A stretch of 64,000 nt of DNA, taken from NCBI RefSeq assembly GCF_032118995.1, contig NC_092651.1, positions 7,666,785-7,730,784 on the forward strand, given 5' to 3'. Below, in pieces: positions 1-64,000 of the stretch. The translations under genes and the position numbers were made by a program. The stretch's first letter is position 1. Every line of letters starts with the position of its first letter. Source of the DNA: Asterias amurensis. Taxonomy: Eukaryota > Echinodermata > Asteroidea > Forcipulatida > Asteriidae. The notes below the pieces were generated by a model, which worked only from the letters and a program-made list of their open reading frames with translations, was not told the origin of the DNA and did no database searches.

Positions 1-165
1 CTAAGTTCTGAAAAGAACTGTCCTGCTTATTGACTACTACCTAGGCAAAAGGTTGAAAATTGGCCGGGACTACTACTTTAGCTTAAAGGATCGTTATTAA
101 CTGCGGAGTCAGTTCTTAAATTGGTCTCAATGTTACAACTAGCTTGCTCTAGTCATCGTCAGGAG
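1..165 (+). repeat. Dispersed repeat 'agcttgctctagt', copy 1
   Basis: Shares ggatcgttattaactgc, ttcttaaattggtctca and actagcttgctctagtcatc with copies at 30083-30163 (minus) and 53028-53197 (plus). It is cut by the window edge, so its 5' end is unknown. No coding capacity is seen. Confidence 0.7.
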
Positions 166-598
166 ATATTTACATCCCTAATATCAGCAAATGGTTTTGC
201 ATATTTAAGATTCACAGCATCTCATACATGAGAATTGAACTTTAATCCTAGTTTTGTTTCTGTAATTATTTACATCATTAGCTCATAGAGATATTTGATT
301 ATGATTAAAATGGTTTATATATTTAACACTTTAATCAAGATGTTTTAGATGTTTTAGCGCACTTAATGAATGTTTGTAATTTTTCCTAAAACTTCTGGTA
401 GCAATGTCATTTCTTCTTTTGGAGATACTTTTCTTATTTCTCAAATCTTTCTTGCTTTTTCTGTACACTGCTTGACATCCATGCACATTAAATGTGCAAC
501 ACCATTATTTGCTCAAATCAAACACATTAAGTTGATCAGAATCCAATTTAAAAGAGTTTAAAACATCAAACCATTTCCTTTAACAAAAAGCTACTTAC
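1..598. other. SQSTM1 intron before the missing 3' exons
   Basis: No exon of p62 (LIR or UBA) could be read on the minus strand. Positions 1-165 are a dispersed repeat (see next entry). The rest is AT-rich without further structure that I can support. Confidence 0.5.
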
Positions 599-3500
599 CA
601 TAGCTTCCTGAGCCTTAGCCCCTTTCATCTCCTCGCTTGTTCCAGGTGACGCTTCAGAAACAGTCTCATCCTTTGCAGCTTCACCCCCCTGTTCTTTCTC
701 TTCATCGCTTGAACAATGATACTTCCACTTTCCTTTGCCCTTTTTGCACTTCTTGCTGCCATGACCATGGCCATGTGGGTATCCGCCGCCATAGAAGCGA
801 CGCCCATGCCCACGTCCACCACCACACTTGCGACGTTCACCATTGTGCGCCACATCTATGTCAACATCAATGCCTAAAAATATGGTAAAATAAATTAAGA
901 GTTAGTAAAATGCGGTTTAATTTGAATAGCCTGCACGGCTCGAACAATAGCAGTTGACTGAGACAAACGTTTTGGATGTTGGGGAAGATTAATTTGCAGT
1001 TTAATAGCACTCCGCACTAACGACATCACTTTTTCTCAAAATACCCGGCTGTCAGACAAACATTTCACTACTTTAGCATCACGCCGTCGCCATCATCAAT
1101 GCGCCACATAGCATAAAACATGAAATAGTGAAATTTTGTATGTTTTTCTGAGATCCAGGTACCAAGCTTCTATTTTTAGCATATAAGTGCAGAGTGCTTT
1201 TGAGTTGAACTGTCCTTGCTTTCTAAGCCAACAATAACAAAAGCATGTGGGTCATTCAGTTAAGTTGTGGACCACAGCTCCACACAAGGTACAGTCGACT
1301 CCCGTTATTACGAGCTGGCATGTTACAAGGTTCCGGTTACTACAAAGTTTTTTGCCGGTCCCGAACTGCCCCATGCGTGTTTCAATGCATTAAAATACTG
1401 ATTATACGAGCACGGTAGTAGCGAGAACACGGTTATAACGAGGTACTTTGGGTGACCCATTACAAGCAAAACATTGTTAAAAACCCTTTTATAACGAGAA
1501 CAATACAAAAACCAACAAAGGAAATACCTGTACAGGCTGTAAAGTATTTGTGGCTTTTACGATACACAAAAGAGATGTTTTGTTAAATGGACGCTACCGC
1601 TAATCCGAAATCGGGAGTAGGCCTGGGCGAATAATTCGAATATCCGGTTAATGGCGAATAGGTTTTCCTATCCGTAACCGCGAATGCCTTTTTTTTCTTA
1701 ACCGGATATCCGCATAGGGCGCGAATACCTATTTACAAACCGGATAATTCTGTAATTACAACCGAGAAACCGGATATTCTTCAATATCCGAATATCCATG
1801 GACGTCGGTCGACAACTGACATGAATTGTTTTGTCGGAATCCGGATGAAACTTCTATTAAAACAGCATAAAAAAGCATATATTAAGTATTAAACTATGCT
1901 CACCTCCTTGAAGAGTTAAAACGATGACATTTCTGACGTAATTTGTTCAAAGATTACAAAAGTTTTCCTTCACGTAGAGTCAATCACGATCAAAAGAAAA
2001 AGCAAGTCGCCATCTTAAAATAAGATCCGGTCATTTTTATGAATGAACCGAGTGACACTGGTCTAAAACTAATATCAATCTGCCCATAACATCCTATAGA
2101 CCTTATCGCAAATACCAATGCGCAAGCGCAGACTGTTGAATGAGGTGCATTGTGGGATATATATGAATCAAATTTTGCTACCAGCTAGATCACAATGCAT
2201 CTAATTCCAAGCTTTACGCGCGCGCCCCAGTATTTGCGAAAAGGTCTATTCACAAACGAACAGCGCCCTCTAGCGGCAAAAATTTTTTTTTTTTAAATTA
2301 TTTCTTTTTAAATAGCGCCCTCTAGCGGCAAAACAAAATCTGAATATCCGGTTAATTTCGGATAGTTGGCCAGCGGTATTCGAATAACAAAATTTCACTA
2401 TTCGCCCAGCACTAGTCACGATTGAGTCGGCAATTGTTAATTCCAAACTCCGGACAATGGAGGGATTATGAGGTTTCCATGGTTCAACAAACAATCCAGA
2501 AATCTTTAGAAAAGATACTGTTCCACTGAGTTTATAAGCGCACAAGCATTTTCAGAAGAAAGAAACCACCTTCAATATTGCGTGATCAATATTATTGAAT
2601 GCAAAGCAATATTTTACCTGGTATCCCACACTGGCAAAGAACCATCTAACATGGCACAGGTGTTTACCAATGAAAATGAAGATTCTGTTTTTTTTGTTAA
2701 CTGCTAGCTGCGACTAGGTGTATTGCACGTGCACACACGTGCATGAGGAATATAAAACTGAACAGCAAGATCTTCCCTGGTATCTCGCGTTAGCAATGAA
2801 CCATCTATTATTACACTAGTGGTTACCAATGAAAATTCAGCTTTTATTTTATTGACTGCTACGGGCAAAGTTTTTCACAGGGTGTGCAATACGATTGTAG
2901 CAGCAAGATTTTCCCTGGTATCTCGCAGTAGCAATGAACCATCCAGCATTAAACAGGTGGTTACCAATGAAAACCAAGACTCTATTTATTGCATTGGCAA
3001 TAAACTGCCGGCGACCAAAGTTTTGCAAGGGAAACTTCCCAAAACATGAACGCAAGTTAAAATCTCACACATTTTTTCAATCTTGTAAAATGTTAATTGA
3101 CTTTAAAATTGAATTTAAAACTAAAGTAAATTAGTTAAAACAGTTTTATTAGCCCAATTTTGTGCTTGTTTGTGCAGTACATCGCACATACTACTCTATG
3201 CACACAGTAGTCAATTGCAGCTCTGCTATGCATCTGTGTACACACGTGGGGCCGTTATGTCATGTACACAAGTACACGTGTTGTGTGCATGCACAGTGAT
3301 GTTGTATGTATCTATATTTAGCGCGCTGCGTTTAAGACGAGATTCGGATAATACAAGGAAAATGGGCCAGTCCGGCGGACCTCGTATTAACGGGAGTCGA
3401 CTGTATACAGGAAACCAAATTATGTCACACAAAAATGTTGACAATATTATCTTCATTGAGTGTGAAAACGACCTTTGTGGGCTATTCAATCGTGTGTATG

Positions 3501-6500
3501 AACAATATCAACATCAGTAAACCTACCTTTATAAAGGTTAACAAAAATAATTTGTAGGGTTTTAAATGGCACACATTAGGTCCCCGAAGTTCAAGAAATG
3601 ACCCATAATTCAGAACACTTACCGAGGGGGTCCAGCATTTGTGCAACAGACTGCCCAATATCACGAAGAAAGTTGGCTGGGTCAGGGAATCCTGGACCAT
3701 ATCCTTGGCTTGCGTCAGCCTGGCTTGTTCCTTCAGGTTTTGGACCTGCACCCTCAGACTTCTGCTGTGGGTTGTCTGTGCTGCCACATTGCTGTTGCTC
3801 ACGCTGGCAATACTGCTGTTGTTGTTGTTGTTGTTGCTGCAACCACCAATGGCGCCATCCTGGATGACCATGCCCGCCGCTAAAAGCTCGCCACATACCA
3901 GGATTACAACCAAAACCCTATTTTAGAGAAAATGAATATTCTCAAAAAGTTATTTAAAAAGCCAGCGTTGTAACCAAGTCATTTTTCCTCAAGTCAAATC
4001 AAATCACAGTGAAATTTTCGCAAGTCAAGTCAAGTCACATAATGTCCCAAAATAAGTCCACTCTCATTAAAGACAGTGGACACTAAAGGTAATGTCAAAG
4101 ACCAGTCTTCTCACTTGGTGTATCTCAACATATACATAAAATAACACACCTGTGAAAATTTGAGCTCAATCGGTCGTCGAAGTTGCGAGATAATAATGAA
4201 AGAAAAAAACACCCTTGTCACACGATTTGTGTGCTTTTAGATGGTTGATTTCGAGACCTCAAATTCTTAACTTGAGGTCTCAAAATCAAATTCGCGGAAA
4301 AATACTTCTTTCTCAAAAACAATGTCACTTCAGAGGGAGCTGTTTCTCACAATGTTTTATACCATCAACCTCTCCCCATTACTCATTACCAAGTAAATTT
4401 TTATGCTAATAATTATTTTGAGTAATTACCAATAGTGTCCACTGCCTTTAAATTGTGACAAACTTAAGTAAAATCAAATCTTTTCGTCGACTACCATTGT
4501 TTTCCACCTTTTCCACCTTTGTTTCAATTCAAATTGGTGACTCGAGTCGGACTCAAGTCCAAGTCACTGACTTGAGTCAACAACACTGTGAAAGGCATCG
4601 AGTCCTAGTTTGGATTGAACAAATTATTAATCTTAGATAATAAAATATTTATGACAAAAGTATTATAGCTCACCCCAAGTCTTGTTCGGCCAATCTGAGG
4701 TTTGCGGAACTTGACGAACTGGTGTTCCTCATGCAGTCCCTTTGACTCGCATCTTTTGCAAAGATCGTAATCTGGGCACTCGATACACTTGAAACGTGGT
4801 CCCCGGATAGGAGAATTACAGCCATCACAGACAACACCCGGATGAAAGATATCCTCTTCACGTACATTTGGGCTGCGGCCATCATATCCATCAGAGCCTC
4901 GACTAGTCTTAGTCTCTGTATATACATAACAACAATTGTTTCATATTTATCAAATACATCTCAGTTTGACATTTTACACTGTAATTAAATATAAAGTCTG
5001 AAATTTTGCCCATATTTAAATGCCTCTGCAGTGTTAACTATTTGTACATGTAGTTGTACTCGAAGTATGGAAAGATTAAAAATCAAGACTAAAAAACTAA
5101 GCCTTAAGAAAAAATTTACTGTCAACAATCATTTAGATGATTCTATATATATTTACTGGTAGGTCTCTTGACGAGTAGTAAAATAAAAGAAATTAAATTT
5201 TTGCACAAAATGGCAATTTTAGACAATGCAAATTGGGGGAAAAAAGAAAACTAAAGATACAGTTGGCATTTCAGTTTTGTGTGGTAAAAAATACCCTAAA
5301 AAAAATATCAGCTGATTCACTGAGATATGGAAGCTTGCACACTACTGCTGCAATTAGGCCTATAATGGGCTGATAGGACAAGCAAAGAAGAACCCACCTT
5401 TGACGAAGATGCGGAACACATCTCCATCTCTCTGGCCAAGAGCTTCTACTAATTCCTCATCACTGGAGAATGTTATCAGGTCTTCATCAGTGTCTGCAGT
5501 CAAAATGAGGAAGACAATGAGAAGAAATAATAAAAACTAGAATACAGTTATGGATATTATAACAAACTCAAAGTGGCTGAATATGGTTATGTTATTCCCA
5601 TTGTAATAATGGAAAGTCAGGAAGCAACAATTGATACAAAAAAAATGTTCACTACACCTTCAAGCTTTCTTTTAAAGTTGATCTGAATGATAGGTTTTTT
5701 TTTTTTTTTGCAATTCACTTTGTTACTCAGAGTGTAGATCATCAGCATTGTTCAATGCGAGAAAATAATATATTTTTTAACCTACAAGTCATACAGCAAT
5801 ATTTCTTACTATTTAAAATAATCCAAACTATCCAAACTATCCAAACAAATAAAGAAAACTATTTGTGTTATCCCTTTCTCTTCCATTCAGTTCACTGGAT
5901 TAAATCAATACAATGACACACTAGTGAATGAATTGTTGAGCACTGTGACTCCTCAAAGTTATCTAAGAGATTCATGTTGTAAGGGGATTGGAATGTCATA
6001 AATATTCATGAGCAATGGCCACTCATCTATTTAGCACAATCACTCTCTTTTAATGATGAATCATCTTGCTGTGAGTGATGCAAGACCTTCAAAAGTTATA
6101 TTACAAGACAAAATAAACAGGCCCCAACCTTTGCAGACTTTGTTTTCATATTTTGATGGAAGCTATAATCTGGACTACTCCATTCCATGAGGGGAAGTCG
6201 AGTGAAATGGAAAAGACAGATTTCACCGTGTAATCATATTATGTGCCAATGCATGAACAATACATTACAATTTTGTTTCAATCATAGATCCTTGGATGTC
6301 ACTGGATTTTTTTTCTTCAGAATAGAGATGCCAAAAATTCATCCACACAGACTGACAATTTTAACAACCCCTTCTAAACGATGTGGATGAACTATGTAGA
6401 CAGCAACGTTGGGCCCAATTTTCATAGAGCTGCTAAGCACAAAAGTTTTCTTAGCATGAAATTGCTCCCTTGATAAAAAACAGGATTACCAACCAATTTT

Positions 6501-6978
6501 CAATTTCTTGCACATAGCAACAAATTGCAATATTATTCTGAAAATCATGCAGAAATTTGGTTTACAATCCATGTTTTATCAAGGAAGAATTTTTATGCTG
6601 AGCAAATTTTTGTGCCTAGCAGCTCTATTATTGGGCCCTTGTCAACTGTGACATGTTTCGCTCATTTAAACCAAAGTTCTTTCTTTGGAACAATGGCGTG
6701 AAGCAATAAACATACAATAACTATCCATATTGGATGAGCAATTGCCAATTGTGATGCCATGTAAGTTTAAGGTAATGCCAGAATAACGAAAAGAAATTTG
6801 ACTGACCTTTCCAGGCCAAAGTAAAGTTGTCCGGTGATCCTAAAGAGGGAAAGACTTGAGCTACTTTCTTTGACATGTACTCATAGTTGGCTGCAACAGT
6901 CGGGTCCACAGAAAAGCGCCGAATTTCTTTGCCAACATTCTCCCCTCGCTTTAGGTACGCCTTCACGGTAAGTGCCAT
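599..6978 (-). CDS. SQSTM1: Sequestosome-1 / p62 autophagy receptor, 3' end beyond window
   Basis: Selective-autophagy receptor and signalling scaffold that polymerises through PB1. Coding exons, in transcript order: 6978-6807, 5493-5398, 4915-4674, 3917-3623, 873-599; all junctions are GT-AG and phases agree, giving 360 codons. PB1 covers residues 2-88: basic LTVKAYL and EIRRF face, and an acidic OPCA stretch [15 protein letters not shown]. The ZZ finger, about 117-156, keeps all zinc ligands (C119, C122, C133, C136, C142, C145, H151, H154). [24 protein letters not shown] and [12 protein letters not shown] align with the vertebrate protein after ZZ. The ATG at 6978 was chosen because it places MALTVKAYL at the family N-terminus; the in-frame upstream codon is GTG. 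LIR and UBA exons must lie left of position 1. Odd: a nine-Gln run (about 197-205) and a Gly/His/Lys-rich stretch in the last visible exon. Identification is very sure; exon borders are inferred from consensus and phase. Confidence 0.95.
1618..2414 (+). mobile_element. hAT-like MITE (TAGGCCTGGGCGAATA ends), copy A
   Basis: Begins TAGGCCTGGGCGAATA and ends TATTCGCCCAGCACTA; the interior is nearly the same as the copy at 15071-15719, including GCGCCCTCTAGCGGC blocks. This copy is longer because another element (2097-2248) sits inside it. No clear target duplication remains around this copy. Confidence 0.8.
2097..2248. mobile_element. Short MITE nested in the hAT-like MITE
   Basis: About 152 bp with inverted ends TAGACCTTATCGCAAATAC and GTATTTGCGAAAAGGTCTA. 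The sister copy at 15071-15719 lacks this block at the equivalent site, which shows directly that it is an insertion. Confidence 0.75.
2618..3055. repeat. Imperfect tandem repeat, about 3 units of 140-160 bp
   Basis: The string CCTGGTATC..G.....AGCAATGAACCATC...GGTTACCAATGAAAA recurs near 2618, 2777 and 2914. Units are diverged and of unequal length. They lie inside the pogo-like relic. Confidence 0.65.
3918..4673. other. SQSTM1 intron with CAAGT-rich sequence split by a MITE
   Basis: CAAGTCAAATC/CAAGTCAAGTC runs at about 3976-4036 and a related ACTCAAGTCCAAGTCACTGAC stretch near 4545-4580 flank the TTAA MITE at 4068-4450, as if that MITE had inserted into an older element. Confidence 0.5.
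4068..4450 (+). mobile_element. TTAA-flanked MITE (AGGCAGTGGACAC family), copy 1
   Basis: Left end TTAAAGACAGTGGACACTAA, right end AATAGTGTCCACTGCCTTTA; interior landmarks shared by all copies are cttctcacttggtgtatctc, tgagctcaatcggtcg and a paired gagacctcaa...ttgaggtctc. TTAA lies at both borders, as in piggyBac- or Kolobok-type insertion. Non-coding. Confidence 0.85.
6409..6640. mobile_element. MITE with GGGCCCAATTTTCATAGAGC ends
   Basis: Left GGGCCCAATTTTCATAGAGC followed by TGCTAAGCACAAAA; right TTTTGTGCCTAGCAGCTCTA followed by TTATTGGGCCC. About 230 bp, in the first SQSTM1 intron. Relatives: 35282-35470 and 61685-62040. Confidence 0.7.
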
Positions 6979-7107
6979 GTTCACCTTGTGTGCGTTTTCT
7001 CTTCAAGCATAAAGAAAGACATGTTTAATAAAACTATTACGAGGCATGTGATCAAAAATGAAACCCAAATTAAAATCAATAAATTAAAAATGCTTTGATT
7101 ATCAACA

Positions 7108-7215
7108 CAGCAAAGATGCACTATATACTCGGTACTTTCCCGAATTCTGTGACTGAACAAAACTACAGGCATATTTAGTCGGGTGGGATTCAAACCCATA
7201 CGATGCCTGTCCTTT
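7108..7215 (-). mobile_element. tRNA-derived SINE relic, copy 1
   Basis: On the minus strand it has GGGTTTGAATCCCACCCGAC (box B-like T arm), then atgcctgta...cacagaattcgggaaagtaccgagtatatagtgc. The same tail follows the tRNA-like head at 28036-28190 and occurs at 33680-33790. Confidence 0.65.
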
Positions 7216-7545
7216 TTTTCACATAATCACAGTTATACACGTGCGATGCGGCAGGGGAAAAAAAGTGAGTACCGAGTAGAAAGTTGCCTTTTTTGAAGAA
7301 ATTATTGAACGTAACTCAACAGAAGGGAAATACAAGCATTATGAATGTATATTGAGTAGGATGGGGAATAGAATGCTTTAGGTGTACAATACACAGGAAA
7401 TTTCAGTTCTGGCTGGCTAACGGTCGCAAAACTTTCACCCATCAACGCTGATTTGAAAAACGTATAGCGTTAAAAAAGCCCTAAATATGTGACCCCTATA
7501 AGGCTCACAGGGGAGCCTTATAGTTTCTAGAAGTAGGTGTAGGGG

Positions 7546-7628
7546 TAGTTGCGATAACGTAACCCTCCTGCCAACGGCGTAGCTCAAGTCTTTCCGCCGT
7601 CGGCAGGAGGGTTACGTTATCGCAACTA
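7546..7628. mobile_element. Mutator-like MITE with perfect 9-bp target duplication
   Basis: 83 bp, nearly a perfect hairpin: TAGTTGCGATAACGTAACCC at the left, GGGTTACGTTATCGCAACTA at the right. Flanks are GTGTAGGGG at 7537-7545 and again at 7629-7637. Nine-bp duplications are typical of Mutator-like elements. Longer relatives: 14075-14839 and 40285-40803. Confidence 0.85.
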
Positions 7629-7730
7629 GTGTAGGGGTAAAACCAAATAATTGTTTTATCAAATATCCCCAATGTTAATCCACTAACATTTATTTGATCA
7701 ACACAACTTTTGTTCTCCATACCCATATAC

Positions 7731-7756
7731 CATGGAGGTAGGATCCTACCTCCATG
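7731..7756. repeat. Perfect 26-bp palindrome
   Basis: The half site CATGGAGGTAGGA is followed immediately by its exact reverse complement, with no spacer. It is about 750 bp upstream of the SQSTM1 start codon. Confidence 0.8.
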
Positions 7757-8932
7757 CATACACAGACTGAAGAAGGCCAGAAGAACGAGGGCTGGAGTTC
7801 AGAGTGTTCAATAATTACTTTTACACGGACGGAAAGCAGTTGCTACTATTTCCAATTTCAACTTCCTGAAAAATAACATCACAAATTACATAATATTTAA
7901 ACAACTAATGTTTGTCTGTTTTATGGTCTATTTCTACCTCTATGGTGTGTTGCAATGGTCTGGAAAAACAGAGGATTCATTGCAAAAAAAAATAGAACTT
8001 AAATAAGGGATCGTACTACAATTTCAATGACTATATTTTTTAGGACAATAATACCATCTTACCACTTATTTTTTTAACAAATCAGCAACAAATCTCTCAA
8101 AACTCGCTTCGTCTTTTGCAGAAAATCCTGTTGATCGCTTGTGAAGTGTCTTGATAAAACGAGAATGGTAGTGTTTGGAAAAGAAGAGCCTTTATATAAG
8201 ATTTGACGGAGTAACGATAGTTCTAGAATCTGTTGTTATACGTCCTAATAACGTTGTTGTGTGTACATTTAGGCCTACATTTGTTTATTTTGCGTAGGCA
8301 ATAATAAAGGCTTGTCTAAAAATAGCGATGACATCATCATGAGTTGTGCGGATTGACCGCCGACATGTTGATGATTATTCAGTTTTGAAAGTCCGCCATT
8401 AACAATTTCCAAAATTCAGAAAAACAAGCTTTTGATGGATTTTTTAGGGCTTAGAATTACCATGGAGGTCCCACACGAGCGTAAAGAGGAAGGAAGTAAT
8501 CGACAAAGCAGAAATCCAATGCTTTAAAATGTATAACATTGTGTTTATGTTGTTTTGTATAATGGAGGTGGGGGGGGGGGTCGACAAAATGTATAACATT
8601 TGTTGTTTATTTGTGTTGTTTTGTAACACAATGTATTATTTTAGTGATGTTTATTTATTTGTTTATTTTCTTTCGGGTTCGGGGACTCATAAATTAAACT
8701 TTCTGACCACGAATTTATTTTGGACCAATGTTTTCTGACAAGGTGACGGTGGGGACCCTTTTTACCATGGCTTTTTAAAATAAGTCCCACAACGGCATTT
8801 CTTGTTTAGTCCGAAATCACATGTAAACTTTTTATTCACTGATCGGATGCGAACATTTCCTCGTTTTGATACCATCATTAAAATATAACTGAATTGAAAT
8901 AAAAATAAAATAAACACACGTCCCTCGTTCCG

Positions 8933-9660
8933 GGTCGCACTAAATACCGACAACTCACGACCCTTCACGAAAACTCACGACAACAATTTTTAAGTGCACT
9001 TTAACACAACATTCGAACATAAGTCAACCATTAAATATATGCACAAGAGTCATATGTACCCAAATCACTTTCAAACTGTTGAAAAAATTGTATTTGTAAC
9101 TGTAAAAAAGGTGTTTTTTACTCCGAATTTAGTAACGAACGGCAACCCGCCGTGTTGCCGTTCAACGCACTTGGACGATTTTATTATACCGCAGGGGTGA
9201 TACAATATGCAAGATGATTATTTACTCTTTTTAAAAATGTATTTCATCGAGTTTAAAACAATATTATTTTTAAGTTTCCCCTTTTAACTTCGAATTCCAG
9301 AGTGGCGGCTTAGTTACTAACAAGAAAGAAAAAATCAGCAGCTAAAACCAAAACGAAAAAATACAACTCAGCCCTCAGAAACTACCTCGCCCCCTGTGGT
9401 GTAATAGAATCGTCCAAGTACGTCGAAAGACAAAATGGCAAATATTTCCGTTCGTTACTAAATTCGGGGTAAAAAACACCTTTTTTACAGTTACAAATAC
9501 GATTTTGTCAACAGTTTGAAAGTGATTTCAATGCATATGACTCTTGTGCACATATTTAATGTTTGAATTACGTTCAAATGTTCTGTTTAAGTGCATTTAA
9601 AAATTGTTGTCGTGAGTTGTCGTGAGGGGTCGTGAGTTGTCGGTATTTAGTGCGACCGCT
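8933..9660. mobile_element. Long foldback element upstream of SREBP
   Basis: Arms of about 270 bp at 8933-9208 and 9388-9660 are reverse complements with modest divergence: GTCGCACTAAATACCGACAA on the left matches TTGTCGGTATTTAGTGCGAC on the right, and CGAATTTAGTAACGAACGG matches CCGTTCGTTACTAAATTCG near the loop. The spacer is about 180 bp. No coding frame. Confidence 0.85.
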
Positions 9661-10045
9661 CGTGGCCCTTTTTTTGGGGGGGGGGGGGCCACCATGGTAT
9701 TGTTTGTATTGTTCCAGGCAGCCAGGGTAGCCTGAAGTGAGCCACCTTGCGACGGTGGTAACGATGTCATTAATTATAACTGGGCTCATTTACATATTGT
9801 TGTTATTTCATGACGCAGAATCGTACGATGGCTCGGAGAATTCTGATTGGTTGAATCCTCATGGTCTCACTCTGTGTTTTTCTGGTCAGGAAAATGGGCT
9901 GATGATCATCACATCAAGTAAGCTGTGTGTAAAAAGTCGTCCCTACATATTTTGTCACTTTGGAGTTGTATTCTTCTTCAGCGTTCTCCATTATTTATCT
10001 ACGTGTCCTCATGTCGTACGATTTACTCAAGTATCCAAACTAGAG

Positions 10046-13000
10046 ATGGCGGACCAGCTACAGCAGTGGCTGTTTTCGTCCGATCCTTTGGGGGATCTGG
10101 ATCCAAGTTTACACTCTCCAGGAGGCAGTGATGTTTTACTGGATGATATTGATGGTATGTGTTAAAATGCTATGGAGCTATAGGTACTTTTTGCATTGTT
10201 TTTACAGGGAATAATCCTCACTCGTTTTATTTTATTTTATTATAAAACAACACATGATGACAAAACCCCACTTTTGTGTGGCTAAGGATTTTGACCTTAG
10301 CCACAAGTTGGTCTATAATCTGATAATTATCAACACACACCTTATTTTAATGTTAGTTCAGCATATTTTATTAAAATTTTAGTAATATTCGGCATATTGT
10401 TTTTTAGCATAATACTAAAAATAAATAGATCTACAACAATGATTTTGATGAAATACAATACTTTATTCATGATGTATTTGTTTACCCACTTCACTTGCTT
10501 GTTGCCTTTGTGTGATTTAATTTTTCTTTCAATTTGATGAATGTTGGATTTCAACGAAACTCCAGTAAAAATGCCCCATCCAACCAAAAAACCTAGACAG
10601 CAGACCATGTTTGGCTCATGTTGTACTGTTTTCAAAACTTAAAATTTTGACATCTAGGGTCATTCTACAATTAACATAAAAACTCTGTTCCTATAACGGG
10701 GTAACGTTGCATTTGCTATGATTTCCTGGACAAGGTTCCGTATGGCGCCACCACTTTTTCATTCGATAAGAAATAATGTATTATCTAGTTTACCTCAATG
10801 AGATATCCCCATTTGTAAAAAAGAGTGAAGAAGTGGTGACGCCATGCAGAAAGTTATCTGATTTCCCCACCACCCAGTGTCCAGCAACAACAAAGTTCCT
10901 CAAAATGTAGCCCAGTTTCAAGGTTGGTCTGCTCAGCCTCCAGCTGATATGAAGTTGAAAATTTGGGGTGCTCTGCCTACCGCGTCGTTGTGGCGCGCTG
11001 GAGTGTACGATACAAATCAGTGACTGTTTTGTTTATAAACACATCCGATTATACTATGTTGTACACAGTCGTTGCTGCAAGTGCAAATGGTCAATCATTT
11101 ATGTAAGCGATTGAAAAATTCTATATGTTCTACAAAGCGAGTTGTTCGAAAGAATGGTTAAATATTAGTACAAAATATTTGATGTAAACTGATGTAACGT
11201 AGAAGTTTCATTGCTCATGAATGAGCGTGCACACTCATACCTGGTGTGTTGTTAAGCAGTCGTTGACTTACATCTACTACCCACGATGCTTCAGCAACAG
11301 ACTTGACACGTGACCACATGATCTACCACAGCACCGCGATGACGCATTCAATGGGCAGGGCAACCCTCTATTCGGAACTTACATTGAAGTCTATTGTGAT
11401 TGTGGACTATCCTATCATCATATAGAAGCACAACAAATGATTGCGAGTTCAATTAAATGCTTGATGTAAATCGATTTTAAAACTGTTTTGGAAAACCGTA
11501 GTAAATGGCTAGTGACACAGTGTCACTTGGGCACTAGTTAAGTTGGCGCTAGTGTGACCGTAGATGTCTTGAAACAATCTTACAAAGGAGTTAGCGCACC
11601 GTTGTTGGTTTAGCTGTATATAATAACTGCAACCATCATTAAAAAAGCAGAACACAAAGTTGTGACAACTCCTGCCGCTTGTGATTTGTCAGGGGTTGCC
11701 CTTAACTTTTTTTTCAACTGGCCAGCAGGACCAGTTGGCTTGATTTTTCACTGGTCCACCAGGTTTTTGACTGGTCTGTCAATTTTTGTATATTTTTTTT
11801 TTTTTAACTAATAGTATACTGTTGTATACATACCAACTGCTCGATTTCCAATTGCGCTATTTCAAAATTCAACATGAATTGCATTGCAACTTAACTGCAT
11901 TGATGGAAGCCATACTTAATTTATGTGTACCAAGTTATTGTATTCGTAAGGGGGCTCATTAATTTGAGAGTATTTTTTCTTAAAAAATGTAATAACAATA
12001 ATATTATTAAAATTAATTTAAAAACAGCTCAAATTATTTGTCAGAGTAAGTTGGAAAATTTAATATGATCTTTATTTAGGTAGTTTTTTTAGTCCATGGT
12101 TTATTGTAAGCACTCGACATCGAAGTATTGCTAAGTAAGAACTTTTTTATGATTTTTTTGTGTGTTTTACTAAACAAACAAAAACACTTTAAAACCGTCT
12201 GTTAAAATATCATTAACTTTTTATGTATTACCTTCATATCTACGGTGAGGAGGGTTACGTGCGATCGCTCAAGTTATTTTATCATGTATAAACATTGCCT
12301 ATTATTGTAGTTTTAATCAGTATTCATAAAGATAATACATCGTACCAAAGTTCCCAAAATCTTCCCACTTTCGTCCAGAAAAAAAACCCAACAAAAAGTA
12401 GACATCAAAATAGTTGCAACATCCCTTAAGAAGCATATGAGTTTTACTGTATTTTTTCAATTATGTGTAAGGAATGGTCGGTGCCGGCGTCTGTTTTGTG
12501 AACAAAATTTTCATTCAAAAAAACGTTTTTAAAAGCAGCAAAAACAACTGCGCCTTTGTTTAACACATGATTGCATTCTAGAACCCAAGTCGTTCTTGAA
12601 ATCATTCCGCAAAAACCCCAAACAACCGCGCATTTATTATGTGACCAATAAAACCATGGAGCAATAACCTAGATCGCCCGGGAAAAAAACAAGCCCCAAA
12701 TAACAACAAAATTAAGCAAAATCAGGACGGAAGAATCTTACTAAACACAAACAATCCTTTTTGCTCATCCATAGTATCCTAACTTGGTAATTTTTGTTGA
12801 ATGAAGCCTCACCGTATCGCTCGTTTTTCGTAAACACTCTAGACGTTATTCCCACACGGAAATCTGCTCCGTTGTAACCATGCTGCTGACAAAATGTGTT
12901 TTGCTTTGTGGTCTTTTGTCAAGGCGATTGAAGCTACTTTTGTAAGCTATTGCGTACTTTCATCATTAGAGGGCGTCTATTCTCACGCTATCGAATATTC

Positions 13001-16000
13001 TGAAACGCCCTCTAGCGTTCAATGTTTCTTACACTTTTTGCCACACGTGAATTAATACAAAGACTACAAGCCTACGCGTTGCATGATGGGAGTTTGTGTG
13101 TGTATGCAGGATCGTCGGAAGTTTGCCAGTGTTTTTACGTTTTATTCGAGCCTAAAAATAGTTTTAAAAATAGTCATTGTTCTGTAGTACCGCTGCCGAT
13201 ATTTTTGACTGGTCAGCCGGACCAGTTGGCAAGGTGTTTCAGCTGGCCTGCCGCGATTTCTACTGGCATTTGGCCAGCGGACCAGCATTAAGGTCGAACG
13301 CTGTTTGTTGTCTTGCGGACAAAAACATTAACAGAACAATGCAAAATAAATTTTGAATATTGTAAAAACTTCAGTCAGACTTTGTTGCGAATTTTTTTGG
13401 AAAGTAACTAGTCTAAGAACAAAAAGTTTGTGAAGAAAATACTCTGTTAATTTGTGGAATTATATGCAACAAACCCGTGGGACCTTGTGCGTAAAAACAA
13501 ATTTAAGGCCTAGACTAATCAGTATCATTTGATGCAAAATGATATTTTTTACAATTTTACCCTGTTACAATTTCTTTTCACAACTGCTTCAACTCGAAAC
13601 TTCTACCTTCATGATGCTATGTACTTGGTCGAATTTAATAACATTAAATTGAAAACTTTATAAACACAACATGAATTTGGACAGAGCCCGGGACCTTGGG
13701 CTGTGCCCTTTAGCCTGTCCTTATGGGGCTAAATATAGCTTCAGTTTTTCATGTGTCCAACCTGCAACTGCTACCGTTTGTGACTGATACTGATAGTTGC
13801 GATCCTTTTGTAACCCTCAATCCTTGCAATCATAGAATTACCTCATCCACTTTCACATCAAGGGTATTATTTTGGTTCGAACTATGGTGACGTCATCAGT
13901 GTTCTCCACACACGCAAACTGGGAGGGTGGGCCGCCCTCCTAAAATTTAGGCCGCCCTGCCAAAGAATTGGCCACCCTGCTTAAATAATTGGCCGTCCTG
14001 CCCAACAAATAGCAAACAGGCTATTTTTAGACTGCATTTTGTGTAATAAACAAACATTAAAACATGATGTACATTAGTTGCGATAGCGTAACCCTCCTGG
14101 CGGAGTCGGAGGGTTACGAGTCATACGCAATCTGTGCAGGGCGAAATGGTCAAACACGTGCAATTTCGACAGCTAGTCAACAGATTTGCTCAATTTTTAC
14201 CCCTTTCGAAAAATCATGACACAAATTCTATGAACCAACCTTAATCCTCAATATCTAATGAATAACATTCAAAACACCATTGAGAAAGTATTTTGAAAAA
14301 AAAGTACAAAAACTTACCAGATCCCGGAGCGAAACAGTCACAAATTCCCCAGGTTCTATTTTGAACCTGTCGCTTCGCCATTTTGTGACTTCCCGATGTT
14401 CATTGCTGTTGGACTAAACCATTCTGTAAAAGGGGTGTTATAAAGCAGCACGGCAGTGCGTGTGCGCTGTCCGATTACTATGCCCGCTGTTCACTCACTT
14501 AGCGCACTGCTGCAACCCTTGTAACACCCCTTTTGCAGAATGGTTTAGTCAAACTCGGCTGCGGCTCGGTCGACAGGTCGTCAATTCAATTGGCTGGTGC
14601 CTGCGGTTGGGTTCAGCGCTTGGGTTCAGCGCTTGGTAACCAGCTACAGGTTCAAAAATAGAACCTGGGAAATTTGTGACTGTTTCACAGTTCGTGTTGA
14701 TAGAATTTGTGTCATGATTTTTGAAAGTGGTAAAAAATGAACAAATCTGTTGACTAAAATATTTCGCCCTGCATCGATTGCGTATGACTCGTAACCCTCT
14801 GGCTACGCCGTCGGCAGGTGGGTTACAGTATCGCAACTAGATGTAAATGTACACACGACCACATGGTTCGTATGCCTGTGATCCACCACACACACAGCAC
14901 GCACAAACGTTCTGTTGCCCATTGAAAAACCCACTGCATGCATAGTGCATAAACAGTCCGCACGCTGTGTTTGGCCGTTGATAGACTTCAACACAATACG
15001 CACGTTCACGAACGAGAAAGAATTGCCACACAGTGTATGCTGCACGCCTGTAGAATGGTACAATGTACAGTAGGCCTGGGCGAATTATTCGAATATCCGG
15101 TTAATGGCGAATAGGTTTTCCTATCCGTAACCGCAAATGCCTTTTTTTTCTTAACCGGATATCCGCATAGGGCGTGAATAGCTATTTATAAACCGGATAG
15201 TTCTATAATTACAACCAAGTAACCGGATATTCTTTAATATCCGAATATCCGCGGACGTCGGGCGACAACTGACATGAATGTTTTGTCTGAATCCTAATGA
15301 AACTTCTATTAAGACAGCATAAAACAGCATAAATTAAGTATTTAACTATGCTCACCTCCGTGAAGAGTCAAAACAATGACATTTCTGACGTAATTTGTTC
15401 AAAGATTACAAAAGTTTTCCTTCACGTAGAGTCATCCACGATCAAAAGAACTAGCAAATCGCCATCTTTAAATTAGATCCGGTCATTTTTATGAATGAAC
15501 CGAGTGACACTGTCTAAAACTAATATCAATCCGCCCAGAAGATCTCATTCACAAACGAACAGCGCCCTCTAGCGACAAAAAAAAAATATTTTTCTAAATA
15601 TTTTTTATTTTTTTTATAGCGCCCTCTAGCGGCGAAAAAACTATTCGAATATTCGGTTAATTTCGGATAGTTGGCCAGCGGTATCCGAATAACAAAATTT
15701 CACTATTCGCCCAGCACTAATGTACAGGCATGAAACATTCAACTTAACATGTACAACTTTTGCCGATTGAAGGCGCGCGCAATGCGGGGCAATGTTCACT
15801 CTATGTCGTTTTTATTTTAAACAAAGTTTTTGACGATGGAACATCTAATCACTTATTCATGTAAATGGTATTTGATGGAAAAAAGTTTATTTAGGGCAAT
15901 ATTAGGGCAATATTTTCCGCTTTGAAAATGCATGTGATGAAGGCCGTCCGACAATCACCCGCTTTCTAAAGTTCCTACACTGTGCGTGCGTCAAGGGGCT

Positions 16001-19000
16001 AATCCCTTTGAGGTAAACGCACGCGGCTAATCCCTTTGAGGTAATTGCGGCACACAAAGCAAAATGTATAATAAATTGTACGTTTTGATTTAGTTTTTAA
16101 AAATAAGGTCAATCATTCTCCTAAGGCCAAACAAAATAATATGCGTGTTTCCGACCGTCTCTAGAAAAACACGCAGACCCTGTGGAATTTTATACATGGT
16201 TATACATTAACAGACAAAATAAAATAAATTAACCCCGATCCCACTCCCGTATGACAAAATACCGCATGATTTGAGATTTTTATATTTATTTTTTCCTTTT
16301 TTTTCTAAAATGTTTATACATTGATAGGCTATAGAACATTAGATAATAAACATTTTCTTATGAGAAAAGACATCGTTGATCCATGGTTGATAGTATTGGC
16401 ATTGCAATGAAGGACGGACGTACGTAGCGTGTGTGTAGTGTATGAGATCGGTTGCTGATGCATTGTACACGTGCAAGTTCGTAAAGCTAGCAATCTGTTA
16501 ATTGCCAGGCCTGTGAAATCTTCGCTTTAAAAAGGATTTCCGCTCTTTTTAAATTTCCCAGTCCGCATTTTTCTTGTGTTCCGCTTTTTTCCCGTTCCTT
16601 GTTTTTCTTGCGGGCTCCGCTTTTTTCCAGTTCCGTTTTTATCTTCTTATTGTTTACATCCAAAATAGATCGTCAAGCAGCAGGTACCTGGAATTGTGAA
16701 GCACTTTAATTGCGATTTGATTTTGACATGTGAGTAGGGGGCTAGACCCAGTAAAATGCTCCGTGTTGGTCTTTCATTGGAGCCGTTGTTGTTAATTTAG
16801 CGCGATGTCTATTTTACATGTGCTTCAATATCATTGTTCCATAGCACCAATAGAGGACGCTTTACTAAAAAGCCAACACCTTGAGACAAGATTAGGCACG
16901 CATGGTGTTCCCCCACGCGACGTATGTTGTGTATGTATGGTGTGTATTTTTTTACGACAAGTAAAATATATGACAGTCGACGACGAGGACTCATCGCGCT
17001 TGTGGATTTATTCCTAAAGGAATGCTACCAAAATATCTTGAAAATGTTGATGTACAACACATTGTTACATATAAGAATTGTGGCCTATGTTTCTGTGAAT
17101 GTGTTGTCTACGCTTCAGTTTTTAATAAAAGCCTTTTATTACGTTCGTAGTGCTGGCCAAAAATCCGGACAACAGTTTTCCGTTTTTTTTTTTCATGACG
17201 TGCTCACAGGCCTGAATTGCGCTGCTCAATCTTGAGATTGCACAACAGATGTTGATTGAGCGATGTTCGCCGACGTGTTGCGCTACGCTCTCGCATTTGC
17301 GCCGCCTGGAAGTGCACTAAAATTCCCACGTGACACGTCAAGTCTTGTCTCAATGCTTTTATTGCTGGTTCACGTACTTCATACCAATAGAGGGCGTTTA
17401 ATCTCTCGCTATTGCATCGCTCCAAAACGACCTCTTCAATGTTTCTTGTATTTATTGACGCACGCAAAGTAACAACGACTAAAGAAATGAAATCTGCTTT
17501 TGTGTTCGTGAAATTTACAGACGTCGGAACGGTTGCTTTTTGGGGCTTATTTTCTGTGTCATTTTTAGAGATTTGCGAGTCGAACTTGGACATCGTTGAT
17601 TTTACAGGAAATTTACATGCAAGGGCAAAAATATTTTCAACATTCGTTCCTACCCTAAGTTTTGAAGCAATAAAATAATTCATCAAAATAAAATGTGTTT
17701 TCCAGTGTCATAGGAAACACACATATTATTTTGTTTGGCCTAATATTGCCACTAAAACATATGGTCAACGTAGTTTTCAATTTACTGCACCTCACTTTTG
17801 GAACAATCTCCCTCTACATGTCAAACAAGCTACCACTATCTCATGGTTCAAGAGTCTTTTCATAACATTTCTGTTCAACTCATCAAATAGGTAATTTTCT
17901 TTTGTTCATCTGAGCGTTTAGAGACTTGCTTTTGGAGTTGTTAGGCACTATATAAATGCAGTTATTATTATTTACTTGATTCGGGGTTTGGGTACCCGTT
18001 TTACATCACAGTGTTTGGGAGAGAGTTTCCCATATATTTACTGTTACAAATAGTTGCAAACAACATCAACATTGTACTGTGAACTCGATTTAACCAAAAC
18101 AGGTAGGGCTGCCACTTAACAAAATAGTTCACTTGAAAAAAAATAATGAATGAAAGTGTAACGAAAATACACCGTTTACAAATAAATTCCAGTCGGCACA
18201 CTTTATTACTTCTTAAACTTTATTTACCAGATTTTAGGAAAGATTTAAGTAGAAGTTCAATGTTATATTTCAATGTGAAGAATTACTTTATACTTGTCAA
18301 CTAAAAGTTTGATGACCTCTACAAGTTAAATTCACCTGTGCCGTATTTAGCCAAGGATTATTATGTTATTGTTTGCGCACCCTAAAAGTTATAAAAGACG
18401 AGCCAAATGTCATCGTCATCCACATCTAGGCCTACTCACAGTATGTACTTTATAAAAATAAAAAAATCTTCAATGGAACTTCCAGGGCCTAAGCCATTAG
18501 CTCACACACATTTCAGTGTCAACTACTGCGCATGACAGGTTGTTATACCTGTACAATGGTTTTGAATATACATTGAGTTCTCTATTTATGCATAATTAAT
18601 TAGGTCCCGCCCCTTTCATTTTAGTTATCCAATGAGCATCAGTGGTATTGCACATGGGGTGACTACCTCAATCCCAACATGAACAGGATGATCATAGTCT
18701 GTGCTCGTTCCTGCACATGCCTTAGATGTGTTGCATTCTCTTGGAAACGGAGAGCTAAATTCCAATCCAAATCAAAACAATCATCTCCCTGCCAGCTACG
18801 TATTTTCTGTGTGTTTCAAGGCACCTGTAAAAGAGCAGTCAGCGTTTCAATGCACTGTTCAGGATTTGACTTGATGGTATCAAAACCACAGTGTGGTCTA
18901 CATCCCTTGTGCACAGCTTCTCCTCATGAGCAAAATTACAAATTTGTATGGGATTGTTACAGAAAGGTAAATGAGAGCCTACTGAAACTCGATAAAAAAT

Positions 19001-22000
19001 TTAATTGAAGGGGGGGGGTTTAAAAAATAAGTTTTGGAAACTATAAGTATTGCTTGACTGAATAAGCTGACCCCCTTCACTGACCAAAATCTTTAAGTTG
19101 CCGGTTTGGGTTGTAACAGTGTTATGGTTGCTACACATGTATAACACAATATCATCAGTTAAAAGTACTAAGGGCAGACGAAATGGATGTTCTATTTCCA
19201 GAACCAGACCACCCTAACCTAACACCAGTACCATAAATGTAAACGTTTTATTAGGCTTGGGGAAAAAAAAGATGGACAAAAAATAGACAAAGCAATGTAC
19301 CAATTACCAACAGTGTCCACTGTCTTTAAAGGCAGTGGACACTATTGGTAATTGTCAAAGACTAGCCTTCACAGTTGGTGTATCTCAACATATGCATAAA
19401 ATAACTAAGTTGTGAAAATTTGAGCTCAATCGGTCATCGAAGTTGCGAGATAATAATGAAAGAAGAAAACACCCTAGTCACACGAAAATGTGTGCGTTTA
19501 GATGGTTGATTTCAAGACCTCAAGTTCTAAATCTGAAGTCTCGAAATCAAATTCGTTAAAAATGACTTCTTTCTCGAAAACTACGATACTTCAGAGGGAT
19601 CCGTTTCTCACAATGTTGAAGTTCATGATAATAATTAAAGGAAAAAACACCTTGTCATACGAAGCTGTGAGCTTTCAGATGCTTGATTTTGAGACCTCAA
19701 ATTCTAAATCTGAGGTCTCAAAATCAAATTCGCGGAAAATTACTTTTTTCACTTCACTTCATTTCAAAGGGAGCCATTTCTCACAATGTTCTATTCTATC
19801 AACCTCTCCCCATTACTCATTACCAAGTAATAATTATTTTGAGTAATTACCAATAGTGTCCACTGCCTTTAAATGATATACAAAACACTTTGTAAAATAA
19901 ACCATACCCTTCCTTTACCTTACTGTTGAGACACTTTACTTCAATTTTCCTAAATGCTCTAGTTAGACTCCAAACTTATTCAAAAGTTTGTTTTTTTTGT
20001 TTTTTTTAAATGAAATAGGATAAGTTGTTGTGAAGGGGTGGAGATGCACCTCTGGGCAAAAAATTAGGGTCACTAGAAGGCATTTGGTTGGAAAAATAAA
20101 ACACTTGTACTTTTTTATATTTTTCCCTCAAGTCAAAAATAGCACGTTCTTAGTCATGCCACTCAAAAGGTCAGTCCTCTGTCTTATTGAATTTCATTTT
20201 AGTGGGTGCTCATATCACTGCAATTAACAAAGCACTCTGTGCTGGCCATTTCCAATTTGTATATACATGGGTATCAAATAAATTTGCCTCTGCAGTGTCG
20301 CATATCAGTGTAAACAGCCTGTTTGGAAATCATATCCTGTGAAATGCACAAGTTTTTGTACTGATCACAATATGCAAGCAGCGTGACACAGAAGACTGTG
20401 ATGAGCTATAGGACAGGGGAATATGATCGTCATGGCGCTGTCAAAGACCTATTTAAACCCTTTTCTGTTCTTAACTGTTGACCAGCTTCTTTTGATTCCG
20501 GAGTTTGTCAATGCGCCATGAGAATTATCCAGCTTTTATAGGTCAGGGTGCACTATTGGCTTTTGGATGCCTTGAGTTCTTAACGATTTAGATACTTTTT
20601 AACCGTTGCTTATTTTAATTTTGTCTCCTATTTTATTTCTAACTTGCTTTCATTGCACAAAGAGTGCATTGCACTGTAGAATGGTATGACTTTTCAAAAG
20701 ATTTCTTTTGACTGGCAATTTGAAAGCCTGAAAGCAGTTATTGTCCTAGCATTTATGAAAGACGTCAAAAGCAGAAGACTCTTGGTCCGTCACTTGAGAC
20801 ATCAGGGCCCGGAAATATGTCTGAAATTGAGCCACTGTTTTGTTGATACTCATTTATCATGAGATTTTTTCCTGTGTGCAACATCAAAATATAATTCCTT
20901 TACTGATCCATGCTTGTTTTTCACACTGGGTACTTAAGGACCGAGTTTAGGTTATCAACCACATTTTACGAGCAGCTGTTCTAAGTAGCGTGTGTGTCGG
21001 AGTTGCTTCTCATACCAAAAACTTGCTTCTATTTTACAGATGTTATTAAGTATGAATGTCCAGATGACTCGCTCCTTTTGGACAGCACCCTGGGAACTTC
21101 TTCCATCAATGATTCCGGCTTCCTGTCTCCTGACTCTCATTTTGATATGCTGCTGTCATCTCAAGCATCAAGACTGCAAGATCATGACACACAGCAGCAA
21201 CAGCAGCAGCAACAGCAGCAGCAACAACTAAGTCCTGTTCAAATAATTTCAAGTCCGATTGTCCAGCCTAAGACAAATCAAAATCAGCTCCAAGGGCAAA
21301 ACGTTGAGAATCAGCAGCTTCAGAACCAACTGCAGCAGCAACAGCAGCAGGCCACTGTGCAGATACAACAGCTGTTGCAGCAACTACAGATGCAAGCACA
21401 GCGACAGGCACAGTTACAAGAGCAGCAAAAGCAGGAAGCACAAAAACAGCTTCTTCAGCAGCAGTCCTTTCAACTAAAACAGCAACAGTTACAACAGCAA
21501 CTATTACAAAATGCAGTGTCTGTACAGCAGGTGACACCACCCACCCCAACTTCACCAACTGTCCCGATTACTATCGCAACATCGCCTACCCTGAAAACAT
21601 GTAATACGGTCATTGGAAAAAAATGTGTGGCCACGCCGACTGTGAAGTCTAACCAACAAGTTGTAATTTCTCCACAAGTTGGGCAACAGACGACAAGCTC
21701 CAAGCTGACAGTACAATCTCCCATTGCAACTGTTCCTGTATCCAAACCAGTACATCCAGTTACCACTACCTACCAACAGGTTAGATTTATGTACAATTAA
21801 ATTAAGAATCTCTGCTTCAATCCAAGAAATGCTTTTATTTGTAAAAGTAGTCCTTGGATTTTAATGATTCGTTCAACTACAGAAAAAACTCCTTTTTTGT
21901 ATTGGGAAAAAATGTGATAAAATCGATCAATACTTGCTTGAAAATAAGTTAGATTATCAGCGGATGTTTTATTTCCATAAAATATGTGCCTTTAAAAAGA

Positions 22001-25000
22001 AAATCTCTTATTAATCCACTAGCAAAAAACCCATGGTTACAATTTAAGATTTTCTATTTACAAATATTTTCATGCTATTTCCATACTAAGTTTGAATTTT
22101 TGAACATTCTTTGTCAATTATTTTCACAGGTTGTTGTCCCTACACAAATTGTCAAAACTGAGCCAACTAAATGCCTGCCTGTTGTCTCTGTGACGAGCGC
22201 CTCCTTGCAAATAAACAACGGCACATCAGTCATAACAAACATCCCTGTCCTTCTGGACAATGACAAGTTACCCATCAGCAGACTCACATCAAATAGAACT
22301 GAACTTCTTCCGCCCCCTAAAAAGGGTGAAAAGAGAACCGCACACAATGCTATTGAGAAGCGATATCGTTCAAGCATTAACAGCAAAATCCAGGAGTTGA
22401 AACAGATGGTGGTTGGGCATGATGCTAAGGTTGGTTTCACTTTCTGGTTGTTTATAAAATATAAAACGCCGTTATTCATATAGGAAGAAACAATAAATAA
22501 ATAGGAAACTTGCGGTTACAATCATGTGTAAAACTCTTTTATGTGAGTGTTGGCTCTGAGAAGGGCCGGTGTGGTCTCAACAACTCTGCTCGTCTTCAGT
22601 ATACTGTTTGAAACCTCGAGACCACACCAGCTCTTCTCAGAGCCAACACTCGCACCCTCTTCCTAAGTATCCACACCATGCAAGGCTTCAAACAATACTT
22701 GCCCATTATTCAGTTATGTAATACAAAAGTACTTAAAGAACAGCTGACTCATTTATACAATTATACTATTTATATTTACCCAGACGGTTTTCTTTCTCTC
22801 TGCCTACTAATCATTTACCAGTTTCAAAAATTGTACCAAAACACAACTCAAGAAGAATAAGTATAATTTTTTCCTCCTTTTCTTTTCAGATCCAAAAATC
22901 AGGCATCCTTCAGAAGGCTATCGATCACATCAAATTCCTTCGGAACACGGTCAACAAGCTCAAACAAGAGAATATAGTCTTGAGAGTGCAGTCTGACAAG
23001 CCCAACTGTTGTAAGTTTCATTTTATTTGTCTGTTTCTCCAAACTGACGTTGGTAAATATTTGTGCAACAGCTTTAAAATGGTCCAAAATGGCCAAAGCC
23101 GCTCCTTTCAGTATTTTTTGTTATTATTAATGGGATTGACTTTTCAAAATAAAGATTGCTTAAAATCACAACATAATTGAATGGAAATTTTGCTTATTTA
23201 AGTGTAGAATAATGTTCCATTTCTTTTTAGAAATCTTATTTTTATGTCTTCTCTTTATAAAATCAGAGAGCAATTTTCCCCAAAAACCTAAAACCTAATC
23301 AAAAAAAGGAACCTCAAATAAAACGAGAAGGGAATGAATGCCATCAGTTGCTGGCTGACCAAAGCCACATAATATCTATGTTCTTAATGGTATATGGTAT
23401 TGTCTTTTGCTAGTGTCGGATTCAATTCAAGTCAAGACAGAACCTATGACACCACCACCATCCGACACCAGTTCACCCCATCTCAGCCCAATGAGTAGCA
23501 GCTCCGACATCGGCAGCCCTGAGCTTTGTGAGGAAGAGGCCATGGAATCAAACTTCTCCTACGATGACGATGATGACTTCAAATCTGAACCCTACAGCCC
23601 TAATGGTCTGCTTGATCGTACCCGCTTGGGACTCTGTGTTTTCATGTTTTGTTTCTTGACACTGGATCCTTTTGGGATCTTAGTCAACTCCTTTGGCTCA
23701 AGTGGCGCTAGCTTTGAGAGACAACATGGACATGGGCGTACTATTCTTGCAGAGGAAGGTATGTTAAATTCTTTACTACTCAAGTTTTGTGGGGGTTTTT
23801 GTTGGGTTTTTTTTAGTTTAAAGGTATGTATTTTTGTTGAATGTAGTGAACAAGTTTTAGATTCAAAGTGTGGACCCGATAAAACAAAAGACATCGGTTC
23901 AAGCAATGTTGGGTCATTCTGCAACTTGCGCATGTCCATTTGGTATTTTTGGAAGTGAATGTTATTCTTTGAAAGGGGGCATTCAATTGTGTTTGTTTTG
24001 TTTTGTCAGATTTTTTTATTCGACTGGGCTAGAATATGACTAGGGATATGGGCAGGTTTCCAATCCAATGTCCTTGATTGGACTTGGAGTTTGCAGACCC
24101 AAGGTGTTGGAGATCACTGACCTAATAATCACAAGAGAAATCACTGATTTACAGAAACATCAAATTAATGTGTGACTATTTCTCTAGTATTTATACCGTC
24201 CATAATGTTGAGACTGTTTATGATTTACCAGAAACATTTGAGCAGACATGGTTGCAGTGGTTGGCTCCAGCATGCCTAGTGTGGTTCATTAATGCAGCTA
24301 TTGTCATTGGTTTCTTGGCTGGAGTCTTTGTCTTTGGAGAACCTGTCACTAAATCTCTCAGTGAAGCATCAACAACATTTTGGAGGCATCGCAAACAAGC
24401 TGATTTGGATCTTGCAAGAGTGAGTTATTAATGTTCAGGCCTTAGTCAGTTAGTCCATCCACTTTACCTGACATTAAATTAAACTAACTTTACAAACTTT
24501 TATATTTAAGCCGATTTTGATATCTTAAATGTTAACTTGATTGTATATTTCATTGTATGTGTAATTGGTTTGAATTCAGTAGATGATCAAAGAGGTTTGA
24601 GCATCAGGGTGTGAGTTGAGCTAGACCAATTTTAGTGGTGGGCTATAAATCAAACAGATTTCAAAGTCCACTAAGGGCGAGTGGATCAACTAAATTATTC
24701 ATGTATTATTATGGGGCAATCTTTGCTAGAGTGCAAGCATCAGCCAGGTTTTCAAACTGTTCACGTGATGGGGGCCATGCAATAAGTTGAATGGCCTTTT
24801 GACTGTGTTCATTCTCTATGGCATTTTATACTCCTTATCATTAGCCGAGTCTCAATAAATGCACTGCAAACAATATTTTAAATTATTCTAGGGAGAATGT
24901 GTGCTGAGCGGCACAATGTATTTTGCTGAGAATTCTGGGTTAAAATTGTGAATTCTGGGCAGGCATGCCCAGCCCTGCCCACAGTGGCTAATAATAAAAA

Positions 25001-28000
25001 AATGTAGTCGTTGAGCAGAAATCTATTGTAGGTATGGAATTTCTACAGTGTGACTTTGCTGTCAATAAGAACTGTTTGTAGCATATTTAATCATTGTGTT
25101 TTTAAAGGGAGACTATGCAGCAGCAGCAAGCCAATTGCGCACATGTCTTACTGCCCTGGGACGTCCACTACCAACATCCAGACTCGATCTGATGTCGTCT
25201 CTTGTATGGAACATCTTGCGCCATGTGCTAAATCGTCTTCTGATTGGTCGCTGGCTGGCAGCCCTTGCAGGAGGACTGCACAGGAAGCGAGAAGGTGAAA
25301 AGTGTCCCGATGGCCAGTCATCTGCTCGGGATGGCGCCCTAGTGTATCACAAGCTACATCAGCTTCACATGAGTGGTAAGAGCTTCCATTACCACTAAAC
25401 TTAAATTTTTCTTTCTAGTAAGGCCATGTCCGAAACAGTGACTTCGGCTACAGCTAAAGCTAGATCAGCGTGTCTGCCAGTGTTGAAGAATAGGCAGGCG
25501 TGTGATCTAGCCGTAGCTGTAGCCAAAGTCACCATTTCAGACAGGGCAGGAGTTGAGAAGGAAACTGAAAATAGTATTTACATCTTCCCATCTAGTCATG
25601 GTGATCTTCATTTCTGGTATCGCCAAAAAGCAGGACGAGGGTGAACGGTGATGTTGCCCAACAATAACATTTCTATGCGGTGCAGCGCTAATCCAGAGAC
25701 TGGTTAATAACACTCCAAAGAGTCAAGCATTGCTATTGCAAAATGAATAGAGCTTCCCTGGAGATGCAGATAATCTAAGATAGTACTGCAGCTTTAGAAG
25801 GATCAAATTCAACTAGTTGTAACTACTTTATCTCTATTGCATTAATTCTGTACAGGATATTTGACAGACGGAGAGCTATATGCCATTAACATGGGTCTGT
25901 GTGCCATGAACCTTGCTGAGTGTGCAGGTGATGCTATCAGTTCAGCTACATTGACTGAGATCTATGTCACCCAGGCACTGTGCTTCAAAATCAGTCTGTC
26001 TAGCAGGCTTCAAGTGTTCTCAGTAAGTAGGGGCAATATTTTGTCTCATTTCATTTATTATTTTCTTGATCTGTTCTTGAATGTCTTTGACTTAAATAGA
26101 TGTACTTAATTTTGTATTACTCTCCTTTTTGACCAACATAGAAATAAGGGAATCAATGTGTGGTCAAGAGGTTTTCAACTAGTGGTTTAAGCCCGCCGAG
26201 GCCTGGTTCTTGTTAATTTTACCGAGACGAAGACAAGGTAAATTATCAAGAACCAGGCCTCGGCGGGTTTAAACAACTAGTTGAAAATCGATTCAACACA
26301 CTTTGATTCCCATTCATAAATATCTTTTGGGTCCAAAAACATCAACACTTTTTGGTCAAAAAGCTTTTAAAAATGCAAAAATTATAATTGTTCAATGATT
26401 TCTTTCAACACAACAACCCTCCAGCTATGAAATGGTAAGGCCCTTGGGTAAACAACTTCATATAAGGTGATTGCTATGCGCGTCGTGCGTATCTCGTGAT
26501 GTGGCACAACTGTTCCAGCCGTTGCTCTCGACCAATAGGAATGAAGAAACTGTCTTATAACACAGGTGCAAGCTCGAGTGTCATGCCCATGTTTCAACCC
26601 TTTTTTGGGTGTTATATCATCCGTTCAAACACCCCCACGTGATGCCCTCTCGACCAATCAGAATGGATAAACTGTCTTAGTTAATTTTGAATAAATGTTG
26701 ATTGAATTGAACTGAATACTTACATTCTTGCTTGACGCCCAGTAAATGACATTGTTACAACCTTCAACAAATGTGGGGGTGTTGCCGCATTGGAGATAAA
26801 AAGTGGTCTGGGTGATTTGACAGAGGGATGACATTATCACTTTGCATTTTCCCTCAACCAGTGGGAAGGTTTGTTGGGTCTTCAAACTCTAAGCGTCCAA
26901 ACAAAAGTCCATTATTTACGGGTATGCATACATCTGTTTTAGATCTTCTATCTATAGAATGAGAAAGGAGCTCTTGTTTAAAGACAAAAAATAAAGGTTG
27001 AGTTTACATAGTGTTGACTTTACTTTCTATCCGCAGAGATACTTTCTGAGTCGTGCACGTCACATTGGAGCAGGTGGTTCTGAGTTACCATCTCTGCAAT
27101 GGTTGTTTCATCCAATGGGGTATCGTTTCTTCCTCTATGGATCATGGACCTGCAAACCCATGGAAAGTCTTTACAGTGTCGCTGGAAATCCAAGTAAGAA
27201 ATGACTCCTTCAAATCACTCCACTTTGTTGTAGATTGGGTTCCAAACCAACATAGCTTGTTCTTTAGTGCATGTATCAAGTTCCACTACCCACGTTTTTT
27301 CCTTAAAGCCACTGGACACCTTTGGTAATTGTCAAAGACTAGTCTTCTCACTTGGTGTATCTCAACATATGCACAAATTAACAAACCTGTGAAAATTTGA
27401 ACTCAATTGGTCGTCGAAGTTGGGAGAGAATAATGGAAGAAAAAATGCCCTTGTCACAAAAGTTGTGTCCTTTCAGATGCTTGAATTCGAGACCTCAGCT
27501 GAGGTCTTGAATTCAATTCAAATGTTTTAGTGAGAAATTACTTTTTTTTTTCAAAAACTACACTACTTCAGAGGGAGCTGTTTCTGACAATGTTTTATAC
27601 TATCAACATCTTTCCATTGCTCGTTACCAAGTAAGTTCTTATGCTAACAAATATTTTTGAGTAATTACCAATAGTCTCAAGTGCCTTTAAACTACATCAA
27701 TAACTGAACTGATTTATAAATAAATAATTTCTACCTCTGTCCTCCATAGCTGACCCACTGTCCTTTGTTAGCCAAGCCTACAGAGAACATCTCTTTGAGA
27801 AAGCAGTTTACTCATTGGAATCACCAGATTCAAAGGCTCCATCAACTAACTCAAAAGTTGAAAGGTATGTTTTCAAATGTGACTTCAAATGTGTATTATC
27901 ATATTCAAAAAGAATGCATTCTTGTTAGGGGCACAAATTGTCTGTTGCATTTTTTTCTTCGTTTAACCCAAAACTAATTGCGAAATAATAAATCCTTGCG

Positions 28001-31000
28001 GTATATGATTCGAACTGCCTCTAGCTACTGGGCAATCTCGGTGGTCTAGTTGGTAAAACACTGCTCTAGAATTGGAAAGGTCGTGGGTTCGAATCCCAAC
28101 CGAGCAACATGCCTGTGATATTTTTTTCACAGAGCTCGGGAAAGTACCAAGTATACAGTGCTTACACACACCAGTGCATATGGGTAAAAACCAAAACTAC
28201 TATTCTTTTTCCCTGATGCAAATTTTCCAAAATTAATTGTTTACTTTGGTCGGTTTATTTATTAAATCAAATAAACTTTCTATGTTTTTAGTTGTCATAT
28301 GATTGACATGAATGCTTTGAATTAATGTGGAGTTTGAAACGAACCGTTTTATTTTGATGTTTTTCTTCAGAGACCCACAGTGTTCTGAGACATTACAATA
28401 TCTACAGCGTCTTAGTGAATGTGCTGATGTTGCGAGTGCTCCAAGGCAGGCATTTGCCATTGGATCCAACATGTCTGCAGTTTCAGGTTCGAACCATTCC
28501 TTATTGAATACAAAGCTATTGTATTGGTAATATTCAAGCAAACATGATGACATGTTCTAGAAAACAAAGATGATTATCAAAGACGGTCATTGTCTTCAAT
28601 AGCTTGAATCCTTAGCAACAAGGAGTGTGGTGTAAGTCTATATCGCAGGGCCCATATCACACCCTGATTCTAATTCAGTGTATTGTGCTTTTATAAGCTC
28701 TATGCAAAACATACAGCCTTTATAACAAGTGAATGTAAATTCAAAAGTGGAAATACAAGCAGTTTGGCGTGTCTGCGTTCCATATCCATCCTGGCCTTTT
28801 GCCTCCTTGGATATGGAACGCAGAGCACTTTATTTTTCCGTATTCCACTCGCGCTTGTGTGATAACTTTTAATATTGTATGAAAATGTCTTGTGTTTAAT
28901 GATTACTGATTGTATGGCAACACAGTATACAAATATTGACTGCTTCGGGTGCTATGGTTAAAACTATGACTCCCGAGGTCCGGAGCGCAGACTATTAATT
29001 TATCATCCTCGTACACGCAACGGACGTCTGGGTAATGCACGCCATGTGATAGTCTTCGGACTAGCGCATGGCAAACCGATGCACTTTCACACGGCCGTCG
29101 TCTAGCAAAACTAAGACATGTCATGTGACGCGCACTAAACCAATGAACAGGCAGAATATTTGTAAGGGGTGTTATAATAACACATATTGTGTCTTTGCCC
29201 TTCCTATTAGGTGCCGACCCAGTTTCTAAGTGGTGGTGTAACATTGTCTTTGTTGCTGTTCATTGGCTTATGGGAGATGAGGCAGCAGCGGAGAGACTCT
29301 ACTCAGCAGTGGAATGTCTGCCTCAGCAGCTCCAGAGCACCGAGTAAGTAATGTAATCATAGTCCCAGAAAGTTGTGCTTGTCTTATGTTCCAATGCTAC
29401 AGAGTGTGACAATTACTGCTAGGCCTGGGTGACAAGTGCCACTAGTGTCATAGTCATGACTATCAATTACTTATTCGAGTCGCAACTACCGTTTTTCAAC
29501 TACTTGATTAATCGTGCCGCCACGATTATTAAATAAACAGTTGCGACTGCTATGAAATAAATAGTTGCGACTAACTTTTTGATGAACCAATTGTGTCGTT
29601 CATGACTTTTCATGCTTTTCATGTCAATATAATCTACATACAAAACATAATCAGACAACAGTGACGCAATCCTTCCATCCTTTCAGCTTGAACTTTACTA
29701 TATTGCGCTGCGTCGAACATTGCCACAATGCATGTTGATATCTAAAAGTTAGTCGTGGCTAGTGTCATAGTCGCGACTATTTGCGGCGCAACTAGTCGAG
29801 TAGCCCAGGCCGAATTACTAAATTATTTTTCCAGATTGTAACTGTCAACCATTTTGTATTCTTTCCCCCAGGGATGCTTTACCAAAGGCAGCACAGCTTG
29901 CCTTTAAGGCCAGAAAGATCTTTCTGAGTCCATCCATCAATCACAAGGAACAGATGCTTGATGAGTGTTTGTACATGGCCAACAAGTCCAGCACACACCT
30001 GAGAAGCAGTCTCAACTACTCTGGACAACAGGGACATGAAAAAATAACACAGGTAAGAAGAGCAATGGTACTGGATAGACAGTCTCCTGACGATAACTAG
30101 AGCAAGCTAGTCAAAACGTTGAGATAAAATAAAAACTCACCCGCGATAGTGAAGTTAATAACGATCCACTTGAAAACACTGAAGTAGTTTTGATTGTAAT
30201 GCCTGAAGTAACCATCCCCTAGAGCTAATGTTTTGTTTACTAGGGGATTCAAACCCACAACCTTGTGAATGCAAGTCCTGCAGTCAAACCACTTGACCAC
30301 GGTGACCTGTGATGACAAGTATTCATCTTGGAGTAGCGGAATGAGGTTTATTGGAGAGCAAGCTGCCTGTTTCCCTGGTGCATTGTAGTTGCATTGCATT
30401 TGCTTATCAGTATGCAGTGCTCCTTCAACGCAACAGGGCGATAAGCATTTACAACATGGAGGACACCACCAGGAGACACTCATAGGGACACAGAGGTAAT
30501 AAATAGCAACTTTGTAAAACAAACAATCTGAAAACAGCCATTGAGTATAATTGTTCTGTTCCTCAACAGGCTATGCAGGTTCTTGTTTGTGATTGGCTTC
30601 TATCTACCCGCACTGCTGTTTGGCAGAACCAACAAGGTTGTGCCAATAACGCCACCCAAGTCATCTCGCCATCTGAGCTGTCATCATTCCAGCAGGACCT
30701 CTCATGCATCCGTAAGCTATCCACATCCTTCAAAGCAGCAATGCCAAGGGTGTATCTATACCAGGCAACAGCAAGACTGATGGCAGGAGCACATCCAGCT
30801 AAGACACAGCAACTACTCGACAGGAGTTTGAGGCGGAGGGTCACCAATGCTTACTCAAGCATGAAAGGTGCGCTATTTATGCTGGTTTTCCAGATGTCTG
30901 GATTTGCTTGTTTGACAAATCCCTATTTGCCCAAACATTTTCTGTAATGATTTAAAAGGATATTGGGGAAATGTATTACCCGATAATGTGCACAAGTTAG

Positions 31001-31904
31001 TGGGGAGAAGTTTTCCTTTCCTTTTCACGCCACATTCAGTGTTGTAGCTAGGCCTATTTTAGTGGAGGGCTCTAAATCCACCAAGGGCGAGCAGATCAAC
31101 AAAAATATTCATGTTTAGATATGGGGCCATCATTGCTGATGTGCAATCTGGGGGAAATCTGTGCTGGGCGGCACCATGTGTTTCGCTCGGAGTGCTGGGC
31201 GAAAATGTTAATTCTGTGCAGGCCTGCCCGGCGCCGCCCACCGTGGCTACAACACTATCCACATTGCTAGTTAGTCTTCGCTTACACAGCTAGCGCAGAC
31301 ATGTTTCACTTATAGAGCAAGCGAAGAATGGTGATTGTCAACACAGAATTTGATGGTAGATCCAGGCCCATGAAATTTGACCCCACAGAATTGACAAATA
31401 AGGGGCCGCTATATTTCTTTTATTGGTAGTCATTTAATTGGTCTTGAGGGAAGAACAAGTAAAGAGTCAAATCAATAGCCCTTCTGTTAAGTTATAAGTT
31501 TTGTAAGTCACCGGAGTGTGGGTTCGAATCCAGATTGTGACACTTAAGTCCCTGAGGAAGATACTTTACTATAGTTGCTTCTTTTCACCCAGGGGTATAA
31601 ATGCGCATTGAAGACGCTTGATGTGGAATGTGTTATATAAGAACTTGGTATTATTTTTCCTACAGACGAAGATGAGGTAGTTGTGAGTGATCGTGATAGA
31701 GCTTCAGCACTCCTAATGGCTTGTAGGCATCTTCCATTCCCATTACTGTCATCACCAGGACAGAGGGAATGTATGCTGGCAGAAGCAGCAAGATCATTAG
31801 AGAAGATTGGTGACCATAGGGGATTGCAGGACTGCCAACAGATGCTAAGAAGTCTTCAGAATGGTGGCACTAACTGCCAGGCTGCATCCATAGCCTGCTG
31901 CTGA
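10046..31904 (+). CDS. SREBF1: Sterol regulatory element-binding protein (SREBP), complete, 15 exons
   Basis: ER-anchored bHLH-zip transcription factor, released by site-1 and site-2 proteolysis to switch on sterol and fatty-acid genes. Exons: 10046-10154, 21040-21779, 22130-22429, 22890-23010, 23414-23758, 24232-24419, 25108-25375, 25856-26022, 27037-27193, 27750-27864, 28371-28486, 29211-29343, 29872-30052, 30570-30867, 31666-31904; 3477 nt, 1158 aa, close to human SREBP1. Visible: acidic start (LLDDID), 12-Gln run at 88-99, Q-rich to about 185, bHLH from [18 protein letters not shown] (SREBP-specific Tyr in RYR) into a zipper ending near 418, DRTRLGLC at 491-498 before TM1 (site-2 region), luminal GRTIL at 531-535 (site-1 RxxL), TM2 near 550-575, [14 protein letters not shown], then the regulatory domain to [12 protein letters not shown]. 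Exon 6's acceptor is the only phase-compatible one and is least certain. Could equally be named SREBF2; one ancestral gene is likely. Intron 13 hosts miR-33. Confidence 0.97.
10277..10305. repeat. Short perfect hairpin in SREBP intron 1
   Basis: TGTGGCTAAGG and CCTTAGCCACA, 11 bp each, separated by a 7-nt loop. Intrinsic terminators are not relevant in a eukaryotic intron; probably a tiny foldback remnant. Confidence 0.6.
10733..10855. mobile_element. Palindromic MITE (GGCGCCACCACTTTTTC)
   Basis: TATGGCGCCACCACTTTTTC at the left mirrors AGTGAAGAAGTGGTGACGCC followed by ATGC at the right. Related pieces lie at 40212-40284 and 40833-40974. Confidence 0.65.
11693..13309. mobile_element. Inverted-repeat DNA element with CTGGCCAGC...GGACCAG ends
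   Basis: Left: TTGCCCTTAAC...AACTGGCCAGCAGGACCAGT; right: TTTGGCCAGCGGACCAGCAT and TAAGGTCGAACGC, the inverse of the left with divergence. Both ends repeat the GGACCAGTTGGC word. About 1.6 kb, no transposase frame. Borders are approximate. Confidence 0.5.
13925..14005. repeat. Short tandem repeat of GGCCGCCCTGC
   Basis: About four imperfect 25-30-bp units (ggccgccctcctaaaattta, ggccgccctgccaaagaatt, ggccaccctgcttaaataat, ggccgtcctgcccaac). Confidence 0.6.
14075..14839. mobile_element. Mutator-like non-autonomous element, 765 bp
   Basis: Ends TAGTTGCGATAGCGTAACCC and TTACAGTATCGCAACTA; long inverted termini extend inward (cgccctgc..., gacacaaattctat...). Flanks GATGTACAT (14066-14074) and GATGTAAAT (14840-14848) are a 9-bp target duplication with one change. 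A second inverted repeat (aaccattctgtaaaaggggt with accccttttgcagaatggtt) sits in the centre, probably another nested MITE at about 14417-14552. Confidence 0.8.
15071..15719 (+). mobile_element. hAT-like MITE (TAGGCCTGGGCGAATT ends), copy B
   Basis: The same element as 1618-2414, without the nested insertion. It is flanked by ATGTACAG at 15063-15070 and 15720-15727, a perfect 8-bp target duplication, which with TAGGCCTGGGCG ends fits the hAT superfamily. Confidence 0.85.
17757..17970 (+). mobile_element. LINE 3'-end fragment (reverse-transcriptase ORF C-terminus)
   Basis: A 45-codon frame encodes [20 protein letters not shown], then a stop at 17892-17894, then a tail ending ggcactatataaatgcagtt and ATT repeats. 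The (R)xF...AP.LWNxLPLxI motif and the ATT-rich end are the usual 3' end of CR1/L2-type LINEs. Heavily 5' truncated. Confidence 0.7.
19300..19871 (+). mobile_element. TTAA MITE, copy 2, with internal duplication and abutting half copy
   Basis: The full element starts at 19327. It is longer than its sisters (about 545 bp) because the block from the agatggttgatttc/agatgcttgatttt word to tttctcacaatgtt is present twice. Bases 19300-19327 are the right end of a second, otherwise deleted copy, sharing the TTTAAA junction. Confidence 0.8.
22545..22651. repeat. Strong hairpin in SREBP intron 3
   Basis: Arms 22545-22578 and 22618-22651, about 34 bp with few mismatches (gagtgttggctctgagaagg against cttctcagagccaacactc), around a 39-nt loop. 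Probably a foldback MITE; too long and regular for an obvious conserved microRNA. Confidence 0.75.
24625..24990 (+). repeat. Dispersed repeat (gggcgagtggatcaac / gctgagcggcac), copy 1
   Basis: ttttagtggtgggctataaa, ccactaagggcgagtggatc and, after an extra block, gtgtgctgagcggcacaatg and gtgaattctgggcaggc match the copy at 31037-31255 in SREBP intron 14. Confidence 0.65.
25428..25542. repeat. Inverted repeat in SREBP intron 7
   Basis: Arms 25428-25467 and 25503-25542 (tcggctacagctaaagctag against ctagccgtagctgtagcca), about 40 bp each, 35-nt loop. A foldback MITE is likeliest. Confidence 0.75.
26145..26680 (-). mobile_element. Foldback element with CCGCCGAGGCCTGGTTCTTG hairpin, copy 1
   Basis: About 536 bp in SREBP intron 8. 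One end is a hairpin made of ggcctggttcttg and caagaaccaggcctcggcgg inside aactagt...actagtt; the other end is acccacgtgatgccctctcgaccaatcagaatggataaac-like sequence. The second copy lies at 32942-33459 in the opposite orientation. Most of a diverged partner end recurs near 44205-44290. Confidence 0.75.
27304..27689 (+). mobile_element. TTAA MITE, copy 3
   Basis: TTAAAGCCACTGGACACCTT at the left, AGTCTCAAGTGCCTTTAA at the right, in SREBP intron 9. It carries the shared gagacctcagctgaggtc palindrome. With 31929-32278 it forms a variant group ending CACTGGACACCTTTGG. Confidence 0.85.
28036..28190 (+). mobile_element. tRNA-derived SINE, copy 2
   Basis: The head CTCGGTGGTCTAGTTGGTAA with T arm GTGGGTTCGAATCCCAACCG closes a 6-bp acceptor-like stem (CTCGGT/ACCGAG); the anticodon stem is degenerate. 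The tail acagagctcgggaaagtacc and aagtatacagtgct is shared with 7108-7215 and 33680-33790. In SREBP intron 10. Confidence 0.75.
28772..28823. repeat. Perfect 16-bp inverted repeat in SREBP intron 11
   Basis: CTGCGTTCCATATCCA and TGGATATGGAACGCAG around a 20-nt loop. Confidence 0.75.
28912..29185 (-). mobile_element. Foldback DNA element (agacgacggcc...atatt), copy 1
   Basis: Reverse complement of 60887-61110: shares gtacacgcaacggacgtctg, cttcggactagcgcatggca and the end ggggtgttataa. It also has gactgcttcgggtgctatgg and ttaaaactatgactcccgag, matching the hairpin of the second copy. It lies just before SREBP exon 12. Confidence 0.75.
29420..29812. mobile_element. hAT-like MITE in SREBP intron 12
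   Basis: TAGGCCTGGGTGACAAGTGC at the left, CTAGTCGAGTAGCCCAGGCC at the right; interior repeats of agttgcgact. Flanks aattactg and aattacta may be a degenerate 8-bp duplication. Confidence 0.65.
30083..30163 (-). repeat. Dispersed repeat 'agcttgctctagt', copy 2
   Basis: On the minus strand it reads ggatcgttattaacttcact and gactagcttgctctagttat, matching copies at 1-165 and 53028-53197. In SREBP intron 13, upstream of the miR-33 hairpin. Confidence 0.7.
30205..30318 (-). mobile_element. tRNA-derived SINE head
   Basis: On the minus strand: GTGGTCAAGTGGTTTGACTG (box A-like) and GTTGTGGGTTTGAATCCCCT (box B-like), followed by AT-rich sequence. The acceptor stem is poor, so a functional tRNA is unlikely. 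Confidence 0.6.
30373..30438 (+). ncRNA. mir-33: miR-33 precursor hairpin in SREBP intron 13
   Basis: The 5' arm at 30378-30398 begins gtgcattgtagttgcattg, identical to vertebrate miR-33a over the mature length. It folds with 30411-30438: CCCTG pairs with CAGGG at the base, then TGC/GCA, TTG/CAA and AG/CT, then a nine-pair block (GCATTGCAT with ATGCAGTGC, one G-T pair), leaving a loop of about 12 nt. Single mismatches separate the blocks, as is typical of animal pre-miRNAs. It lies between SREBP exons 13 and 14 on the same strand, inside the regulatory-domain region. Known biology: miR-33 is intronic in SREBF1/2 of vertebrates and in insect SREBP and targets lipid export and oxidation genes. 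Expression and targets here are inferred. Confidence 0.95.
30378..30398 (+). ncRNA. miR-33-5p: mature miR-33-5p
   Basis: 21-nt stretch on the 5' arm with seed TGCATTG at positions 2-8. The star strand would come from about 30412-30433. Assignment rests on identity to the conserved miR-33 and on the hairpin; exact Drosha/Dicer ends are inferred. Confidence 0.92.
31037..31255 (+). repeat. Dispersed repeat (gggcgagcagatcaac / gctgggcggcac), copy 2
   Basis: The same family as 24625-24990, here without the extra central block. In SREBP intron 14. Confidence 0.65.
31500..31655 (+). mobile_element. SINE 3' portion with tRNA-like T arm
   Basis: GTGGGTTCGAATCCAGATTG then tgacacttaagtccctgagg, agatactttactatagttgc and cacccaggggtataaatg, the common SINE tail in echinoderm DNA, ending in tgttatataa. 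In SREBP intron 14. Confidence 0.6.
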
Positions 31905-31928
31905 TTGTAATATACTCAAAACTATGTT

Positions 31929-32278
31929 TAAAGGCACTGGACACCTTTGGTAATTGTCAGAGACCATTCTTCTCACTTGGTGTATCTCAAGATAAAAATA
32001 AAAATTTGAATATCGGTCATCGAAGTTGCGAGAGAACAATGGAAGAAAAAATAACCTTGTCGCACAAGTTGTGAGCTCTCACTCAGTTGCATTGAATTTG
32101 AGACCTCAGCTGAGGTCTTGAAATCAATTCAAAATTTTAGTGATAATGTACTTCTTTCTCAAAAACAACGTTTGTCACAATGTTTTATACTATCCACAGC
32201 TCTCCATTGCTCATTACCAAGTAAGTTTTTATGCTAACAATTATTTTAGGTAATTGCTAATAGTGTCAAGTGCCTTTA
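31929..32278 (+). mobile_element. TTAA MITE, copy 4, just after the SREBP stop
   Basis: TTAAAGGCACTGGACACCTT at the left and AGTGTCAAGTGCCTTTAA at the right. It starts 25 bp after the SREBP stop codon, so it is probably transcribed in the 3' UTR. Confidence 0.85.
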
Positions 32279-32941
32279 AAAACTCTTTCTCTAATCTTTT
32301 TAATCTCTACATAAACAAATTTGTTAAAACGTTTTGATTTTAGTAATTTTGTTTTCTCTATATCATGATCGATGACTGATTTTGTTTACACCTTGTATTG
32401 AAGGTGAAGATGTCTGGACTTGATTTTTTCTCATGTGACAACAATCAAGCAGAAAGTTCACACTGTTTTTCTTTTTTAAGGTGGTTGCCATTAAAACTTC
32501 AATTATCTGTGGATAAAGATTTAACTGCTGGGAGAACAGCTTTATTAGTTTGCTGTATTATTCAGCAAAAAGTTTTTATTTTTCAATTAAGTTTGAGGCA
32601 TGTTCCAGAAAGTACAGTGAACAGTACAAAGTACTATTATAAGAAGACATTTTACTAAGATTTTAACATAAATATAACATATTGTAAGGTAAAATGTATT
32701 TCTCACGTACCTACTATTACAACACACTTTATTGATACATTTTGTAAATTTAAAATCCTCAATCCCAAACTTGTTCCAAATCCTTGAAGGACCATTAGAT
32801 CATACCAAACAATCTAAAGGTATATTCAACAATATTTTCTGTGCATTGTTGAATTTTTTTTTTTTTTTTTTTTTTTTATTATACTTTACTTGCCAAGCTG
32901 ATGTCTAGAATTATGGAGTATTAATAGTAAGTCATAAATAC

Positions 32942-33459
32942 CTAAGACAGTTTATCCATTCTGATTGGTCGAGAGGGCATCACGTGGGGTTGTTTAAACG
33001 GATGATATAACACCAATAAAAAGTGTTTAAACATGGGCGTGACACGCGACCTTGCACCTGTGCTTATAAGACAGTTTCTTTATTCCTATTGGTCGAGAGT
33101 GCCAGCTGGAACAGTTGTGCCACATCACGCGTGACGCGCACACCAATCTCCTTTTAAGGAGTTGTTTACCAGAGGGCCTTACCATTTCATAGCTGGAGGG
33201 GTGTATCTTTAAAAGAAATCATTGAACAATTGTCATTTTTTGCATCTTTCACTCTTTGACCAAACAGTGTTGATGTTTTTTGACGAAAAGGTATTTATGA
33301 ATGGGAATCAAAGTGTGTTTAATCTGTTTTAAACTAGTGGTTTAAACCCGACATGACAAGGCCTGGTTCTTGATCGTCGAGGTAAATTATCAAGAACCAG
33401 GCCTTTGCGGGTTTAAACCACTAGTTTAAAACCTCTTCACCACACATTGATTCCCTTAG
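32942..33459 (+). mobile_element. Foldback element with GGCCTGGTTCTTG hairpin, copy 2
   Basis: Inverted relative to 26145-26680: begins taagacagtttatccattct and gattggtcgagagggcatca, ends with the hairpin ggcctggttcttgatc...gatcaagaaccaggcc-like arms inside actagtggtttaaacccg. Confidence 0.75.
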
Positions 33460-33679
33460 AAAACACCATTTATATAGCGTCTTTTCAGAAGGTTTAAAAG
33501 CACTCGGAAAATGACAGAAAAAAAACACACAATGGAAATCAAAAACCAAGAGGAAACCACGGCTAGGCAGTGCAGGATTTAGTCAAAGTCAAATATTACA
33601 ACAAATACATGTAATAGATGGAAATATTCATTGGGGATAAAGAATGTTAGCTTTGGTTTACCAATATACACTGATGTGT

Positions 33680-33790
33680 GAGCACTGTACTTTCCTGAGC
33701 TCTATGAACGTCTCGCCCAAGTAATATGCCTGTGGTTTTTTTCACAGAGCTCGGGAACGTACCGAGTATACAGTGCTAACACATAAAACG
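33680..33790 (+). mobile_element. tRNA-derived SINE tail, copy 3 (5' truncated)
   Basis: atgcctgtggtttttttcac and agagctcgggaacgtaccga followed by gtatacagtgctaacaca match the tails at 28036-28190 and 7108-7215. The T arm is lost. Confidence 0.65.
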
Positions 33791-35281
33791 AAATTAATAA
33801 CAAATACACATGTACATTTTTTTGTAGATATGGGGTGGCATTCGTGTCAGATTTTTGTTGTTGAAATACACCGAATAATTTTATGAACAGGTTGAAAGAT
33901 TTTGTGCAAATGCAGTGGACATTGGCTATTTTATGTTAAGGAAGTTTCAATTGATTTTGATTAAAATCGCATTGTAATTAAATCTCATTGTATATAAATA
34001 AAAATTGACTAAAAGAATGTTTTTGTTTCCGTGGTCGTCTCTTTTCTATGACGTCACCAGCCCTAACTCAATGAGGTAATGAGGATCATTGGGTGAGAGT
34101 TGTGCAGTTTCCATATGACATCATTTTGGCGGCCAATGCAAAATGGTCTTTCTATTGCAACGTCACAGCCCGAGGTTGGGAAAACTAGAGAGCCATGAAT
34201 CCAAAACAAAAAACGGAAAGCTACTGTTTGAAACAAAGATACTCCAAAATGTAATATTCAAACACAGAGGTGGATTTGGTGGAAACAAAATTACCAATCA
34301 TGGGAGGTACTTTATTTCATTGAAAGTTTGCAGAAAATGTTGAATCTGTTAACACAAGTGCGTGTTGTACTAACATTGGGTCGTCCGCGCCATCCAACAA
34401 TGGAAAGGTCTATACAAAGGTAATAGATGCTTGAGGTTTTCAGTGTCATGAATCTAAGTTCAGTGAACACTAGAAAGGGGAAGGGGAGGTTGATAAGCAT
34501 TACAATGAACATTTTATTTTAGTTCAAGGGATGTATTAGAACTTGGCTTGAGCTCTCGTTTGAAGGAAGACTTTAATTCACAATTAATTCAGATGGAACA
34601 TTGTGCTATAATATTCTTACTGCCTTTTTTGATAATGATCTTTCTAAATTACCTGTTTGACTTGCATACTAGCAAACCTCGTCTTATGGAATTTCGGAAC
34701 AGAAAAAGCAAGATGTATAAACGTCGCATTCATTCAAAATAGTTACCAAATTTGAATCAATTGTTACTTCTGCTGGTATAAAGAATGCACCACACGCAGC
34801 CCGGACAGTTTTTACCGTCTCTTTTGCCGAGATGTTTTCGTTTTGATGTGAGATGTTTTGACATCGCCACCACTAGATGGTTCTGGGCTTGTTTTCCGCA
34901 ATGTAAGAATAATTCTCCGGTATAGTCGCGGATGACACTTCCTTAAATGACTTCTCATCCTGTCGAATCTGTTGGCAATAGTTCAGTCTTTTTTAGCCCC
35001 TTTCACACGAGAGCAACTTAGCAAGCGTCCCTTGCTAAATTGTAGCGTGATTGTAAAATTTTATAAAATGTATCTCGTGTGAACAACAATGTTGTTCACT
35101 GTGTACAAGTTCTTTTGCAAAATCGTGTCAAACTTTGTTACATTTTACAACCATGCTTAAAATAAGCGAGGGACCGAGTTTAATTGCTGTCGTGTAATTA
35201 TCCATACATGTAAATCACAAATTTCACGTCGTGCCTATTTCAGCCAAAGCAAAGGGTCGGGGAGAGGTGAAATAATGCAAC

Positions 35282-35470
35282 CAGGGCCAAATTTGATAAT
35301 TAAGCTCTTCATAGCAAAATTTCCGATAAGCAAATTCCTTTGCTAAGCCCGAAATGAGTGGGGTACAATCACAGCAAAATGTACGATATAAGGCTTAAAA
35401 GCTATTTTTGCTAAGCTAGAGTTTTCTGTGATTAACACTTCTGTACTTGCTTAAATATGAAATTGAGCCC
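35282..35470. mobile_element. MITE relic of the GGGCCCAATTTCATAGAGC type
   Basis: Left agggccaaatttgataatta, right ttaaatatgaaattgagccc, with tgctaagc words inside, as in 6409-6640. Diverged. Confidence 0.5.
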
Positions 35471-37013
35471 TTTATTATGTGGGACGAAAACAGAAACTCA
35501 CGGTAGCTGGCAGTTTCCGCAATATCCGGGCTCCTCGCCAATCGTCTTGAAACCATTTTTCACAGTTTTTCGGAAATGTGTTTGGTTTCTCTTACTTTTC
35601 AACAAATGTTTCCTTGCTTGATGTTTTTGTTCCGACTCTGTGTTTTCTGTGTTGTGTAGTAAATGTAGGCACTGCTGTGTTGATGAACTCACACAACCTG
35701 CCACTGATGGAGAAACATACAAAGTTTAATTCCCAAAATGGGGTGTTTTGTCACTGATTTATAATTGTATTATAAACTTGCTGGACAGATTTGTACTAAA
35801 AGACCAGTATTCTCACGTTGTGTATCCTAACAGAATTATTTTCGTAAACGTATTCAATTGGATAATGAAAGACAAAACACCCTTGTTGGACACAAAAAAT
35901 GTGTGTGCCTTCAGATTTCAGAAAGGCTTCAGGCGCTTCTGACTTTTAAGAAGTTTAGTATTTTCATATTCAAATTTTAGTGAGAAATAAAGTTTATGCG
36001 CCAACCCGAGACATTTCTTAGGTTGTTCCTTAAAAAAAGAACTTTTTAATTTCTCCGGTAAACAAAATTATCGAGAGCGCAAAACCTATAGAAAAATCAT
36101 TTCTTTTTGAAAAATCGTTTTCAAAGTAGTAAGTGCAAAGGGCGAAGTTAGAAAATCTGATAAACTTTGAAATGTTAATCTTACACTGTTTAGGCCTATG
36201 TCTTTGCAAACTGTCCGGATAATGCCCAGGTCGGACAATGGTGTAGAAGTTTCGTCCAGGCATTATTCACCTTTTATTTTTAGTCCAACCGCCTTTCGTC
36301 GTTATATTACCGCATTTATCCGTTTAATTTCTGTCTGTGATATGCTGCTTGTGTATGTGCGTGTTCCTAGCTTGTGCCAGTTTTAGGAAACCCGCGTCAT
36401 CACGCGTCATCACACGTCATCACGCGCTTTTAATTAAGAGTGAGGTGGTGGCCACGTGGAGGAGGAACTTACCCACAGATAGATAAAGAACCTGTATAGG
36501 CCTTTTCACACTATCGACCTTCTATCCGTGTCGAACCTTATCTGGATAGGGTCCGTGTTGATTCGGAAAAATTTCAACACGGATACAAACAGCTTCGCTT
36601 TCACACTAGCTCTGCAGGAAATCAGCTTTTTGGTTACACGACGTAACTTTCAATCCAGATATTGTTGGACCGTTTCACCGTCCTTGCAAAATCTTACGGA
36701 TCGAAGCAGGACGCGGCTACTTTTTATGTACGCAGCGCCTTTTGTACGCGCTGGACAACTTTAGTGTGGCTATAAGGACCCATTTATGGGGCTACCTCTA
36801 ACGGAGCTATAACCATAACGTAGCCTGCACGCAATTTTTTTTGTCTCAACGAAATTGCCACTGGCGTAGTGCTTTTCAATGAAAATGTTGTTTTTCCAAT
36901 TCAATGGGAACCCTTTAAACAAAAATCAGGAAAATATTTGAGGATGAAAATTCAAATGTGCAGAAAAAAACGTCTGACGTCACACTTCGGGGCTCGTAAC
37001 GCCACTCTCCTAC

Positions 37014-37385
37014 GAAGGTACACTATTGGTAATTGTCTAAGACCAGTCTTCTCACTTGGTGTATCCCAACATAAGCATAAAATAACGAGCCTGTGAAAAT
37101 TTGAGCTCAATTGGTCATCGAAATTGCGAGAAAATGGTAAGAGAGAAAACACCCTTGTTTGACGAATTTGTGTGCTTTCTGATGGGAATAAAAGACTTCT
37201 TGCTAGAAGTCTCTTTTTTTTATTTTAGTGAGAAATTACCTATTTCTCAAAATCTATGCTACTTCAGAGGGAGCCGTTTCTCACAAGGTTTCAGACTAGC
37301 AACACCTCTCCAGTGCTCGTTACCAGGTAAGTTTTAAGTTAATGTTATTTGTTTTGGGAATTACCAAACGTGTACCTTCCCTTTA
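37014..37385 (+). mobile_element. TTAA-type MITE, copy 5, altered ends
   Basis: The interior is the family's (cttctcacttggtgtatccc, tgagctcaattggtcatcga), but the ends read GAAGGTACACTATTGGTAAT and ATTACCAAACGTGTACCTTC, a matching pair that differs from the CAGTGGACAC ends. The left TTAA is absent. Confidence 0.7.
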
Positions 37386-38031
37386 AAAATATTTGTGGCC
37401 AAAACTTTTAAACAAAACTCTACTATTTTTCTCAATGTTGGGCCAGGAATCGAACCGTTCACAAATGTCATAGTAGCCTCAATATAAATGGGTAAGTACA
37501 CTAGGCCAAAGAGGCAAAACAAAAATTACAAAATAAGGGTGTCACGTCCAGCATGCATGTTCATTAAACTTTGTTTTGTTTAAATCAGTTTTAGCATGGA
37601 GGTAGAAATAGTGGTTTTAGCTCGCCCGTTAAAAAAACACATTCGGGTTGTAACAAAGTGAGGACAAAAAACACGGAGGCAAGTCACCTGGGCCCAATTT
37701 CATAGAGCCTGTTATATAAAGCACACAAACTTTCTATTACTAAGCAAACCATGATCTAAGTGATAAACAAGTCTCGTAAAGGACCATTCAAGAATCAAGC
37801 GATGTTCTCAACCCTACGGAAGTGTATTTAGAACAATTTAAACACAATTCGCAGAGCTCTACTATATTACGTCCGGTGTGGCGGTTTCAACTTTCCGCTG
37901 TGTTCAGTTTTCCGAATGGCCAAATACGGTAGCATTACGTCATGCGATGCCTGCGCACAGCAAGCGAAAGTAGTCCATTTTTAGTGCCGTATTGAGTTAT
38001 CCGTTACCCTCCGGTGTGGCGGTTTCAACAC

Positions 38032-39185
38032 GTCGGGAAATGTTATGCAATGAAACATTTCGTTTTTCAACGTTGGCTCAACGTAGTTAAAACACGGGTA
38101 ACCTAATGTCTGCATCTTTAGGTTGTGCCAACGTCGGGAGATTTTGTGCAGTATAACAGGTCAATTTCCAACGTTGGCTCAACGTAGTTATAATACGGGC
38201 AACCTAACGTCTGCATCCTTAGCCGGGTTATGCCAACGTCGGGAATTGTTGTGCCGTATAACATGTCAATTTCCAACGTTGGCATAACGTAGTTATGATG
38301 TGGGCAACCTAACATCGGCGTCCTACGGTTGTGCCAACGTCAGGAAACGTTGTACAGTCTAAAGGGCCACTTTCCCACCAAGATAATATTCAAACGTTGG
38401 CCCAACGTTGGCCCAACGTTGAAATAAATGCAAATTTGTGGACGTGATTTAGAAGTGTGTATTAATAATACTAAAAACAAATTTGATGAGTTTAAGAATT
38501 TCCAAAGCAAGTTTGTGTACTTTTGTGGATAATTTGTCTGTAAGAAAATATGTACACTAAAAATACTTTTAATAAACATTTGAATGTAGAAGTAAACAAT
38601 TTTAATTAATAAAGGTGTAAAACCATGATTGGAAAGTCTGTGGATTCTTGACTATATAAATACAAGACATGCCGTACACAAGAGTGTATGGGCCAGTTTA
38701 AGTTGTAGTTAGAATGTATGTAGTTATTAGTATCATCAATTACTTGTAAATAACATAACTGATAAGTGTTAATTAACATACACTAATAACTTGAATTAAT
38801 TACACAGGGCGTTAACTACATTAAAAGATAGTTAATCTCTAAATTATTGTTTTAGATTATTCGTAAGTTGGCCCAACGTTGGCCCAACGCTGTAAACAAA
38901 CGTCAATACGACGTCAGCTGCCGACGTTGGCCAATTAAAAAAACATCATGTTGTCCCAACGTTTAGCTAAAACGTCTAACGAACGTTGGGCGTGCAGACG
39001 TCGGCAAAAAAGTTGCCGACGTCGGAATGGGGTGGGGCTTACGTTGGCCCAACGTTGGCCCAACGTCCTCGACGTTGGCCCGATGGAAAAAAAACAACGT
39101 CACCACAACGTCACTCGCCAACGGTTGCCCTAGCAAAAATGTGTACGTTTGCCAACGTTGGGCCGACGTATACATGTTAGCTGGG
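38032..39185. mobile_element. CAACGTTGGCCCAACG-rich element with tandem repeats
   Basis: 38032-38390 is about 3.5 tandem units of 100-105 bp, each with GTCGGGA..., TTCCAACGTTGGC, AACGTAGTTA and CAACCTAAC. CAACGTTGGCCCAACGTTGG blocks recur near 38394-38420, 38870-38890 and 39042-39066, and ACGTCGGCAAAAAAGTTGCC at 39000 is a small hairpin. It looks like a DNA transposon with clustered subterminal repeats. No coding frame. Confidence 0.6.
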
Positions 39186-40002
39186 TAATATCTCACACAA
39201 GTGAACGGAGCCCTATCTCTTTTGAGAAAAAGAAAAATAGTTTGCAATCCATCTAGGCCATAGAGCTATATATATATAGCTCTATGATCTGGGCCCAACA
39301 TGGAGCTGCTTGTAGCATACCTAAACACAGCAACATAATGTTATTATGTCAGTATAATGTTACTCATTATCTAATACAAACGGTGGACCAGTAGGCATAC
39401 TAGGACTGTAAACAGTTTGTGTAATAATGACCAGTTTGGTTCTATGCTTCAACTTTCGAGGAGTTGGTTCCTATTTTGGCCCGGAAAGTGGAGGAAAGTT
39501 TTATATAATGAAACTGGCAGCAAGTCGGCTGGGGAAAAAGCACATCAAATTTTAGTGGGTGTTGTTTTCTGGGGTGACTAGTCTAAGTTCCAAAAGGTCA
39601 CACAACTTTTAAAAAATAGTGTCGTATGGGAGGTATGTGAGTTTCATGCTCCTTCGCTGCGCTCATACGCATGAAAAACAGCTTTACTTTATTGTAGGAC
39701 AAACATTTAACACACCTTGACAACATTATTTAGTTTCAGAATTTGTATAAATCATGGGAGTGGGAGTGGGCCGTATGGGATGTATGTGAGTTTTCTGGGG
39801 GGAGAAAGAAAGGAAGATGAAGAAGACTGGTAGCCCGCCCTCTGACGTTGTGGGAAGGGTAGTGCAGCCCGATCACACACGACGACTGTTTCATCACACA
39901 CACTTGCATGCACACACGTCTGTCCCACACAATCTCTACTTTTTGTCAATCTCTTGTGACTCTTTATCTTTTGCGTGCTGCTGACGACAGATTGAGCTGA
40001 GT

Positions 40003-43000
40003 ATGGCCGCCGATAGTTTACAACTTCTTGAGAAATGTCCCCATGAAAAACTTGATACCGTATGTATCGTATACTTTCTAGAACGTATTACATGCTTTAA
40101 TTTCATGATTAAGTGATGAAATAATTGGCGTTTATTTGTAATGTGAATAATGTCTAGTTTCCGGACAAGCGCCTTTTCTTAGCCCGGGGGAGGGGAGGGG
40201 GGTGGGGAGCGGAAAAGTTTCCGTACGGCGCCACCACTTTTTCATTTGATATGAAATAAAATAGTATCTAATTTACCTCAATGATTAGTTGCGATAACGT
40301 AACCCTCCTCCCGACGGCCGCCAGGCCGGAGGTTTGTTTCGAGCGGAAATGGTTGATCTGGTCCAACACGTATCACGTATCTTAGTCTAAGTGTCATATC
40401 CTGGTGTCATGTGTTTTCAGTAGGATAACAGGAAAATTGTTCACAATTAAAAAGTAAATATTTTTTTTTCAAATCTATCCAATTTTTTAACAATAACACT
40501 TCACTTCATGGTGTGTTGAAATTTTTAAAGTTTTGGTTTTGTGTTGCGAGATACAGTCCGCCATTAACAGTGCTTATGCATGCACGACATTAGTAGGAAA
40601 ATAGTAGGATTCATTAGACATTGAGGATCAAGTTCATCCTCTTAGAATTTGTGTCATGATTTTCAAAAGTGGTAAAAATGGAGCAAATCTGCTGACTAGC
40701 TGTCGAAATTGTACGTTTTTAACTATTTCGCCCTGCACACATTGTGAAAGCTTCGTAACCCTTCGGCTACGCCGTCGGCAGGAGGGTTACGTTATCGCAA
40801 CTAAAATGGTATGTGGATGTTTTATCCAGTGAGGAAAAGTTTCTGTATCCTGCCACCACTTTTTCATTTGTTATGGAATCAAATAGATCCAACTTCCAAG
40901 TTGCTCAAATCAAATGAAATATTCCTTTTTGTACAAATTAGTGAAAATGTGGTGGCAGGCAGGATACGGAAAGCTATCCAAAACCTTACTTGGTAACAAG
41001 TAATGGGGACTGGGAGAGGTTGATAGGTAAAACATTGTGAGAAACGGCTCCCTCTGAAGTGACGTAGTTTTCAAGAAAGAAGTAATTTTCCACAAACTTG
41101 ATTTGTCTCGAAATCAGGCATCTGAAAGCACACAGCTTTGGTGTATATTCTTTCATACTCGCAGACGACCAATCGAGCTCAAATTTTCACAGTTTTTTTT
41201 TTTATGCATGTTAAGATACACCAAGTGAGAAGACTGGTCTTTGACAATTACCAGTAGTGTCCAGTGTCTTTTAATAATGACTACACATCAACCCCTTGTC
41301 CAGATGCTGTATAGGCTTTGACAAGTAGCTGAATAGATGTAGAACTGAATTATAAACTTGTAGCGTATGGATTGTGTTAAGTGTTTCATAGAAAATTGTG
41401 TGCACAACAATTTTTCTTAATTTTTTGCAAAGTGTAACTGGAAGCCGAGTTCAAGTATCGTCCCCCAGTTTCCTTCGATATTTTGTTGAATAAGTTTTAA
41501 ACATCTCTGTTTTTGTAATAAACAGATTTAATGCCAATTTAATTATTATTGGAATTGTTTTACTCCAGAATTTTAATTATGTAACTGTTCATGTAATTCT
41601 GCTGGCAGCAATTTGAATAGATTTTTAATAAACCATTGATTGAATGTAAGAAATATGTATTTTTTTTCCCAACAGCTTTTGTACCAAGTAATTGATGGGC
41701 TATGCGGACATTGTCATCCTAGGTATCAGGACTACGGTAAAGTCTGGAACATCCAGCTATGGAACCAGGTCATTGAAGCTTGCCAAAGATGGATCAAAGA
41801 TGCAGTGAAGAATGGACTCACCAAAGATACGGTATGAGTATACATTTCCTTTGTTTTTCAATAAAGGTCTATTGACAGAATTGTATGTTGATAATTGTTT
41901 GTATCTACTTTATATACAAGCTTAGGATTCCTAGCTGTATGGCAATTTTTTAAAGGTGAGTTGCTGTTGACGTTGGAGGCATCTTTTTGTAACCAAACTT
42001 TTAAATAACCCAGTGCTCTTACCGAAAAGAGAAGGGGTTTTCCCGCGTGTTCTTGGTTTGATTGGCTGCATATTGCGCCACAGCACCTTGTAAACCAGTA
42101 AACCATTACATGGAAAAGGTCTTGTAATACAAAAGTAGCCCCGCACATTCCTTGCAGGAAAATACTGAATATTGAAGCGCCTTGAGCGTCACTGAGTGAC
42201 GGATATGAGCGCTACATCAGAAGCCATTATTATTATCATTTTTACGACTGAGCAGGATATTTTTATTTTTTTCCCCCGTAGATGGAGAAGTCCTTAGATA
42301 ACCTGCCAGCTGAGATTCAGAGGAAGCTATCTGAGAGTGTGACAGTCAGAAGAGATGACATCAGAGCCAGTCTATTAGCAGATACTGCTGCCATCTCACA
42401 TTCTAATCTCAAAGACTTTGACTGGAAACTCAAGGTTTGTTCATTTAGGTCAACTAGTTCTAATGGGAGACTTTTTGGACACTAGAGGGCAGCAGACTTA
42501 CCAGGTAAATTCATTGTTCTCAGAATTGTGCACATGCTCAGAACTATTTATATTAATGGATGTTTACCTGGTAAGTCTGCTGCCACCTAGCGTTCTAAAG
42601 TCTCCAAATTACAGGGCTGGAATTGGTTCATGCTTCAAGCATCAAGGTCGGCCTGAATGCCTAGTTTTTGAAAGGGCACCCTTTGAGGAAATTGTCATTT
42701 TCTACTGGAACATTTCAAGGGCATCAAGGCAGGGGGCATGGAGGCAACCACCTTTGTTGCATCCGTAAAGTATCAGGCCAGTCAAGGTTGTATTTGTGTT
42801 GGTGTGAAAGATGGATGGTCCCAGAAGTGGACTGAAAAGTAGTTGATGGATGTCTTTCAGCTGCTTGCATCTAAGTAAATCAGTTAACCAGAGCTAGGGA
42901 AGGTATACTGTGTATTGGGAGATTGTACAGTTCAATAGAAAGGGGTCTTCACACGTGTTAATGCGGCGTATTTTTGACCATGTGAGGGCGCTCTCAATAG

Positions 43001-45224
43001 TTTTTTTTTATCACTTCCGGGGGTATACGCGATTCATTCTGCACAGTTTTAATCAGCGTTTTGTAACTTTTGTTGCGCCGTAGTTTTCAGTTGGTATATC
43101 AGAATATGATATATAATACATTTTGGAGAAATTCTAAACTTACATAAAAAAAAAGCAGGATCAGCTTCATGTCTTTAATTGTAGTACAGCCTAGAGAGAG
43201 AGGCGAAACATTAAATGAATAGACTTCATGTTAACAGAGAGTATGAAATGATTTAAAAAAAAAAATAAGAATAATCTTATATTATATCATACCAAAAATA
43301 TCAAAAAATAGTTAATGGCCTGGCGTTAACGGAAACACTGGACCTGAGAAGCTGCCACCTAGCGTTCTAAAGTCTCCAAATTACAGGGCTGGAATTGCTT
43401 CATGCTTCAAGCATCAAGGTCGGCCTGAATGCCTAGTTTTTGAAAGGGCACCCTTTGAGGAAATTGTCATTTTCTACTGGAACATTTCAAGGGCATCAAG
43501 GCAGGGGGCATGGAGGCAACCACCTTTGTTGCATCCGTAAAGTATCAGGCCAGTCAAGGTTGTATTTGTGTTGGTGTGAAAGATGGATGGTCCCAGAAGT
43601 GGACTGAAAAGTAGTTGATGGATGTCTTTCAGCTGCTTGCATCTAAGTAAATCAGTTAACCAGAGCTAGGGAAGGTATACTGTGTATTGGGAGATTGTAC
43701 AGTTCAATAGAAAGGGGTCTTCACATGTGTTAATGCGGCGTATTTTTGAACATGTGAGGGCGCTCTCAATAGTTTTTTTTTATCACTTCCGGGGGTATAC
43801 GCGATTCATTCTGCACAGTTTTAATCAGCGTTTTGTAACTTTTGTTGCGCCGTAGTTTTCAGTTGGTATATCAGAATATGATATATAATACATTTTGGAG
43901 AAATTCTAAACTTACATAAAAAAAAAGCAGGATCAGCTTCATGTCTTTAATTGTAGTACAGCCTAGAGAGAGAGGAGAAACATTAAATGAATAGACTTCA
44001 TGTTAACAGAGAGTATGAAATGATTTAAAAAAAAAAATAAGAATAATCTTATATTATATCATACCAAAAATATCAAAAAATAGTTAATGGCCTGGCGTTA
44101 ACGGAAACACTGGACCTGAGAAGCTGACTTTATCCTTGCGGATAAAGACAGGGGCCGGTCTAGGGTCAAATAAGTCTTGGCCCGTGTCCAGTGCCTTTAA
44201 AAGGCATTCATAAATACCTCAAAGACAGTTCCGCTATTCCTATTGGTGGAGAGCACGTCACATGGGGGTGGTTAAACGGTTGATACTGACCAGCTCAAGC
44301 TGTTTATAACTGGTTGTTTTCAGATACGTTTAGATGCATACTATATGCGTACTATATGCATATCGAAAAACCGTCTCAGTCATAAAAATGCAACACACGT
44401 ACAGAGCTCAAGGACGTCGGGCCTTTATCGCACGGTCACTACCCTGCCGGTATTAAGCAGCATTTTAAGAACTTGTCGCTACCCTTTTATTCCCTTAATC
44501 ATTAATGATGACATAAGTTGCCATGTTTGTTTGTTCTCTCTTGCAGCTTGCTCTCTCCAGTGACAAAATTGCATCCGTTCATGAACCCCTGGTCACTATG
44601 GACTTTGACATTCTTAAAGGAGACAAAAATAAGATTGTCTCATTAGAGATGGACAGACAGGAACTCAGCAAACTTATCTTATCTTTAGAAACTGCAAATA
44701 AGGTATGTCTTATCCTATCACACACACAGATGCCTTGAAAATATCAAACCCTGTTGTATTGTGTTGGATTCTGTATTTACTGCAAAATTACATTAAATGT
44801 GTTTGACCAGGACCTAATTTGGAGAAAATATATAAAATAAAATATAGTTGTTGTGATGTATTCTTAAAAACACAACTGTATGACATATTTTGTATGATGT
44901 TAATAATTTTGAGAAAATGGAGTTAGCTGTTGAAAACTGTTGCTTACCGATCAAAAGGACCCATGGTATAAATGCAAAAAAAAATTAATGACCTGACGTT
45001 TCGATCCTAGCAGTGTCTTTCTTGAAGGCTTTTCGCGATTTTCTTTCGAGAAAGATTCTGCGAGGGTCAAAACGCCAGGCCATTAACTATTTTTGATATT
45101 TTTGGTATGATATAAGATTATTCTTAATTTAAAAAAAAATCATTTCATACTCTCTGTTAACATGAAGTCTATTCATTTAATGTTTCTCCTCTCTCTCTAG
45201 GCTGTGCTACAATTAAAGACATGA
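40003..45224 (+). CDS. COMMD8: COMM domain-containing protein 8, complete, 5 exons
   Basis: Subunit of the Commander/CCC assembly that works in endosomal recycling and NF-kB control (family knowledge). Exons: 40003-40059, 41676-41831, 42282-42434, 44547-44702, 45201-45224; every junction is phase 0 with GT-AG, giving 181 aa against 183 in human. Diagnostic blocks: LLYQVIDGLCGHCHPRYQDY matches the COMMD8 N-terminal motif; DFDWKLKLALSSDKIA, at about 116-131, opens the COMM domain; EMDRQELSKLILSLETANK leads into the last exon, which encodes only AVLQLKT and a TGA, matching the human ending VVLQLK. The ATG has a GTATGG context. Intron 3 is odd: it holds a hairpin, a 772-bp tandem duplication and two inverted copies of the last exon. 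The tiny last exon is supported by a clean polypyrimidine-AG (ctctctctctag) and by the conserved peptide. Confidence 0.95.
40285..40803. mobile_element. Mutator-like MITE, copy 3
   Basis: TAGTTGCGATAACGTAACCC at the left, GGGTTACGTTATCGCAACTA at the right; internal ttagaatttgtgtcatgatt, gtggtaaaaatggagcaaat and tatttcgccctgc are shared with 14075-14839. No clear 9-bp duplication at this copy. Confidence 0.75.
40981..41273 (-). mobile_element. TTAA MITE, copy 6, truncated
   Basis: Reverse orientation: aaaccttacttggtaacaag to accagtagtgtccagtgtct; the end next to 40981 is missing its terminal repeat. Confidence 0.75.
42476..42605. repeat. Hairpin in COMMD8 intron 3 just after exon 3
   Basis: Arms 42476-42509 and 42563-42605: ggcagcagacttaccaggta against tacctggtaagtctgctgcc, with flanking ggagacttt/aaagtctcc. 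It starts 41 bp after the exon 3 donor and contains donor-like CAGGTAAAT and CTGGTAAGT on the plus strand. Confidence 0.75.
43095..43327 (-). pseudogene. Inverted copy 1 of COMMD8 terminal exon and flanks
   Basis: Reverse complement of about 45071-45309. The exon image is 43167-43190: same eight codons with one synonymous change (GTG to GTA), preceded on the minus strand by the ctctctctctag acceptor. On the COMMD8 sense strand it cannot be spliced in. Confidence 0.88.
43867..44099 (-). pseudogene. Inverted copy 2 of COMMD8 terminal exon and flanks
   Basis: Second image, exon part 43939-43962, produced by the 772-bp tandem duplication. It is closer to the true exon than copy 1 at the base before the acceptor (tttctcc). 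Confidence 0.88.
44989..45090. mobile_element. Short palindromic MITE before COMMD8 exon 5
   Basis: aatgacctgacgtttcgatc and ctagcagtgtctttcttgaa mirror gagaaagattctgcgagggt and caaaacgccaggccatt. The gccaggccattaact end is shared with the inverted copies, so it marks one limit of the copied segment. Confidence 0.6.
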
Positions 45225-45701
45225 AGCTGATCCTGCTTTCTTTTTGATGTAAGTTTAGAATTTTTCCAAAATCTACTATATTTAATATCTATTTTATATT
45301 CTGATATACAATAATGGAGAACTAACTTGTTCTACAAGCAAACTTGAATCCTTGAAATGTAACAACTTCTTAACAATTTAGCTTTAAGCTTTCACAAATG
45401 TTTTGTAGTGTTTTGGATTTTTGTTATCGCAGCTGGGCAATCCAAAAGTAAGAACCGTGCTTCATGTGTCTACTGCCCTCTAGTGTTAACATTTATCACA
45501 TTGCAGATGTTGGGTTTATATAAATTTGAGGTGCAAAAAACTACAAGAAAAGTATCGTCGGATCTTATGTTTTTGATAGTCATATATTTTCGACCCCAAC
45601 TTTGATTCCCGTTTACCGCGAGACTGTGCAAGCTCCACCGGTGACAGAAGCTCTGCTGTTTACTCACGGTCTGTATTTTCGTCAGGCTTAATCATAATGA
45701 G

Positions 45702-45707
45702 AATAAA
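45702..45707 (+). terminator. Candidate poly(A) signal of COMMD8
   Basis: AATAAA, 478 bp after the stop codon, in AT-rich sequence. Position only; no cleavage site can be proven. Confidence 0.35.
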
Positions 45708-46363
45708 GTTTCCTGTCGTAGGTTGTGCTCAAACATTTATAAAATGACTAATTTTTGGTATCAATCACTTTTTGTGCATTATTATGCCAACAATCAAATG
45801 AGTCAAAGAAACAACAAGAGTCAAAGAAACAACAAGACATAAACTTTTAAAGATTTCAACACACGATAAAGTGGGTTGGATAGATGATTTAAAAAAACCC
45901 ATTTAGTTTTTGATTGTGAACAATTTTCCTGTTATCCTATCGGAAACCCATGACACCAGGATTTATGCATTTTAGTTTTGTCCTTCAATACCATGATTAT
46001 TCCATTCATTGTTTAATTCCCAAAGTCCAAAACACCGTTGTTCATAAATGCATAAAATACAGGATGGTTTATAGAAGTGTACCCTCATTTGACAGCCATA
46101 TTAACCTACTTACTTAGATTAAAGTATTTACAATTATTTGTGGATTTTATGAAAGTGGTGAATGTTGAGCGATGGCTGAGAAATCAGTAACTTTGTTGTC
46201 AAAATACCATATTATATGGTAGTTAAAAGATATCATTTGCAAAATTGATTGTCCACAGAGGTTTTCTTATCTCTTGACTAAGACTTCTGAAAATACTTCA
46301 ACAAGAGCATCTTCTCTTTTGTAACCTTTTTGAAAATAAATAAGCTCTAAGAGTATTTTAATG

Positions 46364-47205
46364 TGTGAAGTTCCTAGTGTAGCGGTCATGGTCTTATACC
46401 ATCCCCTCTTTTTTGTCTTCACAACTGGTGCTCTTTCCTTGAATGGGCCAACTTCTGTTGACGTTCAGCCTCGTGACTAGCGGCGCTACTGATCCTCTCG
46501 AACAAAAGCTCATCTGTAGTTGTTTTGTTTTCAAGGAATGGGCGGATTTCGTTCTTAACCGTGTCGCTTCTGAGGCCTGTCAAGAATGCATGTAAGAACA
46601 TGCTCTGCACGAGCGATGCGTCGTATTTTAATCCTGATCCGGTTTCTTGACTCGCAAACATAACTTACTGGCGTAAGTCAAGAGCCCGATCAGGAAACTG
46701 TGCAGATTCTTTGTAGTCTTGTGTAAGACGAGAGAGTTGATGATAGAGCTCTGTCGCGTCTTTTTTCTGATAATGCGACCTCAGCAACCAACGAAGACTG
46801 GGTAGGGTGAGATCGGTTCTTCCTTCTTTCTTGGAGGTAGCTCCTTAGGGATGATCCAGGCATTACGGCACGGATCACTGCCTCGATGACTTCACCCTCA
46901 CTGTGACCTTTAAAATGGCTTTAAAATATCGGCCTGTCCTGCTGACCCGGCTCTCCGATCTGCCCGGATATTTTGAATTATCTGCGACTGAGGGTCATCA
47001 CTCCAATGTTGTCATTTCCAGAGCGGGTGTTGACCTCTGCAGATGGACTCGTTGGGGGTTTCACTATTACTGGTGCTTTCGGTTGTTCAAGGGTCTCCAC
47101 CATCAAGCCATGCAGGTATTCCTGCAGCTTCACATAAAACGCCATTCCCTCATCTTCCTGCTCCTCCATCTCTTCCCTCAGGAGATGATGGTGAATTTTC
47201 CTGAT
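46364..47205 (-). pseudogene. Retrotransposon gag-like relic, unit 1
   Basis: Minus-strand pieces read AVMPGSSLRSYLQERRK, then FASQETGSGLKYDASLVQ, FLHAFLTGLRSDTVKNEIRP and TTDELLFERI in different frames. This is the order seen in Gag proteins of LTR-type retroelements in marine animals (from memory of the family; no search made). Stops and frameshifts break it. No protease or reverse transcriptase follows. Confidence 0.6.
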
Positions 47206-48610
47206 GAATGTGTGAAGTTCCTAGTGTAGCCGTCAGGGTTTTATACCACCCCCTTATTTTTGTCTTCTTTACAACTGGTGCTCTGTGTAACAGCTTTGAC
47301 ATGCCCCAACTGCTGTTGACATTCAGCCTCGTGACTAGCGCCTTGTCGATCCTCTCGAACAAAAGCTCATCTGTAGTTGTTTCGTTTTCAAGGAATGGCC
47401 GGATTTTGTTCTTCACCGTGTCGCTTCAGAGTCTTGTCAAGAGTGCACGTAAGAACTTGCTCTGCACGAACGATGCGTCGTACTTCAATCCTGATCTGGT
47501 TTCTTGACTCGCAAACATAGCTTTCTGTTGTAAGTCAAGAGCCCAGTTCAAGAAATTCTATGCAGACTCTTTGCAGTGTTGTGTTAGACGAGAGAGTTGA
47601 TGATAGAGTTTTTTCCCCGGATAATGCGACCTCAGCAACCGACGAAGACTGTGTATCATGTGATCGGTTCTTCCCTGGAGGTAAATTGGTAGGGATGATC
47701 CTGGCATTATGGCTCAGATCACTGCCTCAATGACTTCACACTCACTGTGACCTTTAGCCAGGCCATTCTCAATTTGACTTCACACTCACTGTGACCTTTA
47801 GCCAGGCCATTCTCAATTTGACTTCACACTCACTGTGACCTTTAGCCAGGCCATTCTCAATTTGACTTCACACTCACTGTGACCTTTAGCCAGGCCATTC
47901 TCAATTTGACTTCACACTCACTGTGACCTTTAGCCAGGCCATTCTCAATTTGACTTCACACTCACTGTGACCTTTAGCCAGGCCATTCTCAATTTGACTT
48001 CACACTCACTGTGACCTTTAGCCAGGCCATTCTCAATTTGACTTCACACTCACTGTGACCTTTAGCCAGGCCATTCTCAATTTGGTGAGCAAGGCTTGAA
48101 AAGTTGAATTCTTTGCGGCTGAGGGTCATTACTCCAATGTTGTCATTTCCAGAGTGAAGGGGGACCTCTGCAGCTGGACTCGTTGGGGGTTTCACTATTA
48201 CTGGTGCTTTTGGTTGTTCGGGGCTCCAGATGCTGACATGTCTGGAGTAGTTGGGCCTTGTTAAGTGCACTGACCTGGTTAAGTAAGATCTGGCACCGCT
48301 CCTGCGGTGACTTTTCCATCTTTGAATTTGCAACAAGGTATCTTCTTCGGGCCCAACCTCACTAGGCTGGGTCTCCGCTGCTTTTCCTTCGTTCCTCTTC
48401 CTTCTGGCTCTTCACCTCTAGCTGTCGCCCATCTCTCTTTGTCAAGCCGTGACGTCACAAACAGGTCCTCACTGCTCTGCTACATGTCTGCCATGGCTAC
48501 GGTTTTCACTGGACAGGCGCTTGCCATTGACTCAACAATGAATGTAGAGGCAACATACCTATCCCTTCATGGTCACCATATGTTGCACCCCTCAAAAATG
48601 ATTACCACTG
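47206..48610 (-). pseudogene. Retrotransposon gag-like relic, unit 2
   Basis: A diverged tandem copy of unit 1: the first 330 bp (gtgtgaagttcctagtgtag onward) and the cgtttgggg-to-ggtgctttcgg/ttggttg region match unit 1 base for base with many changes. It is interrupted by the 44-bp minisatellite. Pieces include PFLENETTTDELLFERI and APVIVKPPTSPAAEV. Confidence 0.6.
47732..48083. repeat. 44-bp minisatellite, 8 identical units
   Basis: Unit starts gacttcacactcactgtgac and ends ggccattctcaattt. Eight units end to end, 352 bp, with no spacer and no visible change. Because 44 is not a multiple of 3, each unit shifts the gag frame. Confidence 0.95.
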
Positions 48611-48753
48611 AGGATACATAAGAGCGTGGGGGGGGGTTGACTCCTGTCTGATGTCTTGAAGTATAGAACAGGGTTTTATAGAGAGTCAACCAACTCATAG
48701 TTTCCTTTGTGTTTCTTCTTCAGGAGTCAAATCCCCCCACACTTTAATGTGGC

Positions 48754-48960
48754 GTGTCATGGCCGAGCGGTTAATAAGAGCACTGGATTCAAGCTCTGGT
48801 GTTTGATCAGCAGAGTGTGGGTTCGAGTCCCGGTCATGACACTTGCTACATAAAATTGGGGAGGTAGTGCTTTCTGCTCTACCGGCCAGGCTTCGGACTG
48901 ATGATACCCAAGCCTACATCTGTATGGACTGTAAAAGGGGTAACCCTGTTTAGTAGGTGG
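48754..48960 (+). mobile_element. tRNA-Leu-like SINE (head 48754-48842)
   Basis: The head has a perfect 7-bp acceptor stem (GTGTCAT/ATGACAC), box A TGGCCGAGCGG, anticodon loop TTCAAGC giving CAA (Leu) at 48790-48792, a long variable region and box B GGGTTCGAGTCCC. The T stem has a G-G mismatch. It runs straight into gctacataaaattggggagg and tgctttctgctctaccggcc, a non-tRNA body, so a SINE is likelier than a working tRNA gene. Confidence 0.65.
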
Positions 48961-49379
48961 AAATGGCCTCTGGAAATAACAATTGTAGCCCACACCTTGA
49001 AGTGGCCGACTTGCAAAAAAAAAAGAAAATCCTTTGTGGTAATCATTTTTGATTACCTGGGTCTCAACACTTTCAGCATTCTCTAAACGGGTGGTTTTAA
49101 ATTGACACACATTCCTTCATGGATATGAAAGTCTGAGGTCAGTTACTGTTGGCCAGGGTAGCCATCAAGTGGATGGAGTTTATGAGCATTCGTGCACATA
49201 ATTCCTCAGCATTAAACTACCATTTTTGACAAAACTTTTCAGGTTTCCTAGATTTTTCAGCACCAATGCTTAACAATCACCACTTTCATACAATCTAAAA
49301 AATAATTGTAGAAACTTGTAAGTAAGTAGGTTTACATGTATATATTTTTAGGTGTACACTTGCATTAGGTTGGCATTAA

Positions 49380-49740
49380 AGGAACACGTTGCCTTGGATT
49401 GGTTGTTTGCTATGAAATGCGTGTGGTTAGATAGATAATTTAAAAGTAGATTTTAATGATCCAAACAAACATGCCTCGGAATTGCACGGTTTTCCTTTTA
49501 CATCGCGAAGAAACACGGTCAGCCATTTTGTGAAGTAACAATTTTGACTCCATAAAATGGCCGACCGTGTTAGTTTTGCGATGTAAAAGGAAACCTGTGC
49601 AATTTCTAGTTATGCTAGTGTGGATCATTATTTTTTACTTTTTAAACATCTTTCTAACCATACTGTGCATTTCATAGCAAACGGTTTCAAACGCTTTTTA
49701 AAGACCAACTCGACCGATCCAACCAAGGCAACGTGTTCTC
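49380..49740. mobile_element. TTAA-flanked MITE (AGGAACACGTTGCCTTGGAT)
   Basis: TTAA at 49376-49379 and 49741-49744; ends AGGAACACGTTGCCTTGGAT and ATCCAACCAAGGCAACGTGT. Nested inner palindrome ttttccttttacatcgcgaa with ttgcgatgtaaaaggaaa. Confidence 0.8.
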
Positions 49741-51198
49741 TTAAGTGTATTTTCATGGTAGTCAGCAGGGCTAGTAACCCAGAATTTTTAGTAGCTCGGA
49801 TGAGATTTTGGTAGCCCAAATAAACTTTATGTCTTGAGTCACAACACAAATTGGTCACCGAAAGTATTTCATTTTACAATACCATCGGCAAAGTTCATTA
49901 TCGTGTGTGGTGTTGATTTGTACATTATTTTTCCACTAGCCCGCCGGGCTATCAAACTGGATAATAGAGTAGCCCAGGTGTAAATCTGGTAGTCCCAGGC
50001 TAGCAGGCTAGTGACAATTTCAACCTCTGCCCTGAAGTGATTTTATCATGATTTACAGTGTATATATCATCATTAAATACTTTAAATCAAAAAGTACTGA
50101 TAAAAATAAAGCTAACTTTTACAAAAAATCTTATAAATTTACTAAGTAACAAACAATTTGTATTTGACAAAAGTAGGGGGAAAATAAAGCCAACATTTTA
50201 GTTTTGAAATATACGGAAATTGTTGCCATTGATTTGACTTAAAGTTTAAACATTGTAGTTGTTTGTAATCTTATGGTCAGACATGCATCTTTTCCTCCTT
50301 TTCTTTCCAAAACAGTGCCATAGAAAACAGAAAAACACTGTACAAAAGTCCAGTGTGATCAACCATTCCTCTTTGTTTGCAATTGGAAAGTTGCATGTCT
50401 GTATATATAAGAAGGTTGGCAGTAACACCGTGTAATGATAAACTCTAAATGAGTTGGGGTGGTTCTGAAAAGAACTGTAAGTTTCAACTCAACGAATTTC
50501 TGCAATAAAAGAGAAGTTAACTCAAGCTTGTTTATTTGCAATCTTTATTGGTGAGGATCAATCTTCTACACAATCTTATGCGCACAAAGCTGCACTGGCA
50601 CACGAGACATCAAACTTGCCAATGATGCATGAAATGACATGTATAACGATATTAAGATTTTAGGAATGACTTATATTGACCCATTTCACCTGACTTCATC
50701 ATCAGAAAAATCTTGAATGCGCCATACTGGTGGGCAATTTCACTGTGCGTTTTCATATATAAGTCTATGCATAGAGTATGCTGTGTGTAATGCAGTGAAG
50801 TGCGCATTTTAGGCGACGCAGCGTTAATACACGTAAACCTAACTTGCCCACCAACATGGTGGGCGTGGCACCAGCCCCCGCGAGTGACGCGCGTGCAAGG
50901 GGTAAATATACCCCTTGCATGTCATAACAAGTTCAAACAGCGCCGACACTGAGGCCAAAGGAAGACCTATCATTGGATGAAAGTTGGACGTGAAACGTAT
51001 GCACACTTAGATGTTTCCATTGTTTGACCTCAGTAGTAGACCATATCAAATAGCCACTTTGTTGCTATGAAAATCGCCATCTTGTAGGGCAGACCGTATG
51101 TGCGTTTACACGTGTACATTGTAAATCAATGAAGCACGCAGCGTTCCTGGTTTGATTTCTATGGCACACGTACGCACACACACACACGCTCACAGATG

Positions 51199-51830
51199 CC
51201 ATGTTGGAGGGCAGGTATTTTTCTGTTGCAGCACCACATCTCTGGAATCAACTTCCTCTTCACATCAAAACATCCGCTCCTATTTACTCTTTCGATCAAA
51301 ACATCTCTCAAAACACACCTCATGTCGGTCTATCTGTTCTGTGGTATTTAATCATGTTTTTTAAAGGAACATTACAGAATTGGTTTTTGCTAATAAAACA
51401 ATTGCTGGCATTTGTAAGCAAAGTGTATGCACTTTATGTAATTCACCATATACATAAACTGTCAAACCTGTAGAAGTTTGAGATCGATCAGCCATCTGGG
51501 TCACGAGAGAATAGTGAAAAACCTATTACAAATTTTGCATTGCATCGATGCAAAAAACAAATGAATAAAACGCTCACTGAGCGATAAACTCTAAACGCGA
51601 AACTAGATTATTTATTTCTCATCAAATATGACATTTCAGACAGAAATAAAGGGATGTTTTCTATTATCATGATCATTAAAGCGTGTAAGTTTAATCTAAA
51701 TCTGTAATCTTCACGATTTTTGTTTCTTACCAATTCTGTAAGGTTCCTTTAAAGTTTTTTTTAAAGTTAAGTTTTCTTTTGTAATAGCGCCTTGAGCACT
51801 TTTCAAAACTTTGCTATTATTATTATTGAA
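51199..51830 (+). mobile_element. LINE 3' fragment split by a TTAA MITE
   Basis: 51199-51345 encodes MLEGRYFSVAAPHLWNQLPL and HIKTSAPIYSF, the LINE ORF2 C-terminal motif. After the MITE at 51365-51748 the LINE tail resumes (ttgtaatagcgccttgagca, then ATT repeats). Confidence 0.65.
51365..51748. mobile_element. TTAA-flanked MITE (AGGAACATTACAGAATTGGT) inside a LINE
   Basis: TTAA at 51361-51364 and 51749-51752; ends AGGAACATTACAGAATTGGT and ACCAATTCTGTAAGGTTCCT. Confidence 0.8.
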
Positions 51831-53027
51831 AGGTGACGTTGTATTCTGTCTGGTTTTTAGCGGCCAATGCATGGGCTCTATTTTAATCCTATAGTACACA
51901 CTATACGTACTTGAGATATTTTGAGAGTACAATTTTGGGTAATCCTAGCCAGTACTTGCTGTACTTGTGAGAACAGCTGCAGTGTGTGTATATACATGTA
52001 GTCCTCAACTTAATTTAGACTATTATTTACATAAACGTTAAACCAATGTTTGTATGAGAGAGATTGGCTGTGTTAAGCTTTGCGTTTATATCCCGTTGTG
52101 GGAGTTTGCCGAGTTGCTGATAGTGTGTATGATGTTCTTTTCATACAAAGCAAGGTTTCTAATAATGTTTGGATATTGGTGTCATTTGCAACGGATGTTG
52201 TTAAGTCAAAGGTTTCCTGATAAGCAAGTGTTTTTACATTGTGCAAGGCAGGGAATGAGGTTATCATTTCATCTGAAATTCAAATGTTAAAGTGGTTTGA
52301 ATTTTGAATTTCATTTGAGAACTCAAAAGTTTCAAACACTTGGGGTTGATTTGAGTTTTTTTCTTCTTCAAATTTTGTAGATTTTATTTTATATTAGTTT
52401 ATGTGTCAAATAAAAACATGGTTACAACAAGAGCTGCCAGAAGTTATTGTGGAACCTTTCTTCACTGCAGAATGTAAATGGTTGATAACATTCTTCTTAA
52501 GTTTCTCAAGTCTTTTAATTGTCGTACTATTATGCACAAACATGAAAAATAGACAGTTGGTGAAAGCAAGGCAAACATTGCATTAGCCTTGGGCCAAACC
52601 AGCATTAAATTGTCTGAAATGACAGTGGTCTGCGGTGGAGCACAAACAAAGCTAGAGAAAGTGAACTTTGAATTGTGAAAGACTGATTGATGGGTTATTA
52701 TGCGACTGCATCAATTCATCTTTGTACCTGTATTCAGCTGTTGATAGTTCTAAGGTCCAGAGAAGGTTAATAGCAAACTATTTGCAGATGGATTAGCCAA
52801 TAATCATTCAGTGCTGGATTGTGCAACAGTGAAGGGGGTCTACCCATAAAGCTGCGGAGGAATGTTTTGATGAAAAAGAACGATCGTCTGGAGAGTTCAA
52901 GAAAGAATTGTTCAAGTCAGCTTCGTCTTTAATAACTAAACAAGCCAATATATATGATTTGAGGCATTGCATGGTGAGGTTTGTGGTAACATCATGTGTG
53001 TATCTACTTGCCAGGTAGAGTTTGTTC

Positions 53028-53197
53028 TTTAGAGAACTGTCTTGCTATATTCTACTTCCGCGGAGTAGATTTATCTGATTGTTCGGAAGACTTCTTGGCT
53101 GGGACAAAGCCTAAAGGATTTTTATTAACTGCACTACCGCGGAGTGAATTCTTAATTGGTCTCATGTTTCGACTAGCTTGCTCTAGTCATCGTCAAA
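53028..53197 (+). repeat. Dispersed repeat 'agcttgctctagt', copy 3
   Basis: aaggatttttattaactgca, gcggagtgaattcttaattg and gactagcttgctctagtcat match 1-165. It ends 141 bp before the GPCR start codon. Confidence 0.7.
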
Positions 53198-53338
53198 CAA
53201 GCAGGGTTACGAAACCTGTAGAGCGTTTTAGAAGTCATCAGTCAAACTGAAAGTTGTGTTTATCTGCATCAATGTGGGGATCTTCAGTGTCTTTCTGTCC
53301 AGCGACTTTCTTCAGTGAATTGTGATGAAAAGGCAGCA

Positions 53339-54412
53339 ATGGCAAACAGTCAGCAACAAGTCTGTGACATTGCAATGAATATAACAACCATGGAGGAGGT
53401 TTATGAAGCATTAAACGATGCTGGAGATAGATTTGCAATCTACATTATCTACCCATTCCTAATGATACTTGGTATCATTACCAATGGGGCTTTCTGTGTT
53501 GTGCTAGCTTGGGTCCCACGTATGCGCACTATCACCAACACCTACCTAGTCAACTTAGCTGTTGCCGACTTAACATTCTTGATTGTCGCCGTCAGTGAGA
53601 AACTTTTCAACAATTGGGTCTCTCCAATCCCTGCTGATAAGACTCATATTGGACTACCTGGCTGCATTGTCATACCATTTATATTGAACTGTACTTACTT
53701 CACCTCAATTTTTACAATAACTCTGGTTTCTGTGGAGAAGTTCTATGCCATCTGCAGACCTTTAGAGCACCGAAAGTTTAGCGGTAAGAAACGGACAATG
53801 AAGTTAATTGTTGGTGCTTGGATTCTATCTGCGATAATCTCATGCTGCTTCATCCCAGGTAGAGCAAGGCTGGAAGTGGTGTGCATGAATTGGCCAGAAA
53901 AGGCACCCAAATTGCCAAGCAAAGTTACCTACTGTTTGGCAATTAGAGTTTGGAAAGGATTTGAGCACGTTGCAAACTTTCTGCAGACTATACCTTTCTT
54001 CATTGCTATGGTAGTCAACACAATTCTCTACACGCAGATTCTGAGGACCATGCACAGGCGAGTTGGTGCTCGCTCACAACTTGCTGAAGCTAGGCTGGTG
54101 CAAATGCGTAATCAAGTGGCAACGATGTTAGTTGCAAATGGGATTGTCTTCTTCATTTGTCAGATGCTCTTTCAAGCTCTTTCTATCTCACTCTCTTTCC
54201 GGCATCTAAAAGAACCTCTTCTGGCTGATTGGCAAGTTCAAAAAGCTCTTGTTGCTAGAATCTTTTCATATGCCAATTCTGCTGTCAACTCCATAGTATA
54301 CAACATTTTCAGCTCGCGCTATCGGCAAGCATTTAAGGAAACTTTCTGCTGGAGAAAACAGCGTAAAATCTTGCCAATGCTTGAGCTGGAATTAACTCGA
54401 CAAACTAGATAA
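53339..54412 (+). CDS. Intronless rhodopsin-like (class A) GPCR, orphan, peptide-receptor-like
   Basis: 357 aa in one uninterrupted frame with seven hydrophobic spans. Landmarks: N-glycosylation site NIT at 14-16; TM1 about 33-59 with GIITN (N49 = 1.50); TM2 with LAVAD (D77 = 2.50); C109 at the top of TM3 and C182 in ECL2 for the usual disulphide; W161 in TM4; P219 in TM5; TM7 with NSAVNSIVY; short basic tail with a palmitoylation-like FCWRK. The start is the first in-frame ATG (ATGGCAAAC); the frame runs on upstream only through non-ATG codons. SVEKFYAICRPLEHR and the layout suggest the thyrotropin-releasing-hormone/neuromedin-type peptide receptors, but no ligand can be assigned. DRY, CWxP and NPxxY are all changed. 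An intronless GPCR is common in expanded invertebrate families; a retrocopy is possible. A dispersed repeat sits 140 bp upstream. Confidence 0.9.
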   Translation: MANSQQQVCDIAMNITTMEEVYEALNDAGDRFAIYIIYPFLMILGIITNGAFCVVLAWVPRMRTITNTYLVNLAVADLTFLIVAVSEKLFNNWVSPIPADKTHIGLPGCIVIPFILNCTYFTSIFTITLVSVEKFYAICRPLEHRKFSGKKRTMKLIVGAWILSAIISCCFIPGRARLEVVCMNWPEKAPKLPSKVTYCLAIRVWKGFEHVANFLQTIPFFIAMVVNTILYTQILRTMHRRVGARSQLAEARLVQMRNQVATMLVANGIVFFICQMLFQALSISLSFRHLKEPLLADWQVQKALVARIFSYANSAVNSIVYNIFSSRYRQAFKETFCWRKQRKILPMLELELTRQTR

Positions 54413-55040
54413 AAAGAAACGCAACAGGTCAAAGATTTGCTATAAATTTAACATCAAAAGTATATTAACATCTGCTGTATAATGTTCCTTTCTTGTGGAA
54501 TTATTGTCATTGAATTATAGTCCAAGATATGTACATCTTTGCTTGTTACAACTCTTTGAGTGAGAAAATAATTTTTTTTTGTAAATCTGTTGATATTTAT
54601 TTGAAATTTCAAAACAATTACCATACAATTCACAACAATTAGGTCCCTAGTCAAGTTCAAAAATTTAAAGAATTTATATTGAACTTTCAAATTTAGAATA
54701 GTTTGCATGAATTTTTCAGAATTGTTCAGTGTTTCCATGAATATCTGCGTCAATATAGAGATACTTTTCCGAACTGGAGATGTGACTAGTCTTTGAAATC
54801 CACCCTGGGCCCCTGGGTACCGATAGCAGGTTGATACAAACGAATCAGCTTCAAAGTTGTTGGTTTTCTCAATCATAAACTGTATCTTGTAGCTTAATGT
54901 AGCTCTTCTATAAACAATGTAATTTAAGACTGTGTTTAAGTACATGCATGTCTAGTTTGTTTTAGAAACATTTCAAACTAAGCTCACTAGTGAAAAATTG
55001 TTGTAGAACCACTTCATACAACTAGGTTCTCAAAGTTTAC

Positions 55041-55041
55041 A

Positions 55042-55080
<39 letters not shown>

Positions 55081-55480
55081 GTTATTGTTATTGTTATTGT
55101 TATTGTTATTGTTATTGTTATTGTTATTGTTATTGTTATTGTTATTGTTATTGTTATTGTTATTGTTATTGTTATTGTTATTGTTATTGTTATTGTTATT
55201 GTTATTGTTATTGTTATTGTTATTGTTATTGTTATTGTTATTGTTATTGTTATTGTTATTGTTATTGTTATTGTTATTGTTATTGTTATTGTTATTGTTA
55301 TTGTTATTGTTATTGTTATTGTTATTGTTATTGTTATTGTTATTGTTATTGTTATTGTTATTGTTATTGTTATTGTTATTGTTATTGTTATTGTTATTGT
55401 TATTGTTATTGTTATTGTTATTGTTATTGTTATTGTTATTGTTATTGTTATTGTTATTGTTATTGTTATTATTATTATTA
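55041..55480. repeat. Long (GTTATT)n microsatellite flanked by (ATT)n
   Basis: About 64 GTTATT units from 55081 to 55466 without visible interruption, bordered on both sides by ATT triplets. Both strands are open, giving poly-Leu and Ile-Thr shadow frames that are not genes. Confidence 0.97.
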
Positions 55481-57600
55481 ATTCAGCCAGTGTCAAAAAC
55501 AAATACATACAAGTAGAACAAAGGATAATAAGACTTCAAAAAAGGTAACTTAAATACAGGGTAACTAGAGGAGCGGGATTAGACAAAAGGGTACAGGACA
55601 GGTACGGGATGTGGAGGAAGGAAGAGGAAGGGACTCCATTCTAAGACGGCCAGGATAAATAAAAGCGTACTACTACACTATGACTCAAAAGCCTGCTTAT
55701 CCAATCCTCGAATAGAGTATGAATATAATAAAAAAAAAAAAAAAAAATGGGAGATAAGGTTGTGTGCAAACTTTCTTGTTACTTTAGTTCGGTGTATTAA
55801 GAACAAAATATCTTAAAAGTATAAAATGTTTCCTTAATCATGGGTGGAGCAGTCTTGTTTTTTCTCCACTGCAAATCCATGTGCATTGTCACCACTATCC
55901 CCAATATTATATAAAAGAACTAATGAGTGATGACCCCGAGTAATAAACTAAATAAAACACACGAAGAAATGACTACATGAGACCATGTTAAATTTAGATA
56001 ATATATTTACAACAAAAATTATTTACAGTTATGTACAACATTGGGTAAATCGGTGTAATCATTAGTTAAACCCACAGTCAATTAAATCACTTATTATCGA
56101 TTGGCCAAAGCAATCTCCTATCAATTAATGATAAAAATTACAGATACTTGTACTTCAAAGTTACGGTAGCTCGTCTCTATAGTCTTTAGTCTCCCTGTAC
56201 GTTCACGTACGATGAATGGCGATTGGCACGCAGTCTAGTATGACATCACACAGATGACGTTAAGTTTAGTCTCCACTTCAGGAGTTCACAGCGGCCCTCG
56301 TCTTTCAGTTCATCTCAAATAGGGAGTCTCATGGACGGGAGATCGAAGCCCCAAATAATGGCCATCTAAACAGTAAATAAATAACCGAAATCCTTGCAAG
56401 CTTTTTGGATATATCTCAACATAAATAATACAGAGAATGAATGCCATTGAATGAATTCTCAAAACAGTAACCGCCAATTCACAAATAATCTCCGTAAGAT
56501 AATCTCTGTAAATTCTGAAGAACTTCTGAATTTCCTTTTGCCCACAGCAACTTCATAATTCAATCTAACGATGACTGCCCATTCAAAAATGTCCATGCCA
56601 ATATGCAACTTTAGCAGAGTATCAATAGTATACGGAATTCTTTACACATTAGAAAAATACAATATTAATCATCAAACAAAACTTGCGGTTATTGTGCGGG
56701 CGAACTAACTTGAGGCATCTTCAGGCTGAGTGTTGCGGTGTCGACCGGGGTTAGGAAGAATCGTTACTACGGCTGTTTTGCCTATAGTTTTTTGATCACA
56801 GATCAAACAAGACAGAATTCTTGTTGACTGTCTACCTGTTGCTTCAGGAAGCTTCACGCAGTTGGTACAGTCTCTAAACACTCAAGCTCACCATCAAAAC
56901 ATGCTCTCAGATCGCCGATCAAAATCGTTCTGATCAAAACTAACATTCAATTTCACTAGCAAACTCACTCACTCCTAAACTCCCAAAATCAACAAAAGAA
57001 CAAACACCAACAAACGACAGACTAAACAACAACAATAACAGAACTAAACGGGGACAATAACCACGGCCGATGTATTACGTAATGTACTGTGACAACGAAA
57101 AAGCGTCCTATGTTACACGAAAAAAAGCACTGGAAAAATACAGGAGGGTGCGGTTTGTAGCAGCTTAAGGCTATACGTCATGCGAGAAGGCTAAACCAAT
57201 GTGTTGCAGGGGTGGCTAAAGAACATTAAAAATAAACGCAGCGCTATCCTGACATGCATAAAGTGAGATGTGATTGCCAAAGATGACCCCAGCGAGATGT
57301 AGTTATAAATGGATGCCATTCCCAATTTGTGAAGACTATACAGGAAATCCACCAGAAAGTATACTAAGAAATGTATCTCATGTAGTTTATGGAATCTAAA
57401 TTACACTTTGGTCCGCAAGTCACATTGAAGGACTTGACTAAAACAATTATCAGTAAAGAAGTGTTTATTTCGGAATAACCGGGTTGTAAGAGCCAAATTA
57501 ATATACTTTTTTATCCCTGGTTGTAAATTGATTTGACTTTGCAGTGGAAATAGATTTTCAATAAGCCATTTGCGAGTTGTATTTGAATAATGTCTGGTAC

Positions 57601-58670
57601 AATGGGTCGTATGAATAAAAAGTAGTACTTACTTTTACTTGAAAATTTTAAGTATTTACTACCATCCATATGAATAAAAGGAAGTAAAAACTGTTATTCA
57701 AAAGTATTTACTAAAATGCTAAAAGTATCTACTTTTACCAAAAAGTAAATTCTTTTAATTTAGCACTTACTTACTTCCATATGAATAAAACGGAGAATAT
57801 ACTACAAAATGCAAGTAAATACTAGTGATTTTTCAAGGTAGATCCAGAGCTACCTTGGGCACAGAAGTAAAAGGCTCGTCCGAAGAAATGACAGTGTTTA
57901 TGAATGTTCCTCACAGGATAAATGTTTTAGTCCAAAGGAAAGACATCACTGAAATATTAAATAGACACATACACAGTGTTTCACAACAGAAACAATACAC
58001 ACAAACTCAAACTGCTTTTAATCAAACTTGTTTATATATGCTGAGGATAAAATAAAACCGTTTGTAAAAAAAAACGTTTTGTATCATTACAGTAAGCTTT
58101 TTACAAAGATATAAAGAATTTTTTCAACTCAGAAATGAATGCCTCAACCATTAAGGCTTTTTGTTCATAAAATCAGAAGAAGTAATTTTTTAAACAATTA
58201 AATGCATTTCAATCGAATGTTGTTCGTGTTTATCCAGCTCTCATCTTCTCTATACAGAGCTGTCATGCTCCACTCCAAGTTTAAAAAGCTTAACAAAAAC
58301 GTTTTTGTTCTGTGTGTCCAGATGAGTCGTCTTCATCAAAATGTTGTCATAATAAAAACCTCATGGCTGACTTGAAGATTTCTATGTTTCCGTTAAATCA
58401 AATGCTGCTTTGGCTGTGTGTGTGAGTGCGTACGTAGACGTGAATGGGAGTTGTAATACAAAGGAAACCTTTTGTTAAGAGCCATTCAGCCATGGTATAT
58501 CAGAAGTATTTACTCCAAAGCATTAAGTGAATACTTTGCAGTAAAAGAATAGGTTTATTCATACGGAATTTAGAAGATGCTTTTACTGAATGCTTTTACT
58601 TGGAAGTTTATGCTTTTACTTTTTGCTAGTACTTGTCAGTAAATACTACTTTTTATTCATACGACCCAAT
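57601..58670. mobile_element. Inverted-repeat DNA element, about 1.07 kb
   Basis: Ends TGGGTCGTATGAATAAAAAG and CTTTTTATTCATACGACCCA match perfectly; aagtatttact/agtaaatact words repeat as subterminal motifs (57660-57830, 58505-58640). No transposase frame. Confidence 0.8.
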
Positions 58671-58709
58671 GACTCGCATAGTCACAATGTACCGCTTACA
58701 TTTGAACTC

Positions 58710-58908
58710 CTCAGACTATAGAGACAGTTGCTATTTCACATGGTTCTGAGCAAGCTTTTGCATGGCAACCTCCAGATGAGCATACCCTGGTACCATTGTG
58801 CCATACACATCCATTCAGAATTGTGTATGGGTGTTCACCGCCTCTTACGTAACTTAGCAAAAGCTTACCCCTAATCACTTGACATAGCAACTGTCTCGAT
58901 AGTCTGAG
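58710..58908. mobile_element. MITE with CTCAGACTATAGAGACAGTT ends
   Basis: Left CTCAGACTATAGAGACAGTT and GCTAT, right ATAGCAACTGTCTCGATAGT and CTGAG; about 199 bp. Confidence 0.75.
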
Positions 58909-59367
58909 CAATTTAAACTTAAGCAATGACTTTATTCAGCAAGTCATTGTACCAGAAAATATTCAAATCTAACTCGTAAATGGCTTTTTGAGCCACACAT
59001 GTAACAACACCCATGCCTGGGGAATAAGTGAATAACAGGTACAAATAAATTGAACTCAAAGTATTGTCCCAACATCTGTTTATTCATCATGAAGTCAGTG
59101 TAGATGAAACAAAATGTGAAAAAACACCCAGTATTTTTCCAGACTTCAAAACTTGAAGCATGGACTGAGTTTGAATTCTTAATTAAAAACAAAATTCTCT
59201 TTGAGTAAACTGAAGTTATTTTACTGTTAATATTAACAAATGATCAAACTGGTGGTAGTCTATTGTGAGATTTCGTTGCACTGGCACAAGCTGTTTTCAC
59301 TATATTTTGTTGAGAATCGTAGGCCGCAAAATGAAGTTGGGATAACCTCATGTATGAACTTTATTCT

Positions 59368-59753
59368 TAAAGGCAGTGGACACTATTGGTAATTACTCAA
59401 AATAATTATCAGCATAAAACCTTACTTGGTAACGAGTAATAGGGAGAGATTGACGGTATAAAACATTGTGAGAAACGGCTAGGTAGGAGAAGGAAGGTAG
59501 TGTCCGAGAAAGAAGTAATTTTCAAAGAATTTGATTTTGAGACCTCAGAATTGGATTTTGAGGTCTTGAAATCAAGCATCTGTAAGCACACAGCTTTGTG
59601 TGACAAGGGTGTTTTTTCTTTCAGTATTATCTCGCAAATATGATCACCAATTGAGTCCATATTTTCACAGGTTTGTTATTTTATGCATATGTTGAGGTCC
59701 ACCAAGTGAGAAGACTGGTCTTTGATAATTACCAATAGTGTCCAGTGTCTTTA
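59368..59753 (-). mobile_element. TTAA MITE, copy 7
   Basis: Reverse orientation, both TTAA-bordered ends present (TTAAAGGCAGTGGACACTAT and TAGTGTCCAGTGTCTTTAA), with the family interior. Confidence 0.85.
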
Positions 59754-59935
59754 AAATGGGTAAATGTTTGTTGGAGATACTATTAACTAGTCAATACTAT
59801 TTTATTACGAAATATTTGAATAAGTAATTTGATCACATCTCTCCTGCTACCTACTTGTTTTAATTGCTCTTTATTATTATTAATTTAAAAGGAGCTATTC
59901 TTTGTGAAATGTGTTATAGTTGCACAACTCTTAAA

Positions 59936-60124
59936 AACTGTCACATTTGAAAACTGTCACATTCGAATACTGTCACATTCGAATACTGTCACATTCGAAT
60001 ACTGTCACATTCGAACACTGTCACATTTGAACACTGTCACATTTGAACACTGTCACATTTGAATACTGTCACATTTGAATACTGTCACATTTGAATACTG
60101 TCACGTTTGAATACTGTCATTTGA
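59936..60124. repeat. 16-bp minisatellite
   Basis: About 12 units of actgtcacattYgaaY, with variants t/c at two positions. Confidence 0.9.
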
Positions 60125-60294
60125 AATACACACTACAATTCACCACTCACATCAGCACTTAATAATTAATACTGGCTTTAAAAATGGATATGACTCTATT
60201 ATACTTGTATCTGAAATATATAAATTTCAATAAAGAATATAAAATACTGAGTTATAAAGATAATATCAAACCAAAAGTTTGTATATTTAAACAA

Positions 60295-60545
60295 ACCATC
60301 AAAATAAACACTTCATCCACTTCTTCGTTACTATTTGTTCCCCAAACCCACAACAATTGGGGTGACCGGGCTTTTTCTCATGCTGGTCCGCTACTTTGGA
60401 ACAATCTGCCTCTTAATATCCGTAACATGTCATCTATTTATACGTTCAAAGATGCCCTCAAAACCCACTTTTTCACTGCTGCTTTCACTAGATATTCATT
60501 CCTTGCACCATGAGCATCACTTGTGGTGGGTACAGGCGCATTATT
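60295..60545 (+). mobile_element. LINE 3' fragment (ORF2 C-terminus)
   Basis: Encodes WGDRAFSHAGPLLWNNLPLN and IRNMSSIYTFKDALKTHFF, then a stop; the same motif as at 17757 and 51199. Confidence 0.7.
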
Positions 60546-60581
60546 CATGTAAGTGTTCTTTTTATTATCATTATTGTTATA

Positions 60582-60751
60582 GACCCCTTGCAAAACACGA
60601 AACGCTACACGGACACTCTGAGCTCACGCACATTTTTACGCACAAAGAACAGCTTCTGTCCAATCATTTGTCTCCTTTGACCCCAGTGAGGGCGCTTTTT
60701 GACCCCAAGTAAGGCATATTTTTAGCGTGTGACGTCACATGCAAGGGGTCC
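60582..60751. mobile_element. MITE with GACCCCTTGCA ends
   Basis: ATAGACCCCTTGCAAAAC at the left and CACATGCAAGGGGTC at the right; a related gtgcaaggggta palindrome is at 50902-50930. About 170 bp. Confidence 0.6.
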
Positions 60752-60886
60752 ATTATCCACTGCAACTATCCCAGTCTAGTTAAACATCTGTACTTGATAA
60801 GGGATGACAAGTGTCTCATCAATGGGAAACCCATGGAAACCAGAGACTTCTGACTTCTACATGTAGCTTGAATACACATGTTTGTT

Positions 60887-61397
60887 ATTATAACACCCCT
60901 TACAAGTATTCTGCCTGCTCATTGGTTTAGAGCGCGTCACATGACATGTCTTAGTTTTGCTAGACGACGGCCATGTGATAGTGCGTCGGTTTGCCATGCG
61001 CTAGTCCGAAGACTAGCACACGGCGTGCAGTACCCAGACGTCCGTTGCGTGTACGAGGATGATACATTAATAGTCTGTAACCATTTCGGATTGCACGACA
61101 CTACATGTACATGCAACACAGTAAAAGTTTTTGCAATCTGTATTCGCGTCGTCCGTGGATTGTAGCATTCAGGTCTGTAACTTAATAATAATAGTACAGT
61201 ATTTAGACATGTTTGGGGTGTTATAAAACAAATATTGACTGCTTTTACTCGTGTAATGGTTAAAACTATGACTCCCTCGGAGATCCCCGTAGCGTTCTAT
61301 TTTTCCTCGGCTTCGCCTCGGGAAAATAGAACGCTCCAAGATCACCTCGGGAGTCATAGTTTTAACCATAGCACTCGAAGCAGTCAATATTTGTATA
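60887..61397 (+). mobile_element. Foldback DNA element (agacgacggcc...), copy 2 with hairpin
   Basis: 60887-61085 is the inverse of 28930-29185. 61222-61397 is a hairpin: caaatattgactgcttttac and ttaaaactatgactccctcg against cgggagtcatagttttaacc and gaagcagtcaatatttg, with ttccgagg/cctcgggaa-like inner arms. Confidence 0.7.
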
Positions 61398-61684
61398 CTA
61401 ATTAGCCGTATTCTGTTCAGAAACCCTGCCGTATAATTACTGGGTAAATAATATAGTCGATTGTGAAATGTTAGTTTTTTTATTGAAACCTTATTGTTCT
61501 CATGAGATTCATGAAAATTCGCATGAAAATTTTGGGTTGGATTTCCCACATGAATTGTTTTAAAAACCACTTGGCCTTTGAGGCCTTTCAGTCATGATTT
61601 TAAGGACTCCTATACAAAGGTAGAATAAACAAGCTTTAGGTTCTGTGTTTGTGGGTGTTTGACGTGGCAAGCTGGGAGCTCAGC

Positions 61685-62040
61685 AGGGCCCAATTTCATG
61701 GCTCTGCTTATCGCAAGCAAAGAATCGCTGCTTGCAGAAGCAGGGAATTCCATGCTTACGTCCAGCACATTTCACGGGTTAGCGGGGGATTTTGGCTTGT
61801 GCGCGTGCGTACTCCATGTTACTAGGCATACTACGCTTACATAGCTAGTAGAACAACATACAACATATAATAGGGACAACATCTCCATGACCAGGGAGAT
61901 TGTAAAACTTGTTCATCAGAACATGGAAAGATTGTTTTATTTTCAGGGAACTTTCTACAGAATCAAGGAGAGTTGGCAGCCCTGTGATCATAAACGAAGA
62001 ATTCGGCGGTAAGCAGAGCCATGAAATTGTGCCCTGATGG
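61685..62040. mobile_element. MITE with AGGGCCCAATTTCATGGCTC ends
   Basis: AGGGCCCAATTTCATGGCTC and TGCTTA at the left, TAAGCAGAGCCATGAAATTG and TGCCCT at the right. About 100 bp downstream of the OCA2-like stop, so likely in its 3' UTR. Confidence 0.75.
61936..61941 (-). terminator. Candidate poly(A) signal of the OCA2-like gene
   Basis: AATAAA on the minus strand, about 200 bp after the stop codon and inside the MITE at 61685-62040. Confidence 0.3.
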
Positions 62041-62137
62041 TGACATACATGTTTGTACTTGGAATGGTCGGGCTGAGTGGTCTCCATCTTTGATAGCCCA
62101 ATGTTGTGTTATCCCATGGTAATTCCTACTGTAGTCT

Positions 62138-64000
62138 TTAGTCGTTCCATCCAGCCAAGCTGTGCGCAATGAGCAGATAACACATAGCCACAAAGGAAGT
62201 CACAAGCATCATGGGAAATCCAACCCTATGAACAAATTCCACAAAATCAATAATCCAAATAAAATAGTCACAGTTAGAAATTAGAGTGAGTGTGTTTAAA
62301 CTAAAGGCCGGGTTATAGTCAGTTGCACGATGGGCGTGCGATGGAAATCGCGGCAATCATATAAAAAAAAACAGTTAATATGCCTCAGCGATAACTTTAA
62401 ACAGTGTTTTTTTAGGATCGCGCGACCGACCGTAAACCGGCCTTAAAACAGCTTTGATGATGTAGTAGACCTAGAACTCCATCTTTGAGAGGGCAAGGCC
62501 AAAATTCATTTTGCAAAGGGCATTGTCATTGGAAAATTTTAAGTCAATGGGAAACTTTTCAAAGGGCACCAAGGCCACGACCGTTGGCAATGGAGGCCAT
62601 GAACTCATTCCCTGCTTGTAATTCCAGGCCTGATGTAGTAGGAATACATAATAATTATTATTATTATTATTATTATTATGCTATAAATATGGTGTTAAAG
62701 ACAATGGACACTATTGGTTATTGTCAAAGACCAGTCTTCTCTCTTGGTGTATCTCAAAATATGCACAAAATAACGAACCTGTGAAAGTTTGAGCTCAATT
62801 GGTCATCGAAGTTGCGAGATAATAATAAACGAAGAAAAAACCCTTGTCACGCGTAGTTGTGTGCTTTCCGATGCTTGATTTCGAGACCTCAATTTCTCTA
62901 TCTGAGGTATCAAAATCAAACTCGTGGAAACATTTTCTTGAAAACTACGTCACTTACGAGGCAGCCGTTTCTCACAAGGTTTTATACCATCAACCTCTCC
63001 CCATTACTCGTTACCAAGAAAGGTTTTATGCTAATAATTATTTTGAGTAATTACCAATAGTATCCACTGCCTTTAAAGAAAGATCCTTAATTAACTTACT
63101 TCATGAATTCTTTGAATGAGAAACTACATCCGTGTTGTTTAGCGATCCCTGCACATACTACATTAGCTGAGGCTCCAATGAGAGTACCATTCCCACCGAG
63201 ACAGGCTCCGAACGCCAGGGACCAGACTAATGGTTTCAATGGGACATTCAGATCAGGATCATTACCAAGATTAAGTATAACGGGGATCTGAAACATGGAT
63301 AAACACAATCATTTATCAAATCCAACATGCCAAGATATGATTTGTAACACTTGGAAATGTCTCTCTGGAAGCAAAATGGTGAAACAGAAATATGTTCTGC
63401 TTTAGAAATAATAGATAGCATGTTAATATGGGAAGTATTAAAATTTGTATAATAATCAACAACTTTTCTATTACCCTTCTAGTTGAATGTAATGAAGCAA
63501 AGTCTTGGACTGATTTTTCTCGGGGCCACTTCAGAACAAGGGCAGATCCCTACCAAGTTTTGAGGGGGGAGGGCAAAATCTGTGAAAGATGGAGCATGCG
63601 CGAAGCCTTTATTGTGTGGTAGTCTGGGGCCCGCTTCAGGACCTGGAAAAATGTGGATTCTAGATGCTCTGTTAGCAAAGTGGCAACATTTAGTTGAAAC
63701 ACAGTACTTTCTTCCAAAAAAAGCCCCTCAAAACCACACGTTCAACACAATGAAATGTTCTTCATTCAACAGTGTTAAATGAGACAATCAAGCATGGGTG
63801 ATGCTAAAATTTAATGCCAGCTTTCAAATGTACGTCACATGTGATTGTTTTGAACTGATGTTGTAACTTCGTAACTAGGCGACTAGTGAAATTTACTCCT
63901 CAACTAAGACACTAGTTGCACTAGTTGCCCAGCACTATTTGTAACACTGTGTAGCAACTCACCATAGCTGTAGTGAATGGGATGTTATCTATAAAGGAGG
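62138..64000 (-). CDS. OCA2: P protein (OCA2)-like transporter, C-terminal exons only, 5' beyond window
   Basis: Melanosomal/lysosomal membrane transporter of the ArsB/NhaD-like ion transporter superfamily; in vertebrates the P protein supports melanosome pH and pigment. Exons visible on the minus strand: 64000-63963 (continuing right; encodes DNIPFTTAM), 63287-63100 and 62225-62138 with TAA at 62140-62138. Junctions are GT-AG and in phase. The motif [20 protein letters not shown] followed by AGIAKQHG is the hallmark of OCA2; the last exon encodes GFPMM and the final membrane span, ending LAGWND, as in the human C-terminus. A TTAA-flanked MITE fills most of the last intron. A paralogous OCA2-like member, common in invertebrates, cannot be excluded from this fragment. 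Confidence 0.9.
62696..63075 (+). mobile_element. TTAA MITE, copy 8, in the last OCA2 intron
   Basis: TTAAAGACAATGGACACTAT at the left, AGTATCCACTGCCTTTAA at the right; its right end is 24 bp from the exon 63100-63287 donor. An (ATT)n run lies just before it (62652-62680). Confidence 0.85.

Follow-up and report, generated by a model that had tools for sequence, protein, structure and literature searches.

The window analysed here, a stretch of 64,000 nucleotides from the starfish Asterias amurensis, carries a gene for SREBP on its + strand, and a precursor of the microRNA miR-33 lies in sense in intron 13 of this gene, as placed by the gene model and by homology to other SREBPs. The features at the locus are the following.

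10046..31904, + strand: SREBP coding region, host gene; 15 coding exons, 1158 aa
29872..30052, + strand: SREBP coding exon 13, ending in EKITQ; aligned with five SREBPs
30053..30569, + strand: SREBP intron 13 of 14; 517 bp, GT-AG, phase 0
30364..30365, + strand: UG at -14/-13, counted from where the mature strand is predicted to start; about 6% by chance (estimate from base composition)
30373..30438, + strand: miR-33 precursor hairpin; RF00667, 61.6 bits; fold z -4.07
30378..30398, + strand: predicted mature miR-33-5p; exact string, 5' end predicted by homology
30379-30385, + strand: seed TGCATTG (UGCAUUG in RNA), positions 2-8 of the predicted 5' strand
30452..30455, + strand: CNNC motif (CAAC), 17 nt past the inferred 3' Drosha cut
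30570..30867, + strand: SREBP coding exon 14, starting with AMQVLV; aligned with five SREBPs

The host gene model was built from the sequence and from homologues rather than from transcripts; any non-coding 5' exons would shift the intron number. All 14 introns are of the GT-AG type, and the exons join into one open reading frame. The junction of exons 5 and 6 was fixed by the Acanthaster protein: an alternative of 1174 aa was dropped, as it uses a poorer donor at this junction and adds 16 surplus residues, and the micro-exon candidates there were not convincing. A bHLH domain (PF00010) was found by Pfam at residues 351-401 of the 1174-aa model, in a part unaffected by the correction. Homologues were sought with residues 600-1174 of the same model; 7988 candidates were scored, and the best 120 of 1060 matches at E <= 0.001 were examined. 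Among these 120, the top match is the SREBP of another starfish, Acanthaster planci (86%), followed by the crinoids Antedon and Anneissia (58% each), another protein (54%) and a fish (48%); the hemichordate Ptychodera (53%) and then further vertebrates are also present, and no Asterias SREBP is found. With the C-terminal part of SREBP as the query, the solved structures gave nothing at E <= 0.001.

The intron 13 junction falls between Q980 and A981, in phase 0. That miR-33 sits in intron 13 of SREBP, between exons with these flanking residues, had been proposed in an earlier note, and the gene model bears this out (EKITQ / AMQVLV). Within the intron, 320 nt precede the hairpin and 131 nt follow it; because its ends are this far from both splice sites, it is not a mirtron. 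Upstream of the hairpin, the same intron holds a repeat element at 30083-30167, perhaps extending to about 30305. Two parts of it recur in the window on the other strand: 30088-30167 resembles 53195-53116 at 83%, and 30083-30144 resembles 166-103 at 81%. Reverse-complemented and judged by eye, the stretch at about 30220-30305 has the look of a tRNA derivative, with A- and B-box-like motifs, and the element may be an antisense SINE; ARAGORN reported no tRNA in the window.

The identity of the hairpin was assessed with Rfam. The precursor at 30373-30438 matches the mir-33 family (RF00667) over the full length of the model (1-69 of 69) with E 5.4e-12. The gathering score of this family is 50 bits, so that the match stands 11.6 bits higher; across the whole window, it is the sole match to attain its family's gathering score. 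A mir-2941 match that coincides with it was rejected at 23 bits against a cut-off of 60. The 91 nt of 30360-30450 fold at -36.1 kcal/mol, compared with -24.17 (sd 2.93) for shuffled sequences, and none of the 200 shuffles folds as well. The pairing list places the mature strand in the stem, which is stable by the z-score; the lower stem has several mismatches. Both the position first given for miR-33 and the claim that its flanks fold into a pre-miRNA are thus upheld.

The predicted mature strand, GTGCATTGTAGTTGCATTGCA, is 21 nt long and occurs once, without mismatch, on the window's + strand. Counting both strands, base composition as in the window predicts about 3.6e-8 chance copies of this 21-mer for the window and 2.7e-4 for the genome. 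The strand is identical to human miR-33a. The identity with vertebrate miR-33a, also claimed before, agrees with the Rfam consensus and with PMC5027541, which describes the strand of fish as matching that of mammals. Outside the hairpin proper lie two marks of processing, the UG and the CNNC motif listed above, both features of Drosha substrates; for the latter, the 3' Drosha cut was placed after 30435, as inferred from a 2-nt overhang. An apical UGU is not evident in the hairpin by eye.

One correction concerns the targets. The heptamer TGCATTG, earlier named as the site to be sought in 3' UTRs, is the seed of the microRNA itself, and the target site is its complement, CAATGCA. In the window, this site occurs 10 times on the + strand and 14 times on the - strand, with 3.9 expected per strand; two of those on the - strand come from the hairpin itself. 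CAATGCA is therefore in excess here, and a bare count of sites would mislead. Farther downstream, 2.2 kb past the SREBP stop, CAATGCAA at 34134-34141 (+ strand) is a full 8-mer match to miR-33; it too is to be read against the excess of the 7-mer in the window.

In the starfish's own genome (491.5 Mb), the mir-33 model was scored on 67 of the 87,250 candidates from a first look. Five matches reached E <= 0.001, and only the present locus is over the cut-off. One of the four sub-threshold matches (38.1 bits) is this hairpin read on its opposite strand; the other three overlap one another on contig C3 (40.4, 40.4 and 34.8 bits). These three, all sub-threshold, were rejected because the part of C3 that was read, stretch L002, is a GCATT-type tandem repeat. 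This repeat, at 1390-1575 of L002, imitates the mir-33 model with scores of 34.8-40.4 bits, and gives rise to false calls of mir-33 and to CAATGCA sites.

The rest of the window holds other coding sequences, namely:

4608-4940, - strand: exon with a ZZ zinc finger (PF00569)
41640-41834, + strand: exon with a COMMD8 N-terminal domain (PF22838)
53222-54409, + strand: single-exon rhodopsin-type GPCR (PF00001, E 3e-32)

Beside the GPCR gene lies an ATTGTT array of 73 copies (55042-55480). A second array, of a 44-nt unit in eight perfect copies, spans 47731-48084. Two identical 300-nt copies, at 42579-42878 and 43351-43650, stand 772 bases apart and reflect either a recent duplication or a doubling in the assembly.

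The pairing of miR-33 with SREBP is known from several animal groups. In vertebrates, miR-33a is found in SREBF2 and miR-33b in SREBF1 (PMC5027541, PMC3953336, PMC8103095 and PMC4058878). The starfish shares with them the Rfam family, the seed, the mature strand (that of miR-33a) and the location in an SREBP intron. It differs in having one SREBP gene and one miR-33 found, in intron 13 of 14, whereas vertebrates have two genes with the microRNA in intron 16 or 17. The oyster, a mollusc, resembles the starfish: its cgi-miR-33, for which small RNA was sequenced, lies in an intron of SREBF-1, a single-copy-type invertebrate SREBP (PMC4138081). The same is true of the fly, an arthropod, with miR-33 in an intron of its only SREBP gene, as cited in PMC5027541. 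Among ascidians, the miR-33 strand printed for Halocynthia includes the starfish 21 nt (PMC5399378), and mir-33 is reported from Didemnum (PMC8704543). PMC5027541 also describes zebrafish and carp as without miR-33, which counts against universality of the pair.

For echinoderms, miRBase holds miR-33 entries from an urchin and the bat star. Among the papers listed by literature searches on miR-33 and echinoderms, none describes miR-33 in an echinoderm SREBP. An urchin study listed six microRNA families from an early assembly, with mir-33 not among them; its sole 'mir-33' string is part of mir-333 (PMC1388199). The oyster and fly reports already allow the pair to be dated before the bilaterian split. 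The earlier statement that the pairing predates deuterostome diversification is therefore correct, and weaker than what is in print: the pair is older than that. The starfish case adds one animal to a known ancient pairing; it does not push back its age.

A further question is whether the intron itself is the same. Intron numbers alone are no guide to position, because the papers disagree on human SREBF1: PMC4058878 gives intron 16 for miR-33b, while PMC5027541 and PMC8103095 give intron 17 for SREBF1 and intron 16 for SREBF2. PMC4058878 also prints mouse Srebf1 primers for exons 16 and 17, on either side of the vertebrate miR-33b intron, which provide a bracket. The primer in exon 16 encodes RAALYSF; that in exon 17, reverse-complemented, gives PASVQV in one of three frames, picked for its likeness to SREBP1. 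A rodent SREBP1 (P0120) has RAALHSF at 898 (six of seven residues alike) and LASSQV at 972 (four of six). The aligned starfish stretch, about 925-1005, is interrupted at one point, by intron 13 after residue 980; introns 12 and 14, at 919.67 and 1079.33, fall outside the bracket. By this bracket, the introns of starfish miR-33 and of vertebrate SREBF1 miR-33b lie in the same part of the protein and agree to within about 80 residues, a scale coarser than codon and phase. The claim that the location is as in vertebrates thus stands for the protein region.

Taken together, these data indicate, with a probability of about 0.93, a starfish orthologue of bilaterian miR-33 that is nested in sense in SREBP intron 13 and subject to ordinary processing, as far as sequence can tell. 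Support for this reading comes from the RF00667 match, the single strong locus, the mature strand, the fold, the gene model, the SREBP homologues, the position bracket, the UG and CNNC features and the oyster precedent with its sequenced miR-33. The microRNA would be co-transcribed with SREBP, inside its pre-mRNA; Drosha would cut out the hairpin, and Dicer would then release the 5' strand for loading into Argonaute. mRNAs with CAATGCA sites would then be lowered when SREBP is transcribed. By analogy with mammals, lipid-export and lipid-oxidation genes might be among the targets, in which case a single transcript would both raise lipid synthesis and lower loss.

A decayed miR-33 hairpin, which has lost its processing, is a very improbable alternative: the mismatches of the lower stem are what it can draw on, and they are set against an intact mature strand, a match 11.6 bits over the cut-off, a fold at z -4.07 and the presence of both UG and CNNC. 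The microRNA may instead occupy a different SREBP junction from that in vertebrates, reached by intron loss and gain or by movement of the hairpin inside the gene. A primer bracket some 80 residues wide leaves room for this; exactly one starfish junction, intron 13, lies in the stretch bounded by the counterparts of the two primers, and we regard such a shift as unlikely. The most far-reaching version of the preferred reading, that of an intronic orthologue, would have miR-33 at one SREBP codon junction since before the echinoderm/vertebrate split, the nesting being kept by an equally old lipid loop that still runs in the starfish; this is tentative, and we would put it somewhat short of even odds.

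How closely host and microRNA act together is a separate matter. In the oyster, their correlation is weak (r = 0.58, P = 0.02; PMC4138081), and in the chicken, co-regulation of the host and miR-33 over 10 tissues was not supported (PMC3953336); both speak against tight coupling. The weak oyster correlation would fit a miR-33 with its own promoter inside SREBP, uncoupled from its host, but the sense orientation and the short 517-bp intron argue otherwise, and we consider this improbable. The same oyster and chicken data lend some weight to another alternative, in which gene and nesting are both conserved and functional, the starfish targets are not those of lipid export, other targets having preserved the seed, and the SREBP intron is no more than a convenient transcription unit. 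That fly, oyster and vertebrates all retain this microRNA within one functional host gene points the other way, by analogy; non-lipid targets are nonetheless a real possibility, if not the one we would choose. Shared location is no proof of shared targets, and, judged by the mammalian analogy, lipid targets for miR-33 in the starfish have about an even chance. For the nested orthologue itself, the locus offers a clear example, from an echinoderm, of a microRNA retained within an intron of its host gene, and the junction and phase established here allow its fixity to be tested codon by codon across animals.
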